Part shown: positions 1 through 64,000 of the stretch, one piece after another
Layout of the letters: the number at the start of each line of letters is the position of its first letter
How positions within the stretch are numbered: the first letter of the stretch is position 1
IMG/VR virus record: IMGVR_UViG_3300044911_000835
Location: 1-64,000 of that record
DNA length: 64,000 nt
Origin: a virus
Reading direction: 5' to 3' (one strand)
The notes under the pieces: generated by a model
What the model was told of the DNA's origin: nothing
The model's database searches: none
The model's input: only the letters and a program-made list of their open reading frames with translations
Made by a program: the position numbers and the translations under genes

Positions 1-36
1 ATACTTTACCTTGCGCCAACACCCACAAATCTCGGC

Positions 37-65
37 TTGTTTTTAAAGTTACATGGGCGTATAAT
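37..65 (+). promoter_or_regulatory. Sigma70-type promoter
   Basis: TTGTTT (37-42), 17-bp spacer, TATAAT (60-65). First copy of the repeated early promoter module of this window; it serves the gene starting at 90. Confidence 0.7.
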
Positions 66-89
66 TGTTATTCAAATTTGGAGAATCTT

Positions 90-302
90 ATGATAATTAA
101 ATTAGCACTACTAGCAGCACTTCTTAGTGAACCGGCAGTCGACCCCAAATCGTTAGATATGTTATATGAGCCATGTGCTAAAATGTATTCTGACTATATT
201 GAAGTTATGCGGGAGGATAGATTTAGGGGTAAACTAATGGGGGAGAATTTAAAGTATTTGTGTACTCCTATGAAACAACCAATGGGTAATGGAGAAATGT
301 AA
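90..302 (+). CDS. Small hypothetical protein, hydrophobic N-terminus
   Basis: A 70-residue product that I do not recognise. The first 12 residues are hydrophobic (MIIKLALLAALL), so it may be membrane-associated. A TTG at 78 lies upstream in frame, but GGAGA at 80-84 places the start at ATG 90. The stop overlaps the next start (TAATG), indicating translational coupling to the phosphoesterase gene. Confidence 0.6.
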   Translation: MIIKLALLAALLSEPAVDPKSLDMLYEPCAKMYSDYIEVMREDRFRGKLMGENLKYLCTPMKQPMGNGEM

Positions 303-1042
303 TGAAGCATAGAGTTTTTAGTGATATTCACTTAGACCATAGCATGTGGTATCCTAAGCCAATGGCTTATGATGATGAAACTACACTAATTCTAGCCGGC
401 GATCTATGGACGGGCACTAGGCTAGTAGATACAATGAACTGGTTACATGAGTTAGCTGCGAAGTTTAAGTATGTAGTATTTGTACTAGGAAATCATGATT
501 ACTGGACTAATAGAAATGGTAATGCAGATTGGAGAGGTATTCCAAAAGCATTTGATGGATTTCTACCAGATAACGTTTTCTTACTAGAAAAAGAAGTTAT
601 TGAGCTTGATGGTGTAAAAATCGGTGGTGCTACCTTATGGACAGATATTGATGGGTATAACCCACTAGCAGTTTTAGATTGCAAGCGCTATACAAATGAT
701 TTTATGCATATGCCACAAATGACCCCACAATTGTGGATGCAGGAGTATAAAGATACAGTTGAGTGGATTAAAACTGTCGAAGTAGACATTCTTATCACAC
801 ACTATGTACCTAGTGCTCATTTCTGTCATCCTCGTTATCGTGGAATGATTGAATCGTGCATGTTTAACTCGAATACTATAGGTCAAATTAGCAAGTTACC
901 TAAAGTATGGATATTTGGCCATACTCACGATAACTACGATGAAACCCTAGCGAATACTAAGTTTATCTGTAATCCTAGAGGCTACAGCTATGAAAACTAT
1001 GATTTTAGAGAGGAAAGCTTATATGAATTTAACTTGTGCTGA
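302..1042 (+). CDS. Calcineurin-like metallophosphoesterase
   Basis: A 246-residue protein with the ordered metal-binding motifs of the family: SDIHLDH near the N-terminus, AGDLW around residue 33, GNHDYW around 64, a conserved ITH around 163, and GHTHD around 204. These bind two metals in phosphodiesterases and phosphatases. The substrate cannot be told from sequence; phage members act on nucleic acids, nucleotides or protein phosphates. It starts on the stop codon of the preceding gene and overlaps the next start. A second unrelated member lies at 19481-20071. Confidence 0.85.
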   Translation: MKHRVFSDIHLDHSMWYPKPMAYDDETTLILAGDLWTGTRLVDTMNWLHELAAKFKYVVFVLGNHDYWTNRNGNADWRGIPKAFDGFLPDNVFLLEKEVIELDGVKIGGATLWTDIDGYNPLAVLDCKRYTNDFMHMPQMTPQLWMQEYKDTVEWIKTVEVDILITHYVPSAHFCHPRYRGMIESCMFNSNTIGQISKLPKVWIFGHTHDNYDETLANTKFICNPRGYSYENYDFREESLYEFNLC

Positions 1043-1457
1043 TTGTGATAATTTCGCGAAGTCTAGCAGATGTGCTGGATGCACAAATTATTCTTTATTT
1101 GTACCTTATAATGGTATAACCTATAAAAGGGATACAGAGGAGCCTCCGGCTACTCCAAGGGTATTAAGACCTACTGAAACTGGCAAAAAGTTTGATAGTG
1201 ATAAAGTTGACTGGACTTTGATGCCATGGAAGGAATTAGAGCAGGTTCTAGAAGTTCTAGAGTTTGGAGCTAAGAAGTATTCTAGAGATAACTGGAAGCA
1301 TATTGAACCTGCAAGGTATGAAAAGGCTGCAATGCGGCATCTTATCTCTTATGCTACTGGAGAAAAGATAGACCCTGAATCGGGTAAATCGCATCTAGCA
1401 CACTTAATGTGTAATGCTTTATTCCTAATGTGGAATGATAATGATAAGTCCATGTAA
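1023..1457 (+). CDS. dATP/dGTP diphosphohydrolase-like (MazZ/DUF5664-type) protein
   Basis: A 144-residue protein. The N-terminus has two CxxC pairs (residues 5-21), likely a small zinc site. The C-terminal ~85 residues carry the all-alpha pyrophosphohydrolase pattern: KFDSDKVDW, then EFGAKKYSRDNW, then a helix with RHL and a SGKSHLAH segment supplying acidic and His metal ligands. The family hydrolyses dNTPs or dGTP to monophosphates. ATG 1023 is preceded by GAGGAAAG, preferred over a start at 990. It probably trims the nucleotide pool; no purZ or datZ partner is visible in this window. Confidence 0.65.
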   Translation: MNLTCADCDNFAKSSRCAGCTNYSLFVPYNGITYKRDTEEPPATPRVLRPTETGKKFDSDKVDWTLMPWKELEQVLEVLEFGAKKYSRDNWKHIEPARYEKAAMRHLISYATGEKIDPESGKSHLAHLMCNALFLMWNDNDKSM

Positions 1458-1629
1458 TAAAATTTGTAAAATTGATTCAATTTCTGGCATATGTATTGGT
1501 TGCCTACGATATAAGAAGGAGATTGAAACATGGTCAACTCTAACTGATGAACAAAGATGGTGGGTAATGGATGATATTGCCTTAGTTAGGTCTCACGTAT
1601 ATAAATTTGATCTTGCTAAACCTGCCTAA
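1435..1629 (+). CDS. DUF1289-like small cysteine protein
   Basis: A product of 62-64 residues with the DUF1289 pattern: SPCNKICKID, GICIGCLR and a Trp-rich W-x-x-L-x-x-E-Q-R segment. The four Cys could bind metal; the function of the family is unknown. It starts inside the end of the previous gene (two in-frame ATGs at 1435 and 1441), so it is translationally coupled. Confidence 0.6.
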   Translation: MIMISPCNKICKIDSISGICIGCLRYKKEIETWSTLTDEQRWWVMDDIALVRSHVYKFDLAKPA

Positions 1630-1641
1630 CTACTCTATAAT
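1613..1641 (+). promoter_or_regulatory. Sigma70-type promoter
   Basis: TTGCTA (1613-1618), 17 bp, TATAAT (1636-1641), followed by ATTATTTCT and a TTTC/GAAA leader hairpin before the gene at 1671. Confidence 0.75.
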
Positions 1642-1670
1642 ATTATTTCTTCAATCGAAAAGGAAACAAA

Positions 1671-1856
1671 ATGAACGCAAAGAAAGCTAAAGCCCTTCGT
1701 AAAATTGCTAAAAGTATGGTATCTTCAGCAGCTACACCCGTAATCAAATTTTTTGTAGAAAAGCAAGAAGATGGTTCTGTTAAAGATACTCTAGTGCCAA
1801 TGCCTATGAGTTGGCCTATTGGTACTTTCCGTCAACTCTATCAATCACTAAAATGA
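1671..1856 (+). CDS. Hypothetical protein
   Basis: 61 residues, basic N-terminus (KKAKALRKIAK). Not recognised. First gene after the promoter at 1613-1641; AAGGAAAC precedes ATG. The last codons overlap the next start (ATGA). Confidence 0.55.
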   Translation: MNAKKAKALRKIAKSMVSSAATPVIKFFVEKQEDGSVKDTLVPMPMSWPIGTFRQLYQSLK

Positions 1857-2047
1857 TCTACTCTAAAGACTTCCTGCTTCAAGCCTACGCTTATCGTTTC
1901 GCTGAGCTAGGTGATGAAACTTACAGCTTGCTATATGAGCAAGCCAATAACCATTATGATAAGGTAGGTAAGGATGTCTTTAGGGCACACGCCAGTCTAG
2001 ATGCTGACGCTTTGAGAGTCTTCAAAGAAGAGCTTAAAAAATATTAA
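1853..2047 (+). CDS. Hypothetical protein
   Basis: 64 residues, predicted helical. The start is placed at ATG 1853, overlapping the preceding TGA (ATGA), rather than upstream at 1811. Not recognised. Confidence 0.5.
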   Translation: MIYSKDFLLQAYAYRFAELGDETYSLLYEQANNHYDKVGKDVFRAHASLDADALRVFKEELKKY

Positions 2048-2048
2048 G

Positions 2049-2077
2049 TTGAATTTATTATCTCATGGTCGTATAAT
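2049..2077 (+). promoter_or_regulatory. Sigma70-type promoter for a near-leaderless mRNA
   Basis: TTGAAT (2049-2054), 17 bp, TATAAT (2072-2077). The expected start point is only about 3 nt before ATG 2087. Confidence 0.65.
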
Positions 2078-2086
2078 ATTAGTTCG

Positions 2087-2203
2087 ATGATTGATAATGA
2101 AGACGAAATATCAGAAGAAGATTTACTAGAGTTCTTTGATGAAGAAAACTTTGAAGAACCAGATTTAAGTGATTTCGTAATATACGAAATTCCAAATGAA
2201 TAA
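2087..2203 (+). CDS. Acidic 38-residue protein, likely leaderless
   Basis: Encodes a very acidic peptide (MIDNEDEISEEDLLEFF...). It lies between a strong promoter and tRNA-Thr, and there is no room for a Shine-Dalgarno sequence, so translation would be leaderless. Not recognised; DNA-mimic-like acidity is only a guess. Confidence 0.45.
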   Translation: MIDNEDEISEEDLLEFFDEENFEEPDLSDFVIYEIPNE

Positions 2204-2204
2204 T

Positions 2205-2279
2205 GCCTCCTTAGCTCAGCGGTAGAGCTACTCTTTTGTAAGGAGTGGGTCGTGCGTTCAAATCGTACAGGGGGCACCA
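2205..2279 (+). tRNA. tRNA-Thr(TGT)
   Basis: 7-bp acceptor, anticodon loop TTTGTAA, canonical D- and T-arms, encoded CCA. The final A is also the first base of the next gene's ATG. Confidence 0.95.
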
Positions 2280-2752
2280 TGAATTACCCATATCAACTAA
2301 GGTACTGTATGCAACAAATTAATCGTAACCGATTAGCAAACTGTGAGAATGAGTTTCAAGGCTCTTTTATGAGAGTATTGGCTGTTTGTTCAGCAGGTTT
2401 GCTTCGAAGCCCTACTATTGCACGAGTATTAATTCGTGATTTTGATAATGTTAATCCTAGGCCCGTAGGCACTTCTAGTGAATACGCTCTAGTACCTTTA
2501 GATATGGTACATTTAAAGTGGGCGCATCTTATTATTTGTGCCAATGATGAAGTAATGCGTTTTGTTACCGCTGCTCTAGAAGAATGTAAGCTGGAACGTA
2601 AGGTAGTACACCTCAATATTCCAGATATGTATAACTTTGCAGACCCCGAATTGGAGCGAATCATTCGTGATGAGCTAAATAATATTCGGTTTACAAATGA
2701 AAATGATCCGCGTGACTTCTATGTAGATGTTACATTGAGTCCACATCAATAA
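2279..2752 (+). CDS. Low-molecular-weight tyrosine phosphatase-like protein
   Basis: 157 residues. It contains the CX5R(S/T) phosphate-binding loop as VCSAGLLRSPT around residues 26-36, as in low-molecular-weight phosphatases and arsenate reductases; a late Asp that could act as general acid (PDMYNF or RDFY) is present. ATG 2279 overlaps the tRNA-Thr CCA, and the tRNA 3' strand (AGGGGG) would act as Shine-Dalgarno. A later in-frame ATG just before VLAVCSAG would give a more typical family N-terminus. It may alter host protein phosphorylation or dephosphorylate small molecules. Confidence 0.65.
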   Translation: MNYPYQLRYCMQQINRNRLANCENEFQGSFMRVLAVCSAGLLRSPTIARVLIRDFDNVNPRPVGTSSEYALVPLDMVHLKWAHLIICANDEVMRFVTAALEECKLERKVVHLNIPDMYNFADPELERIIRDELNNIRFTNENDPRDFYVDVTLSPHQ

Positions 2753-2753
2753 T

Positions 2754-2828
2754 TCCATCTAACGCACCGGGCGTGCGGCCGGACTGTTAATCCGTGTGAG
2801 TTAGGTTCAAGTCCTAAAGATGGAGCCA
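2754..2828 (+). tRNA. tRNA-Asn(GTT)
   Basis: Acceptor TCCATCT/AGATGGA, loop CTGTTAA, discriminator G, encoded CCA. Begins one base after the preceding stop codon. Confidence 0.95.
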
Positions 2829-2841
2829 ACAAAATTCAGGC

Positions 2842-2870
2842 TTGATTGAACAGCTTAAACCCTGTAAAAT
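2842..2870 (+). promoter_or_regulatory. Sigma70-type promoter
   Basis: TTGATT (2842-2847), 17 bp, TAAAAT (2865-2870), then the TTTTC...GAAAA leader hairpin. Confidence 0.75.
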
Positions 2871-2899
2871 ATCTTTTCTGAAATCGAAAAAGAACTTCC

Positions 2900-3142
2900 A
2901 TGAAATACTTTAAAATTCGCTCTGAATCAGATCATTGGTGTGGTTGCTGGAATGAGATATATGTTCCCGCTGAGCGCGAAGAAGACTTGGAACAGCTCAT
3001 TTCTTACAATGAAGAATATGTTCGTTATGAACTAATTGACACTCCTGATGAAGAAGATGAGGAGTGGTTTGAAGAATATGACTCAGTTTCTTCTGAAGTT
3101 GAAGAAGTAGACGAAGAAGAATACTTACGTAATAAAGAATAA
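2900..3142 (+). CDS. Acidic hypothetical protein
   Basis: 80 residues. The C-terminal half is extremely rich in Glu/Asp (EEDEEWFEEYD...), and the N-terminus holds a CGC motif. Own promoter upstream. Not recognised. Confidence 0.55.
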   Translation: MKYFKIRSESDHWCGCWNEIYVPAEREEDLEQLISYNEEYVRYELIDTPDEEDEEWFEEYDSVSSEVEEVDEEEYLRNKE

Positions 3143-3143
3143 A

Positions 3144-3216
3144 GCGGGTAAGCTCATGGAGAGTCGCCGGCCTTCCAAGCCGTGTAGATGGGATTCGATC
3201 TCCCATACCCGCTCCA
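3144..3216 (+). tRNA. tRNA-Gly(TCC)
   Basis: Acceptor GCGGGTA/TACCCGC, loop CTTCCAA, encoded CCA. Confidence 0.95.
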
Positions 3217-3288
3217 ATTATTGCTCCACGCGAAAGCCTGAGCGAATAAGCGTTCCCAGATCGAATAACTGGGTATAAGGAATCTAGT

Positions 3289-3477
3289 ATGGAATTTGAT
3301 GTAGCTCTAACTAAAAAAGCCATAGATTGGCTAGCAGTACTAACTGCCCTAGTCTTACTGGGGTATATGGGTATGAGTAGCTACGCTCTTATTCTTGATA
3401 AAATAGATTATGCTGCCTATGTCGGTGCCATTGGCCCCATCGTAGGGATGTTAGTAGGTTTCTGGATTAGAAAGTAG
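3289..3477 (+). CDS. Small membrane protein, two transmembrane segments
   Basis: 62 residues with hydrophobic stretches around residues 14-33 and 42-58 and a short charged tail. Size and topology would fit a small holin-like or superinfection-exclusion protein, but nothing identifies it. Its stop is 3 nt from the structured RNA at 3481. Confidence 0.5.
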   Translation: MEFDVALTKKAIDWLAVLTALVLLGYMGMSSYALILDKIDYAAYVGAIGPIVGMLVGFWIRK

Positions 3478-3480
3478 TTT

Positions 3481-3613
3481 TCTAAAGTTAGATGACCACA
3501 CCCTAACAGGGTAAGGATAACGCTCTGACCTTGCATACAATGACGACACTAGAACTAAATTGAACTTGTTGCAAGCATTGTTCAAGCTCTTGTTCTAGGC
3601 ATCTAACTTTAGA
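3481..3613 (+). ncRNA. Structured RNA closed by a 14-bp terminal stem
   Basis: Perfect inverted repeat TCTAAAGTTAGATG (3481-3494) / CATCTAACTTTAGA (3600-3613). Inside are a hairpin ACCCT/AGGGT and a nested long hairpin with CTAGAAC/GTTCTAG (3549/3592) and TTGAAC/GTTCAA (3560/3580). No ORF fits. A long basal stem with a branched head suits a Y-RNA-like RNA, but no T-arm is visible. Confidence 0.5.
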
Positions 3614-3622
3614 AATTTGAAC

Positions 3623-3651
3623 TTGTTTTGATAGCTTAAACACTGTAAAAT
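3623..3651 (+). promoter_or_regulatory. Sigma70-type promoter
   Basis: TTGTTT (3623-3628), 17 bp, TAAAAT (3646-3651), followed by the standard leader. Confidence 0.75.
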
Positions 3652-3681
3652 ATCTTTTCTGAAATCGAAAAAGGAACTGAG

Positions 3682-3756
3682 ATGCACGATCACAAATACT
3701 GGGAACTTGTTAATGCTGGTTTGCTGCGTGAAGCTGAACTCTGGGCCAATCGCTAA
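3682..3756 (+). CDS. 24-residue micropeptide
   Basis: MHDHKYWELVNAGLLREAEL plus four residues. It has its own promoter and an AAGGA ribosome site, which argues for real translation. Its stop is immediately followed by the tRNA-like RNA at 3758. Function unknown; it may be a leader peptide. Confidence 0.4.
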   Translation: MHDHKYWELVNAGLLREAELWANR

Positions 3757-3757
3757 T

Positions 3758-3838
3758 AAATTCTGAATCATCTATAGTGGAACAAGACCGAGTCAGTTAA
3801 CGGCACGGAAGGTAGGTTCGAATCCTACTTCAGAATTT
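3758..3838 (+). ncRNA. Degenerate tRNA-like RNA with 10-bp terminal stem
   Basis: Perfect stem AAATTCTGAA/TTCAGAATTT closes an 81-nt element with a canonical T-arm (GTAGG TTCGAAT CCTAC) directly joined to the 3' strand. The anticodon arm is degenerate (CCG, a 10-nt loop holding CAGTTAA, CGG) and no CCA is encoded. It could be a tRNA pseudogene or a tRNA mimic. Confidence 0.55.
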
Positions 3839-3843
3839 TGAAC

Positions 3844-3872
3844 TTGTTTGATGTTGTAAAACGCTGTATAAT
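3844..3872 (+). promoter_or_regulatory. Sigma70-type promoter
   Basis: TTGTTT (3844-3849), 17 bp, TATAAT (3867-3872). Confidence 0.75.
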
Positions 3873-3903
3873 ATCTTTTCTAACTTGATGAAGGAAGAAC
3901 AAA

Positions 3904-4029
3904 ATGTTTGGCGAATTCACTGTTCCTGCTTACGCACACGATGCTGTTTGGTACGATATGGTTGATCGTGGCTATATTGAAGTTCCTACCGAGTTTGTTG
4001 ATAAAGAACTTGAAGTGTTTGACGAGTAA
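3904..4029 (+). CDS. 41-residue hypothetical protein
   Basis: MFGEFTVPAYAHDAVWYDMV... ending in an acidic tail. Preceded by its own promoter and AAGGAAGAAC. Not recognised. It is the last ORF before the ~770-nt non-coding tract. Confidence 0.5.
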   Translation: MFGEFTVPAYAHDAVWYDMVDRGYIEVPTEFVDKELEVFDE

Positions 4030-4105
4030 TTGTTTTACTGTTACACTTTTTGGTGACAAAGTGCGGATTGCTCACGAAACGAGCATTATTTAGAAATGTC
4101 TACAG

Positions 4106-4188
4106 CATTAATAGTTGCGTACTATCCTCTGGGGCACTAACAGTATGGAAACACTGTTAGGCACAAGGTAGGCTAAATACTATTAATG
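4106..4188 (+). ncRNA. Rod-like structured RNA
   Basis: Basal stem CATTAATAGT/ACTATTAATG (10 bp), middle helix CTATC/GGTAG, and a perfect apical hairpin CTAACAGT...ACTGTTAG. Three stacked helices separated by internal loops. Confidence 0.5.
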
Positions 4189-4461
4189 TAGTGAAAGTGC
4201 GAGAATGAAGATGGTAAGTCGTTTCCTAATCCCGTGTACATCTAAAGGGCACGTTACTAGTAGATATTTCTAAATAGGTTGTTACCTTAATTGCTTCGGC
4301 ATCTTAAATTAACAATAATATCAGAACTGGTAAATCTGATAGCCTATCAACCCACTGAAGAGCTGATGAAAGTTCAGCGAAACAGTCGTATCACAGCTAA
4401 TCTTGATATAAAATAAAATAATCAGAAGATTGTAGCTATATGACTGTATGGATAGTGTTGC

Positions 4462-4621
4462 GATTATAACAGCTACTTCTTATATCATGCTAAAGAAGTG
4501 CTTAGTAGTTGAAATGAGCACAAATGTTGTAATCAGCCAACAGATCAAGTGTTGGTACTTTCAGTGAAGATTGTACTAGAGAAACTATAATTTCTTTAGA
4601 TTGCTGATCGCGTCTGTTATA
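4462..4621 (+). ncRNA. Structured RNA A, with alternative basal stems
   Basis: TATAACAG (4465-4472) can pair with CTGTTATA (4614-4621), closing 157 nt. The overlapping GATTATAACA (4462-4471) can instead pair with TGTTGTAATC (4525-4534). Its 5' and 3' ends are similar in sequence to the RNA at 5384-5446, so the two are related copies. Confidence 0.5.
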
Positions 4622-4640
4622 GACTTTATCTCACTATCCT

Positions 4641-4801
4641 TTTTAAGTAAAGCACAGCTTAATAAACTAGCCTAGTTGATCACTAAGCGAATAGGTTTAA
4701 TTGCGTAACTGCCTAGGGAGTGGACTACCTTGGCAACACTTATACGAAGGAAATTGGTTGCTCCACGGCCTTTTCTAAAGTATAAGGGGCTTTACTTAAA
4801 A
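4641..4801 (+). ncRNA. 161-nt structured RNA abutting tRNA-fMet
   Basis: Perfect 13-bp terminal stem TTTTAAGTAAAGC/GCTTTACTTAAAA. It ends 1 nt before the tRNA at 4803. Internal helices include CTTATAC/GTATAAG and GCTTA/TAAGC. RNase P cleavage of the tRNA would create its 3' end. Confidence 0.55.
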
Positions 4802-4802
4802 T

Positions 4803-4875
4803 TGCGGCTTCAGATAGTCTGACTACGGGCTCATAACCCATTAGGGAGGGAGAGCGTTACTCCCGGCCGCATCCA
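4803..4875 (+). tRNA. tRNA-Met(CAT), initiator-like
   Basis: Loop CTCATAA sits on an anticodon stem with the GGG/CCC run typical of initiator tRNA, and the 1-72 pair is a weak T-A. The discriminator is T; CCA is encoded. Identity as fMet rather than elongator or Ile2 is inferred. Confidence 0.85.
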
Positions 4876-4908
4876 GATTTATTGTAGTACCACCACCGGA
4901 GACTTAAA

Positions 4909-5139
4909 TTGAAGTTTAAAACAAAACCTGTAGGTAAGTTTGTGTATGGCGTTGCAGCTTTTAACGGATTGGTCACCCAATATTGGGGTGATAGTTATAA
5001 AGATGCAGAGGATGCGTTTTACAAAAGCCATACAGCTACCCATCTTTATAAGATGGTAGGTTCAGTAAAAGAAGTAATTAAGGAAAATCAACGTCGTATG
5101 CGTCAACCAGGAGCAATTGCTCTAGCATTCGGCAAGTAA
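4909..5139 (+). CDS. Hypothetical protein, TTG start
   Basis: 76 residues, basic, rich in Lys/Tyr. TTG start supported by GGAGAC 5-10 nt upstream; no in-frame ATG fits. Not recognised. Lies between tRNA-fMet and tRNA-Ala. Confidence 0.55.
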   Translation: MKFKTKPVGKFVYGVAAFNGLVTQYWGDSYKDAEDAFYKSHTATHLYKMVGSVKEVIKENQRRMRQPGAIALAFGK

Positions 5140-5146
5140 ACAATTT

Positions 5147-5220
5147 GGGGCTTTAGTTTAATGGGAGAACCACTGGTTTGCAACCAGTTAATAACAGTTC
5201 GATTCTGTTAAGCTCCACCA
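5147..5220 (+). tRNA. tRNA-Ala(TGC)
   Basis: Acceptor GGGGCTT/AAGCTCC, loop TTTGCAA, encoded CCA. Followed after 2 nt by the permuted tRNA-like RNA. Confidence 0.95.
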
Positions 5221-5222
5221 AA

Positions 5223-5362
5223 TAATATGTTGCGTAGAAAAGACTTACTTCCACTTCTAATGGGGTTGTCACAGGTTCGAGTCCTGTATAAGGGACGGAG
5301 TCTCTTATTAGCTCAGTTGGTAGAGCACCTAAAATTCGTTTTTTCGACTTTTTCTCATATTA
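5223..5362 (+). ncRNA. Y-RNA (YrlA-like): circularly permuted tRNA on a long basal stem
   Basis: Order along the strand: TAATATG (5223) and AGAAAAG (5236) of the basal stem; anticodon-like CCACTTCTAATGGGG; T-arm ACAGG TTCGAGT CCTGT (5271-5287); acceptor 3' strand ATAAGGG plus A (5288-5295); linker CGGAGT; acceptor 5' strand CTCTTAT (5302-5308); TA; D-arm GCTC AGTTGGTA GAGC (5311-5326); CC; then CTTTTTCT (5348) and CATATTA (5356) of the basal stem. The acceptor halves pair over all 7 bp. Both tRNA halves are canonical but in reversed order, and the acceptor is closed by a 6-nt loop. This is the architecture described for bacterial YrlA RNAs, and a Ro60 gene starts 185 nt downstream. Confidence 0.7.
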
Positions 5363-5383
5363 ACAAAATTCAGCAGTTGCGTA

Positions 5384-5446
5384 TATAACAGTTACTTCCT
5401 CACCATCTAACGAGGGCCGCTTTGAGGGCGTCCCGTTTCTGTTATA
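5384..5446 (+). ncRNA. Structured RNA B, related to 4462-4621
   Basis: TATAACAG/CTGTTATA closes 63 nt. Flanks match RNA A: GTTGCG before the stem, TACTTC after the 5' strand, and GACTTT-TCTC after the 3' strand. Located just upstream of the Ro60 gene. Confidence 0.5.
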
Positions 5447-5485
5447 GACTTTTTCTCTGCTTCCACTTAATCCGCTGCGCTAATT

Positions 5486-5519
5486 CTAGTTACTTCATTT
5501 ATCGGAAATAAAACACTAG
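5486..5519 (+). promoter_or_regulatory. 5' UTR hairpin of the Ro60 gene
   Basis: ATTCTAGT and ACTAGAAT form a perfect 8-bp stem with a smaller internal TTTA/TAAA hairpin, ending about 25 nt before ATG 5547. The ribosome site CGGAG is outside it. A role in regulating Ro60 translation is inference; coordinates are approximate. Confidence 0.4.
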
Positions 5520-5546
5520 AATAACCTATTTCTCGGAGCTATACAA

Positions 5547-12297: not shown

Positions 12298-12416
12298 TAT
12301 AAGTGCTTATATATTGAAGTGCACTTCGGATATATAATCTGAGCTAGGGAATCTTAGTACATGCGTGACTAGCCAACCAGACTTAGGGTGCTGGGTGAAG
12401 TAACTAAGAACTTATA
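12298..12416 (+). ncRNA. Structured RNA with 12-bp terminal stem
   Basis: TATAAGTGCTTA/TAAGAACTTATA (one mismatch) closes 119 nt. The head has TTATATAT/ATATATAA capped by GAAG/CTTC, GCTAG/CTAGC, and CCAG/CTGG hairpins. Starts 3 nt after tRNA-Leu. Confidence 0.5.
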
Positions 12417-12442
12417 TACCAATTGACTTAAAAGGAAATAAA

Positions 12443-12769
12443 ATGACTAAGTATCACCCTGATTCTTGGGTAATTCTAAAGATTACCAATGAAGGTGTTA
12501 CCTACTACAAAGTCTTAGCTGGTTGGTACGGTGGTTATACTAACGGAGATTCGTGGCAGATTAATTCCGGTATTACTAGTGTAGATAAAGTAGATGGTAT
12601 ATATGAGTTTTATGGATATTCTGGTTCTGTTTATTTCTGTAATGAGAAAACAGAACGATTAACAGGACTTACGGCTAGTATACTTGAATCATACCAGAAA
12701 GACATGGAAGGTATTGGTGCTTCTATGGAAGTTGTACCTGTTTCAGAAGTAATGTTTTATTTTCAGTAA
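12443..12769 (+). CDS. Hypothetical protein
   Basis: 108 residues, rich in Tyr/Gly/Ser, predicted beta-rich (W-V-I-L-K-I...YYKVLAGWYGG). Phage-type small protein of unknown function. AAAGGAAAT precedes the ATG; tRNA-Glu starts 8 nt after the stop. Confidence 0.6.
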   Translation: MTKYHPDSWVILKITNEGVTYYKVLAGWYGGYTNGDSWQINSGITSVDKVDGIYEFYGYSGSVYFCNEKTERLTGLTASILESYQKDMEGIGASMEVVPVSEVMFYFQ

Positions 12770-12777
12770 AGATTAAA

Positions 12778-12852
12778 ACTCCGTTCGACTTCAGGTGAGG
12801 TCACCACCCTTTCAAGGTGGCTAGAGGGGATCGTTACCCCTACGGAGTACCA
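12778..12852 (+). tRNA. tRNA-Glu(TTC)
   Basis: Acceptor ACTCCGT/ACGGAGT, loop CTTTCAA, T-loop ATCGTTA, encoded CCA. Confidence 0.93.
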
Positions 12853-12885
12853 AATTCGTTACTTAAGCCTAGTGCTTAAGTTGTA

Positions 12886-12982
12886 AGTCTAAATTGAAGA
12901 GGTTGAGACAGGGGTTCGATTCCCCTCACCTACAAAGACGATGTGGGTGTCTTGGGTTCGATCAGCGTTGGATATCTAGACT
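12886..12982 (+). ncRNA. Permuted tRNA-like RNA (Y-RNA-like)
   Basis: Basal stem AGTCTA/TAGACT. T-arm AGGGG TTCGATT CCCCT (12910-12926) runs directly into acceptor 3' strand CACCTAC (12927-12933), A, linker AAGACGAT, and acceptor 5' strand GTGGGTG (12943-12949); the two strands pair over 7 bp. The following D-arm region is not canonical. A hairpin ACTTAAGC/GCTTAAGT lies just upstream (about 12860-12880). Confidence 0.6.
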
Positions 12983-13159
12983 GAGAATCGGCAATGTAGA
13001 AGCCGTAATGTAAGTGCTCTGCAACAGCAGGTCAATTCCTTTGTTGTTAAAGCTTACGAAGAAACAAAGCATTTTAAATGCAAACGACGAAGTATACGCT
13101 ATCGCTGCCTAAGCTTTAGCTGAGGTTTTGAGACTGTTCCTTATTACCCAATACAGTCT
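12983..13159 (+). ncRNA. Non-coding structured linker
   Basis: No gene. Helices: GTAAG/CTTAC enclosing CAACA/TGTTG with an AGG TCAATT CCT T-arm-like tip (about 13010-13060), GCATTT/AAATGC near 13070, and GAGACTGT/ACAGTCTC (13130-13137/13153-13160). Confidence 0.4.
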
Positions 13160-13267
13160 CTATTAGTTAGTACTTTGTGACGAGTTAGTACACAATGAGT
13201 ACGTAGGCATACGTACTACTTGGATGTACTCGGTAGTCAGCGGCCGCAGCAAAGTATTAACTAATAG
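13160..13267 (+). ncRNA. Structured RNA with 18-bp terminal stem and cloverleaf-like head
   Basis: CTATTAGTTAGTACTTTG (13160-13177) pairs with 13250-13267 with one wobble. The head has TTGTG/CACAA, GTACGTA/TACGTAC and further short helices. It shares end bases with the hairpin before it (13160) and the RNA after it (13266). Confidence 0.55.
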
Positions 13268-13340
13268 TATACTAATGTAGCCCGCGACCTGTGCACAGGT
13301 GTAGGAACAGCGGTTGGCAGCTAAAACCAGTTAGTATACT
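13266..13340 (+). ncRNA. Structured RNA with 10-bp terminal stem
   Basis: AGTATACTAA/TTAGTATACT closes 75 nt containing CCGC/GCGG around ACCTG/CAGGT, and GGTT/AACC. Continuous with the preceding RNA; ends 22 nt before the next gene. Confidence 0.5.
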
Positions 13341-13362
13341 TTCTAATTTTTACTAGGATAAC

Positions 13363-13827
13363 ATGAAAACACTTAATATAAAAGAAATAACAGAATACTT
13401 AGCTAATGAACCGTTAGAGTCTAATGTTTATATTGGTGTAGATTCTGAGCGTTATAAAGATAAAGGTAAGTGGTTTGCTGATTATACTGTTGCGGTAGTT
13501 ATTCACCGTAATGGTAACAATGGTTGTAAAGTATTCGGCGGAATTGATACTGCTCAAGATTTTGATAGCAAATCAAATAAACCTATGATGCGTATGATGA
13601 ATGAAGTTTATCGTGCATCAGAAACTTATCTAGCTCTAGCAGAACTTTTAGTAGATCGTCATGTTGAAATTCACTTAGATATTAATCCTAGCGAATTGCA
13701 TGGTTCTAACTGTGCTATGCAACAAGCTATTGGGTATATTAAAGGTGTATGTGGTCATACACCTAAACTTAAGCCGGAAGCATTTGCGGCGTCTTATGCT
13801 GCTGATAGATTGAAGGAATATATTTAA
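13363..13827 (+). CDS. RNase H-like protein (YkuK/DUF458 type)
   Basis: 154 residues. The pattern fits the RNase H-like YkuK family: a first strand with an Asp (VYIGVDSERYKDKGKWFADY), a later HLDINPSE acidic site around residues 106-112, and a conserved GYIKGVCGHTPKLKPEAFAAS C-terminus. Catalytic activity on RNA of RNA:DNA hybrids is untested in the family; it could take part in processing the surrounding RNAs. ATG follows AGGATAAC. Confidence 0.6.
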   Translation: MKTLNIKEITEYLANEPLESNVYIGVDSERYKDKGKWFADYTVAVVIHRNGNNGCKVFGGIDTAQDFDSKSNKPMMRMMNEVYRASETYLALAELLVDRHVEIHLDINPSELHGSNCAMQQAIGYIKGVCGHTPKLKPEAFAASYAADRLKEYI

Positions 13828-13833
13828 ATTAAT

Positions 13834-13909
13834 TGCTCTATAGTGAAGTTGGTTATCACACCAGATTTTGAATCTGGTATCTTTGGTTCGAATCCAAATA
13901 GGGCTGCCA
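13834..13909 (+). tRNA. tRNA-Gln(TTG)
   Basis: Loop TTTTGAA, discriminator G, encoded CCA. The first pair is T1-T72 (unpaired), consistent with the weak 1-72 pair of tRNA-Gln. Confidence 0.9.
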
Positions 13910-13915
13910 AATAAT

Positions 13916-13989
13916 GTCTCACTAGTGTAATGGAAGCACGGCGATCTCCAAAATCGCAAGCCGAGGGTCGGTACCTTGGTGGGATGCCA
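13916..13989 (+). tRNA. tRNA-Trp(CCA)
   Basis: Acceptor GTCTCAC/GTGGGAT, stem-loop GCGAT CTCCAAA ATCGC, discriminator G, encoded CCA. The T-loop GTCGGTA is atypical. Confidence 0.88.
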
Positions 13990-13997
13990 GTATTAAT

Positions 13998-14071
13998 AAG
14001 GTGAAAAGGGTAGCTCCCCTGATAGTGCTCAATCCACTATCTAGCCTAAGAGTTCGATTGAGGAATAAAAG
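13998..14071 (+). promoter_or_regulatory. Conserved HNH-leader RNA motif, copy 1
   Basis: AGGT (13999-14002)/GCCT (14044-14047) closes two hairpins: AGGG/CCCT and GATAGTG CTCAATC CACTATC (14021-14041). The second hairpin's loop CTCAATC is complementary to GATTGAG (14056-14062), which contains the HNH ribosome site GAGG. This pseudoknot would block translation. A copy with covarying stems is at 18338-18411. Confidence 0.6.
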
Positions 14072-14647
14072 GTGTATAGAGAAATAAAAGAAGAAGAATT
14101 GAAGTTAGATAAACAGAGAGGTTATTTATACTTCATTGATAAAGATCACCCTCTTAAAACTGGAAATGCCTCCTACGTTTTTCTACATAGGCACATGGCC
14201 TCTATAAAAGCAGGCTACTGGCTATCTAGTAAGGAGCATGTTCACCATATAGATGAGAATAAATTAAATAATTCTCCAGAAAATCTACACATATGTTCTG
14301 CTTCTGAACACGGTAAGTTACATAGTGCGCATTTATGTATAGAAAAACTCTGTAAACAGTGTGGAATACTTTTTAAGCAAAAAGAGTCTACACAACTATT
14401 TTGTTCTACTGAGTGTAGTAGCAAGTATAGAGTTTTACTAGATGGATTAACTAAGGAAGAATTAGAACACTTATTATGGACTACTAATTATTCTGAACTA
14501 GGAAAACAATTTAAATGTAGTGATAATGGTATAAGAAAGTGGGCGAAAAGACTTAAATGTACAGTACCTCCTGCATACTTCCATAGTAAGGGCTACTCTG
14601 TAGAAAAGAAATTATCAATGTATTTAGAAATTAAAGAAAAAGGATAA
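14072..14647 (+). CDS. HNH homing endonuclease
   Basis: 191 residues, GTG start. Residues ~54-78 hold the HNH_3-type core (EHVHHIDENKLNNSPENLHI); residues ~95-115 hold a four-Cys zinc site (CKQC ... CSTEC). The C-terminus carries a helix-turn-helix (YSELGKQFKCSDNGIRKWAK), as in free-standing phage homing endonucleases. Its translation is probably repressed by the upstream RNA motif. It sits next to tRNA-Trp, a usual kind of insertion neighbourhood. Confidence 0.85.
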   Translation: MYREIKEEELKLDKQRGYLYFIDKDHPLKTGNASYVFLHRHMASIKAGYWLSSKEHVHHIDENKLNNSPENLHICSASEHGKLHSAHLCIEKLCKQCGILFKQKESTQLFCSTECSSKYRVLLDGLTKEELEHLLWTTNYSELGKQFKCSDNGIRKWAKRLKCTVPPAYFHSKGYSVEKKLSMYLEIKEKG

Positions 14648-14651
14648 ACGA

Positions 14652-14918
14652 ATGACTAAAGCTGTATATTGTTCACAAATGGTAGATTATGAAGGTATTG
14701 TAGAGGAAGATATTGGCTTTTTTGTAGAGGGTAATCGTTTCGAGTTTAAAGTAGACGTATATGAAGATATGATTACTTTCCGAGACTGTTTAGGCCGTTT
14801 CGTACCAGTTGACATTACTCAAATTGATCAAGTTATTGATGCTTTAGTTACTGCTAGGTCTTTGATGCTAGTGCCTATGGCTCCAGATACTTATGTTGAA
14901 TCTGATTTGGGTTGCTGA
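14652..14918 (+). CDS. Hypothetical protein
   Basis: 88 residues, acidic, likely beta-rich. Not recognised. Starts 5 nt after the HNH stop. Confidence 0.55.
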   Translation: MTKAVYCSQMVDYEGIVEEDIGFFVEGNRFEFKVDVYEDMITFRDCLGRFVPVDITQIDQVIDALVTARSLMLVPMAPDTYVESDLGC

Positions 14919-15114
14919 ACAGTTAGAATCTGAACCACCCCAAATACTTGAAGAATTTCAAGGATTTGAGGTAATAGTAGAGCTTAATGACCCATCCCAG
15001 TATTTTTCTAAGTACCAAATTTGGGCAGAGATAGAAAAGCTGCTAAAGCAAGCCCCTATTAAAGATAGATTAAATACAGTAGAGTACGTGAAAAACAAGT
15101 TGAAGAATTTTTAA
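14893..15114 (+). CDS. Hypothetical protein
   Basis: 73 residues, acidic with a helical C-terminus. ATG 14893 overlaps the previous gene by 26 nt; no clear ribosome site, so a later start is possible. Not recognised. Confidence 0.5.
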   Translation: MLNLIWVAEQLESEPPQILEEFQGFEVIVELNDPSQYFSKYQIWAEIEKLLKQAPIKDRLNTVEYVKNKLKNF

Positions 15115-15115
15115 C

Positions 15116-15144
15116 TTGTTTTTTTAGTTTAAAGCCTCTATAAT
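15116..15144 (+). promoter_or_regulatory. Sigma70-type promoter
   Basis: TTGTTT (15116-15121), 17 bp, TATAAT (15139-15144). Confidence 0.8.
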
Positions 15145-15174
15145 ATTATTTCTGAGTTTGAAAAAGGATTTGAA

Positions 15175-15369
15175 ATGACTTTTTGGAAAGTTCCTGGTCA
15201 ACTATTAATTAATGTATTATGTGAGATAATTCAAGCAAAGTTACTAGGCTTTGAAAAGCTCGCAATTGAATTTAGGCCTGAATTAGAGAACCAGTTGTTT
15301 TCTAGGGGATTTAAAGTTTCTACTATTAAACTTCCTAATAATTATTACACTGTGGTGGATCTAAAATGA
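15175..15369 (+). CDS. Hypothetical protein
   Basis: 64 residues, not recognised. AAGGATTTGAA precedes the ATG; ATGA overlap with the next gene. Confidence 0.55.
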   Translation: MTFWKVPGQLLINVLCEIIQAKLLGFEKLAIEFRPELENQLFSRGFKVSTIKLPNNYYTVVDLK

Positions 15370-15575
15370 AAGTAGGTACTTGGGTTCAGTTTGAGAATGA
15401 AAATAAACCTATAGGTTATATCATTGGTAAAAAAGAGCATAAGTATCAGCTTAGACCAACATCTAAAGAATTGATTAGAACTAACCTACATGAACTAGAG
15501 TTTGATGTAGATGGTTATGCTACTGAGTATGAACGCAAGAATAAGATCAATCGTATCATAGAATTTCAAGCTTGA
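15366..15575 (+). CDS. Hypothetical protein
   Basis: 69 residues beginning MKVGTWVQFENENKPIGYII, resembling small SH3-like phage proteins. Function unknown. Confidence 0.55.
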   Translation: MKVGTWVQFENENKPIGYIIGKKEHKYQLRPTSKELIRTNLHELEFDVDGYATEYERKNKINRIIEFQA

Positions 15576-15600
15576 TACGCAGTTCAATATTCTGTATAAT
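15572..15600 (+). promoter_or_regulatory. Sigma70-type promoter driving non-coding RNA
   Basis: TTGATA (15572-15577), 17 bp, TATAAT (15595-15600). The next gene is 1 kb away; the transcript begins with the tRNA-like RNA at 15626. Confidence 0.8.
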
Positions 15601-15625
15601 ATTGTTTATGAAATCGAGAAAGGTT

Positions 15626-15781
15626 TCATAAAGCACACTAGAAGGGTACTTAACCTACTAATCGACGGATTAGTAGCCTATGTGAGAGAACCCTTTAATA
15701 GGGTTAGGGTCACTATCAAACCGGCCGGCATGATACAAATAGGTGGTTAAACAGGTTCGATTCCTGTAGTGTGCTTTATGA
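15626..15781 (+). ncRNA. tRNA-like RNA with 15-bp extended acceptor
   Basis: TCATAAAGCACACTA (15626-15640) pairs perfectly with 15767-15781. A canonical T-arm ACAGG TTCGATT CCTGT joins the 3' strand as in a tRNA (acceptor GCACACT/AGTGTGC). In place of D and anticodon arms are CTACTAATC/GATTAGTAG and AACCCT/AGGGTT hairpins; there is no anticodon-like loop and no CCA. It can also pair with the leader (TTTATGAAA/TTTCATAAA). Confidence 0.6.
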
Positions 15782-15835
15782 GACTTTTGCGTACTGCTCT
15801 ATGATGCGGAGTACCAGTTGTCACAATAGACCGGA

Positions 15836-15930
15836 GGTTTAGCGTGCTCAAGGTAATATCCCAACATACATTAGTATTACTAATGATTACGTGAAAGTTT
15901 TATATAACGTCCAGGCTAGGACGCTAAACC
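15836..15930 (+). ncRNA. Structured RNA with 10-bp terminal stem
   Basis: GGTTTAGCGT/ACGCTAAACC closes 95 nt containing CATTAGT/ACTAATG and GTCC/GGAC hairpins. Confidence 0.45.
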
Positions 15931-16432
15931 AAGCGGACTGTTTATAGAGGTCGTCCGTAAACTACTATACATCATTTTATCCTGATGTTAAACGGATAGG
16001 GTACATAGGCGTTGGAAGCGAAATGTACCTAATAAGGTAAGGAAAGTAAACGGAGGATGGGAGCTAGTGAAACGTACTGGAACCTTATAGCAGATACCCC
16101 ACCGGCCTTAGAAATTGATAGTGAACTTAAGATAGCTATCGCCCTTTGTCAGAGTAGGTTAAAAACTGAAATCTTACTTAAATGAGGGCCAGTAAGTGAT
16201 AGTTATTTTGCCCATAACTGGAACCTGGCTTAGGTAGAATGTCGCAAATTCTACACTGTAGGAAGTTCGTAATGAAAGTTGTTAGTACCAAGAACTATAA
16301 ATATCGTTGAACTATCAGTCTTATAGTACTAGTAGACTTAAAACAACTAGGAAATTGGCTTCCCGAGTATGATAGTAAACTGCTCCGACCTTACTAGAAG
16401 TCGTTAAACTAGTACCCAGTATTCTAGAGTGC

Positions 16433-16502
16433 TGTGGTTAGGGCAGTTAGGTAACTAACAGGTTAAGACTCCGGTGTGCCCGGACGAGCTGCTCTAACCA
16501 CA
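16433..16502 (+). ncRNA. Structured RNA with 14-bp terminal stem
   Basis: TGTGGTTAGGGCAG pairs with CTGCTCTAACCACA (one wobble). The head has two hairpins, GTTAG GTAA CTAAC and TCCGG TGTGC CCGGA. Confidence 0.5.
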
Positions 16503-16609
16503 ACGCTCCCGTATATCAATTGGTATTGATGCTTTCTGATTCCACTATATGGATAATGTCTTTGACAAGTTAGTATCAATTCCACAACATTCTAATAAAA
16601 GGATTTAAT

Positions 16610-16807
16610 ATGCGTAAAAAACTATTAAGGTCTTGTGGATGTAGAACTTGTATGCGGGGCAGGCGTACCGCATATGGCCATGTAAGGTTACATCAAGCGG
16701 AAAAGCAGCTAAGACAACAATCTAGAATTAATATTGATAAAGCTATAAAAGGTAATGACCTAGATTTAATTGACATTATCGAAGTTTCTACGGATTACAC
16801 AGACTAA
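16610..16807 (+). CDS. Small basic Cys-containing protein
   Basis: 65 residues. Its N-terminus is basic with three Cys (SCGCRTCMRGRR), possibly nucleic-acid binding; the C-terminus is acidic. AAGGATTTA precedes ATG. Its stop overlaps the next ATG (TAATG). Not recognised. Confidence 0.55.
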   Translation: MRKKLLRSCGCRTCMRGRRTAYGHVRLHQAEKQLRQQSRINIDKAIKGNDLDLIDIIEVSTDYTD

Positions 16808-17415
16808 TGCAAATTATTTCACCTTTTAAAGATTACTATGATGTAGGTATGCAATATGGTTTCGACCCCAAATTGCAATGGATTAGGCGTACTTCTGACA
16901 TTGAGGAGTCTAGTCGCTGGCATCATTCTGAATCAATTATTCTACATTTTTGTGGTAAGACTTATAGAGGTATAGTTGTAAAGTCCGCTTCCTACTACAT
17001 TAATAGTATGGAAGTAATTTGGGATAATGAACACTACGATAAATATTGTACAGAAAATAAGGTAAAACCCTTAGAGATTAGTTGGCTAGATAAGTTTTGG
17101 ATAACTACTAAAGTTAGACCTAAATCCAAGATCATACAGTTAGGACTAATTGGTGAGTCTGACATTTTAAATGATAAATATAGTTCTCCGGTAATTTTAC
17201 AAACTAATAAAGGACTAGAGATTAATCCTTCCTTGAAGTTTATTCAGTTTTATAAAGTCTATGACCCAGTAACTACATATCAAAAAATTAGTGAATACTT
17301 TGGTAACAAGTTTTTTAATGAACCTAAAATGGTTCCAATTTCAGATAAAGATAGGATTAAACAACATGGATTTACTAAAGAAAGTTTCCGTATGGCTAAG
17401 TCCAGCAATAAATAG
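16807..17415 (+). CDS. Hypothetical protein
   Basis: 202 residues, not recognised. No obvious signal or membrane segment; aromatic-rich, probably a soluble alpha/beta protein. Confidence 0.6.
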   Translation: MQIISPFKDYYDVGMQYGFDPKLQWIRRTSDIEESSRWHHSESIILHFCGKTYRGIVVKSASYYINSMEVIWDNEHYDKYCTENKVKPLEISWLDKFWITTKVRPKSKIIQLGLIGESDILNDKYSSPVILQTNKGLEINPSLKFIQFYKVYDPVTTYQKISEYFGNKFFNEPKMVPISDKDRIKQHGFTKESFRMAKSSNK

Positions 17416-17464
17416 CTTTCTAATTATGTACTGGTTTAGCCTAGAGTGGCTTAAAGATAAATTT

Positions 17465-17539
17465 GCTTCGTTAACTCAGCGGTAGAGTAACTCCTTTACA
17501 CGGAGAAGGTCGGCGGTTCAATCCCGTCACGAAGTACCA
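17465..17539 (+). tRNA. tRNA-Val(TAC)
   Basis: Acceptor GCTTCGT/ACGAAGT, loop TTTACAC, encoded CCA. Confidence 0.93.
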
Positions 17540-17556
17540 ACTAATTAAGGATTTGA

Positions 17557-17808
17557 ATGGAATTTGATATTGAGATTAAGAAAACTACCTATGATAGGGT
17601 TCGCTTAAATGACGAAGATATTAAGAAGGTAGTTTTACACTATATTAGTCGTAAGTATAATATCCGTAAAGATGATTGGGTTGCAGAAGGTGACCTTACA
17701 CGTGAGGTTGAATACCATGGATCTCACAGTTGGTTTGAGCAAGAAGTTATTAGAAAAGTAACTGATTTCGATGTTGCATTACTAACACTTCTTAGAGAAT
17801 TAAAATAA
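17557..17808 (+). CDS. Hypothetical protein
   Basis: 83 residues (EIKKTTYDRVRLNDEDIKKV...), mixed charge. Not recognised; between tRNA-Val and tRNA-Asp. Confidence 0.55.
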   Translation: MEFDIEIKKTTYDRVRLNDEDIKKVVLHYISRKYNIRKDDWVAEGDLTREVEYHGSHSWFEQEVIRKVTDFDVALLTLLRELK

Positions 17809-17812
17809 TATT

Positions 17813-17886
17813 GGCTCTATCGTATATAGGTATTACCTCGGATTGTCTATCCGAAGAACACAGTTCGAATCTGTGTAGAGTCGCCA
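17813..17886 (+). tRNA. tRNA-Asp(GTC)
   Basis: Acceptor GGCTCTA/TAGAGTC, loop TTGTCTA, discriminator G, encoded CCA. Confidence 0.93.
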
Positions 17887-17894
17887 GGTTAAAT

Positions 17895-17970
17895 AGTAAC
17901 GAATGCAATTAGGTGAGCAGCTTGATTCATAATCAAGTGCTATTCGGTTCGAGGCCGAGCGTTACTACCA
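17895..17970 (+). tRNA. tRNA-Met(CAT), probably elongator
   Basis: Acceptor AGTAACG/CGTTACT, stem-loop CTTGA TTCATAA TCAAG, encoded CCA. Lacks the initiator GGG/CCC run. Confidence 0.88.
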
Positions 17971-17973
17971 AAT

Positions 17974-18035
17974 TAACTACTAGAGTTAAGCGCGTTAACT
18001 TAATAAGCAGCGGTCGGTAAGCTTTCTAGTAGTTA
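17974..18035 (+). ncRNA. Structured RNA with 11-bp terminal stem
   Basis: TAACTACTAGA/TCTAGTAGTTA closes 62 nt with an inner GTTAA GCGCG TTAAC hairpin. Starts 3 nt after tRNA-Met and abuts the next element without a gap. Confidence 0.55.
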
Positions 18036-18128
18036 CCACAAGTAGGCTTCACTTCCTTATCTGCTTCCAGCTGATTAGCTCGTACCTGGAAGTACGGGCG
18101 GGATAAGAGTAAGGAAGCCTACTTGTGG
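18036..18128 (+). ncRNA. Structured RNA with 15-bp terminal stem overlapping tRNA-His
   Basis: CCACAAGTAGGCTTC (18036-18050) pairs perfectly with 18114-18128. The helix continues imperfectly (CTTATC/GATAAG) to an apical CTTCCAG/CTGGAAG hairpin. Its last four bases, GTGG, are the first four of tRNA-His. Confidence 0.6.
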
Positions 18129-18200
18129 TCGTAACTTAACAGGCAAAGGCTCTGGCTGTGAACTAGAGAGATGCGGATTCGACTTCCGTCGATCACCCCA
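18125..18200 (+). tRNA. tRNA-His(GTG)
   Basis: Acceptor GTGGTCG/CGATCAC, stem-loop TCTGG CTGTGAA CTAGA, discriminator C, encoded CCA. The -1 position is T, whereas bacterial tRNA-His normally encodes G-1. Confidence 0.9.
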
Positions 18201-18257
18201 ATAATTTTCGGTCAGCGCCGAACCAACCAAACTGTCAAGATTAAATAAAGTCACGCA

Positions 18258-18334
18258 CGGCCGTTAGTTTAACTGGAAAGAACCTATGCATACGAAGCAT
18301 AGAAATGTACGTTCGAATCGTACACGGTCGGCCA
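18258..18334 (+). tRNA. tRNA-Arg(ACG)
   Basis: Acceptor CGGCCGT/ACGGTCG, stem-loop TATGC ATACGAA GCATA, discriminator G, encoded CCA. A34 would need deamination to inosine. Confidence 0.92.
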
Positions 18335-18337
18335 ATT

Positions 18338-18411
18338 AAGGCGAAAAGAGTCATTCTCCTGTTCCTTCCTCGGAACTAGCCTAAGTTTTAGCCCTTGAGG
18401 AGGGGTGTATT
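18338..18411 (+). promoter_or_regulatory. Conserved HNH-leader RNA motif, copy 2
   Basis: AGGC (18339-18342)/GCCT (18379-18382) closes GAG/CTC and GTTCC TTCCTC GGAAC hairpins. The loop TCCTC pairs with GAGGA of the HNH ribosome site at 18397-18401. It shares TAAGG-GAAAAG and TAGCCTAAG with copy 1, while the helices differ in sequence but keep pairing. Confidence 0.6.
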
Positions 18412-19095
18412 ATGAATGAAGAAATAATAGAAGAAATATATAATAAATTAGTTGAACGATTTGGTATTGGTGACGTGTTTTTACCTAAGTATGGAAAAAG
18501 AAAATCAGACTTAACCTGGAAACAGTTCATTAAAGCTGCTTTAGAACTAAAGTTAGAGGAACTCACTATTTATTGTGGATTTACGTTTAGTAAAGGCCTA
18601 AGTAGAGCTTTAAAAGAAAAATATCCTGGTATTATACAAGATAAAAATGGAGAATACTGGTTTCTATACCTATCTAAGTTTCTTAGTAAGAAAAGATGCT
18701 CACAATGTCTAGAAGTATTAGAATATAAAGAATTTAACTATAATTCATCAACAAAAGATGGATTTAGTTCTACTTGTAGACATTGCGACAAAGAATACAG
18801 AGACCTAAATAAAGAGCATATATTAGCACATAGTAAACAATATTACAGTAAGCATAAAAAAGAAATTAGTGCTAATAAAGCTAAACGTAGGGCTACAAAA
18901 CTACAAGCAACCCCAAATTGGGCAAACCTGATAGCCATAAAAGAAATTTATCGAACTTGCCCTGAAGGTTATCATGTAGATCACATAGTTCCCTTACAAA
19001 ACGACTTAGTATGTGGGCTTCATTGTGAATTTAATCTTCAACATCTATCTGCTAGCGAAAATTTAAGTAAAGGAAATAGATTTGAAGTAGATTAA
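18412..19095 (+). CDS. HNH endonuclease
   Basis: 227 residues. A central four-Cys zinc site (CSQCLEVL ... CRHC, ~98-125) is followed near 187-222 by an HNH core (HVDHIVPLQND ... NLQHLSASENLSKGNRF). The N-terminal ~90 residues are helical and may recognise DNA. It inserts beside tRNA-Arg and ends at a terminator, like a mobile gene. Probably a homing endonuclease; unrelated in sequence to the one at 14072 outside the core. Confidence 0.85.
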   Translation: MNEEIIEEIYNKLVERFGIGDVFLPKYGKRKSDLTWKQFIKAALELKLEELTIYCGFTFSKGLSRALKEKYPGIIQDKNGEYWFLYLSKFLSKKRCSQCLEVLEYKEFNYNSSTKDGFSSTCRHCDKEYRDLNKEHILAHSKQYYSKHKKEISANKAKRRATKLQATPNWANLIAIKEIYRTCPEGYHVDHIVPLQNDLVCGLHCEFNLQHLSASENLSKGNRFEVD

Positions 19096-19104
19096 GACCA
19101 AATT

Positions 19105-19139
19105 AAAGCAAGATTGAATAAATTCAATCTTGCTTTTTT
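19105..19139 (+). terminator. Rho-independent terminator
   Basis: AAAGCAAGATTGAA, loop TAAA, TTCAATCTTGCTTT, then T-run to 19139. Its 3' arm contains the -35 box of the next promoter. Confidence 0.85.
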
Positions 19140-19158
19140 GCGCTATGGCGGGTATAAT
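19130..19158 (+). promoter_or_regulatory. Sigma70-type promoter overlapping a terminator
   Basis: TTGCTT (19130-19135), 17 bp, TATAAT (19153-19158). Confidence 0.8.
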
Positions 19159-19186
19159 ATTATTTCTGACTTGGAAAGGAATAAAA

Positions 19187-19372
19187 ATGAAACAAATTAA
19201 GGTAGATATTATTGAGAGCGAACGTGGTTGGGGCTCCAAGATTGAGGATACAAAAGTGTTCACTACGTTAGCTGAGGCCGAGAAATTCGTTAAGGAATTT
19301 AACGCGGATAATAATTTAGATTACGTACCAGATTGGTATATGTATGCTACTGAACCTTATATCGGCAATTGA
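19187..19372 (+). CDS. Hypothetical protein
   Basis: 61 residues (MKQIKVDIIESERGWGSKIE...), likely a small alpha/beta domain. ATG 19187 follows GGAAAGGAAT. Not recognised. Confidence 0.55.
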   Translation: MKQIKVDIIESERGWGSKIEDTKVFTTLAEAEKFVKEFNADNNLDYVPDWYMYATEPYIGN

Positions 19373-19391
19373 ATATGTAATAGATACAGGT

Positions 19392-19478
19392 ATGTATTGG
19401 AGAGTACCTATGTTTTTATACGGTACATTTCTAATAGGTTATGGAACTTTCTACCTGTATAAACTAATAAGGATGTAA
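19392..19478 (+). CDS. 28-residue single-pass membrane microprotein
   Basis: MYWRVPMFLYGTFLIGYGTF plus eight residues: one hydrophobic helix. The ribosome site is weak. It sits snugly between flanking genes. Confidence 0.35.
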   Translation: MYWRVPMFLYGTFLIGYGTFYLYKLIRM

Positions 19479-19480
19479 AT

Positions 19481-20071
19481 ATGGCAAGAGTTAACATGGC
19501 AAATAGTAAGAGCGTCTTCTTTACATCAGACACACACTTTGGCCACAAGAATATTATCAAATACTGTGATCGTCCATTTTCTTCTACAGAAGAAATGCAA
19601 GAAGCTATTGTAGCTAAGTGGAATGAAACAGTAAAGGATACCGATACGGTTTTCCATCTAGGAGACTTTAGTTTTCTAGACAAAGAAAAGACGCGTTGGA
19701 TTCTATCACGTCTTAATGGCAATATTGTCCTAGTTCGTGGAAATCACGATGCTAGCAAGCATGTAGAGCTATTCGGTGATGTATACGATATGGTTGAACT
19801 TCATGTGGAAGACAATGGTACGCAGCAAATCATTATACTATGTCACTACCCACTAGCAGTATGGGCTAGTTCTCACTATGGAACGTGGCACTTGCATGGT
19901 CATAGTCATGGTACTTATAAAGTTAAAACTGGTAAGATTGTTGATGCTGGCTGGGACGTTTGGGGTAAGCCCGTTTCATATCAGGAAGTTAAAGACTACA
20001 TGGCTAAGCGTTCTCTAAGTTCAGTAGATCATCATAGTATCTCTGAATATAGGAATAATGCTGGTAGCTAG
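19481..20071 (+). CDS. Metallophosphoesterase (calcineurin-like)
   Basis: 196 residues with all family motifs: TSDTHFGHKNI near 13, HLGDFSF near 59, VRGNHDAS near 83, CHYPL near 123 and HLHGHSHG near 140. The DTHFGH variant is typical of small phage and bacterial phosphoesterases acting on phosphomonoesters or diesters. The C-terminus overlaps the hydrolase gene. Confidence 0.85.
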   Translation: MARVNMANSKSVFFTSDTHFGHKNIIKYCDRPFSSTEEMQEAIVAKWNETVKDTDTVFHLGDFSFLDKEKTRWILSRLNGNIVLVRGNHDASKHVELFGDVYDMVELHVEDNGTQQIIILCHYPLAVWASSHYGTWHLHGHSHGTYKVKTGKIVDAGWDVWGKPVSYQEVKDYMAKRSLSSVDHHSISEYRNNAGS

Positions 20072-20438
20072 TATGGTCGCCTGTCTAGCTCTAAATATTT
20101 ATCATGAAGCTAGAGGCGAAAATATTAAAGGAATGCAAGCAGTCGCTCTCGTTACTAGAAACAGAATGGCAGTTACTGGAGATAATGCATGTGAGGTAGT
20201 ACACAGTCCTAAGCAGTTTTCCTGGACGATATATAAGCCAAAGGCAACCGACCCCAAATCGTATAAATTGGCTGAAAAGATTGCAATTGATGTTCTAACC
20301 GGCAAAGTATCAGACTTTACAGGTGGAGCTACTTTCTATCATCATATAGATGTTAGGCCACACTGGGCCAAAAAGTTTATTTATAGAAAAACTATAGGTA
20401 AACATAGATTTTATTTTACACTAGAGAGACCTTTATGA
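20058..20438 (+). CDS. SleB/Hydrolase_2-family cell-wall hydrolase
   Basis: 126 residues. The NIYHEARGE motif with its catalytic Glu, then AVALVTRNR, a conserved Cys, QFSW and GATFYHH ... PHWAKK ... IGKHRFY fit the SleB-type muramidase/transglycosylase domain almost end to end. The N-terminus is hydrophobic but belongs to the domain. It lies in the early region away from the lysis genes, so a role other than lysis (for example superinfection or early envelope modification) is possible. Confidence 0.75.
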   Translation: MLVASMVACLALNIYHEARGENIKGMQAVALVTRNRMAVTGDNACEVVHSPKQFSWTIYKPKATDPKSYKLAEKIAIDVLTGKVSDFTGGATFYHHIDVRPHWAKKFIYRKTIGKHRFYFTLERPL

Positions 20439-20623
20439 TGCGTGGTGATGGCTGGGATAGATATATGGAAGAAGAACTGAGAAGATCTTGTATTGAACAA
20501 GCTTCTAGAAGAAATAAGCTACTTAGTGCGCTAAATCTACTAAAAATAAAGTATAAGTTACCGGATGCGTTTATAGTAGAATTACTTGCTAAATTTAATT
20601 TAACACTAAAGGATATTTCATGA
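20435..20623 (+). CDS. Hypothetical protein
   Basis: 62 residues, helical and basic. ATG overlap with the hydrolase stop. Not recognised. Confidence 0.5.
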   Translation: MMRGDGWDRYMEEELRRSCIEQASRRNKLLSALNLLKIKYKLPDAFIVELLAKFNLTLKDIS

Positions 20624-20814
20624 AAATAGCAGTTAGATTTAAAGATGGTTCAAAAAATTTACTAGATGACCACGTTGATGATGATAATTCAACTAATATG
20701 ACAGATATGGCATATAGAAAAGAATTTGCAGAATACGTTGAAAATATGTTACGCAAACCAGTAGCATCTATGCTATTTGAGGTCGTAACCGTAGCAGAAC
20801 CAGTTCTAGCGTAA
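20620..20814 (+). CDS. Hypothetical protein
   Basis: 64 residues, not recognised; ATGA overlap with the preceding gene. Confidence 0.5.
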   Translation: MKIAVRFKDGSKNLLDDHVDDDNSTNMTDMAYRKEFAEYVENMLRKPVASMLFEVVTVAEPVLA

Positions 20815-20824
20815 AATAATAGAC

Positions 20825-20853
20825 TTGAATGTCTTCACTATATGCCGTATAAT
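20825..20853 (+). promoter_or_regulatory. Sigma70-type promoter
   Basis: TTGAAT (20825-20830), 17 bp, TATAAT (20848-20853). Confidence 0.8.
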
Positions 20854-20881
20854 ATTATCTTACGGTTGAGAAAGGAAACAA

Positions 20882-21154
20882 ATGACATGGGTTGAGTGGT
20901 ATATAATTTTGTGCTTGTCTGGAGGTACTACTTCTGCTATAATATCATTTCTTCCAGCTTTAAGAGAATTGAAAAAGATAGAAAAAGAAAAGAATATAAC
21001 CCATACTTTTGTTGAAAGACCAATAACATCTTTTATTGTGTGGGCAGTTATGCATTCAGTAACCTTTCCTATTCTAGGAATATTTACTCTTTTCTCTGAA
21101 AAGAAGAATATCTCAGTAATTGAATCAGTCACTAAAAGGAAGTATAATGCTTGA
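20882..21154 (+). CDS. Small membrane protein
   Basis: 90 residues with two hydrophobic segments (about 5-25 and 48-68) separated by a charged linker (RELKKIEKEKN). Not recognised. Confidence 0.6.
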   Translation: MTWVEWYIILCLSGGTTSAIISFLPALRELKKIEKEKNITHTFVERPITSFIVWAVMHSVTFPILGIFTLFSEKKNISVIESVTKRKYNA

Positions 21155-21386
21155 GTTTTTCTATACAAAGGCAGATGGTTCTGTATCTGAACGAGTAGCT
21201 CTGGTACTGAATAAACCTAGTGATAGTTACCTTATGCTAGACTTATCTGATCTTGATAGTGATGAAATTGACTATTTAGAACAGCGGGTGGCTCAGTATC
21301 AATCTGAGCGAAAAGAATTGCTGGATAAGTATAAGTTTGGGCCTTATATGAAAACATTTAAGGAATCCGGTATATGTACCAAATAG
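21147..21386 (+). CDS. Hypothetical protein
   Basis: 79 residues; ATG 21147 follows AAAGGAAG, and a start at 21120 is less likely. Ends in KFGPYMKTFKESGICTK. Not recognised. Confidence 0.55.
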   Translation: MLEFFYTKADGSVSERVALVLNKPSDSYLMLDLSDLDSDEIDYLEQRVAQYQSERKELLDKYKFGPYMKTFKESGICTK

Positions 21387-21616
21387 TAGGTAGAGAAAAT
21401 CTGGAAGCAGTAAATACTGTAGCAGATCGTGCAATGCAAATTATGCGAGATGAATCTGCTATAGCAGCACTAGAAGAAGACAAAGCAGTAGGTGTAAGAG
21501 CTGACCATTTAATGTCCTTGGCGACAGGTTATTTATTCTTATATCAAGCTGTACTAGACCACGGACTTTTGCCTAGTCAGAAGTCTGCTAAACATCAAAT
21601 TTTTAAAGTTCATTAA
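21374..21616 (+). CDS. Hypothetical helical protein
   Basis: 80 residues, alpha-helical, overlapping the previous gene by 13 nt. Not recognised. Confidence 0.5.
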   Translation: MYQIVGRENLEAVNTVADRAMQIMRDESAIAALEEDKAVGVRADHLMSLATGYLFLYQAVLDHGLLPSQKSAKHQIFKVH

Positions 21617-21628
21617 GGAGTAACAAAT

Positions 21629-22012
21629 ATGGCATGGGATGACGACAAGAAAGCTAAAGTAATTAAGGCATATACTGATGCAAAGCCTACAGGTGCAAAC
21701 TCTATTGAGATTGTTAAGCAATTAGCAGAAGATTTTGGTGAAACACCAAATGGTGTTCGTATGATTCTTAGCAAAGCAGAAGTCTATGTTAAGAAAGAAG
21801 AAGTTGCAGGTACTAAGAAAGCTACAGCAACTAAAGAAGGTGCTACAGCTCGCGTATCAAAAGCTGATTCTCTATCTGCCCTAATCAAGGCAGTTGAAGA
21901 AGTTGGCTATACTGTTGATAACGATATTATCGACAAACTAACTGGTAAGCAGGCAATCTACTTTACCAATGTAATCAAAGCTGCTCTAACCACTACTGAA
22001 GACGGAGAGTAA
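21629..22012 (+). CDS. Putative DNA-binding protein (HTH-like)
   Basis: 127 residues. The N-terminal ~55 residues (VIKAYTDAK...EIVKQLAEDFGETPNGVRMILSKAEVY) look like a helix-turn-helix, similar in style to repeats in the D5-like protein at 25073. A Lys/Ala/Thr linker and a second helical domain follow. Function inferred from pattern only. Confidence 0.5.
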   Translation: MAWDDDKKAKVIKAYTDAKPTGANSIEIVKQLAEDFGETPNGVRMILSKAEVYVKKEEVAGTKKATATKEGATARVSKADSLSALIKAVEEVGYTVDNDIIDKLTGKQAIYFTNVIKAALTTTEDGE

Positions 22013-22014
22013 TA

Positions 22015-22638
22015 ATGGCTGCTGCAAAGAAGTCAGTTAAAGTAAAAGATACGGAAGATTTATCCGATTCTAATATTGAGAAAGTAATTGCACTTCTTTC
22101 AGCAGAAAAGCCCTGTACTAAAAAAGAGGCTTGCAGTATTCTAAGAATCACTTACAATACTACTAGATTGCAGACTATTATTGACAACTTTCTAGAAAAG
22201 AAAGATAGAACTGCGAAGCTTAGGGCTGAGAAAGCACATAAACCTGCCACAGAAGCAGAGATTCAGTACTCTATTATGGAGTACCTGGGGGGTGCTACAG
22301 TTTCTGCAATTTCAGAGTCTCTTTATAGGTCAGCATCTTTTGTAGATAAAGTTCTAGAAAGATGTGGAGTACCACGTAGGGCTACAGGCTGGTCATACCA
22401 ACGTCCTCAACTAATCCCCGAAGAAGCGATTAGAACTTCTTTTGAGATTGGAGAGAAAGTATGGTCAGCGCGTTATGAGTCACTAGCAACGATTAAATCA
22501 GAAGTAACAAACCAACCACATCCTTCTAAAGTATATCGTGTATACCTAGAAGATGAGTCTTGGCAGCAATCAGCGTACCAACCAGCCGAGGAATTAGCTT
22601 CCTTGCAACACTTAACTAAATATGGAGTTTCAATTTAA
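22015..22638 (+). CDS. Putative HTH DNA-binding protein
   Basis: 207 residues with two helix-turn-helix-like parts: residues ~20-60 (TKKEACSILRITYNTTRLQTI) and ~80-120 (VSAISESLYRSASFVDKVLERCG). Possibly a phage transcription factor; starts 2 nt after the preceding stop. Confidence 0.5.
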   Translation: MAAAKKSVKVKDTEDLSDSNIEKVIALLSAEKPCTKKEACSILRITYNTTRLQTIIDNFLEKKDRTAKLRAEKAHKPATEAEIQYSIMEYLGGATVSAISESLYRSASFVDKVLERCGVPRRATGWSYQRPQLIPEEAIRTSFEIGEKVWSARYESLATIKSEVTNQPHPSKVYRVYLEDESWQQSAYQPAEELASLQHLTKYGVSI

Positions 22639-22938
22639 ATGAACAAAAATGCTTTTCTTCACTCTATGAATGAAGGTGGGGACTGTTACATCAACTATAT
22701 TTCACCAGTCTCTAAGAAGCAGAAGTACCATGTTGGTACTACAAACTTTTCTGTAGCAATTTCACCCTATATTGCTAAGAAACTAGACGAGTATACCTGG
22801 CCTCGAATGAATGAGAATCAGGTACTAGTATTCTGTTATGATATGGATACATTCAAACCAGTAGATACTGCTTTGGTTATTAGTGTACTTCCGACTAATA
22901 AGGTAATTAGACAACCAGATGAGCAACAACGATTCTGA
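22639..22938 (+). CDS. Hypothetical protein
   Basis: 99 residues, not recognised; begins immediately after the HTH gene stop. Confidence 0.55.
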   Translation: MNKNAFLHSMNEGGDCYINYISPVSKKQKYHVGTTNFSVAISPYIAKKLDEYTWPRMNENQVLVFCYDMDTFKPVDTALVISVLPTNKVIRQPDEQQRF

Positions 22939-23179
22939 GGTTTTATTTACTCATACCCTAAAAGAAAATCTGGATGACTTCTCTCAGTGGAGATTAACAG
23001 TTACCGAATTTAGGGGTGAGCAATATCTAAATATACGAGAGTACTTTTTAGATTTTGATAGTGAGTGGCAGCCAACTAAGAAAGGTATTTCTCTTTTACT
23101 AGAAATGACTTTCACGGCTAACTTACTGGAAGGATTGAAACGCTTAGTTTCTGAAGGAGAACAAAAAGATGCGGAGTAA
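22919..23179 (+). CDS. Hypothetical protein
   Basis: 86 residues, beta-rich N-terminus and helical C-terminus. Overlaps the previous gene by 20 nt. Not recognised. Confidence 0.5.
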   Translation: MSNNDSEVLFTHTLKENLDDFSQWRLTVTEFRGEQYLNIREYFLDFDSEWQPTKKGISLLLEMTFTANLLEGLKRLVSEGEQKDAE

Positions 23180-23282
23180 CCAGCTCTACCGAGATTTAGG
23201 CTTACATATAGCAGCTTTAGTCCTACTGTCCACTATTCTAGGTGCTAGTTTAATGTATGGATTAATGAGGATTTTTTCATGA
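23169..23282 (+). CDS. 37-residue membrane microprotein
   Basis: A short polar start, then one hydrophobic helix (HIAALVLLSTILGASLMYGL). GGAGAA precedes the ATG, it overlaps the previous gene, and its TGA overlaps the ligase ATG, so it fits the operon exactly. Confidence 0.45.
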   Translation: MRSNQLYRDLGLHIAALVLLSTILGASLMYGLMRIFS

Positions 23283-24277
23283 AGTTTGAAACTGCGAAAG
23301 CCGAGTTAATTGATAGTTTACTTGTAAAGGCTTCAAAGGCTTATTACGACGGTGAACCAATTCTATCTGATGAACAGTTTGATTACTTAGCTGATTTAGT
23401 GGATTTCAAAGGTTTGGGTGCTAAGCCTACAGGTGAAGTAAAGAAACACTATAAAAGAATGTTCTCTTTACAAAAGCATTACGCAGGAGAAGGCAAAGTA
23501 CCTTTAGCTGATTATACTAATTTTAAGTATAAGTCACCTAAGCTAGATGGTGCTGCTATAGCTGCACTTTATATTGATAAACAGTTAGTACAAGTTTTAA
23601 CTCGTGGTGATGGTATTGAAGGTAGGGATATTACCGAAAAGTTTCTATTTAGTAGCAAACCAGTATTACCAAAGCAAATTGAACTAGATGGTATAGTACA
23701 AGTAACCGGAGAAATTACTACTTTATCAGATGTTGAAAATGCAAGAAATTATGCGTCTGGTGCTCTCAATCTAATAGATATAAATGAGTTTAATTCTAGA
23801 GACTTATATTTTACTGCGTATGGTCTATATCCAGAGACTCAGACTTATGAGCATGATTTAGAAGTTTTAAGGCTAAATAGTTTTAAAACAGTTGCAGATG
23901 AAGATTGGTGTGCTAAGTTCGATACCGACGGTATTGTAATACGGATTAATGATAACGAAGATTATAATAGTCTAGGGCATACTTCTAAGCATCCACGCGG
24001 AGCTTACGCTATTAAAGAACGTAAGTTTGGTGCAATTACTACTTTGCTAGATGTAGAGTGGCAGGTGGGTAAGTCTGGCAAAGTTACCCCAGTAGCTATT
24101 CTGGAACCGTGCAAGATTGGAGACTCTACAGTTGCTAGGGCTACTCTTAACAACATAGCTTTTATCGAGTCTCTAGGATTGGAGATAGGCTGTAAAGTTG
24201 AGGTACAAAAAATGGGTGATATTATTCCCGGCATTATTCGTAGGTTGCCTGAAAATGATATTGATTTTGTAGAGTAA
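23279..24277 (+). CDS. ligA: NAD-dependent DNA ligase, subunit A (adenylation half)
   Basis: 332 residues. It contains the nucleotidyltransferase motif with catalytic Lys88 in KLDG, then TRGDG, TGEI and DTDGIVIR motifs, and an OB-fold (VEVQKMGDIIPGI) at the C-terminus. It stops where the zinc, helix-hairpin-helix and BRCT domains would start; these are encoded by the next gene, the split arrangement known from T5. Confidence 0.9.
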   Translation: MKFETAKAELIDSLLVKASKAYYDGEPILSDEQFDYLADLVDFKGLGAKPTGEVKKHYKRMFSLQKHYAGEGKVPLADYTNFKYKSPKLDGAAIAALYIDKQLVQVLTRGDGIEGRDITEKFLFSSKPVLPKQIELDGIVQVTGEITTLSDVENARNYASGALNLIDINEFNSRDLYFTAYGLYPETQTYEHDLEVLRLNSFKTVADEDWCAKFDTDGIVIRINDNEDYNSLGHTSKHPRGAYAIKERKFGAITTLLDVEWQVGKSGKVTPVAILEPCKIGDSTVARATLNNIAFIESLGLEIGCKVEVQKMGDIIPGIIRRLPENDIDFVE

Positions 24278-24289
24278 CTACAGTATAAT
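24261..24289 (+). promoter_or_regulatory. Sigma70-type promoter between ligase halves
   Basis: TTGATT (24261-24266, inside ligA), 17 bp, TATAAT (24284-24289). Confidence 0.7.
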
Positions 24290-24314
24290 ATTTCCTTCTA
24301 CAGTTGAAAAGCAA

Positions 24315-25076
24315 ATGAAAATAACCCAACCAGAAAATTGTCCTGTTTGTAACTCCAAATTGATTCTAGTAAAAGATCAATTATTTTGTAGGAACAAAGA
24401 ATGCCCAGCGCAAACCGCGAAGAAATTAGAACACTTCTGCAAAACTGTAAAGATGAAAGGCTTTGGGCCAGTAGCACTAAGTAAACTTGATTTTGAATCA
24501 ATACTAGATATTTATACTTTTAGTGAGTCAACGTATAAGAATTTACTTGGAGATACTATTGGAGCAAAGCTATTCAAAGAAGTTAGGCTCAGTGAAAAGA
24601 ACACCGACTTAGAACAAGTTATCGCTGGTTTAAGCATCCCTTTAGTAGGCAATACTGCTGCTAGTAAACTATGTGAGTTTATTGACAGTGTAGATGATAT
24701 TAACAAGGAGACTTGTTCTATGGCTGGACTAGGTGAGAAAGTAACAAATAATCTGCTAGAGTATGTTAATTCAGAGGAATTTAGTAGATTACAAAAGCTT
24801 CTTAGGAAGTTTAAAGTAGGTAGTAATAAGAAAGTTGAAACATCATCATTAGGTATTACAGTATGTATTACTGGAAAACTTGATGATTACAAGAATAGAT
24901 CAGAAGCTGCTAAATATCTTAGTAGTTTAGGGTTTACGGTAGTCGATAGTGTAACTAAAGCTACCAACATTTTAATTAACGAAGAAGATAGAGAAAGTTC
25001 AAAGCTAACAAAAGCTATATCCCTAGGAATTAGGGTAACTACTATCAAAGACTTAGAAAAGGAAATAAATAAATGA
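24315..25076 (+). CDS. ligB: NAD-dependent DNA ligase, subunit B (Zn/HhH/BRCT half)
   Basis: 253 residues. N-terminal four-Cys zinc finger (CPVCNSKL ... CRNKECPAQ), helix-hairpin-helix repeats (~45-150, including SIPLVGNTAASKLCEFI), and a C-terminal BRCT domain (ITVCITGKLDDYKNR ... ). Complements subunit A to a full ligase. Has its own promoter and overlaps the next start by 4 nt. Confidence 0.9.
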   Translation: MKITQPENCPVCNSKLILVKDQLFCRNKECPAQTAKKLEHFCKTVKMKGFGPVALSKLDFESILDIYTFSESTYKNLLGDTIGAKLFKEVRLSEKNTDLEQVIAGLSIPLVGNTAASKLCEFIDSVDDINKETCSMAGLGEKVTNNLLEYVNSEEFSRLQKLLRKFKVGSNKKVETSSLGITVCITGKLDDYKNRSEAAKYLSSLGFTVVDSVTKATNILINEEDRESSKLTKAISLGIRVTTIKDLEKEINK

Positions 25077-25810
25077 CAGTTCAAAAATGGACCGACGAAC
25101 GTACCGCTCAACTAACCGCACTTGCCGGTGTTGCTACTCCAGTTAGCACAGATACTGTAAAGACTGCTGCTGTAGAATTAGTTTGTAGTGAGCGCTCAGT
25201 AGCTGCTAAGCTACGTAAGATGGGTTACGAAGTTGCTTCAATGGCTAAATCTACTGCCCCCACATTCACAGAAGATGAAGCTACTGCTCTAGGTGCTTTT
25301 GTTGAAGCAAATAGTGGCAATATGACTTATGCTCAGATTGCTGAGGCTTTCCAAGGTGGCGAGTTTACTGCTAAGCAAGTTCAAGGTAAGATTCTATCAA
25401 TGGAACTTACTGCACACGTTAAGCCAACTGAAAAGGTTGAAGCAGTTCGTACATATACCGAATCAGAAGAAGTTACTTTTGTTAGTATGTGTGCAGAAGG
25501 TGCCTTCGTAGAAGACATTGCTACTGCTCTGAATAAGACTATTAATTCAGTCCGCGGAAAGGCTCTCAGCCTACTACGTAGCGGGGACATTGCAAAGATG
25601 CCTGCTCAGAAGGAATCTCATGCTAAGGCAGAAGCTGATGTTGTTGACACCCTAGGTGACCTAAGCAAACTAACAGTTGCTCAGATCGCTGAGAAGTCTG
25701 GAAAGACTGAACGCGGTATTAAGACATTGTTAACACGTCGTGGACTTGTTGCATCAGATTATGATGGAGCTGCAAAGAAAGCAAAGAATGCAGCTAAAAC
25801 AGCTGAGTAA
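25073..25810 (+). CDS. T5 D5-like DNA-binding/transcription factor
   Basis: 245 residues made of four repeated small helical HTH/SANT-like units (KWTDERTAQL..., FTEDEATALGAFV..., YTESEEVTFV..., LTVAQIAEKSGKTERGIKTLL) and a Lys/Ala tail. Position after ligB and size match T5 D5, a double-stranded DNA-binding protein involved in late transcription and replication. Assignment rests on synteny and repeat pattern. Confidence 0.6.
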   Translation: MTVQKWTDERTAQLTALAGVATPVSTDTVKTAAVELVCSERSVAAKLRKMGYEVASMAKSTAPTFTEDEATALGAFVEANSGNMTYAQIAEAFQGGEFTAKQVQGKILSMELTAHVKPTEKVEAVRTYTESEEVTFVSMCAEGAFVEDIATALNKTINSVRGKALSLLRSGDIAKMPAQKESHAKAEADVVDTLGDLSKLTVAQIAEKSGKTERGIKTLLTRRGLVASDYDGAAKKAKNAAKTAE

Positions 25811-25827
25811 TACCTAAATAGGTAATT

Positions 25828-25863
25828 AAGGCGGTTTAGGGATTCCTCTAAATCGCCTTTTTT
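25828..25863 (+). terminator. Rho-independent terminator
   Basis: AAGGCGGTTTAG (25828-25839) pairs with CTAAATCGCCTT (25848-25859) and is followed by a T-run. Confidence 0.85.
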
Positions 25864-25876
25864 CATGGAGTAATAA

Positions 25877-26176
25877 ATGAAGGTAACAATAACTTATTAT
25901 GACAACGACTCTCTCACGATTGAAGAAGTTGTTGCCCGCGCCAAACACGCATACGGAGATTTTGTTGAAGTTTCCGTGCAACCAACAAGCAATAAGCCTT
26001 CAGATATGCTTTACTTTGCTTTGCAACAAATGTTAACTCACGAACAGCTATCAATATTTTTTGATGACAAGAATCAGTATCCTGCTAGACTAGGTAAGTT
26101 GCGTTCTGAAACATTAGCAGCAGTACAAAAGGAATTATCAGCAGTAATTAAGGATAATGAAATAAAGGTAACTTAG
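25877..26176 (+). CDS. Hypothetical protein
   Basis: 99 residues, alpha/beta, not recognised. GGAG precedes ATG; 1 nt before the helicase start. Confidence 0.6.
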   Translation: MKVTITYYDNDSLTIEEVVARAKHAYGDFVEVSVQPTSNKPSDMLYFALQQMLTHEQLSIFFDDKNQYPARLGKLRSETLAAVQKELSAVIKDNEIKVT

Positions 26177-26177
26177 A

Positions 26178-27602
26178 ATGGCAGACATTGGCGCAATAGT
26201 ACTACATAAAGTATTGGAGGGTAAAGATCTATCTGCATTTTCAAGACTGAAGTTAGCTTTTTTCGACTCTTCTTACACTAGCGTATATAGTGCTATTACG
26301 ACCCATTATGACAAGTATGGTGCTATACCTAATTTTGTTGAACTACTAACAACTGCTAGAAGTAGTGCATTAACGAACGCTTTAACAACACTTCAAAGTC
26401 TTGAAATTGAAGATGATATAGATATAGATGTAGCTGTAGATGCTTTAATTGATAGCTACACACAAAGTGAAGCACTAAAACTATTAGATAAATTTGTAGA
26501 TAATATCACCTTAATGGATAGTCAGGAGATTAAGGACTCTCTATCCGCAGCAGTAATGCATCTAGATGAGAAAACTCATACTAGTGAAAGCATTCTAAGT
26601 GCTAGTGATATTATGTTGTTTGCTTCAGTAGAAGATAATGAGCATTATAAGTTTCCTAGTGGCATTTCGAATACAATCGACGCTAAATTGGGGGGATTGT
26701 TTAGACAAGAAACTATCCTACTTGGTGGAAAACGTGGTGCTGGCAAATCTATTGTATGTGCTAACTTAGTAGAAGCACAGTATGCTATGGGTAATACTTC
26801 AGTATATTTTACCATTGAAATGACGGGTAGGGAAACATTCCAACGTATCATGGGTATTAATGCTGGAATATCTCATTCATTACTAAAACAAAATTCTCTG
26901 TCGGAATCAGAAATCTTAAAATTAGTAAAAGCCAGAGCAGCTATGTATCTAGATGCAGATGATCTAGTAGAGGAATTCATATTAAGTGGAGATAACTTAA
27001 AGTTCGAAAGTGATTTAGTTAGAACTAAGTTTCTAAAACCTGAGAATCAGATTATCATTATTGATGATAGAGAACTAAGTATTACTGCAATTGATTTACA
27101 TATTCAAAAGCTGAAAGCTAAGTTTGGTGATAGTCTTAAATTAGCTGTTATTGATTACTTGAACCAGATTACTGTACCTGGAATTCCAGGGGGCATGTAT
27201 GAATGGACTACCCAGATCTTTGTTAGTAAAAAACTGAAAGAGTTAGCTAGAAAGCACGATATATGTATTGTATCTCCTTATCAAATTGATGATAATGGTG
27301 GTACACGATTTGCTAAAGGTATTCTAGATTCGTGTGATATTGCGATGTTATTAGATGCTCATGATAAATCGGACAATACTATATCCTTCGATACTACTAA
27401 GATTCGCGGTGGTCCACCGTTAGCTTTTAGTAATGGTATTAACTGGGAGACTTTGAAAATTAATCCAGCAGAAACAGATAAACCTCAAAAGAAAGCAAAG
27501 AAAGAAAAGGAAGAGGAATCTTCCTATACTGGAAAAGAAGACGCAAATGATATTGATATTCCATTTGCTGGAGCCACTAAAATAGGTGTAAATAAATGGT
27601 AG
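26178..27602 (+). CDS. DnaB-like replicative helicase
   Basis: 474 residues. An N-terminal helical domain (~1-150) precedes the RecA-like core: Walker A GGKRGAGKS near 183, an acidic Walker B-like strand LAVIDYLNQI, Gln-containing VSPYQIDDNG and a KIRGGPP arginine-finger region. C-terminal Lys-rich linker. Unwinds DNA ahead of the fork (T5 D6 position). Overlaps the primase gene. Confidence 0.85.
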   Translation: MADIGAIVLHKVLEGKDLSAFSRLKLAFFDSSYTSVYSAITTHYDKYGAIPNFVELLTTARSSALTNALTTLQSLEIEDDIDIDVAVDALIDSYTQSEALKLLDKFVDNITLMDSQEIKDSLSAAVMHLDEKTHTSESILSASDIMLFASVEDNEHYKFPSGISNTIDAKLGGLFRQETILLGGKRGAGKSIVCANLVEAQYAMGNTSVYFTIEMTGRETFQRIMGINAGISHSLLKQNSLSESEILKLVKARAAMYLDADDLVEEFILSGDNLKFESDLVRTKFLKPENQIIIIDDRELSITAIDLHIQKLKAKFGDSLKLAVIDYLNQITVPGIPGGMYEWTTQIFVSKKLKELARKHDICIVSPYQIDDNGGTRFAKGILDSCDIAMLLDAHDKSDNTISFDTTKIRGGPPLAFSNGINWETLKINPAETDKPQKKAKKEKEEESSYTGKEDANDIDIPFAGATKIGVNKW

Positions 27603-28459
27603 ATGAAGTAAGAAACTTACTCGATAATTTTGATATTAAGTATATCCCTAGTGGTAGGGATTACTTAATACATTGTTTAAATCCAGATCATCCAGACAGG
27701 AATCCCTCACTTAGAATTGATAAACTAAAAGGTATAGGCCAATGCTTATCCTGTGGCTATAAAGTAAACCTATTCAAGCATTTCGATGTATTCACAGACG
27801 GAAAATCAGCGCAAATTGCCTCCTTAAAGGAGAAAATTGCGAAATGTATGTCGGATAGTGTAGGATTAAAAATACCGAGTAAGGCAATTCCTTGGCGCGA
27901 AGATTATAGAAATATCAAGGCTAGTACATTTAGAGAGTTTGATGCTTTCACATATCACGAAGATTTTGGTAATCGCTTAGTATTCCCAATGTATGCTGCT
28001 AGTAATAAGATTGTAGCATTTAATGGTAGAGCGATGGGTAATGAAAGCCCTAAATATGATATTTATCCTTCTAAAGTAGAATTACCAATGTTTCCAGGTA
28101 GACCTAAGCCAGTAAATTCTACTTTAGTGCTAGTTGAGGGTATATTTGATTTTCTAAATCTCTACGATAAAGGATTAACTAATGCTGTTGCTCTTATGGG
28201 TGTTACAACTTTACACTCGAAGAAGGGTTTAAATAAAGACAAAGTAAATCTATTTAAAATGAGTGGCACTACAAGAATATTTCTCTGTTTAGATGCAGAT
28301 GACGCAGGTAGAAAAGCCACTGAAGAACTTAAACCACTACTAGAAGCTGAAGGTTTTTATGTTGGTATAATAGAATTAGAAGATGATAGTGATCCAGGCG
28401 AATTAAGTAAGTCTGATGTTGCTTGGGTCATCGACTATATAAATGGAAGGCAAACCTAG
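27596..28459 (+). CDS. DnaG-like DNA primase
   Basis: 287 residues. N-terminal CHC2-type zinc finger (HCLNPDHPDRNPSLR ... GQCLSCGYK, ~23-60), then a TOPRIM core with the catalytic Glu in LVLVEGIFDFLNL and the DxD in FLCLDADDAGRK. Shorter than cellular DnaG and lacking a helicase-binding C-terminus. Makes lagging-strand primers with the adjacent helicase. Confidence 0.85.
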   Translation: MVDEVRNLLDNFDIKYIPSGRDYLIHCLNPDHPDRNPSLRIDKLKGIGQCLSCGYKVNLFKHFDVFTDGKSAQIASLKEKIAKCMSDSVGLKIPSKAIPWREDYRNIKASTFREFDAFTYHEDFGNRLVFPMYAASNKIVAFNGRAMGNESPKYDIYPSKVELPMFPGRPKPVNSTLVLVEGIFDFLNLYDKGLTNAVALMGVTTLHSKKGLNKDKVNLFKMSGTTRIFLCLDADDAGRKATEELKPLLEAEGFYVGIIELEDDSDPGELSKSDVAWVIDYINGRQT

Positions 28460-28478
28460 CCTTAATAAAAGGAGTAGC

Positions 28479-30794
28479 ATGAGAATAGCAGTAGTTGAGA
28501 AATGTCCTAGTAATATACGTTTTAACCAATATTTTCAATTTGAGTTTGATCAGTATCAGTTATGTAGTGTAAAATTACCTAAAGTCCTAAAGAAAGATGT
28601 AGATATTGAAATTGATATATCTAAATATGACTACATAATTACAGTAGGTAGCGAAGCAGCAAAGTATTTTGCCAAGATTACTAGTGTTACTGATTTAGCA
28701 GGGCACTTAATAGATGGTAAATATATTCCAATTATTAATCCAATGATGATTACCTTCAAACCAGAAGGTAAACCAGCATTTGAGAAATCTATCGAGAGGC
28801 TACATAAAGTAGTTTCCGGAGAGAATTTAGTTAATAATACAGGTAGTTGGATAGGTATTACAGACTCTAAGGAGGCACTAGAATACCTAAGAAAGATTGA
28901 TGAGTGGGCTAGTGAAACTAAAGTAATAGCACTAGATACTGAAACTACAGCACTTTATCCGACTGACGGCTACGTCCTAGGGATAAGTATCTGCGCTAAG
29001 TTGGGTAATGCTGCTTATATATCTACAGAGTGTGTGAGCGAAGAAGTTGAAGCATTCTTCCAGTACTTATTTAATAAGTACACTGTAGTATTTCATAATG
29101 CTAAATTCGATATTAAGATGTTACGTTATCATTTTAATTTCAAATTCCCATCATACGAAGATACAATGGTACTGCATTACGTCCTAGATGAGACGCAAGG
29201 TAGCCACGGATTGAAGAGTCTAGCATTAAAATATACTGACTTTGGTGCATACGATGATGATCTAGACACATATAAGAAAGATTATTGTAGGTCACACGGA
29301 GTTCTGGAATCTGATTTTACTTATGATTTGATTCCTTTTGAAATTATGGTTCCTTATGCGGCTAAGGATACAGGTGTTACTCTAGTTCTATATAATAAGT
29401 TTAAACCTATTATTAATGCTAACCCCAAATTGTTAAATCTGTACAATAATCTTCTTATCCCAGCTTTAACAGCTTTGATTAAGATTGAGCTTGTAGGTGT
29501 TCCTTTCCATAGAGGGCGCTTAGAGTTTGCTAAAGCTACTATTGATAAGGCAATTAGGGACGCAGAGATACATCTGTATAATTTACCAGAAGTTAAGCAA
29601 TTTGAGAAAGATCAAGGTAAAGAGTTTAATCCAAATAGTGTTCTTCAACTAAGAAAGCTTCTATTTGATGTTTTACAGTTGGAACCGCTAGCTAAGAAAA
29701 CAGGAACTGGATTACAAAGTACAGACGCTGAAGTTCTAGAAAGTTTAGATGGTCAGCACGAAGTAGTAAATAGTATTGTTTCTATTAGAAAACTTGGTAA
29801 AATCAAAAATACTTATGTAGATAATCTACTTCGTAATTTAGATTCAGATGGTAGAGTCAGAACAGGTTTTAATTTAACTAGTACAACTTCCGGTAGACTA
29901 TCAAGTTCTGGGAAATTTAATGCTCAGCAGCTTCCACGGGATGAGAAGCGTGTTAAAGGTGCAATTAAAGGTTCTGGAAAGCACGAAGGTTGGAAGATAG
30001 TTTCTCAGGATTTGGCAACTGCTGAAATGTACTATGCTGCTGTCCTGTCTGGGGATAAGAAACTTCAGAGGGTTTTCCAAGATAAGGAAGATTTTCACAG
30101 CTCTATTGCTAAGCAAGTATTCTCACTACCTGGTGCTGTTTCTGATGTGAAAAAATTCTTCAAGGATAAGCGTCAAGCTGCTAAAGCTATCTCCTTCGGT
30201 ATTCTTTACGGTTCAGGTGCTCGCAAAGTATCAGATACTGTATCAAAAGATTCTGATACTTACTTCTCCTTAGATGATGCACAAGAGGCTATTGATTTAT
30301 ACTTCAATACCTTTTTTCAACTAAAGAAGTGGTTGAAGGGAACTGAGGAGCTAATTAAGCAGCAAGGTTTCTTGTATACCTCAGTTGGGCGTAAGCGCAG
30401 ACTTAAAAATGTATTTAGCCCAGATAAGGGTATTGCATCACATGAAATCAGAAGTGGTATTAATGCCGCAGTACAATCCCTAGCATCTGATATTAACCTA
30501 TTTGCTGTTATTGATATGATGGCAGCTATTAAGAAGCATAAGTTACGTGCAGAAATCTTTATGATGGTGCATGACTCAATCGTAGCTATTGTACACCCTG
30601 ACGACGTAGAAAAATACTGCGAACTATTGGCTGAATGTACTCAGAAGGATAGGGGCTTCTCTATTCCAGGTTGCCCAATCGGTATTGATCAAGAAGTTGG
30701 TGATGACTACTCATTTGAAGGTTGGGGTGATGAGTGGAGGGAGTGCTACGATGATTTTATCCAAAGTAGTATGGCCGGTCTACCAGCTAAGTAA
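28479..30794 (+). CDS. DNA polymerase, family A with 3'-5' exonuclease
   Basis: 771 residues. Residues ~160-340 form a DnaQ-like proofreading domain (LDTETTALYP, VFHNAKFDIKMLRYH, YAAKDTGVT). Residues ~400-760 are the Pol I polymerase: STTSGRLSS motif, QDLATAEMYYAA (motif A), KAISFGILYGSG (motif B) and MVHDSIVAIVH (motif C). No 5' nuclease domain; that activity is the separate gene at 37267. ATG 28479 with AAAAGGAG is preferred to 28443. Corresponds to T5 D9. Confidence 0.95.
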   Translation: MRIAVVEKCPSNIRFNQYFQFEFDQYQLCSVKLPKVLKKDVDIEIDISKYDYIITVGSEAAKYFAKITSVTDLAGHLIDGKYIPIINPMMITFKPEGKPAFEKSIERLHKVVSGENLVNNTGSWIGITDSKEALEYLRKIDEWASETKVIALDTETTALYPTDGYVLGISICAKLGNAAYISTECVSEEVEAFFQYLFNKYTVVFHNAKFDIKMLRYHFNFKFPSYEDTMVLHYVLDETQGSHGLKSLALKYTDFGAYDDDLDTYKKDYCRSHGVLESDFTYDLIPFEIMVPYAAKDTGVTLVLYNKFKPIINANPKLLNLYNNLLIPALTALIKIELVGVPFHRGRLEFAKATIDKAIRDAEIHLYNLPEVKQFEKDQGKEFNPNSVLQLRKLLFDVLQLEPLAKKTGTGLQSTDAEVLESLDGQHEVVNSIVSIRKLGKIKNTYVDNLLRNLDSDGRVRTGFNLTSTTSGRLSSSGKFNAQQLPRDEKRVKGAIKGSGKHEGWKIVSQDLATAEMYYAAVLSGDKKLQRVFQDKEDFHSSIAKQVFSLPGAVSDVKKFFKDKRQAAKAISFGILYGSGARKVSDTVSKDSDTYFSLDDAQEAIDLYFNTFFQLKKWLKGTEELIKQQGFLYTSVGRKRRLKNVFSPDKGIASHEIRSGINAAVQSLASDINLFAVIDMMAAIKKHKLRAEIFMMVHDSIVAIVHPDDVEKYCELLAECTQKDRGFSIPGCPIGIDQEVGDDYSFEGWGDEWRECYDDFIQSSMAGLPAK

Positions 30795-30822
30795 GTATGT
30801 TGAGATCAAGGAGTATAATAAT

Positions 30823-31272
30823 ATGCTCCTTGGTCGTAACTCCGCAGAAGATGACTTTAAATTGATAGATGACAAATCAAGAGATTCACCTTCTCTTGGT
30901 TTGCGCCGGATCAAGTATGAATCAAGCCCAAGTATCGAAGGGTACAAATTATACAAGCTATCCACACCAATATATAAATACTCTAGTTTAATACTCTTAA
31001 CACACAAATCTAGTAGATTTATAGATTTCTCTGGTAAAGTATTTAACTATGTAAAGAGTATGCGTGTACAGCTTAAATACTATAGAATTACTAAGTATAC
31101 TCAGGTAGATCATGGTTACTTAGTACATTTATATGGTATACATTGCCCTTTTTATATAAACTATGAACCAGCCTTAGAGGTTAAGTATGCTGGCTTACTA
31201 CATGTAGGCCGGGGGTATGTTCTTTATTCACTAGAGGAGTCTAAATTAGCAGATACTAGGAGGTTAATATAA
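30823..31272 (+). CDS. Hypothetical protein
   Basis: 149 residues, Tyr-rich. ATG 30823 with AAGGAG 9 nt upstream lies just after the polymerase; a longer version from 30751 would overlap it. Not recognised. Confidence 0.55.
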   Translation: MLLGRNSAEDDFKLIDDKSRDSPSLGLRRIKYESSPSIEGYKLYKLSTPIYKYSSLILLTHKSSRFIDFSGKVFNYVKSMRVQLKYYRITKYTQVDHGYLVHLYGIHCPFYINYEPALEVKYAGLLHVGRGYVLYSLEESKLADTRRLI

Positions 31273-31382
31273 TGTATGAGTTATTAACGGCTGTGCTGTC
31301 AGTTCTAGTAAGTATGCTACTAGTTCTTTATATAGTAAATATTATAGGAGTAATTAGTGGCCCGAAAAGCGGTTTTAAGTGA
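31272..31382 (+). CDS. 36-residue membrane microprotein
   Basis: MYELLTAVLSVLVSMLLVLY..., a single transmembrane helix with a short polar tail. TAATG coupling to the previous gene; overlaps the helicase start out of frame. Confidence 0.45.
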   Translation: MYELLTAVLSVLVSMLLVLYIVNIIGVISGPKSGFK

Positions 31383-32655
31383 CAGAATCTATTTAGATAA
31401 TGTAACACCAGAAGAAATGGATATTCTAGAAGCGCAGACTACCTATGAAATTATAGCTAGAGCAGGTAATAATACTTTCAGAGAGATTATTAATAATTTC
31501 CGAAGAATAACCCCCACTATGTGTTCTGTACCTTCTGGTAGAATTGATTTAATTAATGTAGACTATGAAGTTATTGATAAAAGAGTTTTAAAGCCAGTAG
31601 AGTTTCCAGAGTTTAGAGGTAAGCTTAGAGAATCTCAACAGGAAGTATATGATGCAGTAGATGAGTCTTGTATGATTAATGCCTTTCCAAGTTGGGGAAA
31701 AACTTATTCTGCTTTAGCTATAGCAGCAAAACTAGGTCAAAAAACATTAGTTATTACACATACTACAGGACTTCGCGATCAGTGGATTTCTGAGATTGAG
31801 AAAGTATTTGGAATTGATGCAGGTATTATTGGTAGTGGTAAGTATAATACCAAACCAATGATTGTTGTTGGTAATGTTCAATCTATAGTTAAAGTAATTG
31901 ATCAAGTTCGTGATGATTTTGGCACTTTAATACTTGATGAAATGCATCACGTTAGTGCTGCTACATTCTCCAAGATTGTTGATAAGTCGAAAGCTCGTTA
32001 TAAGATAGGGCTTTCTGGTACTCTAATTCGTAAGGATAAGAAACATATTATATTCCAAGATTACTTTGGATTTAATATATTTAAACCAGAGAAAGAAAAC
32101 TCTTTAACTCCCCAAATTGTAATAGTTGATACTAATATAGTATTAAAGCCATCACAACATTGGAGTAACAGGGTAACTGACCTAGAGGTTTACAATGAAG
32201 AATACAGACATATGGTTGTAGACCTAGCTAATAACGCCGCTAGTAAGGGCTATAAAGTGCTAGTAGTTGGTTCTAGGGTTGAATTCTTAAAATGGGCTGC
32301 TGAACAAAGTAATAAAGCGATTAGTATTACTGGAGAAATGAAATCTACGGAAATGAGAGCACAAGCCTTAAAAAGCTTATCAACTCCAGAGGTAGATATA
32401 CTGTATGGTACTATGTCCATATTTTCAGAAGGAATTTCACAGAATGACTTGAGTTGTTTAATTCTAGCTACACCTATTAATAATGAGCCATTACTTACTC
32501 AGTTAATAGGGCGCATTATTAGGGAAGCCCCTGGTAAAAAGCAACCATTAGTACTAGATATACATTTAAAAGGTAATTCTACTAGAGCACAAGCCCAGAC
32601 TAGGATGGGACACTATATTAGACAAGGTTACCAGGTGAGAATATTAAAAAAGTAA
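31357..32655 (+). CDS. SF2 DNA helicase (T5 D10-like)
   Basis: 432 residues, GTG start after ATAGGAG. Walker A FPSWGKTYSA near 112, DEAH-like box LILDEMHH near 195, motif III SGT, and motif VI QLIGRIIRE near 395. Size and motifs fit UvsW/D10-type branch-migration helicases that remodel forks and D-loops. Confidence 0.88.
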   Translation: MARKAVLSDRIYLDNVTPEEMDILEAQTTYEIIARAGNNTFREIINNFRRITPTMCSVPSGRIDLINVDYEVIDKRVLKPVEFPEFRGKLRESQQEVYDAVDESCMINAFPSWGKTYSALAIAAKLGQKTLVITHTTGLRDQWISEIEKVFGIDAGIIGSGKYNTKPMIVVGNVQSIVKVIDQVRDDFGTLILDEMHHVSAATFSKIVDKSKARYKIGLSGTLIRKDKKHIIFQDYFGFNIFKPEKENSLTPQIVIVDTNIVLKPSQHWSNRVTDLEVYNEEYRHMVVDLANNAASKGYKVLVVGSRVEFLKWAAEQSNKAISITGEMKSTEMRAQALKSLSTPEVDILYGTMSIFSEGISQNDLSCLILATPINNEPLLTQLIGRIIREAPGKKQPLVLDIHLKGNSTRAQAQTRMGHYIRQGYQVRILKK

Positions 32656-32678
32656 AAGATTTTCTTTTTCAATTACAG

Positions 32679-32684
32679 TATAAT
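32679..32684 (+). promoter_or_regulatory. -10 box of a weak promoter
   Basis: TATAATATTATTTCT (32679 onward) as in the other promoters, but the -35 position (32656-32661) reads AAGATT, a poor match. Confidence 0.5.
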
Positions 32685-32710
32685 ATTATTTCTCAGTGAG
32701 AAATCAACCT

Positions 32711-33070
32711 ATGAAACCCATATTTTTTGACTGGGATAAAGTTATAAAGACTGCTAAGCATGACCACTATAAAATATTGGATATGTTTAAACAGTTTTCA
32801 AAAGAAGGTGTACCACCCAAGCTAGCTGGAAACAGCTTTATCTTAAATGTACAAGATTTGATGAATCAAGGAGGTTTCGATTCTGAAAAATTTGACTACA
32901 TTATCTTAGCTGCAATCAGAAACTATTTCGATTACGAGTATCAGAATGAAGTTGGCTTATGGCTTCCTTATTCACCTATTGATACAGTTAAAATCTCTAA
33001 AAATAGGCTATTGCAAATTTGCGACAACTACATACGATTTAAACACGAGGAAATACAAAATGGCACTTAA
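32711..33070 (+). CDS. Hypothetical protein (T5 D11 position)
   Basis: 119 residues, not recognised. An in-frame GTG at 32696 is an alternative start. Overlaps the next gene by 10 nt. Confidence 0.55.
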   Translation: MKPIFFDWDKVIKTAKHDHYKILDMFKQFSKEGVPPKLAGNSFILNVQDLMNQGGFDSEKFDYIILAAIRNYFDYEYQNEVGLWLPYSPIDTVKISKNRLLQICDNYIRFKHEEIQNGT

Positions 33071-33701
33071 ATTTGCTAATACTAAAGGCGCTGCAATTAA
33101 AGGCGCAGAAGCTTATACTTACAAAGATGGCGAGAATACTATCCGTATCTTTGGAGATGTTCTACCACGTTACCTTTATTGGATTAAAGGAAAGAATAAT
33201 AAAGATATTCCACTAGAGTGTTTATCTTTTGATCGTGAAAAAGAAAAATTCACTAATAAAGAGAAGGATTGGGTAAAGGAATTTTATCCAGAACTTAAGT
33301 GTGGCTGGGCTTACTGCGTTATGGGGTATTCTCTGACCGAGAAAAAACCAGTTGTTATTAACCTGAAGAAAAAACTATTTGAACAGATTCTTGGTGCTGC
33401 AGAAGACCTAGGTGATCCAACCGATCCAGATACTGGATGGGATATTGTATTCAAGCGTGCCAAAACTGGTGCTCAAGCCTTCAATGTAGAGTATACTCTT
33501 AGTGTACTACGCTGCAAAGCTCGTTCACTATCAGAAGAAGAACGTACTATGATTGCTGCAGCTAAGACTGTAGATGAATCTGTACCACGTTTAACTGCGG
33601 AAGATCAAAAGAACTTCCTTGATAGTTTGAAGTCTGAATCTGATTCAGCTAGTGAAGTTCCAGCTGAGGTTAAGGAAGAAGTCGACGATATTCCTATGTA
33701 A
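33061..33701 (+). CDS. Putative single-stranded DNA-binding protein
   Basis: 213 residues. A folded N-terminal ~165 residues rich in Lys and aromatics, then a flexible tail ending in a strongly acidic tip (EVKEEVDDIPM). That tip closely resembles the DDIPF-type ends with which SSB proteins recruit partners. Position among recombination genes supports it. No OB-fold could be verified by eye. Confidence 0.6.
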
Positions 33702-33708
33702 AAGAAAT

Positions 33709-33732
33709 AAAGGCTCCCTCGGGAGCTTTTAT
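33709..33732 (+). terminator. Probable Rho-independent terminator
   Basis: AAAGGCTCC CTCG GGAGCTTTT hairpin with a short T-rich tail, after the SSB gene. Confidence 0.75.
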
Positions 33733-33746
33733 TGCCTGGAGAAACT

Positions 33747-33938
33747 ATGTTGGATAAGCATATAACTTTTACTTATGGGGAGCTAATTGAAGCATTCAAT
33801 GAGTGGAATAAAATATTAGAGCAAGATAAAGTACCAGAAAGGCCTACAGGTAATACCTGGGGTGAAATGTTTACTAATTATCTTATTACTTCTGTTAATA
33901 AGATAAGGGCCGAGAAGCTTACTAGCTATAGACAATGA
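33747..33938 (+). CDS. Hypothetical protein
   Basis: 63 residues; ATG 33747 with GGAGAAA. Not recognised. ATGA overlap with the nuclease gene. Confidence 0.5.
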   Translation: MLDKHITFTYGELIEAFNEWNKILEQDKVPERPTGNTWGEMFTNYLITSVNKIRAEKLTSYRQ

Positions 33939-34885
33939 AAATCCTATTCACAGCCGATTGGCATATTAAACTTAATCAGAAAAACGTACCTATCGACTGG
34001 CAGGAGGCTAGGTATTTAGAATTAGTACAACAACTAAATAAGATTATTGTAGAACTAAAAATAGATCTTCTAGTAATCGGTGGAGATGTGTTTGATCGGG
34101 TTCCTACTATTGAAGAGCTTGAATTATACTTTGCTATGATGCAAGCCCTAAACCCCAGAATTGATATAATTATATATTCTGGAAATCATGAAGCTGTAAA
34201 GAAGCATACCACTTTCTTATCTAGACTAATACGGATAAGCTCAGTAATTAATTCTAGGGTTATCATACTAGATGACTACTATAGTATTGGAAATATGGAT
34301 TTTATTCCATACAATAGGCTGAAGGATAAATGGCCAAATTTTACTGGTAATATTTGTTTCACTCACGTTAGAGGTGAGATACCTCCTCACGTTAAGTCAG
34401 AAATTGACCTAGACTTATTTAATAGGTGGGAACTAGTACTAGCAGGTGATCTACACAGTCACAGTAACTGCCAACGTAATATTCTCTATCCTGGTTCTCC
34501 ACTAACCACAAGTTTTCATAGAAATGAAGTAGAGACTGGTGTAATAATTTTAGATTCTGAAACACTACATTGGGACTTCAAAGAACTCAATCTACCTCAG
34601 CTATTAAGAAAGACTGTCTCTAGTCCAGAAGAAATGATTCCTACAGATTTTCATCATACTATATATGAAATTGAGGGAGATGTTGGTGATCTAGCCAATA
34701 TTAAGAATTCTGAATTACTAGACAAGAAAATTGTTAAACGCGAACATAAGTCAAGACTCTCTCTGAATAATCTAAGTATAGAAGAGGAGCTTAGATTATA
34801 CTTAGACGAAGTGCTAGAAATCTCAAATATTGACGAGATATTGAAGGGGGCAAATGATTATATTAAAGACGCTAACATGGAGTAA
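33935..34885 (+). CDS. SbcD/Mre11-like nuclease subunit (T5 D12, T4 gp47-like)
   Basis: 316 residues with the Mre11 phosphoesterase motifs: TADWHIK, IGGDVFDR near 49, YSGNHEAVKK near 88, FTHVRGE near 148 and AGDLHSHS near 169. Works with the following ATPase to resect DNA ends for recombination-dependent replication. Overlaps that gene by 32 nt. Confidence 0.9.
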   Translation: MKILFTADWHIKLNQKNVPIDWQEARYLELVQQLNKIIVELKIDLLVIGGDVFDRVPTIEELELYFAMMQALNPRIDIIIYSGNHEAVKKHTTFLSRLIRISSVINSRVIILDDYYSIGNMDFIPYNRLKDKWPNFTGNICFTHVRGEIPPHVKSEIDLDLFNRWELVLAGDLHSHSNCQRNILYPGSPLTTSFHRNEVETGVIILDSETLHWDFKELNLPQLLRKTVSSPEEMIPTDFHHTIYEIEGDVGDLANIKNSELLDKKIVKREHKSRLSLNNLSIEEELRLYLDEVLEISNIDEILKGANDYIKDANME

Positions 34886-36662
34886 CTTATTTTCTTATGG
34901 CGCCGGGAACACAATCTCTTTAGATGAAGAACCAATTACGCAGTTAGTTGGATTAAATGGACATGGTAAATCTAGTATTCCTCTTATACTAGAAGAAGTG
35001 CTATTTAATAAGAATTCTAAGGGAATTAAAAAGGGTGATGTAGTAAATAGACAACTGAATACTAGCAAGTATTCAGGAGTTTGTACATTCTCAATATTTG
35101 ATAAAAACTACCAAATGTCCATTGATAGGTCAGGTGCTACTCAAAAAGTTAAACTTATTGAAGATGGAACAGATATTTCTAGCCATACCGCTACTGCTAC
35201 TTTTTCGCAACTAGAAGAGTTATTCGGTGTAGATGCTAAGACATTTAGCCAATTGGTATATCAAAATTCGGGGTCGTCGTTACAATTTCTTACTGCAACC
35301 GATAGTAATAGAAAAAAATTTCTTATAGACTTATTATCTCTAGATAGGTATATAACTATCTTCGAGCGTGTAAAAGTAGCACATAAAGAACTAGCGGACA
35401 AACTATTGAAACTAGGGGCTAAGGAATCTACGGTACGCAGCTGGCTTGAGAGTGCAGGTAAGACAGTATTGAAAGAAATTCCGCTTGCAGAAGTACCTTC
35501 CTTAGATAGTACAAAAGCGACCCAATTGGGAACTTTAAAAGCACAGCTAGTGGAAATAAATGGTATAAATGCTAAGATTAGTGCGAATAATTTGTACAAA
35601 GAAAAAATTTCGTCTATTGATTCATCAGCGTTAGTAAGTACAAAAGCGACCATTTCTACAAAAGCACTAGAGCAGCAACGAGCAGAAGTTCAGCTAGAAC
35701 TAAAGCAATATGCTGCTACAGTAAAGAAGTATAGTGGACTACATTCCGGTGAATGTCCTACTTGTACACAACCAATTGATACTCACAAAATAAAGAGTAT
35801 TGTAGATGATGCGTTGGCACTATCAGAAATTAAAAAAGCTACCGAAAAGCGTATATTAGAAGAGATAGCCTTAGCAGAAGCCAATAATAAAGAAGTTTCT
35901 GCGCATCAAGCTTTGGTAAAAGAGTTTGAACAGTTATCTATATTAATTGACAGGTCTTTACCGCAATTAACTTTAGATAAAGAAGAACTCGACGCTAAAA
36001 TTGAAGAACTTGAGAACTATATAGACTCTATTAATTCTGCTATTACTAAAGTTACTAAGGCTAATAATACTGCGTCAGCTACTAATGCTAAAATCGCAGC
36101 GATTAGAGATCAATTAGATAGTTATACAAAAGAGTTAGATACTCTATCGAAAGAAACTATAGAACTAGAGAAAGCTTTTTCAATACTAGAAGTTCTTAAG
36201 AAAGCCTTTAGTACAACTGGACTAATTGCATACAAGATAGAAAACTCTGTAAAAGAATTAGAAGCTCTTACAAATGAGTACTTATCTGAACTTAGTGATG
36301 GAAGATTCGAGTTACTGTTTGTTCTAGAAAAAGATAAGCTTAATATAGTGATTGTGGATAATGGAAAAGAAATTGAAATTACAGCACTTTCTGCAGGTGA
36401 GTTGGCTAGAGTAACTACCAGTACTTTGCTTGCAATTAGAAAGTTAATGTCTAGTTTATCTAAGTCTCGTATCAATATTCTATTTCTTGATGAAGTCATT
36501 GATGTACTCGATACATACGGAAAAGAAAAGTTAATTGAAGTTCTTCTGAAAGAAGATGGACTTAATACATTTCTAATATCCCACTCCTACTCCCATCCTC
36601 TGGTTAAAAGGTTAGAAGTTATAAAAGAAGAAGGTATTTCAAGGTTGAATTATGGCAGTTGA
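34854..36662 (+). CDS. SbcC/Rad50-like ATPase subunit (T5 D13, T4 gp46-like)
   Basis: 602 residues. N-terminal Walker A (GLNGHGKSSI, ~34-43), long coiled coils broken by a CPTC zinc hook near residue 301, and C-terminal ABC signature (LSAGELARV) and Walker B (ILFLDEVIDVLD). Partner of the nuclease encoded just upstream. Confidence 0.92.
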   Translation: MIILKTLTWSNLFSYGAGNTISLDEEPITQLVGLNGHGKSSIPLILEEVLFNKNSKGIKKGDVVNRQLNTSKYSGVCTFSIFDKNYQMSIDRSGATQKVKLIEDGTDISSHTATATFSQLEELFGVDAKTFSQLVYQNSGSSLQFLTATDSNRKKFLIDLLSLDRYITIFERVKVAHKELADKLLKLGAKESTVRSWLESAGKTVLKEIPLAEVPSLDSTKATQLGTLKAQLVEINGINAKISANNLYKEKISSIDSSALVSTKATISTKALEQQRAEVQLELKQYAATVKKYSGLHSGECPTCTQPIDTHKIKSIVDDALALSEIKKATEKRILEEIALAEANNKEVSAHQALVKEFEQLSILIDRSLPQLTLDKEELDAKIEELENYIDSINSAITKVTKANNTASATNAKIAAIRDQLDSYTKELDTLSKETIELEKAFSILEVLKKAFSTTGLIAYKIENSVKELEALTNEYLSELSDGRFELLFVLEKDKLNIVIVDNGKEIEITALSAGELARVTTSTLLAIRKLMSSLSKSRINILFLDEVIDVLDTYGKEKLIEVLLKEDGLNTFLISHSYSHPLVKRLEVIKEEGISRLNYGS

Positions 36663-37110
36663 TAGTAGAGCAAAAGGCGCTAGAGCGGAAATGGTTGTTC
36701 GTGATGAAATGCGTAAGTTAACAGGACTACAGTGGGAAAGAATTCCCGCTTCTGGAGCACTTTCGGCAGTTCACCAACTTAAGGGTGATTTATACATACC
36801 GGGGGAGTATAATCATTACTGTGTAGAAGTCAAACATTACGCAGAGGATTCCTTATCATCTACTTACCTAACTGGTGTGAATCCGCAGCTTTCTCAATTT
36901 TGGGAACAAACAGTTAGAGAGTCTAGTCAGGTTAATAAGAAACCACTATTAATATATAAGTATGATAGATCAAAACTCTATGCTTGTATGAATGACTTAC
37001 TAGTAGATCAGAAAGATTATCCTCATCGCTATTTATATAGTTATGAGGGATTTTATATTACTAGACTAGAACAGTGGGTTAACTTCTGCGAACCGGAGTG
37101 GACCAAATGA
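36652..37110 (+). CDS. Holliday-junction resolvase-like PD-(D/E)XK nuclease
   Basis: 152 residues. RAKGARAEMVVRDEM with the N-terminal Glu, KGDLYIPG supplying the Asp, and CVEVKHY supplying the ExK of the nuclease core, as in Hjc/RecU-type resolvases. Occupies the T5 D14 position between SbcC and flap endonuclease. Confidence 0.75.
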   Translation: MAVDSRAKGARAEMVVRDEMRKLTGLQWERIPASGALSAVHQLKGDLYIPGEYNHYCVEVKHYAEDSLSSTYLTGVNPQLSQFWEQTVRESSQVNKKPLLIYKYDRSKLYACMNDLLVDQKDYPHRYLYSYEGFYITRLEQWVNFCEPEWTK

Positions 37111-37280
37111 GTGAGGATATTAGAGAGTTATTTGAAAACTGCGAAATAACTAAAACCTTGGCTGGCACAGCAGAATGGCACGAAGATAAACAAAGATATA
37201 CAATATTTTCTTCTAAGCAGTTTGCTTGGGAGATTTTTAAAGAGGCTTACTACTTAGGAAGTATACATGGAAGAAATTGA
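37107..37280 (+). CDS. Hypothetical protein
   Basis: 57 residues, not recognised. ATGA overlap upstream and 14-nt overlap with the next gene. Confidence 0.5.
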   Translation: MSEDIRELFENCEITKTLAGTAEWHEDKQRYTIFSSKQFAWEIFKEAYYLGSIHGRN

Positions 37281-38133
37281 CGAGTTAGAACAACTTAGTG
37301 TAAAACCTACTAAATCTTTTGCATCTATGGTTAAGAAAGATGAAGATATAGTTATGGTAGTAGATGCTCTGAACTTAGCTTTCCGTTATCTTCATAGTGG
37401 ACAATTAAACTTTGCTAATGATTATTTAAAGACAGTACAAAGTTTATCTCAGAGTTATAGTGCTGGTAGGGTAATTATAGCGTGTGATCAAGGTTCCTCT
37501 TCATTTAGAAAGAATATATACCCAGAGTATAAAGCTAATCGTAAAGAGAAGTATGAACTACAAACTCCTGAAGAGAAAGAGAAGTTTGATAGGTTCTTCA
37601 AAGATTTTGAAGATACACTTTTACTTCTAGCAGAGCATTATGAGGTACTACGCTATGAAAATGTTGAAGCGGATGATATTGCAGCTTATATTGTGGCTAC
37701 TCTTAATTATGAGCATATCTGGCTTATATCTTCTGACAAGGACTGGGACTTACTCATATCCCCTTCCGTTTCAAGGTTTAGTTATGTAACTAGAAAAGAA
37801 ATAACAGAAGATAATTGGCCCTATGATTGCTCAAAAGAAAACTACTTAGGACTAAAATGTTTACAAGGTGACTCTGGAGATAATATACTAGGAGTAGATG
37901 GCATAGGGCCAAAAAGAGCTATTACACTATTAGAACAATATGATGATATTTTTAGTATTATTGACCTTCTACCTTTACCTGGTAAACAAAAATTTATACA
38001 GAACCTCAATGCGTCTGGCTCGTTGCTAGAACTTAATTTAAAATTAATGGATTTACCTACATACTGCGAAGAAGCAATAGGTGAAGATAACATTCAAGAC
38101 ATTAAACGGAGATTAAAAATTGTTACTAATTGA
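37267..38133 (+). CDS. Flap endonuclease / 5'-3' exonuclease (T5 D15-like)
   Basis: 288 residues, like the T5 enzyme. Acidic metal sites in VMVVDALNL, RKNIYPEYKANRKEK, ENVEADDIAAY, SSDKDWDLL and GDSGDNILGVDGIGPKRA (helix-3-turn-helix). Removes RNA primers and flaps, supplying the activity missing from the polymerase. Confidence 0.93.
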   Translation: MEEIDELEQLSVKPTKSFASMVKKDEDIVMVVDALNLAFRYLHSGQLNFANDYLKTVQSLSQSYSAGRVIIACDQGSSSFRKNIYPEYKANRKEKYELQTPEEKEKFDRFFKDFEDTLLLLAEHYEVLRYENVEADDIAAYIVATLNYEHIWLISSDKDWDLLISPSVSRFSYVTRKEITEDNWPYDCSKENYLGLKCLQGDSGDNILGVDGIGPKRAITLLEQYDDIFSIIDLLPLPGKQKFIQNLNASGSLLELNLKLMDLPTYCEEAIGEDNIQDIKRRLKIVTN

Positions 38134-38548
38134 ATACAATACAGATGATGTTGATCTAACACCTTGTAGAGCTCATGAATCAGATGCTGGTGCAGACTTA
38201 CGTGCTGCCGAAGATTATATTATTAGACCACATACTGCTGAGTTAGTTGATACAGGAATTCGTGTAGCTATACCCCCGGGGTATTTTGGAATGGTAGTGA
38301 GTAGGTCTGGCCATGGAAAGCATCGTATTTCCTTAGCCAATCGTGTTGGAATTATCGATTCTGATTACCGAGGTAATATTATGGTCAGATTAGAAAATCT
38401 TGGTGACGCTGACTTCGTTATTAAACGTCTTGATCGTGTAGCTCAGTTAGTACTTATTCCTTGCTTACTTCCAGACTTTGTACTATCGGATGACTTAGAT
38501 GAGACTGCCCGTGGAACGGGCGGATTTGGAAGTACTGGAGTTAATTAA
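38120..38548 (+). CDS. dut: dUTP diphosphatase
   Basis: 142 residues, TTG start after GGAG. All five trimeric dUTPase motifs are visible: DAGADLRA, SRSGHGKH, VGIIDSDYRG, KRLDRVAQLVL and the C-terminal arm RGTGGFGSTG. Keeps uracil out of DNA and supplies dUMP. Overlaps the flap endonuclease gene and the ribonucleotide reductase start. Confidence 0.93.
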   Translation: MLLIEYNTDDVDLTPCRAHESDAGADLRAAEDYIIRPHTAELVDTGIRVAIPPGYFGMVVSRSGHGKHRISLANRVGIIDSDYRGNIMVRLENLGDADFVIKRLDRVAQLVLIPCLLPDFVLSDDLDETARGTGGFGSTGVN

Positions 38549-40515
38549 TGTATAAGGCATCAACTAGAGCAGCGGTAATTACACGTAGAACATATAATAG
38601 ACCATTAAATGAGCTTGGTACTATCTTTGAAACTTGGAAACTAACAGTAGCTAGAGTTATTGACCATCAGCAATGGCTATGGGAAAGAGCTAAAGGTTCT
38701 GAGTTAAATGATGCGGAGTTTGCAGAGTTATATGAGCTAGAAGAGCTTATGCTAGACCGTAAGGTTTCAATGAGTGGTAGAACCTTATGGTTAGGTGGTA
38801 CTGATATTTCTAAATATAGAGAAGCTAGTCAGTTTAACTGTTCTTATACAAATATTGAAACTGTATACGATATAGTAGATAGTTTATGGCTACTATTACA
38901 AGGTTGTGGTCTTGGAGTACGTCCAATTGTAGGAACTCTAAATGGTTTTGTTAATCCTATAGATGATATTCGTATTATTCCTAGTACTAGAACTGCTAAA
39001 GGTGGTCTTGAGTACAATGAGGAGTTCTGGGATGCTGAGACTAGAGTTTGGCGTATTAAAATTGGAGATTCAGCCGAAGCCTGGGCTAAATCTATTGGTA
39101 AACTAATTGCAGGTAAGTATCCAGCAAAAACTTTAGTATTAGACTTTTCCGAGCTACGACCAGCAGGTGAACGGTTAAAGGGTTATGGGTGGATTAGCTC
39201 CGGTTATTACGCTATTGCTAAGGCTTATAAAGCTATAGCTAAAATCCTATCTTCTAAAGCAGACTCACTATTATCCAGAATAGATATTATGGATATTATT
39301 ACTTGGTTAGGAACTATTCTTAGTAGTCGTAGAAGTGCTGAAATTGTTATATTCGAGTATAATCAACCTGAATGGGAAGAATTTGCTGTAGCTAAAAAAG
39401 ATTGGTGGCTACATGATAATGCACATAGAACACAGTCTAATAATTCTCTACTATTTAAAGAGAAACCTACCCTTAAAGAACTTCGTAAAATTTTCCAAAT
39501 TATGGAAGAAGCCGGGGGTTCTGAGCCTGGGTTTATTAATGGTGAAGAAGCCTTGCGTCGAGCTCCATGGTTTCAAGGATGTAATCCTTGTGTAGAAATT
39601 CTACTTGGGTCTAAGTCCTTTTGTAATCTTACAGAAATCGACATTGGTAAGTTTAAGAAAGATGCCTCCGGTCTACATAGGGCAGCCTACTTAGCTGCAA
39701 GGGCTAATTATAGACAAACCTGTGTTAATCTTAAAGATGGTATTCTACAAGAATCTTGGCACCTTAATAATGCCTTCCTAAGATTATGTGGAGTTGGCCT
39801 AACTGGTATTGCTAAGCGTCCTGATATGAAGGCTTATGATTACCAATATTTACAGCGTACCGCTACTTCCGCTGCTATTGGTATGGCTGATGAACTTAAG
39901 CTTCCACATCCGAAGAACGTCACTACTGTAAAACCGAGTGGTACACTAAGTAAAATTATGGACACAACAGAAGGTGCCCATATGCCTTTAGGTAAGTACA
40001 TTTTTAATAATGTACAGTTTAGTAAGTTTGATCCTGTAGTAGAAAAACTACGCGATGCAAACTATAATGTTATTAATCATCCAACTGACGACTCAGGAGT
40101 TCTAGTAACATTTCCAGTTCGCTGGGATGATGTTCCCTTCCATAAAGTAAATGGAAAGGAAGTAAACCTAGAAAGTGCTATTGATCAGTTAGAGCGCTAT
40201 AAGCTACTACAGAAAAACTGGACCCAGCAGAATACTTCTGTAACTATTAGTTATGATCCTAGTGAAGTTGATGGTATTGTACAGTGGTTATTTGATAATT
40301 GGGATATTTATGTAGGAGTTAGTTTCCTATATAGAACTGATCCTACTAAAACTGCAAAAGACTTAGGCTATTTATATTTACCACAAGAAGTAGTAACAGA
40401 AGATGACTATAATAGATATGTAGCTACGCTACTAGAAGTAGACCTTGAGTCTGCTAATTCCTTTGATGAACTTCGTGATGAAGGATGTGCTACAGGTGCT
40501 TGCCCAATTAGGTAA
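38548..40515 (+). CDS. Adenosylcobalamin-dependent (class II) ribonucleotide reductase
   Basis: 655 residues. Resembles the monomeric B12-dependent ribonucleoside-triphosphate reductases: first redox Cys in SQFNCSYTN near 94, radical/catalytic NPCVE and SFCNLTE near 347-360, PSGTLSK loop near 466, and a C-terminal Cys pair (EGCATGACPI) for re-reduction. Lets the phage make dNTPs without a host iron enzyme but needs cobalamin. Replaces the class I enzyme of T5. Confidence 0.9.
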   Translation: MYKASTRAAVITRRTYNRPLNELGTIFETWKLTVARVIDHQQWLWERAKGSELNDAEFAELYELEELMLDRKVSMSGRTLWLGGTDISKYREASQFNCSYTNIETVYDIVDSLWLLLQGCGLGVRPIVGTLNGFVNPIDDIRIIPSTRTAKGGLEYNEEFWDAETRVWRIKIGDSAEAWAKSIGKLIAGKYPAKTLVLDFSELRPAGERLKGYGWISSGYYAIAKAYKAIAKILSSKADSLLSRIDIMDIITWLGTILSSRRSAEIVIFEYNQPEWEEFAVAKKDWWLHDNAHRTQSNNSLLFKEKPTLKELRKIFQIMEEAGGSEPGFINGEEALRRAPWFQGCNPCVEILLGSKSFCNLTEIDIGKFKKDASGLHRAAYLAARANYRQTCVNLKDGILQESWHLNNAFLRLCGVGLTGIAKRPDMKAYDYQYLQRTATSAAIGMADELKLPHPKNVTTVKPSGTLSKIMDTTEGAHMPLGKYIFNNVQFSKFDPVVEKLRDANYNVINHPTDDSGVLVTFPVRWDDVPFHKVNGKEVNLESAIDQLERYKLLQKNWTQQNTSVTISYDPSEVDGIVQWLFDNWDIYVGVSFLYRTDPTKTAKDLGYLYLPQEVVTEDDYNRYVATLLEVDLESANSFDELRDEGCATGACPIR

Positions 40516-40745
40516 TGGATAAGTTACTTGAAGAACTAAAACCTTTACAGCTAAGGCCTAAACCTTTATACTGTACTGGTAGTAGTAATTGCTGGTGTTT
40601 TAGGTTAGAAACCAGACTACCAAGTCATGCAGACTATGATATATGTATGACACCAAAAGAGTTGTTAGAGATGTATAGTCCTGAACTAACTTCTAACGAT
40701 ATTAACTATTTAAAAAGTATTGAGTCTAAGGAGTGTATATGGTAG
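40515..40745 (+). CDS. Cysteine-rich CWC-type small protein
   Basis: 76 residues with CTGSSNCWCF, the CWC signature of small bacterial metal-binding proteins. Position directly after the reductase may suggest a redox or metal role. Confidence 0.6.
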   Translation: MDKLLEELKPLQLRPKPLYCTGSSNCWCFRLETRLPSHADYDICMTPKELLEMYSPELTSNDINYLKSIESKECIW

Positions 40746-40921
40746 AATTTAAGTTTAGTATTGGTGATGAAGTATACCATGGTCGTACAGGTATTGGTGG
40801 ATATGTAATTGGTCTATATCAGAATAGAACAGGTGCACTAGTATCAGAAATTGAGTACGTTACAGAGAATGGTAGTGTACAAATAATGTGGTGGCCAGAA
40901 GCTGAACTAGAATTAATGTAA
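40739..40921 (+). CDS. Hypothetical protein
   Basis: 60 residues; ATG 40739 with AAGGAG. A beta-rich, SH3-like sequence (FSIGDEVYHGRTGIGGYVIG). Last gene of the + strand block. Confidence 0.55.
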   Translation: MVEFKFSIGDEVYHGRTGIGGYVIGLYQNRTGALVSEIEYVTENGSVQIMWWPEAELELM

Positions 40922-40950
40922 GTACAAAACCGATTGTAGTACAAAACCGA
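40921..40950 (+). repeat. Two direct repeats before the terminator
   Basis: AGTACAAAACCGA at 40921-40933 and again at 40938-40950, spaced 4 nt, between the last + gene and the bidirectional terminator. Possible protein-binding site. Confidence 0.5.
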
Positions 40951-40957
40951 CCCAAAT

Positions 40958-40994
40958 AAAAAGCCCTAACAGAGTAATCTGTTAGGGCTTTTTT
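40958..40994. terminator. Bidirectional Rho-independent terminator
   Basis: AAAAAGCCCTAACAGA, loop GTAA, TCTGTTAGGGCTTTTT: A-run and T-run on each side serve both convergent gene blocks. Confidence 0.92.
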
Positions 40995-41446
40995 CATGCT
41001 ACAAGACCTATTTTATAAATAGTCTTTCCATTCTCTTTTACTGCTGTTAGTACTTGTTGTTTACTACCATATGATATGTGAACCCATCCAGACTCTACAT
41101 CCCCAGGAGTATAGAACTCTAGTATAAGCTGTTTAAATTTTAGATTTTGTTCACACCATTTAGCTAACATATAGTTAGATAGATTAGGAACCTCAATATC
41201 TGCGGCTAAACCTAGTACATGATCAGATGTTTTTGAACCACCAATGGCTACATTTAACTGAGGACTCCTATACCCACTATTAATTATAACTGCGCCAAAC
41301 TGATCTCTAATAGGTTGCAGAATTTTAGATGTTAGTAACATTAAATTATTAACTACAAGACTAGAAGGTGTATTATCAATACCTTTCCTAGATGCGTAGT
41401 CGCTTTTTGTAAGTTCCTTCAATGTAAAGTTTTTACTTAATTGCAT
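40994..41446 (-). CDS. M15-family peptidase, probable endolysin
   Basis: 150 residues. Zinc peptidase motifs SGYRSPQLN, SDHVLGLAADI (His and Asp ligands) and GWVHISY (His ligand) fit M15 D-Ala-D-Ala carboxypeptidase/L-Ala-D-Glu peptidases; the T5 endolysin is in this family. No signal peptide, so it would need the holin. Lies at the 3' end of the lysis cassette. Confidence 0.85.
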   Translation of the reverse strand: MQLSKNFTLKELTKSDYASRKGIDNTPSSLVVNNLMLLTSKILQPIRDQFGAVIINSGYRSPQLNVAIGGSKTSDHVLGLAADIEVPNLSNYMLAKWCEQNLKFKQLILEFYTPGDVESGWVHISYGSKQQVLTAVKENGKTIYKIGLVA

Positions 41447-41690
41447 TAAACTCCCTCAAATAATTTTTATAAGAGTTTGATAAACCCTCATGCTTACCAG
41501 AACATTCCTCAAAAGCCTTTTTATCCTTTGCTTTCTGTGCTAGTACATCTTCCCAACTAGTAAACGGGCTTTCTAATACGGATTGAATACATGAAGAAGT
41601 TAGGTATGAATCGAAACTAGGTGGTTTAGGTACTGGAGCACAGCATCCTGCTAACAAGACACTACTGAATATCAGACTTTTTAGTAACAT
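41433..41690 (-). CDS. Rz1-like outer-membrane spanin lipoprotein
   Basis: 85 residues with a signal peptide and lipobox (SVLLAGC). The mature protein has a Pro-containing start (APVPKPPSF) but is longer than classical Rz1. Overlaps the Rz-like gene by 29 nt in another frame. Role as o-spanin inferred from context. Confidence 0.65.
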   Translation of the reverse strand: MLLKSLIFSSVLLAGCCAPVPKPPSFDSYLTSSCIQSVLESPFTSWEDVLAQKAKDKKAFEECSGKHEGLSNSYKNYLREFNAIK

Positions 41691-42015
41691 TATCTATTTC
41701 ACTCCATATTTTTGAAAAGTCTTCTGAAGGTACACAAGGTACATTAGTAAGAGGTTTCTGTTTAACTCTACCTAGTATAGTACCCAGTCTAGCATCTAGC
41801 TCTAGCATACTAGACTGGTTCCTACGTGCTTCTTCCTGTGAAAATTCTCTAACTTTATCGAGCTTACCTTGAATTAGCTCAAATTGTTGTAGTCTTTCAA
41901 GTTCAACTTTATCGGCCTTATAACTATAACCACTAGAAAATCCTAGTACTAAAGCGATCAATATTCCAGCTATTATCTGAAAGTATTTATTTTTCAGTAT
42001 TGCTATTAGTTCCAT
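41662..42015 (-). CDS. Rz-like inner-membrane spanin
   Basis: 117 residues: N-terminal transmembrane helix (IIAGILIALVLGFSSGY) followed by a periplasmic coiled coil. Gene order holin, i-spanin, o-spanin, endolysin is consistent. Confidence 0.65.
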   Translation of the reverse strand: MELIAILKNKYFQIIAGILIALVLGFSSGYSYKADKVELERLQQFELIQGKLDKVREFSQEEARRNQSSMLELDARLGTILGRVKQKPLTNVPCVPSEDFSKIWSEIDNVTKKSDIQ

Positions 42016-42241
42016 ACTTGGCTCCTAGGAATTTATTGGCGAATTTATTACCTGTTACAAGTCCCATATAAGCTAGAGTATACCAAGCTAAACCTTCTAG
42101 ATTTACTACAGGTGCTAAAGATGCTTTATAGGAGGCGTATAGAAATACGGCTGTAGCAGCCGTATTTGCTATATTAAACCAAACTCTAGAACTGGATAAT
42201 TTACCTCCAGGCTCCTCTTGTACTAATTCTTCTAATTTCAT
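41987..42241 (-). CDS. Holin-like protein
   Basis: 84 residues with two hydrophobic segments (ANTAATAVFLYASYKAS; GLAWYTLAYMGLVTG) and a charged C-terminus. Resembles small phage holins adjacent to spanins. Confidence 0.6.
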   Translation of the reverse strand: MKLEELVQEEPGGKLSSSRVWFNIANTAATAVFLYASYKASLAPVVNLEGLAWYTLAYMGLVTGNKFANKFLGAKYGTNSNTEK

Positions 42242-42645
42242 GGTTCAGGCTCTGGTTCAGGCTCTGGTTCAGGCTCTGGTTCAGGCTCTGGTTCAGGCTC
42301 TGGTTCAGGCTCTGGTTCAGGCTCTGGTTCAGGCTCTGGCGTGTCTCGTATTGTCGCGTAGTGGAAGTACGCAGAAAAAAGTAGCCCATAGATATCCCCC
42401 ATCGTCACTGATGTACCAGTTGGAAGCAGCGTGACTGGATCGTATATCTCGATAACTTCTGCTGGATCATATTGAGCCGTCATCGGCGCATCGGGTTGGT
42501 CTCTCAGCGTCAAGTCACCAACTGATGTAATGCGCTCTTCCGTGAATGTCACGCTAGGCAAAGAATTCAACGGATTGTGTATCTCGACTAAACGACAACG
42601 TTGATAACTTTCGCCGGTTAGGGATGTTTGTTTGTAATTTGACAT
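42238..42645 (-). CDS. Protein with C-terminal Pro-Glu repeat
   Basis: 135 residues. The last ~35 residues are a pure PE repeat encoded by the 12-nt tandem array at 42241-42339. The N-terminal part (YQRCRLVEIHNPLNS ...) is not recognised; position next to fibre genes suggests a virion or fibre-associated protein. TGA overlaps the holin-like ATG. Confidence 0.6.
   Translation of the reverse strand: MSNYKQTSLTGESYQRCRLVEIHNPLNSLPSVTFTEERITSVGDLTLRDQPDAPMTAQYDPAEVIEIYDPVTLLPTGTSVTMGDIYGLLFSAYFHYATIRDTPEPEPEPEPEPEPEPEPEPEPEPEPEPEPEPEP
42241..42339. repeat. 12-nt tandem repeat, about 8 copies
   Basis: Unit GGTTCAGGCTCT repeated without error, encoding Pro-Glu on the - strand. Copy number changes by slippage would keep the reading frame. 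Confidence 0.95.
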
Positions 42646-42686
42646 TTTAATCTCTCTCTAATAATTACACTATCAACTGCGGTTGA

Positions 42687-43358
42687 TTATTTTATCAAAG
42701 CATACGTTCTAGGGAGGCAACCCAAAGGTGCATACGTGTATACATTGTTAATAAAAATATTACTATTTGTTAAAGAAAACCTAATATTTGTTAGTGATGT
42801 GTACGTCGCGCTAATTGTAAGCATGGCAGACAGCGGAGGCTGGCGTTGAAGCGGCGCTAGGATAGCAGGCTCTAGTGAAGATGCCGACACGTACAAAAGC
42901 CCACCATCTCTCGCCATGCCGCTTACCGAAACATCACTAACCCAGTTAGAGTTTGTCGGGTGCGTTGCAAACAAAATACCAATAGAGTTAATATTGGGAG
43001 GGGGATTGTTACTTGACAGCATGATGTTACCAGTCTCATCATATGCATTAAATCCATAGCCGCTATCTTGTTGCGATGGCGCATTTATGGCGTAAACTAC
43101 CCAATCCATTGGATAGTTTGTTGAACGATACAGAAAACCTAACGAACTTTCGCCTCTAACACTAATAGGACTGGCATTCAGTGCGCTAGGTCGAACAAAT
43201 AACATTGGGTTGCTTATAGAAGAGGGGTATAGTATTTGTGATCCAGTTGAATTCGCCGCAGTCGCTGGCGCAGTACCAGAGGCCATCTTCACAAGTCCTA
43301 GCGAATTAACAAACACATCATTTAAATTGTCTCCAATAACACTAAACCCGTATGTCAT
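42687..43358 (-). CDS. Putative tail-fibre-associated protein
   Basis: 223 residues, Ser/Asn/Pro-rich beta protein. Not recognised. Belongs to the GC-richer fibre block and overlaps the next gene by 4 nt. Confidence 0.55.
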   Translation of the reverse strand: MTYGFSVIGDNLNDVFVNSLGLVKMASGTAPATAANSTGSQILYPSSISNPMLFVRPSALNASPISVRGESSLGFLYRSTNYPMDWVVYAINAPSQQDSGYGFNAYDETGNIMLSSNNPPPNINSIGILFATHPTNSNWVSDVSVSGMARDGGLLYVSASSLEPAILAPLQRQPPLSAMLTISATYTSLTNIRFSLTNSNIFINNVYTYAPLGCLPRTYALIK

Positions 43359-43651
43359 GCTTTTCTAAACCCTACAACATAATGAGTAGATGGAAGCCCC
43401 GCTAAGGAGCTTGTTCTGTTGACAGTTACGAGTTGACCAGCCCTAGTTAAAACAACACCAAACAGAAGTGGACCATTATCACTAATCAATAAATAATCAG
43501 TATCTAGCAATCCGGGAATTGTCACAGACTTTGAACCGAACTCATTTGAATTAAAACTAAACGTATACATCCCAATCATACAGAACGAAATATCATCAGT
43601 TGAGTACGAAAGAGAGCCACCACTATTGTATATTTGAATGCCATGACTCAT
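43355..43651 (-). CDS. Putative tail-fibre-associated protein
   Basis: 98 residues, beta-rich (VTIPGLLDTDYLLISDNG). Not recognised; ATGA overlap with the large fibre gene. Confidence 0.55.
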   Translation of the reverse strand: MSHGIQIYNSGGSLSYSTDDISFCMIGMYTFSFNSNEFGSKSVTIPGLLDTDYLLISDNGPLLFGVVLTRAGQLVTVNRTSSLAGLPSTHYVVGFRKA

Positions 43652-46188
43652 GATACTGCCGCCGCCAAATTACCAATCTTTACGCGCAGCGTACCTGAAC
43701 TATCGAAAACGGCAATTACATCATCCTGAATAACCAAACGCGCATTGTTTACAGCAGACCTTAATCTGAACTGACCAGTACCCACAATATCCAAGCCATA
43801 CTTTCCAGCAGTCCCTGTATAACCAAGATAAAAACCCTCTGTTGAATTGCCCCATGTTTTTCCACTTGATTTGATTGCGCCGCCGCCTGACAGCGTAATG
43901 CCACCGCCTGTAATTGTGGTTCCGGTAGTCAAGGTGGCGTTGGTGCTATCCCAGCTAGAATTATTGATAAGTTGAGAAGTCTGAGTGATGTTATTTGCGG
44001 TAGTGACCCATGATCCTGCTATCTTCTGATAGAACAACGTAGTATCCGTAGCAAAATAAGTATCCCCGTTTGCTCCGGTAGGTCTGGCAGACAACAAACC
44101 ACTTGTCATTACATTGGCTGTAGCCCCTGCAGCAGCAGTACTCTTTTCCAAACGTACAATTGTTACCTTATCAACGTATGCTCCACTGACCGTACACGTC
44201 ACCAATGCAGATTTAGCCACTCCAAACTGCAATGCGGTTACTACTTGAGTAGCCGCACCTGAATTGGTAGGCACACTTCCAACAGGAAAACCACTGAATG
44301 ACCATACATAAGACGGGCTTGTTATACCACTCACTACTGCGGTAAAAGTAATATCAGGATTAATTTGTGGAGTAGGAACTAAATTCTTAGCATCCAGTGT
44401 TCCATCTGTTGCTGTAAATGCAGCTTGAATATTAGGAGTAACTACCACAGATGGACCTTGCGCTCCCGCCGCTCCCGCCACCGCGTCAATATAAGGAGTG
44501 CTCCACGTACCACCTGCATTGGTCGTAGAGCCAGCAACCACATTGAAAACAAACTCTGAAGCGTAAGTTGGCGTGGTGCTGGTGGGTGGCTGAGTGATTG
44601 ACCAATTGGTAGGAGCAGTAAGCACTGCCGTAGCGGCATTGAAATTACCACCCGTAGGCGCTGTTGCCGAACCAATCTGTCGGTAAACAGTGGCAGCGTA
44701 GACCACATTACCACTACTGCCAGAGGCACCATTCTGAGCAACCACTACAGGATCGGTGAAGGAGGTAAGCGAAAGCTGCGTAGCTGGCGTAGATGTGCTT
44801 GCTATCGCCGTCGTCATATAGACGGCTGAAGGATGCGCTGGCGTTGCTGGCCTAGTTAAAGACCATCCCGCTGTACCTCCAGTTTGTAAACCAAGCGTTG
44901 TGGTAGAAATTGTATATAAACAACTGGTTGGCTTGGTAGGAACACTGCCACCAGCCCAATAGAGTTCTACTCGCTCTTGTGTAGCACCATTTACGCCAAG
45001 TACACCCGCTTTAGATTTCGCTATAGAAAATACAGAAACAAGACTAACTCCACCCTTACTAGCGGTAAAAGTAACGGTGCCGGTATCAACACCAGTTAAA
45101 GCGGTTACAGTTTGTGTTCTGCTGGTAGTAGCCTCTGAACAGGTAACGCCTGCTGACTTAACTACTGAGTATGTCCATCCGTTAGTAGAATCATCCACCA
45201 CACCATAGAACACACTCATAGTGGTGCTACAGCCAGCAAAGTTACCCCCAGTTCCATCATTCAAAGTAGGAACTACGTGTACTTCGTTACTTAGCATAGC
45301 TACATAAGGCGATAAGCCTATAGCGCCATATAACGTCCAATAAGTATTGAAACTTGTTGGCATTGTGGGTGGCAGAATAGAACCACTAGAGGTATGAGCC
45401 AGTATGCAAGACCAGCTAGATCCATTATGTAAAACAATGTCCCCAATTACATAATCTGTAGCGGTAAGCCAATCCCCTTTAAAGACGTTTCTAGTCGCGC
45501 CCGCTACCGCTGTACTTTTCTCCAGACGCATCAGCGTAATTGAAGCTGTCATTTCGCCACACAATGCGGTAATGACTACTTGTTTCGCACTGCCAAAATC
45601 AGCTAGGTCGAAGTACATTGTGTCACCTCTACCGACTCCAGGCGCACCAAAAATGTAGTTCAACATAACCAGTTTGCCGTCGTCGGTCTTTGGAATAACA
45701 CCATTTGACGGCACAAATATGACTGGATCATTTACGCCTTGACGAACCACCGTAACCGCAATCGTTTGGCTTACAGGTGTGGCAATACCATCTTCGTAAG
45801 TAAATCCTTGACCACTAGAGATAAGACTAATAGAAGGGCCAGCAGCACCTTCGCGTGCCTTAGCAACAGAGAACCTGGTGGTTATATTGGGCTGTCCCAC
45901 CTTGCTTGCAGTGATATCCACATAGCCCACATCAGCGCTGATAGCTGTGACCGTGTAGGTGCTACCAGCAAGGTTGCCACTCAGATTCGTAGGGATTGCA
46001 GAGAACGTCCAGTTCAGAGTGTCGTCCACATTACCTTGATAGACACTCATGGTGGAAGCACAACCCACGAAACTGCTGACCACACCAAAGTTGTCAGAAG
46101 GTAGAAGGTGACTCTCACTAGATAGACGAGCATTTAGCCCGTCCATCAAGTCAGTGATAGTTATATGACCTGTTGATACTATAGGCAT
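43648..46188 (-). CDS. Large tail-fibre / receptor-binding protein
   Basis: 846 residues. The N-terminus MPIVSTGHITITD is shared with the protein at 47405-48877 and may be a docking peptide. Repeated domains follow (CASTMSVYQGNVDDT..., CSTTMSVFYGVVDDS...), each ending in STAVAGATRNV-type linkers, and a carbohydrate-binding-like module NVFKGDWLTATDYVIGD...WSCI. The C-terminus (TLTTGTTITGGGITLSGGGA) resembles trimeric fibre ends. Confidence 0.75.
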   Translation of the reverse strand: MPIVSTGHITITDLMDGLNARLSSESHLLPSDNFGVVSSFVGCASTMSVYQGNVDDTLNWTFSAIPTNLSGNLAGSTYTVTAISADVGYVDITASKVGQPNITTRFSVAKAREGAAGPSISLISSGQGFTYEDGIATPVSQTIAVTVVRQGVNDPVIFVPSNGVIPKTDDGKLVMLNYIFGAPGVGRGDTMYFDLADFGSAKQVVITALCGEMTASITLMRLEKSTAVAGATRNVFKGDWLTATDYVIGDIVLHNGSSWSCILAHTSSGSILPPTMPTSFNTYWTLYGAIGLSPYVAMLSNEVHVVPTLNDGTGGNFAGCSTTMSVFYGVVDDSTNGWTYSVVKSAGVTCSEATTSRTQTVTALTGVDTGTVTFTASKGGVSLVSVFSIAKSKAGVLGVNGATQERVELYWAGGSVPTKPTSCLYTISTTTLGLQTGGTAGWSLTRPATPAHPSAVYMTTAIASTSTPATQLSLTSFTDPVVVAQNGASGSSGNVVYAATVYRQIGSATAPTGGNFNAATAVLTAPTNWSITQPPTSTTPTYASEFVFNVVAGSTTNAGGTWSTPYIDAVAGAAGAQGPSVVVTPNIQAAFTATDGTLDAKNLVPTPQINPDITFTAVVSGITSPSYVWSFSGFPVGSVPTNSGAATQVVTALQFGVAKSALVTCTVSGAYVDKVTIVRLEKSTAAAGATANVMTSGLLSARPTGANGDTYFATDTTLFYQKIAGSWVTTANNITQTSQLINNSSWDSTNATLTTGTTITGGGITLSGGGAIKSSGKTWGNSTEGFYLGYTGTAGKYGLDIVGTGQFRLRSAVNNARLVIQDDVIAVFDSSGTLRVKIGNLAAAVS

Positions 46189-46189
46189 G

Positions 46190-47341
46190 TTAAGCCGCCG
46201 TGAAACTGGTGTTCAACATGAACGCCGTCTGTGCCACGCCACCGTTGACATACACCGCACGGTAATAACGTGTCATGATCGGAACTGACAAATACACGCA
46301 GGCAATTGCAGCAACAGCGGTATCTGCCGTTGCTCTACGCCAAGTGATATTGTCGTTTGAGCATTCAATACGTAAGGTTCCCGCTTGATCAGCGACAGCA
46401 GAAGCGTTGAACTTTGAGTAACGGTGAACACCGCCTGCGGCGACACCAATATCTCTAGCCGTACCCGTAACCGTTGCACTGATGGCCTGTGCCACTACAC
46501 TATCGTTCCAGAATTGGTTATCCATACTATTAGCATACACAGTGGGCATCGAAACCACAGCGGCTGCAATGGCTTGACCCGCTACACTTTGCCCACGACC
46601 CGCAGTAATTTCAGCAGTCAGTTCTTGGTAGTCTTGTATTGCCACAAATTGCAATGAAGCTGTAGTGGTAGTTGCTGGTGCGGTTGCACCATTTAGCCAA
46701 CGCACTCTGATTTTGTATGTTCCATTCGGATCAGGGATTTGCTGATGGCGACGATAACTATTTGCGCGCCCAGTGGTAGCGTCCAGTGTGCCACCATGAA
46801 ACCAACACTCATCGGCAAAAGGCTCAAGCTCATACAAGCCGGCTGATGCAGTGGTTGGAACGGTAGATGCAGCACTGTCTAAAGGCGTCAACGCGCTGTT
46901 CTGAACCCGATACTTGGCTTGAGTTGCCGTAGTGCCGTCAAACACCCAAGCGCAAGTATGCTGCCCATCTGGCACGCCTGTAGTTGAATTGACCGAGATT
47001 GCTTCGACAATAAAACTCTGATTAATGATTCTCTGGCTCAGTACGGCATTGAACGAAACCCTGAATGGAATCTGAAAAGTTTCTTTGGTTGTGATCGACG
47101 TGTCGGAGTTGATCGTCGTACCACTGGCGATAACAATATTGCCTGCACTGAATGTGATCGAACCACCAGCGCCGATTGAGTTATCCCACTTTGCACTATC
47201 AAGACTTGGACCTGGAAAACTGTCTCTGAATTTTTTCTCGATAGAACCAACAACTTGATAAGGTGTATGAACGCCAGCCAGCTCGACCGTTTTCATGGTC
47301 AGCAAACTACCAGCAGCGTCACGAACTAAAATATTAGGCAT
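46190..47341 (-). CDS. Putative tail structural / receptor-binding protein
   Basis: 383 residues, Ala/Thr-rich and beta-rich. Begins MPNILVRDAAGSL, resembling a virion-docking end. Not assigned to a family. Lies between two fibre genes in the GC-richer block. Confidence 0.6.
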   Translation of the reverse strand: MPNILVRDAAGSLLTMKTVELAGVHTPYQVVGSIEKKFRDSFPGPSLDSAKWDNSIGAGGSITFSAGNIVIASGTTINSDTSITTKETFQIPFRVSFNAVLSQRIINQSFIVEAISVNSTTGVPDGQHTCAWVFDGTTATQAKYRVQNSALTPLDSAASTVPTTASAGLYELEPFADECWFHGGTLDATTGRANSYRRHQQIPDPNGTYKIRVRWLNGATAPATTTTASLQFVAIQDYQELTAEITAGRGQSVAGQAIAAAVVSMPTVYANSMDNQFWNDSVVAQAISATVTGTARDIGVAAGGVHRYSKFNASAVADQAGTLRIECSNDNITWRRATADTAVAAIACVYLSVPIMTRYYRAVYVNGGVAQTAFMLNTSFTAA

Positions 47342-47404
47342 ATTACTTTTCCTTTACTGTCACCGACGTTTCAAACATCGGTGACAAGAATGACTTGCGT
47401 CGGT

Positions 47405-48877
47405 TTATGGGCGATTAGCTTCGCAGATGATGCGACCTTTAACGTCGATTTCGTCGCCAGTAACTAAAAGGGAGGCTCCTGTTTTTGTGGCCGAACAACC
47501 ATAAAGCCTACCGAGGCTAAAATCGTTAGTAACTGCCGGCGCTGGGAAGTTTGTGAAGTTAAGCCAAGTATTTGTGACCGGCGTTCTGATAGCTACAGTG
47601 CCGGCAGTGCTATTCGCCGCTACCTCGTAGTAGTAAGCATCGCCGTTTGGCTTCACGCACTTGATGATGTTGCCCGCAACAAACAGGTCAACGGTAATTT
47701 CAGGACATGAGAACGTAGCGGTCGTGCCGGTTGTATTGGTATCAATTTCAGCACCACCCGCCAGCGCAATCTTTGCCGTATCAATAAACGCAGCCCGCTT
47801 ACCGTCCTTATCCCAAAACTGATAAGTGAAAGTCCAGCCGGCTGTATTGGTCTGACGTATCGAGCCATAAAAGACTTCTGGGGTGATAGTCGTGTTTCCC
47901 TTGCCGTTCTGCAACTTATCACCCGTTGATGAATTGAGGCGAACCTCGTAAGGGTCGGACACATCGTAAACGGTGAAAGAATTGCTATATATCTTTCCGT
48001 CGTTATCGGTAATATCAACACGAATAACGCCCATATCAACAATGGCGGCCGGCGAGATTACCAAGGTATTAAACGCGTTGCCAGCTGTGCCAACTGGGAT
48101 ATTCTGATTCATATCCCCAGCAACTCCCAAGTGAATCGCTCCAGCCGCAGCCGTCCGCATTCCGTACTTCGTCGCCACACCACTAAGCGTAGAATTGATC
48201 TGATTGCCTGTCGCCGCCTCATACCAGCGATAGGTCACGTTGGTCGTATCAATGCCGCCCGGCCGCAACAGATCGGCAGTAATGGCGGCATAGGTGATTT
48301 TCTGAGCACCAGTACCTGAGTCAACGCCAACCTCAATCAGGTCGTTTCCGCGAGTGTTGATATAGACAGCGTTCGTTCCGGTCTTTACCGTACTCAGCGT
48401 AATCTGTGCAATGGTGTGTGAAACCAAGCCTGTACTAGGGTCGGTATAGTCACCTTCGAAAAATACGCTGAATTGGGCAACAGAAGCTTTAAGATTTCCC
48501 TTGATGCGGATATAAGACTGCGTGCCGTCATTTACTATAGTGAACGGCGTCGTGACATCGACATCTGAGTCATTGACAAAAGAAGTGCTGGTAGTCCCAT
48601 TCGCAAGTGCAGTCCCGCCAACAGTCAGGCAGAACTTCCTGTTAGAAAGAATGGGCGTAACGTCTTGATTGCCTGTTGGCGTTCCAACATATACCCGCCC
48701 ACGCAACTCAATACCCGTACTTGTATTTGCCGTAAACCAACTTGGCGTATAGCTTAGGCTTGATTCGTCCTTTGTATAGACCTGCTGCGTGCCAGGATTC
48801 GACGTGAGATAAGACGTAATCGGACGGGCATCGTTGGTATCGACAATCGTAATTTGACCAGTTGAAACGATAGGCAT
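47405..48877 (-). CDS. Tail-fibre protein
   Basis: 490 residues with the same N-terminus (MPIVSTGQITIVD) as the 846-residue fibre. Repeated beta domains (VGVDSGTGAQKITY, YRWYEAATGNQI) look like Ig-type folds. Directly downstream of the J-like gene. Confidence 0.7.
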   Translation of the reverse strand: MPIVSTGQITIVDTNDARPITSYLTSNPGTQQVYTKDESSLSYTPSWFTANTSTGIELRGRVYVGTPTGNQDVTPILSNRKFCLTVGGTALANGTTSTSFVNDSDVDVTTPFTIVNDGTQSYIRIKGNLKASVAQFSVFFEGDYTDPSTGLVSHTIAQITLSTVKTGTNAVYINTRGNDLIEVGVDSGTGAQKITYAAITADLLRPGGIDTTNVTYRWYEAATGNQINSTLSGVATKYGMRTAAAGAIHLGVAGDMNQNIPVGTAGNAFNTLVISPAAIVDMGVIRVDITDNDGKIYSNSFTVYDVSDPYEVRLNSSTGDKLQNGKGNTTITPEVFYGSIRQTNTAGWTFTYQFWDKDGKRAAFIDTAKIALAGGAEIDTNTTGTTATFSCPEITVDLFVAGNIIKCVKPNGDAYYYEVAANSTAGTVAIRTPVTNTWLNFTNFPAPAVTNDFSLGRLYGCSATKTGASLLVTGDEIDVKGRIICEANRP

Positions 48878-48894
48878 AATTTATTTCCTTTTAA

Positions 48895-51800
48895 TTAACT
48901 TGAAATTTCACAATGAAAGGTTGCGCGTGAATGCACGTCATCAACACTTACTAGAATTTGTTTATAACCAGCCCCGTATAGCGCATTCCAACTTGCGTCA
49001 TCATAAGGCGCTCCTTGCGGAATGATCGAGGTTCGTGTCCATTTGAATTTCGACGGGGTGATTTCATCAGTAACCTCAACACCATTTCGGAACACTCGGG
49101 CCTTTAATGTTGTCTGCTGACCTCCCCCTACTCGGAAAATAATGCCGTTGGAACTTTCTATGATTACATCGTAATCAATACCATCTTCACCTTTGACTGC
49201 TGCCAATACCCAATTTGCATTTGAGGTTACTGGATAAACAGGTGGCTCGATTGAGTTGGTTGCTACTATGCACGACCAGCCATAACCCTGATGGATTACG
49301 CTATCACCAACTACATAAGATATACCAGATGACCATACTCCTCTATACACATTTCTTGTAGCGTCTGCTGGAGGCCCACTTTGTACGTATGAGTAAGGAA
49401 CGATAGAGCCCATGCCAACAGTTATTTGGCCACTAATAGTAGCATTAGTAAAGTAAGCATTACCTGCTTTATCAATACCCCAACCAGCGGTACCTTGAGT
49501 AGTTATTACATCATTGACAATATTACCATCAAAATTAGATGAAGTAATATAATTACCAATCTTAGCGTTAGTAATAGCTGCATCTACTATCTTAGCGTTA
49601 GTAATAGAGGCATCTACTATCTGAGCACTATTAATAGTAGCATTTAGAATTGTAGCTCCATCAATATAAACACCTGGATATACTGTCGTTTGATCAACTG
49701 ATGTACCTAAAGCAAATACTGAAATAGGTACTCTACTAGCTACTTGCCAGGTTACATTATTATCAAATACTAAATTACCTAGTACTTTTCCAGCTAAACT
49801 AATATTAGTACTAGAGTGACTGGTTCCTGCTCCTTTACAAACTAGCATTAGATGTTTATAGGCTAAGTCAGATACTCTAACACATTTACCAACAGCGTAA
49901 GTGGTATTCCTAGCAATTAAATCTAAAGAACTATCTGGAGTAGTAACAGCGAATTCATTTGCAGACACAATAAATCTGGAAGTCGTGGCGTCATTATACA
50001 ACCCATAACCAGCTACTTTACCCCCAGAATCTATTTTTACAGAATAGGTTCCAATTAGTCCATCTGTTACGCCATCTATACCAAATACAGCTTCATCTAC
50101 ACTATCTAATGTTTCATTTAGATCTGCGTGTAACTCTGAGGATGTAATACTACCTGCTATTAATCCTAATACTTCAGGGGTACCAATCCTAGTAGTTACC
50201 TTTAGACCTTTATCTTCACTAAAGGGGTAATAAATCGATGTATTACCTCTAGTATCCTTGACTCTTAACCAGTAATAAACTGTTTGTTCAGAACCTAGTT
50301 CAGTATGTGTATACGTTGATGTAGGATAAGCTAAGCTAATAAGTTTTGTAGCAGAGGTTCTATTATTGGTAGAAGCAGACCATATTTCAGTCTCTAAAGT
50401 ACCAACCTTAGTTTCCTGAAATTCCCACCCCAAACTATTTTGGTTTAACTCTCCACTACTTCTAACGTCTACTACAGGTAAGGGTGCTGTAATATGAATG
50501 TCTAGTATAGTAGGATTAGTATAATCTCCACTGTTAAATACAGCTATAATCCAATAAGTATAAGTACCTACAGTATTCTCGGTAATAGCTTGACTTCTAC
50601 TTGTAATACCACTATATACTACAGAACTAGTTTCATAACTAGCACCTTTACTAATAGTATACGTTACTAGCTCAATACTTGGGTAGGCATCCCATTCTAA
50701 CAATAAGTCTGTAGGCCTTAGAGTACTTCTAAAGTTGGCTACCATCGAACTACCAACAGCTTCAGGAGTATGATCAATAGTAAACCCGTAAGCAGTAGTA
50801 CTAGGGCCTGCTTTACCAATTATATTAAATGGAGTTATTTTTATAGCATATTCTTCATTAGCAGATAAGTCATAAAATGTATAATTAAGCTCAGCCTTCT
50901 TAGTATACACTTCTACCCAGTTACCTGAATTACGCTTAATTTCTAATGTGTAGCTAGATGCGTATAATGCTGCTGAAAAGCCCACGGTTAGACTAGTTCT
51001 GAGAATGTCAGAACTATCACGGTAGGTTCCACTTGAGGATACTATACTTTCGAGGCTAACTGCTTCAGGTAGAGCAGATAAAGTGGAGTAAGTCCTTTCT
51101 TCTAATTGGATATTATTTTCAATGAATGCAAACTTATCAGGGTTATGCAGCATTGCGGATATTTCATAAACTCCAATACTATCAGATTCTTTTAATGAAA
51201 CTACTCTATATAGTTTTTCATTTAAACTAGTACTATAAATAGACCAAGTAGCTCCAACTAATAAGTTAGTTGGAACTCCAGATAGAGTTAAAGTTTCATA
51301 ACTACCGGGAATATTGGTAATAGTAAATGTTTGAGTATAATACGAAGGATTAGTACCAATCTGATCGGAGGCAGTAATTTCATCGGTTGGAGAATAGTTG
51401 GGGTTATGAGTGCTTAGTCTAACAGAATAGGTCTGTCCTGTCGCTAGTGTTACTTCCCTATCTAGAGATATAGTATTAGTAAGGGACGAAACTATTCTAC
51501 CACTATATTCTACACCTACTAAAGCTTCATCAAATACTTTTATAATAGTACCTGGTGTGCAATATACAGAATCTAGTCCTGCGGAAAAACTAACAATATT
51601 AGATTCTACCCTTTCAGTATATAGTAGCCAGTTTCCTGCACGAACAGCCTGACCTCTAGAAGTACATCCAAAAGCAATTATCTCAGAAGGATTATAACCA
51701 TAGCGCTCTATTCCTAATCTATCTTCTACATACTCAATCTTTTGTTGGTATAAAGCTTGAGGATCATTCCAGGTAACCAATGCAGCAGTATGTACAACTT

Positions 51801-53052
51801 TCTTTGAAGCACCCGAATACGTAAATGTACCTCCTACTACATTACTATTAGTAAATTGTAGAGTAGGCGTACTACTAGAAGAGTCTTGTTCAGTATGTAA
51901 AGTGCCATTAGTCCAGTAAATCATTCCACGGAAGGCACTGGCAATGTCATATAGGAGTTTAATAGCTTCTTGACGTTCTTGAATATAAGTATTTAGAGTA
52001 AAACGAGGTTCGAGTATATCTGTACCTTCAGTAGTCTTGAACCCTGTAGGTACTGACTGGTCACAATACTGTGCAATAGTATATAATGACCACTTATCTA
52101 CTAAGTCTTCTGATATATATTCACCAAGTCCGTAGCGCTCATTAGTAATAAGGTCGTAGTAACACCATGCAGGATTGTTAGTCCAAGCATAGTCAAACGT
52201 ACCATCCCAAATACCAGTATATTCTCTAGTTTCTGGATTATAATTACTAGGAATTTTTACTTTTAGTAACTTTACGTGATAGCCGCGTTTAGGTATAGAG
52301 TTAAACTGAGAGGAAGCCATTCTCATAGCACATAGTGCTGAGTTGGGATACCTCATCTTAGTATTTGATACCTTAGTAAAGCTAGAAAACTTTAATGTAT
52401 TCTGGAGCTTTAATGTCGTAGAATCCTTAGTAAGTTTTGTTACTTTAATGGCGAAGAATTCATTTGCCATCCCAGGGGTACGTGGCAACTCAATAAGATA
52501 ACTAAGTTGATAATTAGATGTAGTTTTTCCAATAACTGTTCTCTTTACAGCACTAATTGGAGAATTACCTAGACCATTCTTAATTATATCGATGTTAAAT
52601 TGTACTTCTGAACCATTAGTATCACCATTATCTGCGTAGTGCACTAAGGCGGGAATATCTATAGTTACTCTTACAAAGTCTACATTTTCCTCGGCGGAAG
52701 TTACAACAGTTTCCGTTACTGGGGAAGAAAACTTTACTTCTCTTCCAACAGGAATTTCAGCCTGAGGGACTTCAAAACCTGGAATATACTCCTGATCTTG
52801 AGTACCTGTTCTAAAATAGTACTGGAAGCCACTTTCTTCATAGTTAAAGGTACCATCAGAATTTTGGATAGGGGTATCATTAATGTAGATAGATTTTATA
52901 CCGTCTACTAAACCAACTATCTCACCTTCACACAATAGATCAACTACTTCCGCAAAGGATTGAGATTTAAGAGTATCTGGGCTCTCTACTGGAGTATGAC
53001 TACCTCCTCCTTTACCTCCTCCACCACTACCAATAATTAAATTTGTATTCAT
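48895..53052 (-). CDS. Lambda J-like tail tip / host-specificity protein
   Basis: 1385 residues. Starts with the Gly-rich GGGGKGGG and SHTPVESPDTLKSQSFAEVVDLL pattern of lambda gpJ, including EGEIVGLVDGIKSIYIND and a YIQERQEAIKLLYDIASAFRG motif. Fibronectin-like repeats fill ~640-930; ITNAKI repeats near 1165 precede a C-terminal carbohydrate-binding-like module (NVYRGVWSSGISYVVGD). Forms the central tip that contacts the receptor. The last ~150 residues are encoded by more GC-rich DNA, suggesting exchange. Confidence 0.9.
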   Translation of the reverse strand: MNTNLIIGSGGGGKGGGSHTPVESPDTLKSQSFAEVVDLLCEGEIVGLVDGIKSIYINDTPIQNSDGTFNYEESGFQYYFRTGTQDQEYIPGFEVPQAEIPVGREVKFSSPVTETVVTSAEENVDFVRVTIDIPALVHYADNGDTNGSEVQFNIDIIKNGLGNSPISAVKRTVIGKTTSNYQLSYLIELPRTPGMANEFFAIKVTKLTKDSTTLKLQNTLKFSSFTKVSNTKMRYPNSALCAMRMASSQFNSIPKRGYHVKLLKVKIPSNYNPETREYTGIWDGTFDYAWTNNPAWCYYDLITNERYGLGEYISEDLVDKWSLYTIAQYCDQSVPTGFKTTEGTDILEPRFTLNTYIQERQEAIKLLYDIASAFRGMIYWTNGTLHTEQDSSSSTPTLQFTNSNVVGGTFTYSGASKKVVHTAALVTWNDPQALYQQKIEYVEDRLGIERYGYNPSEIIAFGCTSRGQAVRAGNWLLYTERVESNIVSFSAGLDSVYCTPGTIIKVFDEALVGVEYSGRIVSSLTNTISLDREVTLATGQTYSVRLSTHNPNYSPTDEITASDQIGTNPSYYTQTFTITNIPGSYETLTLSGVPTNLLVGATWSIYSTSLNEKLYRVVSLKESDSIGVYEISAMLHNPDKFAFIENNIQLEERTYSTLSALPEAVSLESIVSSSGTYRDSSDILRTSLTVGFSAALYASSYTLEIKRNSGNWVEVYTKKAELNYTFYDLSANEEYAIKITPFNIIGKAGPSTTAYGFTIDHTPEAVGSSMVANFRSTLRPTDLLLEWDAYPSIELVTYTISKGASYETSSVVYSGITSRSQAITENTVGTYTYWIIAVFNSGDYTNPTILDIHITAPLPVVDVRSSGELNQNSLGWEFQETKVGTLETEIWSASTNNRTSATKLISLAYPTSTYTHTELGSEQTVYYWLRVKDTRGNTSIYYPFSEDKGLKVTTRIGTPEVLGLIAGSITSSELHADLNETLDSVDEAVFGIDGVTDGLIGTYSVKIDSGGKVAGYGLYNDATTSRFIVSANEFAVTTPDSSLDLIARNTTYAVGKCVRVSDLAYKHLMLVCKGAGTSHSSTNISLAGKVLGNLVFDNNVTWQVASRVPISVFALGTSVDQTTVYPGVYIDGATILNATINSAQIVDASITNAKIVDAAITNAKIGNYITSSNFDGNIVNDVITTQGTAGWGIDKAGNAYFTNATISGQITVGMGSIVPYSYVQSGPPADATRNVYRGVWSSGISYVVGDSVIHQGYGWSCIVATNSIEPPVYPVTSNANWVLAAVKGEDGIDYDVIIESSNGIIFRVGGGQQTTLKARVFRNGVEVTDEITPSKFKWTRTSIIPQGAPYDDASWNALYGAGYKQILVSVDDVHSRATFHCEISS

Positions 53053-54032
53053 TAGGAACCCCAGCCTTCTGGTATAACATCTGAACCTGTTGCGCTACCA
53101 TAAGTAGCATTAAAACCTTTATTAATCCTACCAATAGCGAATTGCACTCGTGGTGATTTAAACCTACCTGTATATTCACTATAGGTGTACACTCTTGTGC
53201 TAGTAGACTCGGGATACTCTACATAGTTTCCAAACTCATCGAAATCATAGTACGCTGGGACTAATGTAACTTGATTCCAAGTATACTCACCTAAATTTGT
53301 ATTATATTTTATGTTCAGACTATTACTCTGATAAGTAGTACCAGAAATAAGTGTCCAGCCAACAGTACCAGAGGCTGGAAAGCTCCACTCGTATTTTTTA
53401 GTTCCCGCCCCACTATCTACACTAAATGTAGCGCTTACAATAGCGGAACCAATAATAAGCTCCCCATAACCAATTGGTACTGGTAGCCCTTGTGCTACAG
53501 TATTTACAGCACCGCTAAAATAAGTATTTGGAGTATTTTCTGTAGATTTTTGGGCTTTAGGCTTTGGTGGAGCAAATAGAACAGCAGAAATACCTGCCAT
53601 TACTAAACCTACACCAATTTGACCAAGAGAGGCAGCCACACTAGCAGATATGGCTCCAGTACTTCCTAGCCAGAAAGAGCCTGCAGTGGTGCCCGCGAAA
53701 GTAGAGGACCCGAGAACTGCACCTGATGCAGCACCTGCTGTCATATAGATTAGGAAAGCCCCCGCAATTATCATACCTAGTTTACCAGAACCAGCAACTA
53801 CAGGTATTAGATGAATATCTTTATTACCGATTGGTTCCTCAAGAGTATCTTCTTCACGAAGAATATCTCCAACCTTAATATGAAAGCCAGGTTTATGCTC
53901 TAGCATATAATTGGCAAAATTAGGGAAGTTAGCTGATAGTGCACGTATAGTTTCACGAATAGACTTAACTTCAAGGCCTATCTTATCCGTGAATAGCTCT
54001 GCTAGATCACCATATAGGTATACTGTTCTCAT
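53052..54032 (-). CDS. Lambda I-like tail assembly protein
   Basis: 326 residues. N-terminal ubiquitin-like part (VYLYGDLAELF ... LIPVVAGSG), a hydrophobic Gly/Ala-rich middle with transmembrane-like segments (~85-160), and a beta-rich C-terminus (PVPIGYGELIIGSAIVSA). Adjacent to J and K as in lambda. Confidence 0.8.
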   Translation of the reverse strand: MRTVYLYGDLAELFTDKIGLEVKSIRETIRALSANFPNFANYMLEHKPGFHIKVGDILREEDTLEEPIGNKDIHLIPVVAGSGKLGMIIAGAFLIYMTAGAASGAVLGSSTFAGTTAGSFWLGSTGAISASVAASLGQIGVGLVMAGISAVLFAPPKPKAQKSTENTPNTYFSGAVNTVAQGLPVPIGYGELIIGSAIVSATFSVDSGAGTKKYEWSFPASGTVGWTLISGTTYQSNSLNIKYNTNLGEYTWNQVTLVPAYYDFDEFGNYVEYPESTSTRVYTYSEYTGRFKSPRVQFAIGRINKGFNATYGSATGSDVIPEGWGS

Positions 54033-54742
54033 TTTAACTCTCTATGCCTATATAAGGCCACTGTACATTTATTCCAGTAGCCTCCATATATTTCTTGTGA
54101 AGAAATTCTATTGGCTGTATGGTGTAAAAATGTACCATTATCATACATTATACCTGAATGGTTAGGTATTTTAGTTCGACCAGCTTTAAATAATAATACA
54201 TCATACTTATTTAGTGTTTTATCTACTACTTTTTCAAAGCCGTTATCATCTGCATACTTTTCAAATAAATTTTCTTCATATTTGAACCAGTCCTGCTCTG
54301 TAACTTTTGGCCTACCAACTTTAATACCTTTCTCTTCTAGTAGTACATCTCCTACTAAGCCCCAGCAGTCTAGGGTACCGAAATAATAGGGTCTACCTAG
54401 AAAGGGGAATTTATAATCAGTAGGTGCATTTATACTACTAGTTTTGTCAACTAATGAATATATAAACCAAGGTACTTTACTCTTATTACATCCATAGATA
54501 TCTGCTGGCGTAGGCTTAGAGGATCCAGTTAAATGACTATGACAAATAAACTGTATAGCACCCTGTTTAGAAGCCTTTAAATATTCTATAGGATCAATTA
54601 TAAAAGTATCCTTATCAATTGCTATATTAGTGCAAGGTATAAAAGAATTATTTACAATTACTCCACAGGCTTCTTTTAGTATATTAGCTTCAGCGTACTC
54701 TATAAAATTAGCTAAATAATCCTGCACCTGGAAAGGCTCCAT
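54029..54742 (-). CDS. Lambda K-like tail protein: JAB/MPN plus NlpC/P60 peptidase
   Basis: 237 residues. N-terminal JAMM metalloprotease motif HSHLTGSSKPTPAD (~68-81); C-terminal NlpC/P60 Cys peptidase with the catalytic Cys in TLDCWGLVGD and His in NHSGIMYDNG. Probably opens peptidoglycan during DNA entry or trims tip proteins. Confidence 0.85.
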   Translation of the reverse strand: MEPFQVQDYLANFIEYAEANILKEACGVIVNNSFIPCTNIAIDKDTFIIDPIEYLKASKQGAIQFICHSHLTGSSKPTPADIYGCNKSKVPWFIYSLVDKTSSINAPTDYKFPFLGRPYYFGTLDCWGLVGDVLLEEKGIKVGRPKVTEQDWFKYEENLFEKYADDNGFEKVVDKTLNKYDVLLFKAGRTKIPNHSGIMYDNGTFLHHTANRISSQEIYGGYWNKCTVALYRHRELK

Positions 54743-55415
54743 AATTTAATACTGAACTTGCGCCAAATCTTAGTTTGCAGTCTGATAGTTTCTTACCACA
54801 AACGTCTAATAGGGGGTCTGTTGTTGGTGTACCTACACTAGTAAACATTCTGTTCTCGTGTGCTGAAGGTAGATAGTTACAATTAGCGTCTTTATACCTC
54901 CACTGACAAATATTTTGAATAATTAGTCTACGAGGTAATTTAACGGAACTAACATCAAGAGCAGATACTAAGTCATAAACTACAGTAGTATTAGTTTCTA
55001 CTACCTTACGATCAATAAAGTACACTTCTTTAGGAAACTGAGCCTCAGGGTCAGCTTCTAGGTTACCTTCTTCAAAGTTTACTGCATCTATGTATTTTAA
55101 CATAGTGCGAATTCGAGTAACTTTTAATCCTAATAAGTCTTGATATAATCTATTATACTCACTTATCAATCCACCTAAGTTAGCTATTGTTAGTTTAGGG
55201 GTTGCTAGTTGACCAGCACCATCCCACTCAAAACCTTTCATCTCAAATGGGTAGGCAATATAGGTTTCAGAATCAAAAACTAAACTATTACCCAACTCAT
55301 TAGTGTCCGAGAAAAAGTTTAACACCTCAGAACCTCCTACGGTAGACAAGTCCGCACTAAATAAATCTATAATCTTACTAGGAGAGGATTTTCTTAATTC
55401 TGTTAATATACTCAT
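54708..55415 (-). CDS. Lambda L-like minor tail protein (iron-sulfur)
   Basis: 235 residues. The C-terminal third has the conserved four Cys (CQWRYKDANC ... CGKKLSDCKLRFG) that in lambda gpL bind a 4Fe-4S cluster. Overlaps K by 35 nt in another frame. Confidence 0.85.
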   Translation of the reverse strand: MSILTELRKSSPSKIIDLFSADLSTVGGSEVLNFFSDTNELGNSLVFDSETYIAYPFEMKGFEWDGAGQLATPKLTIANLGGLISEYNRLYQDLLGLKVTRIRTMLKYIDAVNFEEGNLEADPEAQFPKEVYFIDRKVVETNTTVVYDLVSALDVSSVKLPRRLIIQNICQWRYKDANCNYLPSAHENRMFTSVGTPTTDPLLDVCGKKLSDCKLRFGASSVLNYGAFPGAGLFS

Positions 55416-55756
55416 GTTAAATCGTAAACCCTTTTGAATGTAGCATTTATACTTCTACTTATATGAGAAGGGTACTCTGTAGACCAGTCTTCACAAATAA
55501 CTTTGAAAAATTCAGCTTCACCTGGTGGCTTAAATAAAAAGTATTCAATACCACCTTTAGAAGCTAAAAAATCAAGTATATTATTTGCAGTAGATAGTGG
55601 TTGGTTAGTAAATTGTAGATCCCAAGAATCGTCTAAGTTATTTATTCCATAGGCAACTCTTTGAGAGTACCCACTACCAAACTTAACAGTATTGACAGTG
55701 GGCTTACTAGTTCTGGAGAACCCCCTAGAGGGTACGTAGGTAAAGATATCAGCCAT
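55412..55756 (-). CDS. Lambda M-like minor tail protein
   Basis: 114 residues. GFSRTSKPTVNTVKFGSGYSQRV and LFKPPGEAEFFKVICEDW match the gpM pattern. Located between L and the tape measure. Confidence 0.8.
   Translation of the reverse strand: MADIFTYVPSRGFSRTSKPTVNTVKFGSGYSQRVAYGINNLDDSWDLQFTNQPLSTANNILDFLASKGGIEYFLFKPPGEAEFFKVICEDWSTEYPSHISRSINATFKRVYDLT

Positions 55757-64000: not shown

What the first reader, a model, noticed from the sequence alone, without database searches (positions are those of the whole stretch)
3481..18128. About a dozen RNAs closed by long terminal stems tile the gaps between tRNAs
Terminal stems of 7-19 bp, mostly perfect, close units at 3481, 4106, 4462, 4641, 5384, 7629, 9063, 12298, 13160, 13266, 15626, 15836, 16433, 17974 and 18036. 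Sizes are mostly 60-160 nt, none codes for protein and none is followed by a T tract. Such a density of long stems is not explained by tRNAs or terminators. They may be Y-RNA-like Ro60 clients, tRNA-cleavage decoys, or RNase III/RNase P processed regulators.
Basis: partly seen in the sequence, partly recalled or inferred. Interest (0 to 1): 0.85.

Follow-up and report, generated by a model that had tools for sequence, protein, structure and literature searches.

The report
Phage tRNA array full of structured RNAs
A freshwater T5-like phage fills the gaps between its transfer-RNA genes with a mixed set of folded RNAs, including three Y RNAs beside the phage's own Ro60 gene, a tmRNA and a probable self-cutting hammerhead ribozyme; this extends the long-unexplained "stable RNAs" of phages T4 and T5 and gives several of them testable identities.

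Summary
The observation largely holds. The tRNA region (1-18400) of this 77-kb T5-like virus record has 13 inverted repeats with arms of at least 11 bp, against 1.9 in shuffles. Eleven stem-closed non-tRNA units have folding z of -2.9 to -7.6. The unit at 12298 is not supported, and several units were missed.

The units are a mixture.
- Three are Y RNAs beside a phage Ro60 gene (4450-4639, 5223-5362, 5372-5461). The same motif lies beside Ro60 in 30 of 56 viral loci and in eight of ten named phages; Rfam's YrlA model misses those scanned at its cutoff.
- 12880-13112 is a permuted tmRNA.
- 4340-4456 is a probable hammerhead whose predicted cut lies at the 5' end of a Y RNA.
- 3758 and 15626 are tRNA-like.
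- The rest resemble T4/T5 "stable RNAs of unknown function" in placement and closing stem, without sequence homology.

In related phages such units form many Rfam-absent families. The 5' arm takes in the upstream tRNA's CCA in 22 of 99 units (0.45 expected), and the same modules also fill the tmRNA intervening segment.

Decoy and RNase III/P roles remain untested.

The parts
3479..3615 (+). stem-closed RNA unit, 16-bp perfect terminal stem
   Evidence: z -6.2
3758..3838 (+). tRNA-like unit: T-arm next to a 9-10 bp closing stem, no normal tRNA call
4087..4276 (+). stem-closed unit (11 bp) containing the nested 10-bp stem 4106-4188
   Evidence: z -4.5
4340..4456 (+). probable hammerhead ribozyme, stem I open: CTGAAGA 4355-4361, stem II, GAAA 4379, 10-bp stem III, predicted cut 4448/4449
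   Evidence: homologous pair of hammerheads in related phages (L083, L088)
4450..4639 (+). Y RNA C: P1 GGATAGTG/CACTATCC, P2 ATAACAG/CTGTTAT, motif CTACTTC
   Evidence: motif family
4641..4801 (+). stem-closed unit, 13-bp stem
   Evidence: z -3.2
5223..5362 (+). Y RNA A, YrlA type with a permuted tRNA-like module (T-arm before D-arm)
   Evidence: Rfam RF02553 35.1 bits, E 1.8e-4, below gathering 69; homologues upstream of Ro60 in L091 and L094, E 6e-10 and 1e-8
5372..5461 (+). Y RNA B, plain (no tRNA-like module)
5547..7067 (+). Ro60 (TROVE + vWA) protein gene
   Evidence: Pfam TROVE 1.4e-29, vWA_Ro60 1.5e-7; PHROG 850
7629..7690 (+). stem-closed unit filling the gap between two tRNA-Arg genes
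   Evidence: z -5.3
8174..8267 (+). tRNA-Pro with acceptor stem extended to a 17-bp helix, no encoded CCA
   Evidence: z -6.6
9062..9138 (+). stem-closed unit, 20-bp stem whose 5' arm contains the CCA of tRNA-Lys
   Evidence: (z -7.6)
11961..12075 (+). tRNA-Tyr inside an extended terminal helix
   Evidence: z -6.2
   Evidence: z -7.3
12880..13112 (+). permuted tmRNA; tag reads ANDEVYAIAA; intervening segment only a few bases and no encoded CCA
   Evidence: Rfam RF04321 78 bits vs cutoff 47; tag read from the sequence
13160..13267 (+). stem-closed unit
   Evidence: z -6.0
13266..13340 (+). stem-closed unit of family F2, shared with two related phages
   Evidence: (E 0.018)
15626..15781 (+). tRNA-like stable RNA: 15-bp terminal stem with a T-arm beside it, layout like T5 RNA2
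   Evidence: z -5.8
15836..15930 (+). stem-closed unit, 10-bp stem
   Evidence: z -2.9
16034..16116 (+). non-coding block conserved between tRNAs in L094 (74%); part of a larger non-coding stretch 15945-16430
16433..16502 (+). stem-closed unit, 16-bp stem with G-U pairs
   Evidence: z -4.1
17974..18035 (+). stem-closed unit directly followed by CCA
   Evidence: z -1.3, weak
18035..18129 (+). stem-closed unit, 16-bp stem whose 3' arm overlaps the 5' end of tRNA-His, as RNAIII does in T5
   Evidence: z -7.3

Best explanation
The region is one co-directional array of tRNAs, small ORFs and independent structured RNAs, the T4/T5 'stable RNA' arrangement in a T5-like phage. Three units are Y RNAs that would bind the Ro60 protein encoded next to them. 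One of them (Y-C) probably gets its 5' end from a hammerhead ribozyme that cuts at 4448/4449; the hammerhead's stem I strand and the first stem of Y-C use the same bases. One unit is a permuted tmRNA and two are tRNA-like. The other units carry no known motif. Their long terminal stems most likely set and protect the ends of the RNA when the flanking tRNAs are cut out of the common transcript. Shown by computation: the stems, their excess over chance, the Y motif beside Ro60, the tmRNA, covarying terminal stems in related phages, and overlap of the stems with tRNA CCA ends. Inferred: that the RNAs accumulate, that Ro60 binds the Y RNAs, that the hammerhead cuts, and that the stems steer processing.
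For: Stem excess and folding z. Ro60 gene. Y motif: 3 copies in the window, 3 each in Ro60-bearing L091 and L094, 1 in L085 beside a cut-off Ro60 gene; on the Ro60 strand in 30 of 56 viral Ro60 loci and 0 matches on the other strand; 2-5 copies beside Ro60 in eight of ten named phages. Y stem P2 pairs in 95% of cells vs 37-48% when slid. tmRNA. Hammerhead: 1 in window, 0 in 60 shuffles. Family F1: 21 members, 21 different 5' arms, each fully paired with its own 3' arm, 58% with others' arms. 5' arm overlaps the upstream tRNA CCA in 22 of 99 units vs 0.45 expected. T5 and T4 records list stable RNAs between their tRNAs. RNA-seq in Listeria phage CKA15 shows highly transcribed non-coding regions near its tRNA genes, upstream of an Rsr-like gene (PMC12282133).
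Against: No transcript data for this phage. Y-A, Y-B and Y-C fold no better than shuffles, so they rest on motif, position and homology. YrlA scores 35.1 bits, under the Rfam cutoff of 69. The Y instances were picked partly by pairing, so that count leans towards pairing. The hammerhead descriptor finds no excess over 2.4 Mb (2 found, 1.3 expected) and Rfam does not report the window hammerhead. The F1 members exclude four ill-formed ones, and their arms were defined by pairing. Most window units have no homologue in the relatives. T5 stable RNAs share no sequence with them.
Confidence: 0.7

Rival explanations
1. The units are interchangeable RNA modules (cassettes) whose terminal stems join them to tRNA or tmRNA 3' ends; they act in controlling 3' maturation or in conflict with host nucleases, and the interior is exchanged by recombination.
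For: Same interior families occur after tRNA CCA ends and as the intervening segment of permuted tmRNAs (F1, F6, F20); different interiors with similar arms sit before the same downstream gene (F1, F2, F6, F20, F21); CCA overlap; F1 pattern absent from the 84,980 bacterial and archaeal species genomes scanned.
Against: Exchange inferred from few loci; no mobility gene tied to the modules; shared arms could be homology of the flanks; the window tmRNA itself has almost no intervening segment.
Confidence: 0.3
2. All units are Ro60-bound Y RNAs.
For: Ro60 gene in the middle of the array.
Against: The Y motif is in only three units; stem-closed units are just as frequent in relatives in which no Ro60 was found.
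Confidence: 0.05
3. The stems are processing or termination signals only; the enclosed RNA has no function.
For: Stems abut tRNA ends; a family member elsewhere is followed by a T run (L132).
Against: Interiors are conserved, with an invariant core in F1 and a conserved Y motif.
Confidence: 0.15
4. Decoys for host tRNA-cutting nucleases.
For: tRNA-like units in a tRNA array (3758, 15626).
Against: Most units have no tRNA-like part; no test was possible.
Confidence: 0.1

Closest known systems
T5 stable RNAs of unknown function (RNAI, RNAIII, RNA1, RNA2, RNA2H, RNA3, RNAIV, RNAX; GenBank AY543070)
   Same: Non-coding RNAs on the tRNA strand filling gaps between tRNAs; several closed by terminal stems; RNAIII stem overlaps the start of tRNA-His as the window unit 18035-18129 does; some are tRNA-like
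   Different: No convincing sequence similarity to window or relatives (best E 0.13, a tRNA-like part); no Ro60, Y RNA or tmRNA among the features annotated there
T4 species 1 and 2 RNAs (rnaC, rnaD; AF158101)
   Same: Small stable RNAs abutting tRNAs
   Different: Only two; not compared by sequence with the window
YrlA / bacterial Y RNAs (Rfam RF02553)
   Same: Next to Ro60; stem made by the two ends; permuted tRNA-like module in Y-A
   Different: Below the Rfam cutoff; conserved GNTACTTC motif; up to five copies per phage; Y-B is short and plain
Putative Y RNAs of Listeria phage CKA15 (PMC12282133)
   Same: Highly transcribed non-coding RNAs near tRNA genes, upstream of an Rsr-like gene
   Different: Gram-positive host; authors only propose Y RNAs; sequences not compared here
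Hammerhead ribozyme
   Same: Conserved core and three stems
   Different: Long stem III insert, placed at the 5' end of a Y RNA; Rfam does not report it in the window
Permuted tmRNA (Rfam RF04321)
   Same: Scores above cutoff, intact tag frame
   Different: No encoded CCA and a minimal intervening segment in the window; relatives carry stem-closed modules there
Theta ribozymes of gut phages (PMC10879173)
   Same: Ribozyme within a phage tRNA context
   Different: HDV-like fold that is proposed to trim tRNA 3' trailers; no HDV-like family matched here

Membership tests
Y RNA / YrlA | encoded next to a Ro60 gene | tested here: met
   Three units within 1.1 kb upstream of 5547-7067
Y RNA / YrlA | covariance model score at or above the Rfam gathering cutoff | tested here: not met
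   35.1 vs 69 bits for Y-A; none for Y-B, Y-C
Y RNA / YrlA | 5' and 3' ends form a stem around a conserved internal loop | tested here: met
Y RNA / YrlA | tRNA-like module | tested here: met
   Y-A only; absent from Y-B; not identified in Y-C
Y RNA / YrlA | binds Ro60 | not testable with these tools
   needs pull-down
T4/T5 stable RNAs | non-coding RNA between phage tRNAs, same strand | tested here: met
T4/T5 stable RNAs | sequence homology to T5 RNAs | tested here: not met
T4/T5 stable RNAs | accumulates as a discrete RNA | not testable with these tools
   needs RNA-seq or northern blots
Hammerhead ribozyme | CUGANGA...GAAA core with stems I-III and NUH cleavage site | tested here: met
Hammerhead ribozyme | excess of matches over chance | tested here: inconclusive
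   3 vs 0.07 in the tRNA regions, but 2 vs 1.3 over 2.4 Mb
Hammerhead ribozyme | self-cleavage | not testable with these tools
   needs in vitro assay
Permuted tmRNA | covariance model above cutoff and tag frame | tested here: met
   78 vs 47 bits; ANDEVYAIAA read
Permuted tmRNA | encoded 3' CCA of the acceptor piece | tested here: not met
   CACCTAC is followed by AAAGACGAT
Other curated RNA families (GOLLD, ROOL, HDV-like and others in Rfam 15) | match at gathering cutoff | tested here: not met

The most novel reading that the evidence does not exclude
Stem-closed RNAs of these phages are a pool of exchangeable RNA modules that plug into tRNA and tmRNA 3' ends through self-complementary arms that take in the CCA, and so control when those ends mature; in the window the pool also supplies Ro60 with Y RNAs, one of which is freed by a hammerhead.
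Probability: 0.25. Interest if true: 0.85.

Novelty: new variant of a known kind. Interest (0 to 1): 0.62.

Why it matters
T4 and T5 stable RNAs have been annotated without a function. Here several units of the same kind of array can be named (Y RNA, tmRNA, probable hammerhead, tRNA-like), and the rest fall into families that can be tested. A Y-RNA motif found beside Ro60 in many phages, and not reported by the Rfam model at its cutoff, gives a direct way to ask what phage Ro60 is for. The overlap of terminal stems with tRNA CCA ends, and the same modules inside the tmRNA intervening segment, suggest an unrecognised step in phage tRNA processing.

Tried and rejected
Scans with Ro60 alone and with the 302-1042 protein gave no close relative covering the array; near relatives' contigs end before it or start after it. 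Blast of window units against relatives found few homologues. Rfam at relaxed threshold gave only tRNA, tmRNA, YrlA and chance hits. F1 as a ribozyme maturing the CCA was rejected: the distance from CCA to the core varies from about 11 to 18 bases between members. The idea that all units are Y RNAs was rejected. F1 in bacterial genomes: none. Papers on T5 stable RNAs or T4 species 1 RNA were not found in the library. A mis-framed translation of the L094 Ro60 was redone.
Full report
What the window is. It is 64 kb of a 77,048-base virus record. DNA polymerase is about 45% identical to those of T5-like phages, with DNA ligase, ribonucleotide reductase and tail proteins of siphovirus type. Ribonucleotide reductase found 80 related loci in IMG/VR; 19 of 30 of the records examined carry tRNA clusters, which I fetched. 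The tmRNA matches the betaproteobacterial type, so a betaproteobacterial host is plausible (inference).

Checking the observation. Inverted repeats with arms of at least 11 bp: 13 in 1-18400, 1.9 expected from dinucleotide shuffles; at least 14 bp: 7 vs 0.1. The remaining 45.6 kb has 12 and 2. Folding z-scores: 9062 -7.6, 18035 -7.3, 12091 -7.3, 8174 -6.6, 11961 -6.2, 3479 -6.2, 13160 -6.0, 15626 -5.8, 7629 -5.3, 4087 -4.5, 16433 -4.1, 4641 -3.2, 15836 -2.9. Weak: 12298 -0.8, 17974 -1.3, 13266 -1.05, and the three Y RNAs (-1.3, -1.2, -0.6). Two strong cases (8174, 11961) are tRNAs with extended acceptor stems.

Y RNAs and Ro60. The gene 5547-7067 is a Ro60 protein, TROVE plus vWA. Just upstream, 5238-5347 matches Rfam YrlA at 35.1 bits, E 1.8e-4, below the curated cutoff of 69. 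It has homologues directly upstream of Ro60 in L091 and L094 (E 6e-10 and 1e-8). A motif, CAGNTACTTC or GACTTACTTC, is shared by three window units (4470, 5242, 5389), by three units each around Ro60 in L091 and L094, and by one in L085, where a cut-off Ro60 gene lies at the contig edge. In 56 viral Ro60 loci it is on the Ro60 strand in 30 and never on the other strand. In ten named phages it occurs in 2-5 copies beside Ro60 in eight (Xanthomonas Olaya, Brevundimonas Gurke, Microcystis Mvi-JY20, CcrColossus, crAss001, Rhizobium TM21B, Streptomyces Kradal, Gordonia Neville; the motif there was searched in a slightly looser form); Vibrio phiKT1024 and Thermus phiLo show no convincing copy. Rfam reports no YrlA at its cutoff in the 20 viral loci or ten named-phage loci scanned. 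The common architecture is an outer stem, an internal loop, a 7-8 bp stem, GTTACTTC, a variable interior often holding a permuted tRNA-like module, then the partner strands. The inner stem pairs in 95% of cells against 37-48% when slid; part of this comes from how instances were picked. Window coordinates: Y-C 4450-4639, Y-A 5223-5362, Y-B 5372-5461.

Hammerhead. 4355-4382 reads CTGAAGA, stem II, GAAA, followed by a 10-bp stem III; the predicted cut is 4448/4449. The downstream product would start one base before the outer stem of Y-C, and hammerhead stem I uses the same 5' strand. Two related phages (L083, L088) hold a homologous pair of hammerheads with compensatory changes in stem II. The descriptor gives 3 hits in the tRNA regions against 0.07 expected, and 0 in 60 window shuffles. 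Over 2.4 Mb, both strands, it gives only the two relatives' hits against 1.3 expected, so the count alone is not proof. Confidence in this item is about 0.65.

tmRNA and tRNA-like units. 12880-13112 is a permuted tmRNA (78 bits, cutoff 47) with tag ANDEVYAIAA. It lacks an encoded CCA and has an intervening segment of only a few bases. 15626-15781 and 3758-3838 have a T-arm beside a terminal stem, the layout of T5 RNA2.

Remaining units. Family F2 (13266-13340) has relatives in L099/L140 and L141: an inner stem is CCGC/GCGG in the window, CCGC/GTGG in L141 and CCAC/GTGG in L099, read by hand because the automatic alignment misplaced the 3' side. 16034-16116 is conserved in L094. The others have no detected homologue.

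The same phenomenon in relatives. Related tRNA clusters hold many stem-closed units in at least a dozen families absent from Rfam at gathering. Family F1 has 25 non-identical members from 30 stretches and the relatives' loci. In 21 well-formed members all 5' arms differ, yet each pairs fully with its own 3' arm and 58% with others' arms; 13 of 14 terminal-stem pairs show changes on both sides. Arms were defined by pairing and four ill-formed members were left out, so this is favourable to pairing. Stems of 81 relative units, seeded on Watson-Crick arms and then read over their first 20 positions, show 80 G-U against 39 A-C positions, which favours RNA on this strand; the window alone (16 vs 12) does not decide. 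The 5' arm overlaps the 3' end of the upstream tRNA in 22 of 99 units, 0.45 expected. The same interiors occur as intervening segments of permuted tmRNAs (F1, F6, F20), and different interiors precede the same downstream gene. The F1 pattern is absent from 84,980 prokaryote species genomes.

What is known. T5's record lists eight stable RNAs of unknown or putative function between its tRNAs and T4's lists two. T5 RNAIII overlaps the start of tRNA-His through a long stem, like the window unit 18035-18129. Sequence homology was tested and not found. In Listeria phage CKA15, highly transcribed non-coding regions lie near the tRNA genes, upstream of an Rsr-like gene, and the authors propose Y RNAs (PMC12282133). 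Hence 'works like' T5 stable RNAs and Y RNAs is well supported; strict membership in Rfam YrlA or in the T5 RNA families is not.

Verdict. A real and rich feature, mixed in nature; new variant of a known kind, interest 0.62.

Noticed in passing
13990-14071 and 18335-18411: Two similar short elements (AAGGYGAAAAG...CTAGCCTAAG...GGTGTAT), each directly after a tRNA and before an ORF (14072 HNH endonuclease; 18412 unknown). Folding is not better than shuffles.
   Followed up: partly
10634-10718, 3143-3216, 4803-4872: tRNA-like genes missed by ARAGORN; by eye Ser(UGA), Gly(UCC) and Met. Only the first is also seen by Rfam, under the tRNA-Sec model.
   Followed up: partly
2833, 3609, 7778, 15572 and others in 1-18500: Repeated block with a TATAAT-like element and CTTTTCTGAAATCGAAAAAGGA before small genes: a likely recurring phage promoter and leader.
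   Followed up: no
L083 (about 1145-1250 of the reverse complement) and L088 (about 1900-2015 of the reverse complement): Homologous pair of hammerhead ribozymes in the RNA arrays of related phages.
   Followed up: partly
L110-L139: Family F1, a conserved RNA core (GCCACTTAATRNATAWATGCGGAG ... CCTTCCGCGGGT) in at least 25 phage loci, absent from the bacterial genomes held.
   Followed up: yes
5547-7067: The window's Ro60 is only about 30% identical to the Ro60 of its relatives L091 and L094, although the Y RNAs beside it are of the same type; it may have a different origin.
   Followed up: no

What the first reader, a model, noticed from the sequence alone, without database searches (positions are those of the whole stretch)
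13998..18411. Covarying RNA motif with pseudoknot masking the HNH ribosome sites
Both HNH genes are preceded by TAAGG-GAAAAG, two hairpins and TAGCCTAAG. Helices differ in sequence yet keep pairing (GGG/CCC versus GAG/CTC; GATAGTG/CACTATC versus GTTCC/GGAAC). In each, the second loop is complementary to the downstream Shine-Dalgarno region (CTCAATC/GATTGAG; TCCTC/GAGGA). This is a repeated translational switch; whether it senses a ligand or simply keeps the nuclease low is unknown. RNA hairpins that repress homing-endonuclease translation are known in T4.
Basis: partly seen in the sequence, partly recalled or inferred. Interest (0 to 1): 0.7.

Follow-up and report, generated by a model that had tools for sequence, protein, structure and literature searches.

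The report
Portable RNA gate on homing endonucleases
Many uncultivated phages carry the same small folded RNA at the start of gene-drive-like nuclease genes (homing endonucleases), where one of its loops pairs with and can hide the ribosome-binding site; it precedes at least four unrelated nuclease types and is in no RNA database we could search.

Summary
Both HNH genes follow a roughly 75-nt leader: a three-way junction (P1 AGGY/GCCT, P2, P3; junction strands GAAAA, CU, UA) whose P3 loop pairs with the Shine-Dalgarno region. More than 100 distinct copies were found, nearly all in IMG/VR. In 93 testable copies chosen by one 19-mer covering only part of the RNA, P1 forms in 91, the pseudoknot (at least 5 bp) in 87, and a start codon sits 4-11 nt after it in 89. 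Of 14 helix pairs, 13 covary. Junction bases covary too (GAAAA with CU; GAACA with UU; 104 of 106). Rfam 15 has no match.

The genes behind it are almost all homing nucleases of unrelated folds (HNH/EndoVII, GIY-YIG, LAGLIDADG, PD-(D/E)XK/DUF559), so autoregulation by one nuclease family cannot explain it. Near-identical leaders precede different nucleases. Against a related phage, leader and nuclease are absent together; shared sequence ends 7 nt before P1. In 34 of 106 copies a near-consensus promoter places transcription start at or next to P1.

Best explanation: a portable translational gate travelling with homing endonuclease genes. Structure and association are shown by comparison; repression is inferred; whether a ligand or protein throws the switch is open.

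The parts
13999..14002 (+). copy 1, P1 5' strand (AGGT)
   Evidence: pairs with 14044-14047 GCCT; helix covaries at all 4 pairs across copies
14003..14007 (+). copy 1, junction strand J12 (GAAAA)
   Evidence: conserved; covaries with J23 as GAAAA/CT versus GAACA/TT
14008..14018 (+). copy 1, hairpin P2 (GGG TAGCT CCC)
14019..14020 (+). copy 1, junction strand J23 (CT)
14021..14041 (+). copy 1, hairpin P3 (GATAGTG / CACTATC), loop 14028-14034 CTCAATC
   Evidence: 7 of 7 pairs covary
14042..14043 (+). copy 1, junction strand J31 (TA)
   Evidence: TA in 90 of 93 copies selected without it
14044..14047 (+). copy 1, P1 3' strand (GCCT)
14056..14062 (+). copy 1, pseudoknot 3' strand GATTGAG, overlapping the SD GAGGA (14060-14064)
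   Evidence: 7 bp with loop 14028-14034
14072..14647 (+). HNH nuclease gene 1 (191 aa, HNH_3, GTG start)
   Evidence: PF13392 4.1e-11
18339..18342 (+). copy 2, P1 5' strand (AGGC)
18343..18347 (+). copy 2, J12 (GAAAA)
18348..18358 (+). copy 2, hairpin P2 (GAG TCATT CTC)
   Evidence: compensatory to copy 1
18359..18360 (+). copy 2, J23 (CT)
18361..18376 (+). copy 2, hairpin P3 (GTTCC / GGAAC), loop 18366-18371 TTCCTC
18377..18378 (+). copy 2, J31 (TA)
18379..18382 (+). copy 2, P1 3' strand (GCCT)
18397..18401 (+). copy 2, pseudoknot 3' strand GAGGA within the SD GAGGAGGGG
   Evidence: pairs with loop TCCTC 18367-18371
18412..19095 (+). HNH/endonuclease VII-like gene 2 (227 aa)
   Evidence: phrog_1035 match at 18685-19098, 4.4e-22
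13916..13989 (+). tRNA-Trp ending 9 nt before copy 1
18258..18334 (+). tRNA-Arg ending 4 nt before copy 2

Best explanation
The leader is a cis-acting translational gate. The 5' end of the mRNA folds into a three-way junction that presents the P3 loop, and that loop pairs with the SD region (pseudoknot end typically 8 nt before the start codon), so ribosomes cannot load while the fold is closed. The pseudoknot alone is of similar strength to, or weaker than, SD:anti-SD pairing, so the gate is poised rather than locked; the junction core, or something bound to it, sets the balance. The leader belongs to the mobile cassette and is shared or swapped among unrelated homing endonucleases, so it keeps nuclease dose low or timed whatever the nuclease. 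SHOWN by comparison: secondary structure, pseudoknot, junction covariation, association with nuclease genes, presence within the inserted segment in the one case with a relative. SHOWN as sequence matches only: promoter or tRNA end next to P1. INFERRED: repression of translation, timing role. UNKNOWN: ligand or protein.
For: Helices: 98.9% of cells paired, 13 of 14 pairs with double changes, 0 of 500 shuffles as high (sequences partly chosen by structure). Selection-free test on 93 copies. Pseudoknot 6.04 against 3.55 +/- 0.10 over 54 unique loops. SD:anti-SD duplex overlaps the pseudoknot strand by 2 nt or more in 98 of 99; mean energies -5.6 (pseudoknot) and -7.1 (SD) kcal/mol. Junction covariation GAAAA/CT 93, GAACA/TT 11, mixed 2. 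ORFs fall in 22 unrelated clusters, nearly all nuclease families. Near-identical leaders precede EndoVII, HNH_3 and LEM-3 GIY-YIG genes. EP_H11 versus IME392: leader and nuclease absent together, identity ends 7 nt before P1. Promoter with -10 end usually 6-8 nt before P1 in 34 of 106, shuffles 1 of 106. Model silent on 433 kb of other phage DNA.
Against: No expression, probing or binding data. GAAAA and CT were fixed in the main search patterns, so their conservation is partly selected; model-found variants show some drift. Copies are related by descent, so counts are not independent. A few copies lack a clear pseudoknot (L006, L161, L169) or a long ORF (L128). One copy (L126) precedes a non-nuclease gene. 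Copy 2 of the window folds differently in a pseudoknot-blind prediction.
Confidence: 0.85

Rival explanations
1. A genuine riboswitch or protein-operated switch: the three-way junction binds a metabolite, ion or host protein that stabilises or opens the pseudoknot, tying nuclease expression to the state of the infected cell.
For: Covarying unpaired junction bases indicate a specific tertiary core; marginal pseudoknot energy; the same core kept before unrelated nucleases while helices change freely.
Against: No ligand evidence; a three-way junction could serve only to orient P3 for the pseudoknot; junction drift in variants.
Confidence: 0.4
2. A ligand-free attenuator: a constitutive, compact SD mask that only keeps nuclease levels low and needs the junction for folding geometry.
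For: Homing nucleases are commonly kept low; T4 uses hairpins for this (PMC2988022). Some nucleases in the same phages have other SD-masking leaders by eye (L279, L290, L294).
Against: A simple hairpin would do; the retained junction with compensating changes suggests more.
Confidence: 0.45
3. T4-like transcript-origin control: read-through mRNA carries the structure, while a late promoter inside it gives mRNA that lacks it.
For: Known for I-TevI, mobE and segB (PMC2988022); same-genome nuclease L279 looks like this by eye.
Against: In 34 of 106 copies the promoter lies upstream so that its transcript includes the whole leader.
Confidence: 0.08
4. Autogenous repression by the nuclease binding its own leader.
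For: I-TevI autoregulates, though at DNA level.
Against: The same leader serves HNH, GIY-YIG, LAGLIDADG and PD-(D/E)XK/DUF559 nucleases.
Confidence: 0.03
5. A DNA-level element (homing target, recombination end or inverted-repeat operator), not an RNA.
For: It lies at the edge of the inserted segment.
Against: Loop/SD pairing at fixed distance from the start codon and compensatory changes have no DNA rationale.
Confidence: 0.02

Closest known systems
RNA hairpins masking ribosome sites of T4/Aeh1 homing endonucleases (I-TevI, I-TevII, I-TevIII, segB, mobE; reviewed in PMC2988022)
   Same: SD sequestration before phage homing endonuclease genes; same likely purpose, to limit or time the nuclease.
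   Different: Those are hairpins, with late transcripts that omit part of the hairpin. Here: three-way junction plus pseudoknot, covarying junction bases, shared across unrelated nucleases, promoter in many copies placed so that its transcript keeps the whole leader.
Translational riboswitches that mask the SD through a pseudoknot (for example preQ1-I, SAM-II; own knowledge)
   Same: Compact 5' aptamer-like fold with the SD in a pseudoknot.
   Different: Different architecture and no Rfam match; no ligand known; controls mobile nucleases, not metabolism.
HEARO / OMEGA RNAs of IscB (own knowledge)
   Same: Structured RNA next to an HNH nuclease gene.
   Different: No Rfam HEARO match; short leader, not a guide RNA; nucleases of unrelated folds.

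Membership tests
T4-type homing endonuclease SD hairpin | SD base-paired in the leader of a homing endonuclease gene | tested here: met
   98 of 99 copies overlap SD and pseudoknot strand
T4-type homing endonuclease SD hairpin | simple hairpin; own promoter excludes part of the structure from the transcript | tested here: not met
   three-way junction plus pseudoknot; promoter upstream of P1 in 34 copies
riboswitch | conserved, covarying structured 5' leader next to an expression platform | tested here: met
riboswitch | specific ligand binding that changes expression | not testable with these tools
   needs in-line probing and reporters
any Rfam 15 family | covariance model match | tested here: not met
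   no match over the motif at gathering or relaxed thresholds
HEARO / OMEGA RNA | match to the HEARO model | tested here: not met
   no match in Rfam scans
group I intron | intron core match in Rfam | tested here: not met
   no intron model at the motif; it lies between genes as a leader

The most novel reading that the evidence does not exclude
A new riboswitch class (or host-factor sensor) devoted to homing endonucleases: selfish phage nucleases of unrelated folds share a portable RNA sensor that reads the infected cell and releases the nuclease under a set condition, with at least two junction subtypes (GAAAA/CU and GAACA/UU) that may differ in what they sense.
Probability: 0.38. Interest if true: 0.9.

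Novelty: new variant of a known kind. Interest (0 to 1): 0.74.

Why it matters
If true, mobile nucleases carry a portable regulatory RNA as a module, as they carry DNA-binding modules, and nuclease families of unrelated fold converge on it. This would give a compact, testable gate for homing nucleases, a new RNA family to probe for a ligand, and a sequence handle for finding homing cassettes in viral metagenomes. It was nearly invisible in isolates: 1 of 50,697 phage records matched a consensus query.

Tried and rejected
Rfam at gathering and relaxed thresholds: nothing. Direct BLAST of the window leader found only EP_H11 as a true copy. Two pattern hits in Campylobacter-like phage DNA (L002, L004) are chance matches inside a coding gene. 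Many hits of the loose 14-base pattern are chance; the exact 19-mer was used for the unbiased test. Relatives of neighbouring window genes gave no empty site for the window copies, so EP_H11/IME392 was used. Autogenous control and DNA-level readings were rejected for the reasons under the rivals. A promoter overlapping the EP_H11 insertion point was considered but not convincing. Literature searches in open-access papers found no description; the 224-RNA paper is not held, so an earlier report cannot be excluded.

Full report
CHECKING THE OBSERVATION. The window is the first 64 kb of a 77,048-base virus record. Both copies are present. Copy 1 (13999-14062) starts 9 nt after tRNA-Trp and precedes an HNH_3 gene; copy 2 (18339-18401) starts 4 nt after tRNA-Arg and precedes an endonuclease VII-like HNH gene. 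The conserved flanks are themselves a helix, so the fold is P1(4 bp)-GAAAA-P2-CU-P3-UA-P1', spacer, pseudoknot strand over the SD, start codon.

MORE COPIES. Pattern scans of IMG/VR gave over 100 distinct copies. One further copy is in Escherichia phage EP_H11 and two in metagenome-assembled contigs of GTDB, one before a LAGLIDADG gene. A consensus query found 1 of 50,697 isolate phage records and no plasmid or E. coli genome. Some records carry several copies: six in a 114-kb record, four in a 99-kb record.

IS THE STRUCTURE REAL? The fairest test uses 93 unique testable copies picked only by GAAAAGGGTAGCTCCCCTG, which says nothing of P1, P3, J31, the pseudoknot or the gene. P1 has at least 3 of 4 pairs in 91, J31 is TA in 90, the pseudoknot has at least 5 bp in 87, and a start codon lies 4-11 nt after it in 89. 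Loops pair better with their own downstream DNA (5.88) than with that of other copies (3.58 +/- 0.10), although all share an SD. On alignment A3, 98.9% of cells pair, 13 of 14 pairs show double changes, and no shuffle or slid register comes near; these rows were partly chosen by structure, so one search is the main evidence. The covariance model finds nothing in 433 kb of other phage DNA. Single-sequence folding energies are ordinary.

THE JUNCTION COVARIES. Model-found variants suggested that GAACA goes with UU. Two dedicated scans then gave: GAACA/TT 11 structurally intact copies, GAACA/CT 1, GAAAA/TT 1, against 93 for GAAAA/CT (Fisher p 5e-13, not corrected for shared descent). The GAACA/TT copies have several different P1 helices and nucleases. 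This points to a defined tertiary core.

WHAT FOLLOWS THE RNA. 99 downstream ORFs fall in 22 sequence clusters. Matches include HNH_3, HNH, Endonuclease VII, GIY-YIG and LEM-3 GIY-YIG, T5orf172/MUG113, LAGLIDADG_1 and _3, PDDEXK_5, DUF559, NUMOD3 and homing-endonuclease repeats. L126 precedes a non-nuclease gene. L176 (52 aa) has no match, and L191 has only a weak HNH-family match. A group of near-identical leaders (L129, L137, L139, L144, L173, L186) precedes HNH_3, EndoVII and GIY-YIG genes, so the leader is exchanged between nucleases. The reverse is not universal: several homing-type genes in the same records have no model match; some have hairpin-type SD masks by eye (L279, L290), and L281 and L294 look like diverged or reduced pseudoknot leaders.

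WHERE IT SITS. In EP_H11 against IME392 (92.7% identical over the shared parts), leader and nuclease are absent together; identity ends 7 nt before P1 and resumes inside the next gene. In 34 of 106 copies a TTGACA/TATAAC promoter has its -10 end 6-8 nt (once 10) before P1, against 1 of 106 shuffles at the same threshold; these belong to related phages. In at least 8 copies a tRNA ends 2-9 nt before P1. In both situations the mRNA 5' end would lie at or close to P1, by inference.

MECHANISM. The SD:anti-SD duplex overlaps the pseudoknot strand by at least 2 nt in 98 of 99 copies; mean duplex energies are -5.6 (pseudoknot) and -7.1 (SD) kcal/mol. The pseudoknot usually ends 8 nt before the start codon. 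The fold therefore competes with ribosome loading and is poised rather than locked. A common leader for unrelated nucleases rules against control by the nuclease itself. Either the fold alone sets a low level, or a small molecule or host protein acts on the junction; present data do not decide. Copies without a clear pseudoknot and without a nuclease start (L006, L161, L169) fit joint decay, as inference.

KNOWN OR NEW. T4 and Aeh1 homing endonucleases use SD-masking hairpins (PMC2988022); the purpose is probably the same, the RNA is not. No Rfam 15 family matches, and open-access literature searches found no description. I class it as a new variant of a known kind (RNA control of homing endonuclease translation) that is also a new structured RNA family as far as could be checked.

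Noticed in passing
window 12880-13112: Permuted tmRNA (RF04321, 78 bits) in a phage contig with 23 tRNA genes.
   Followed up: no
window 5547-7067: Ro60-like protein (TROVE 1.4e-29 plus Ro60 vWA domain), next to the tRNA cluster.
   Followed up: partly
window about 15620-16600: About 950 nt without an ORF of 60 aa, with a tRNA-like 3' end near 15770 and inverted repeats; no Rfam match. Candidate non-coding RNA, possibly a partner of the Ro60-like protein.
   Followed up: partly
L279 and L290 (nuclease genes in other phages): Nuclease genes without the leader have an apparent SD-masking hairpin with a TATAATATA-like promoter in or near it, resembling the T4 design (by eye).
   Followed up: no
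L294, upstream of the ATG: Possible reduced leader: P1 GAGG/CCTC, one hairpin GGG-CCTCAC-CCC whose loop matches GTGAGG at the SD (by eye).
   Followed up: no
L281, upstream of the ATG: Diverged leader: GGAGG/CCTCC P1, GACAC junction, TT, and a loop TTCCTA matching TAGGAG at the SD (by eye).
   Followed up: no
L083, L127, L135, L136, L167, L171: Nucleases share the N-terminus MKR(L/I)NP.TG.PFK but carry different bodies, suggesting domain shuffling just downstream of the leader.
   Followed up: no
L126:5729 (- strand copy): The one intact-looking leader before a non-nuclease gene (DUF7302-like, weak).
   Followed up: partly
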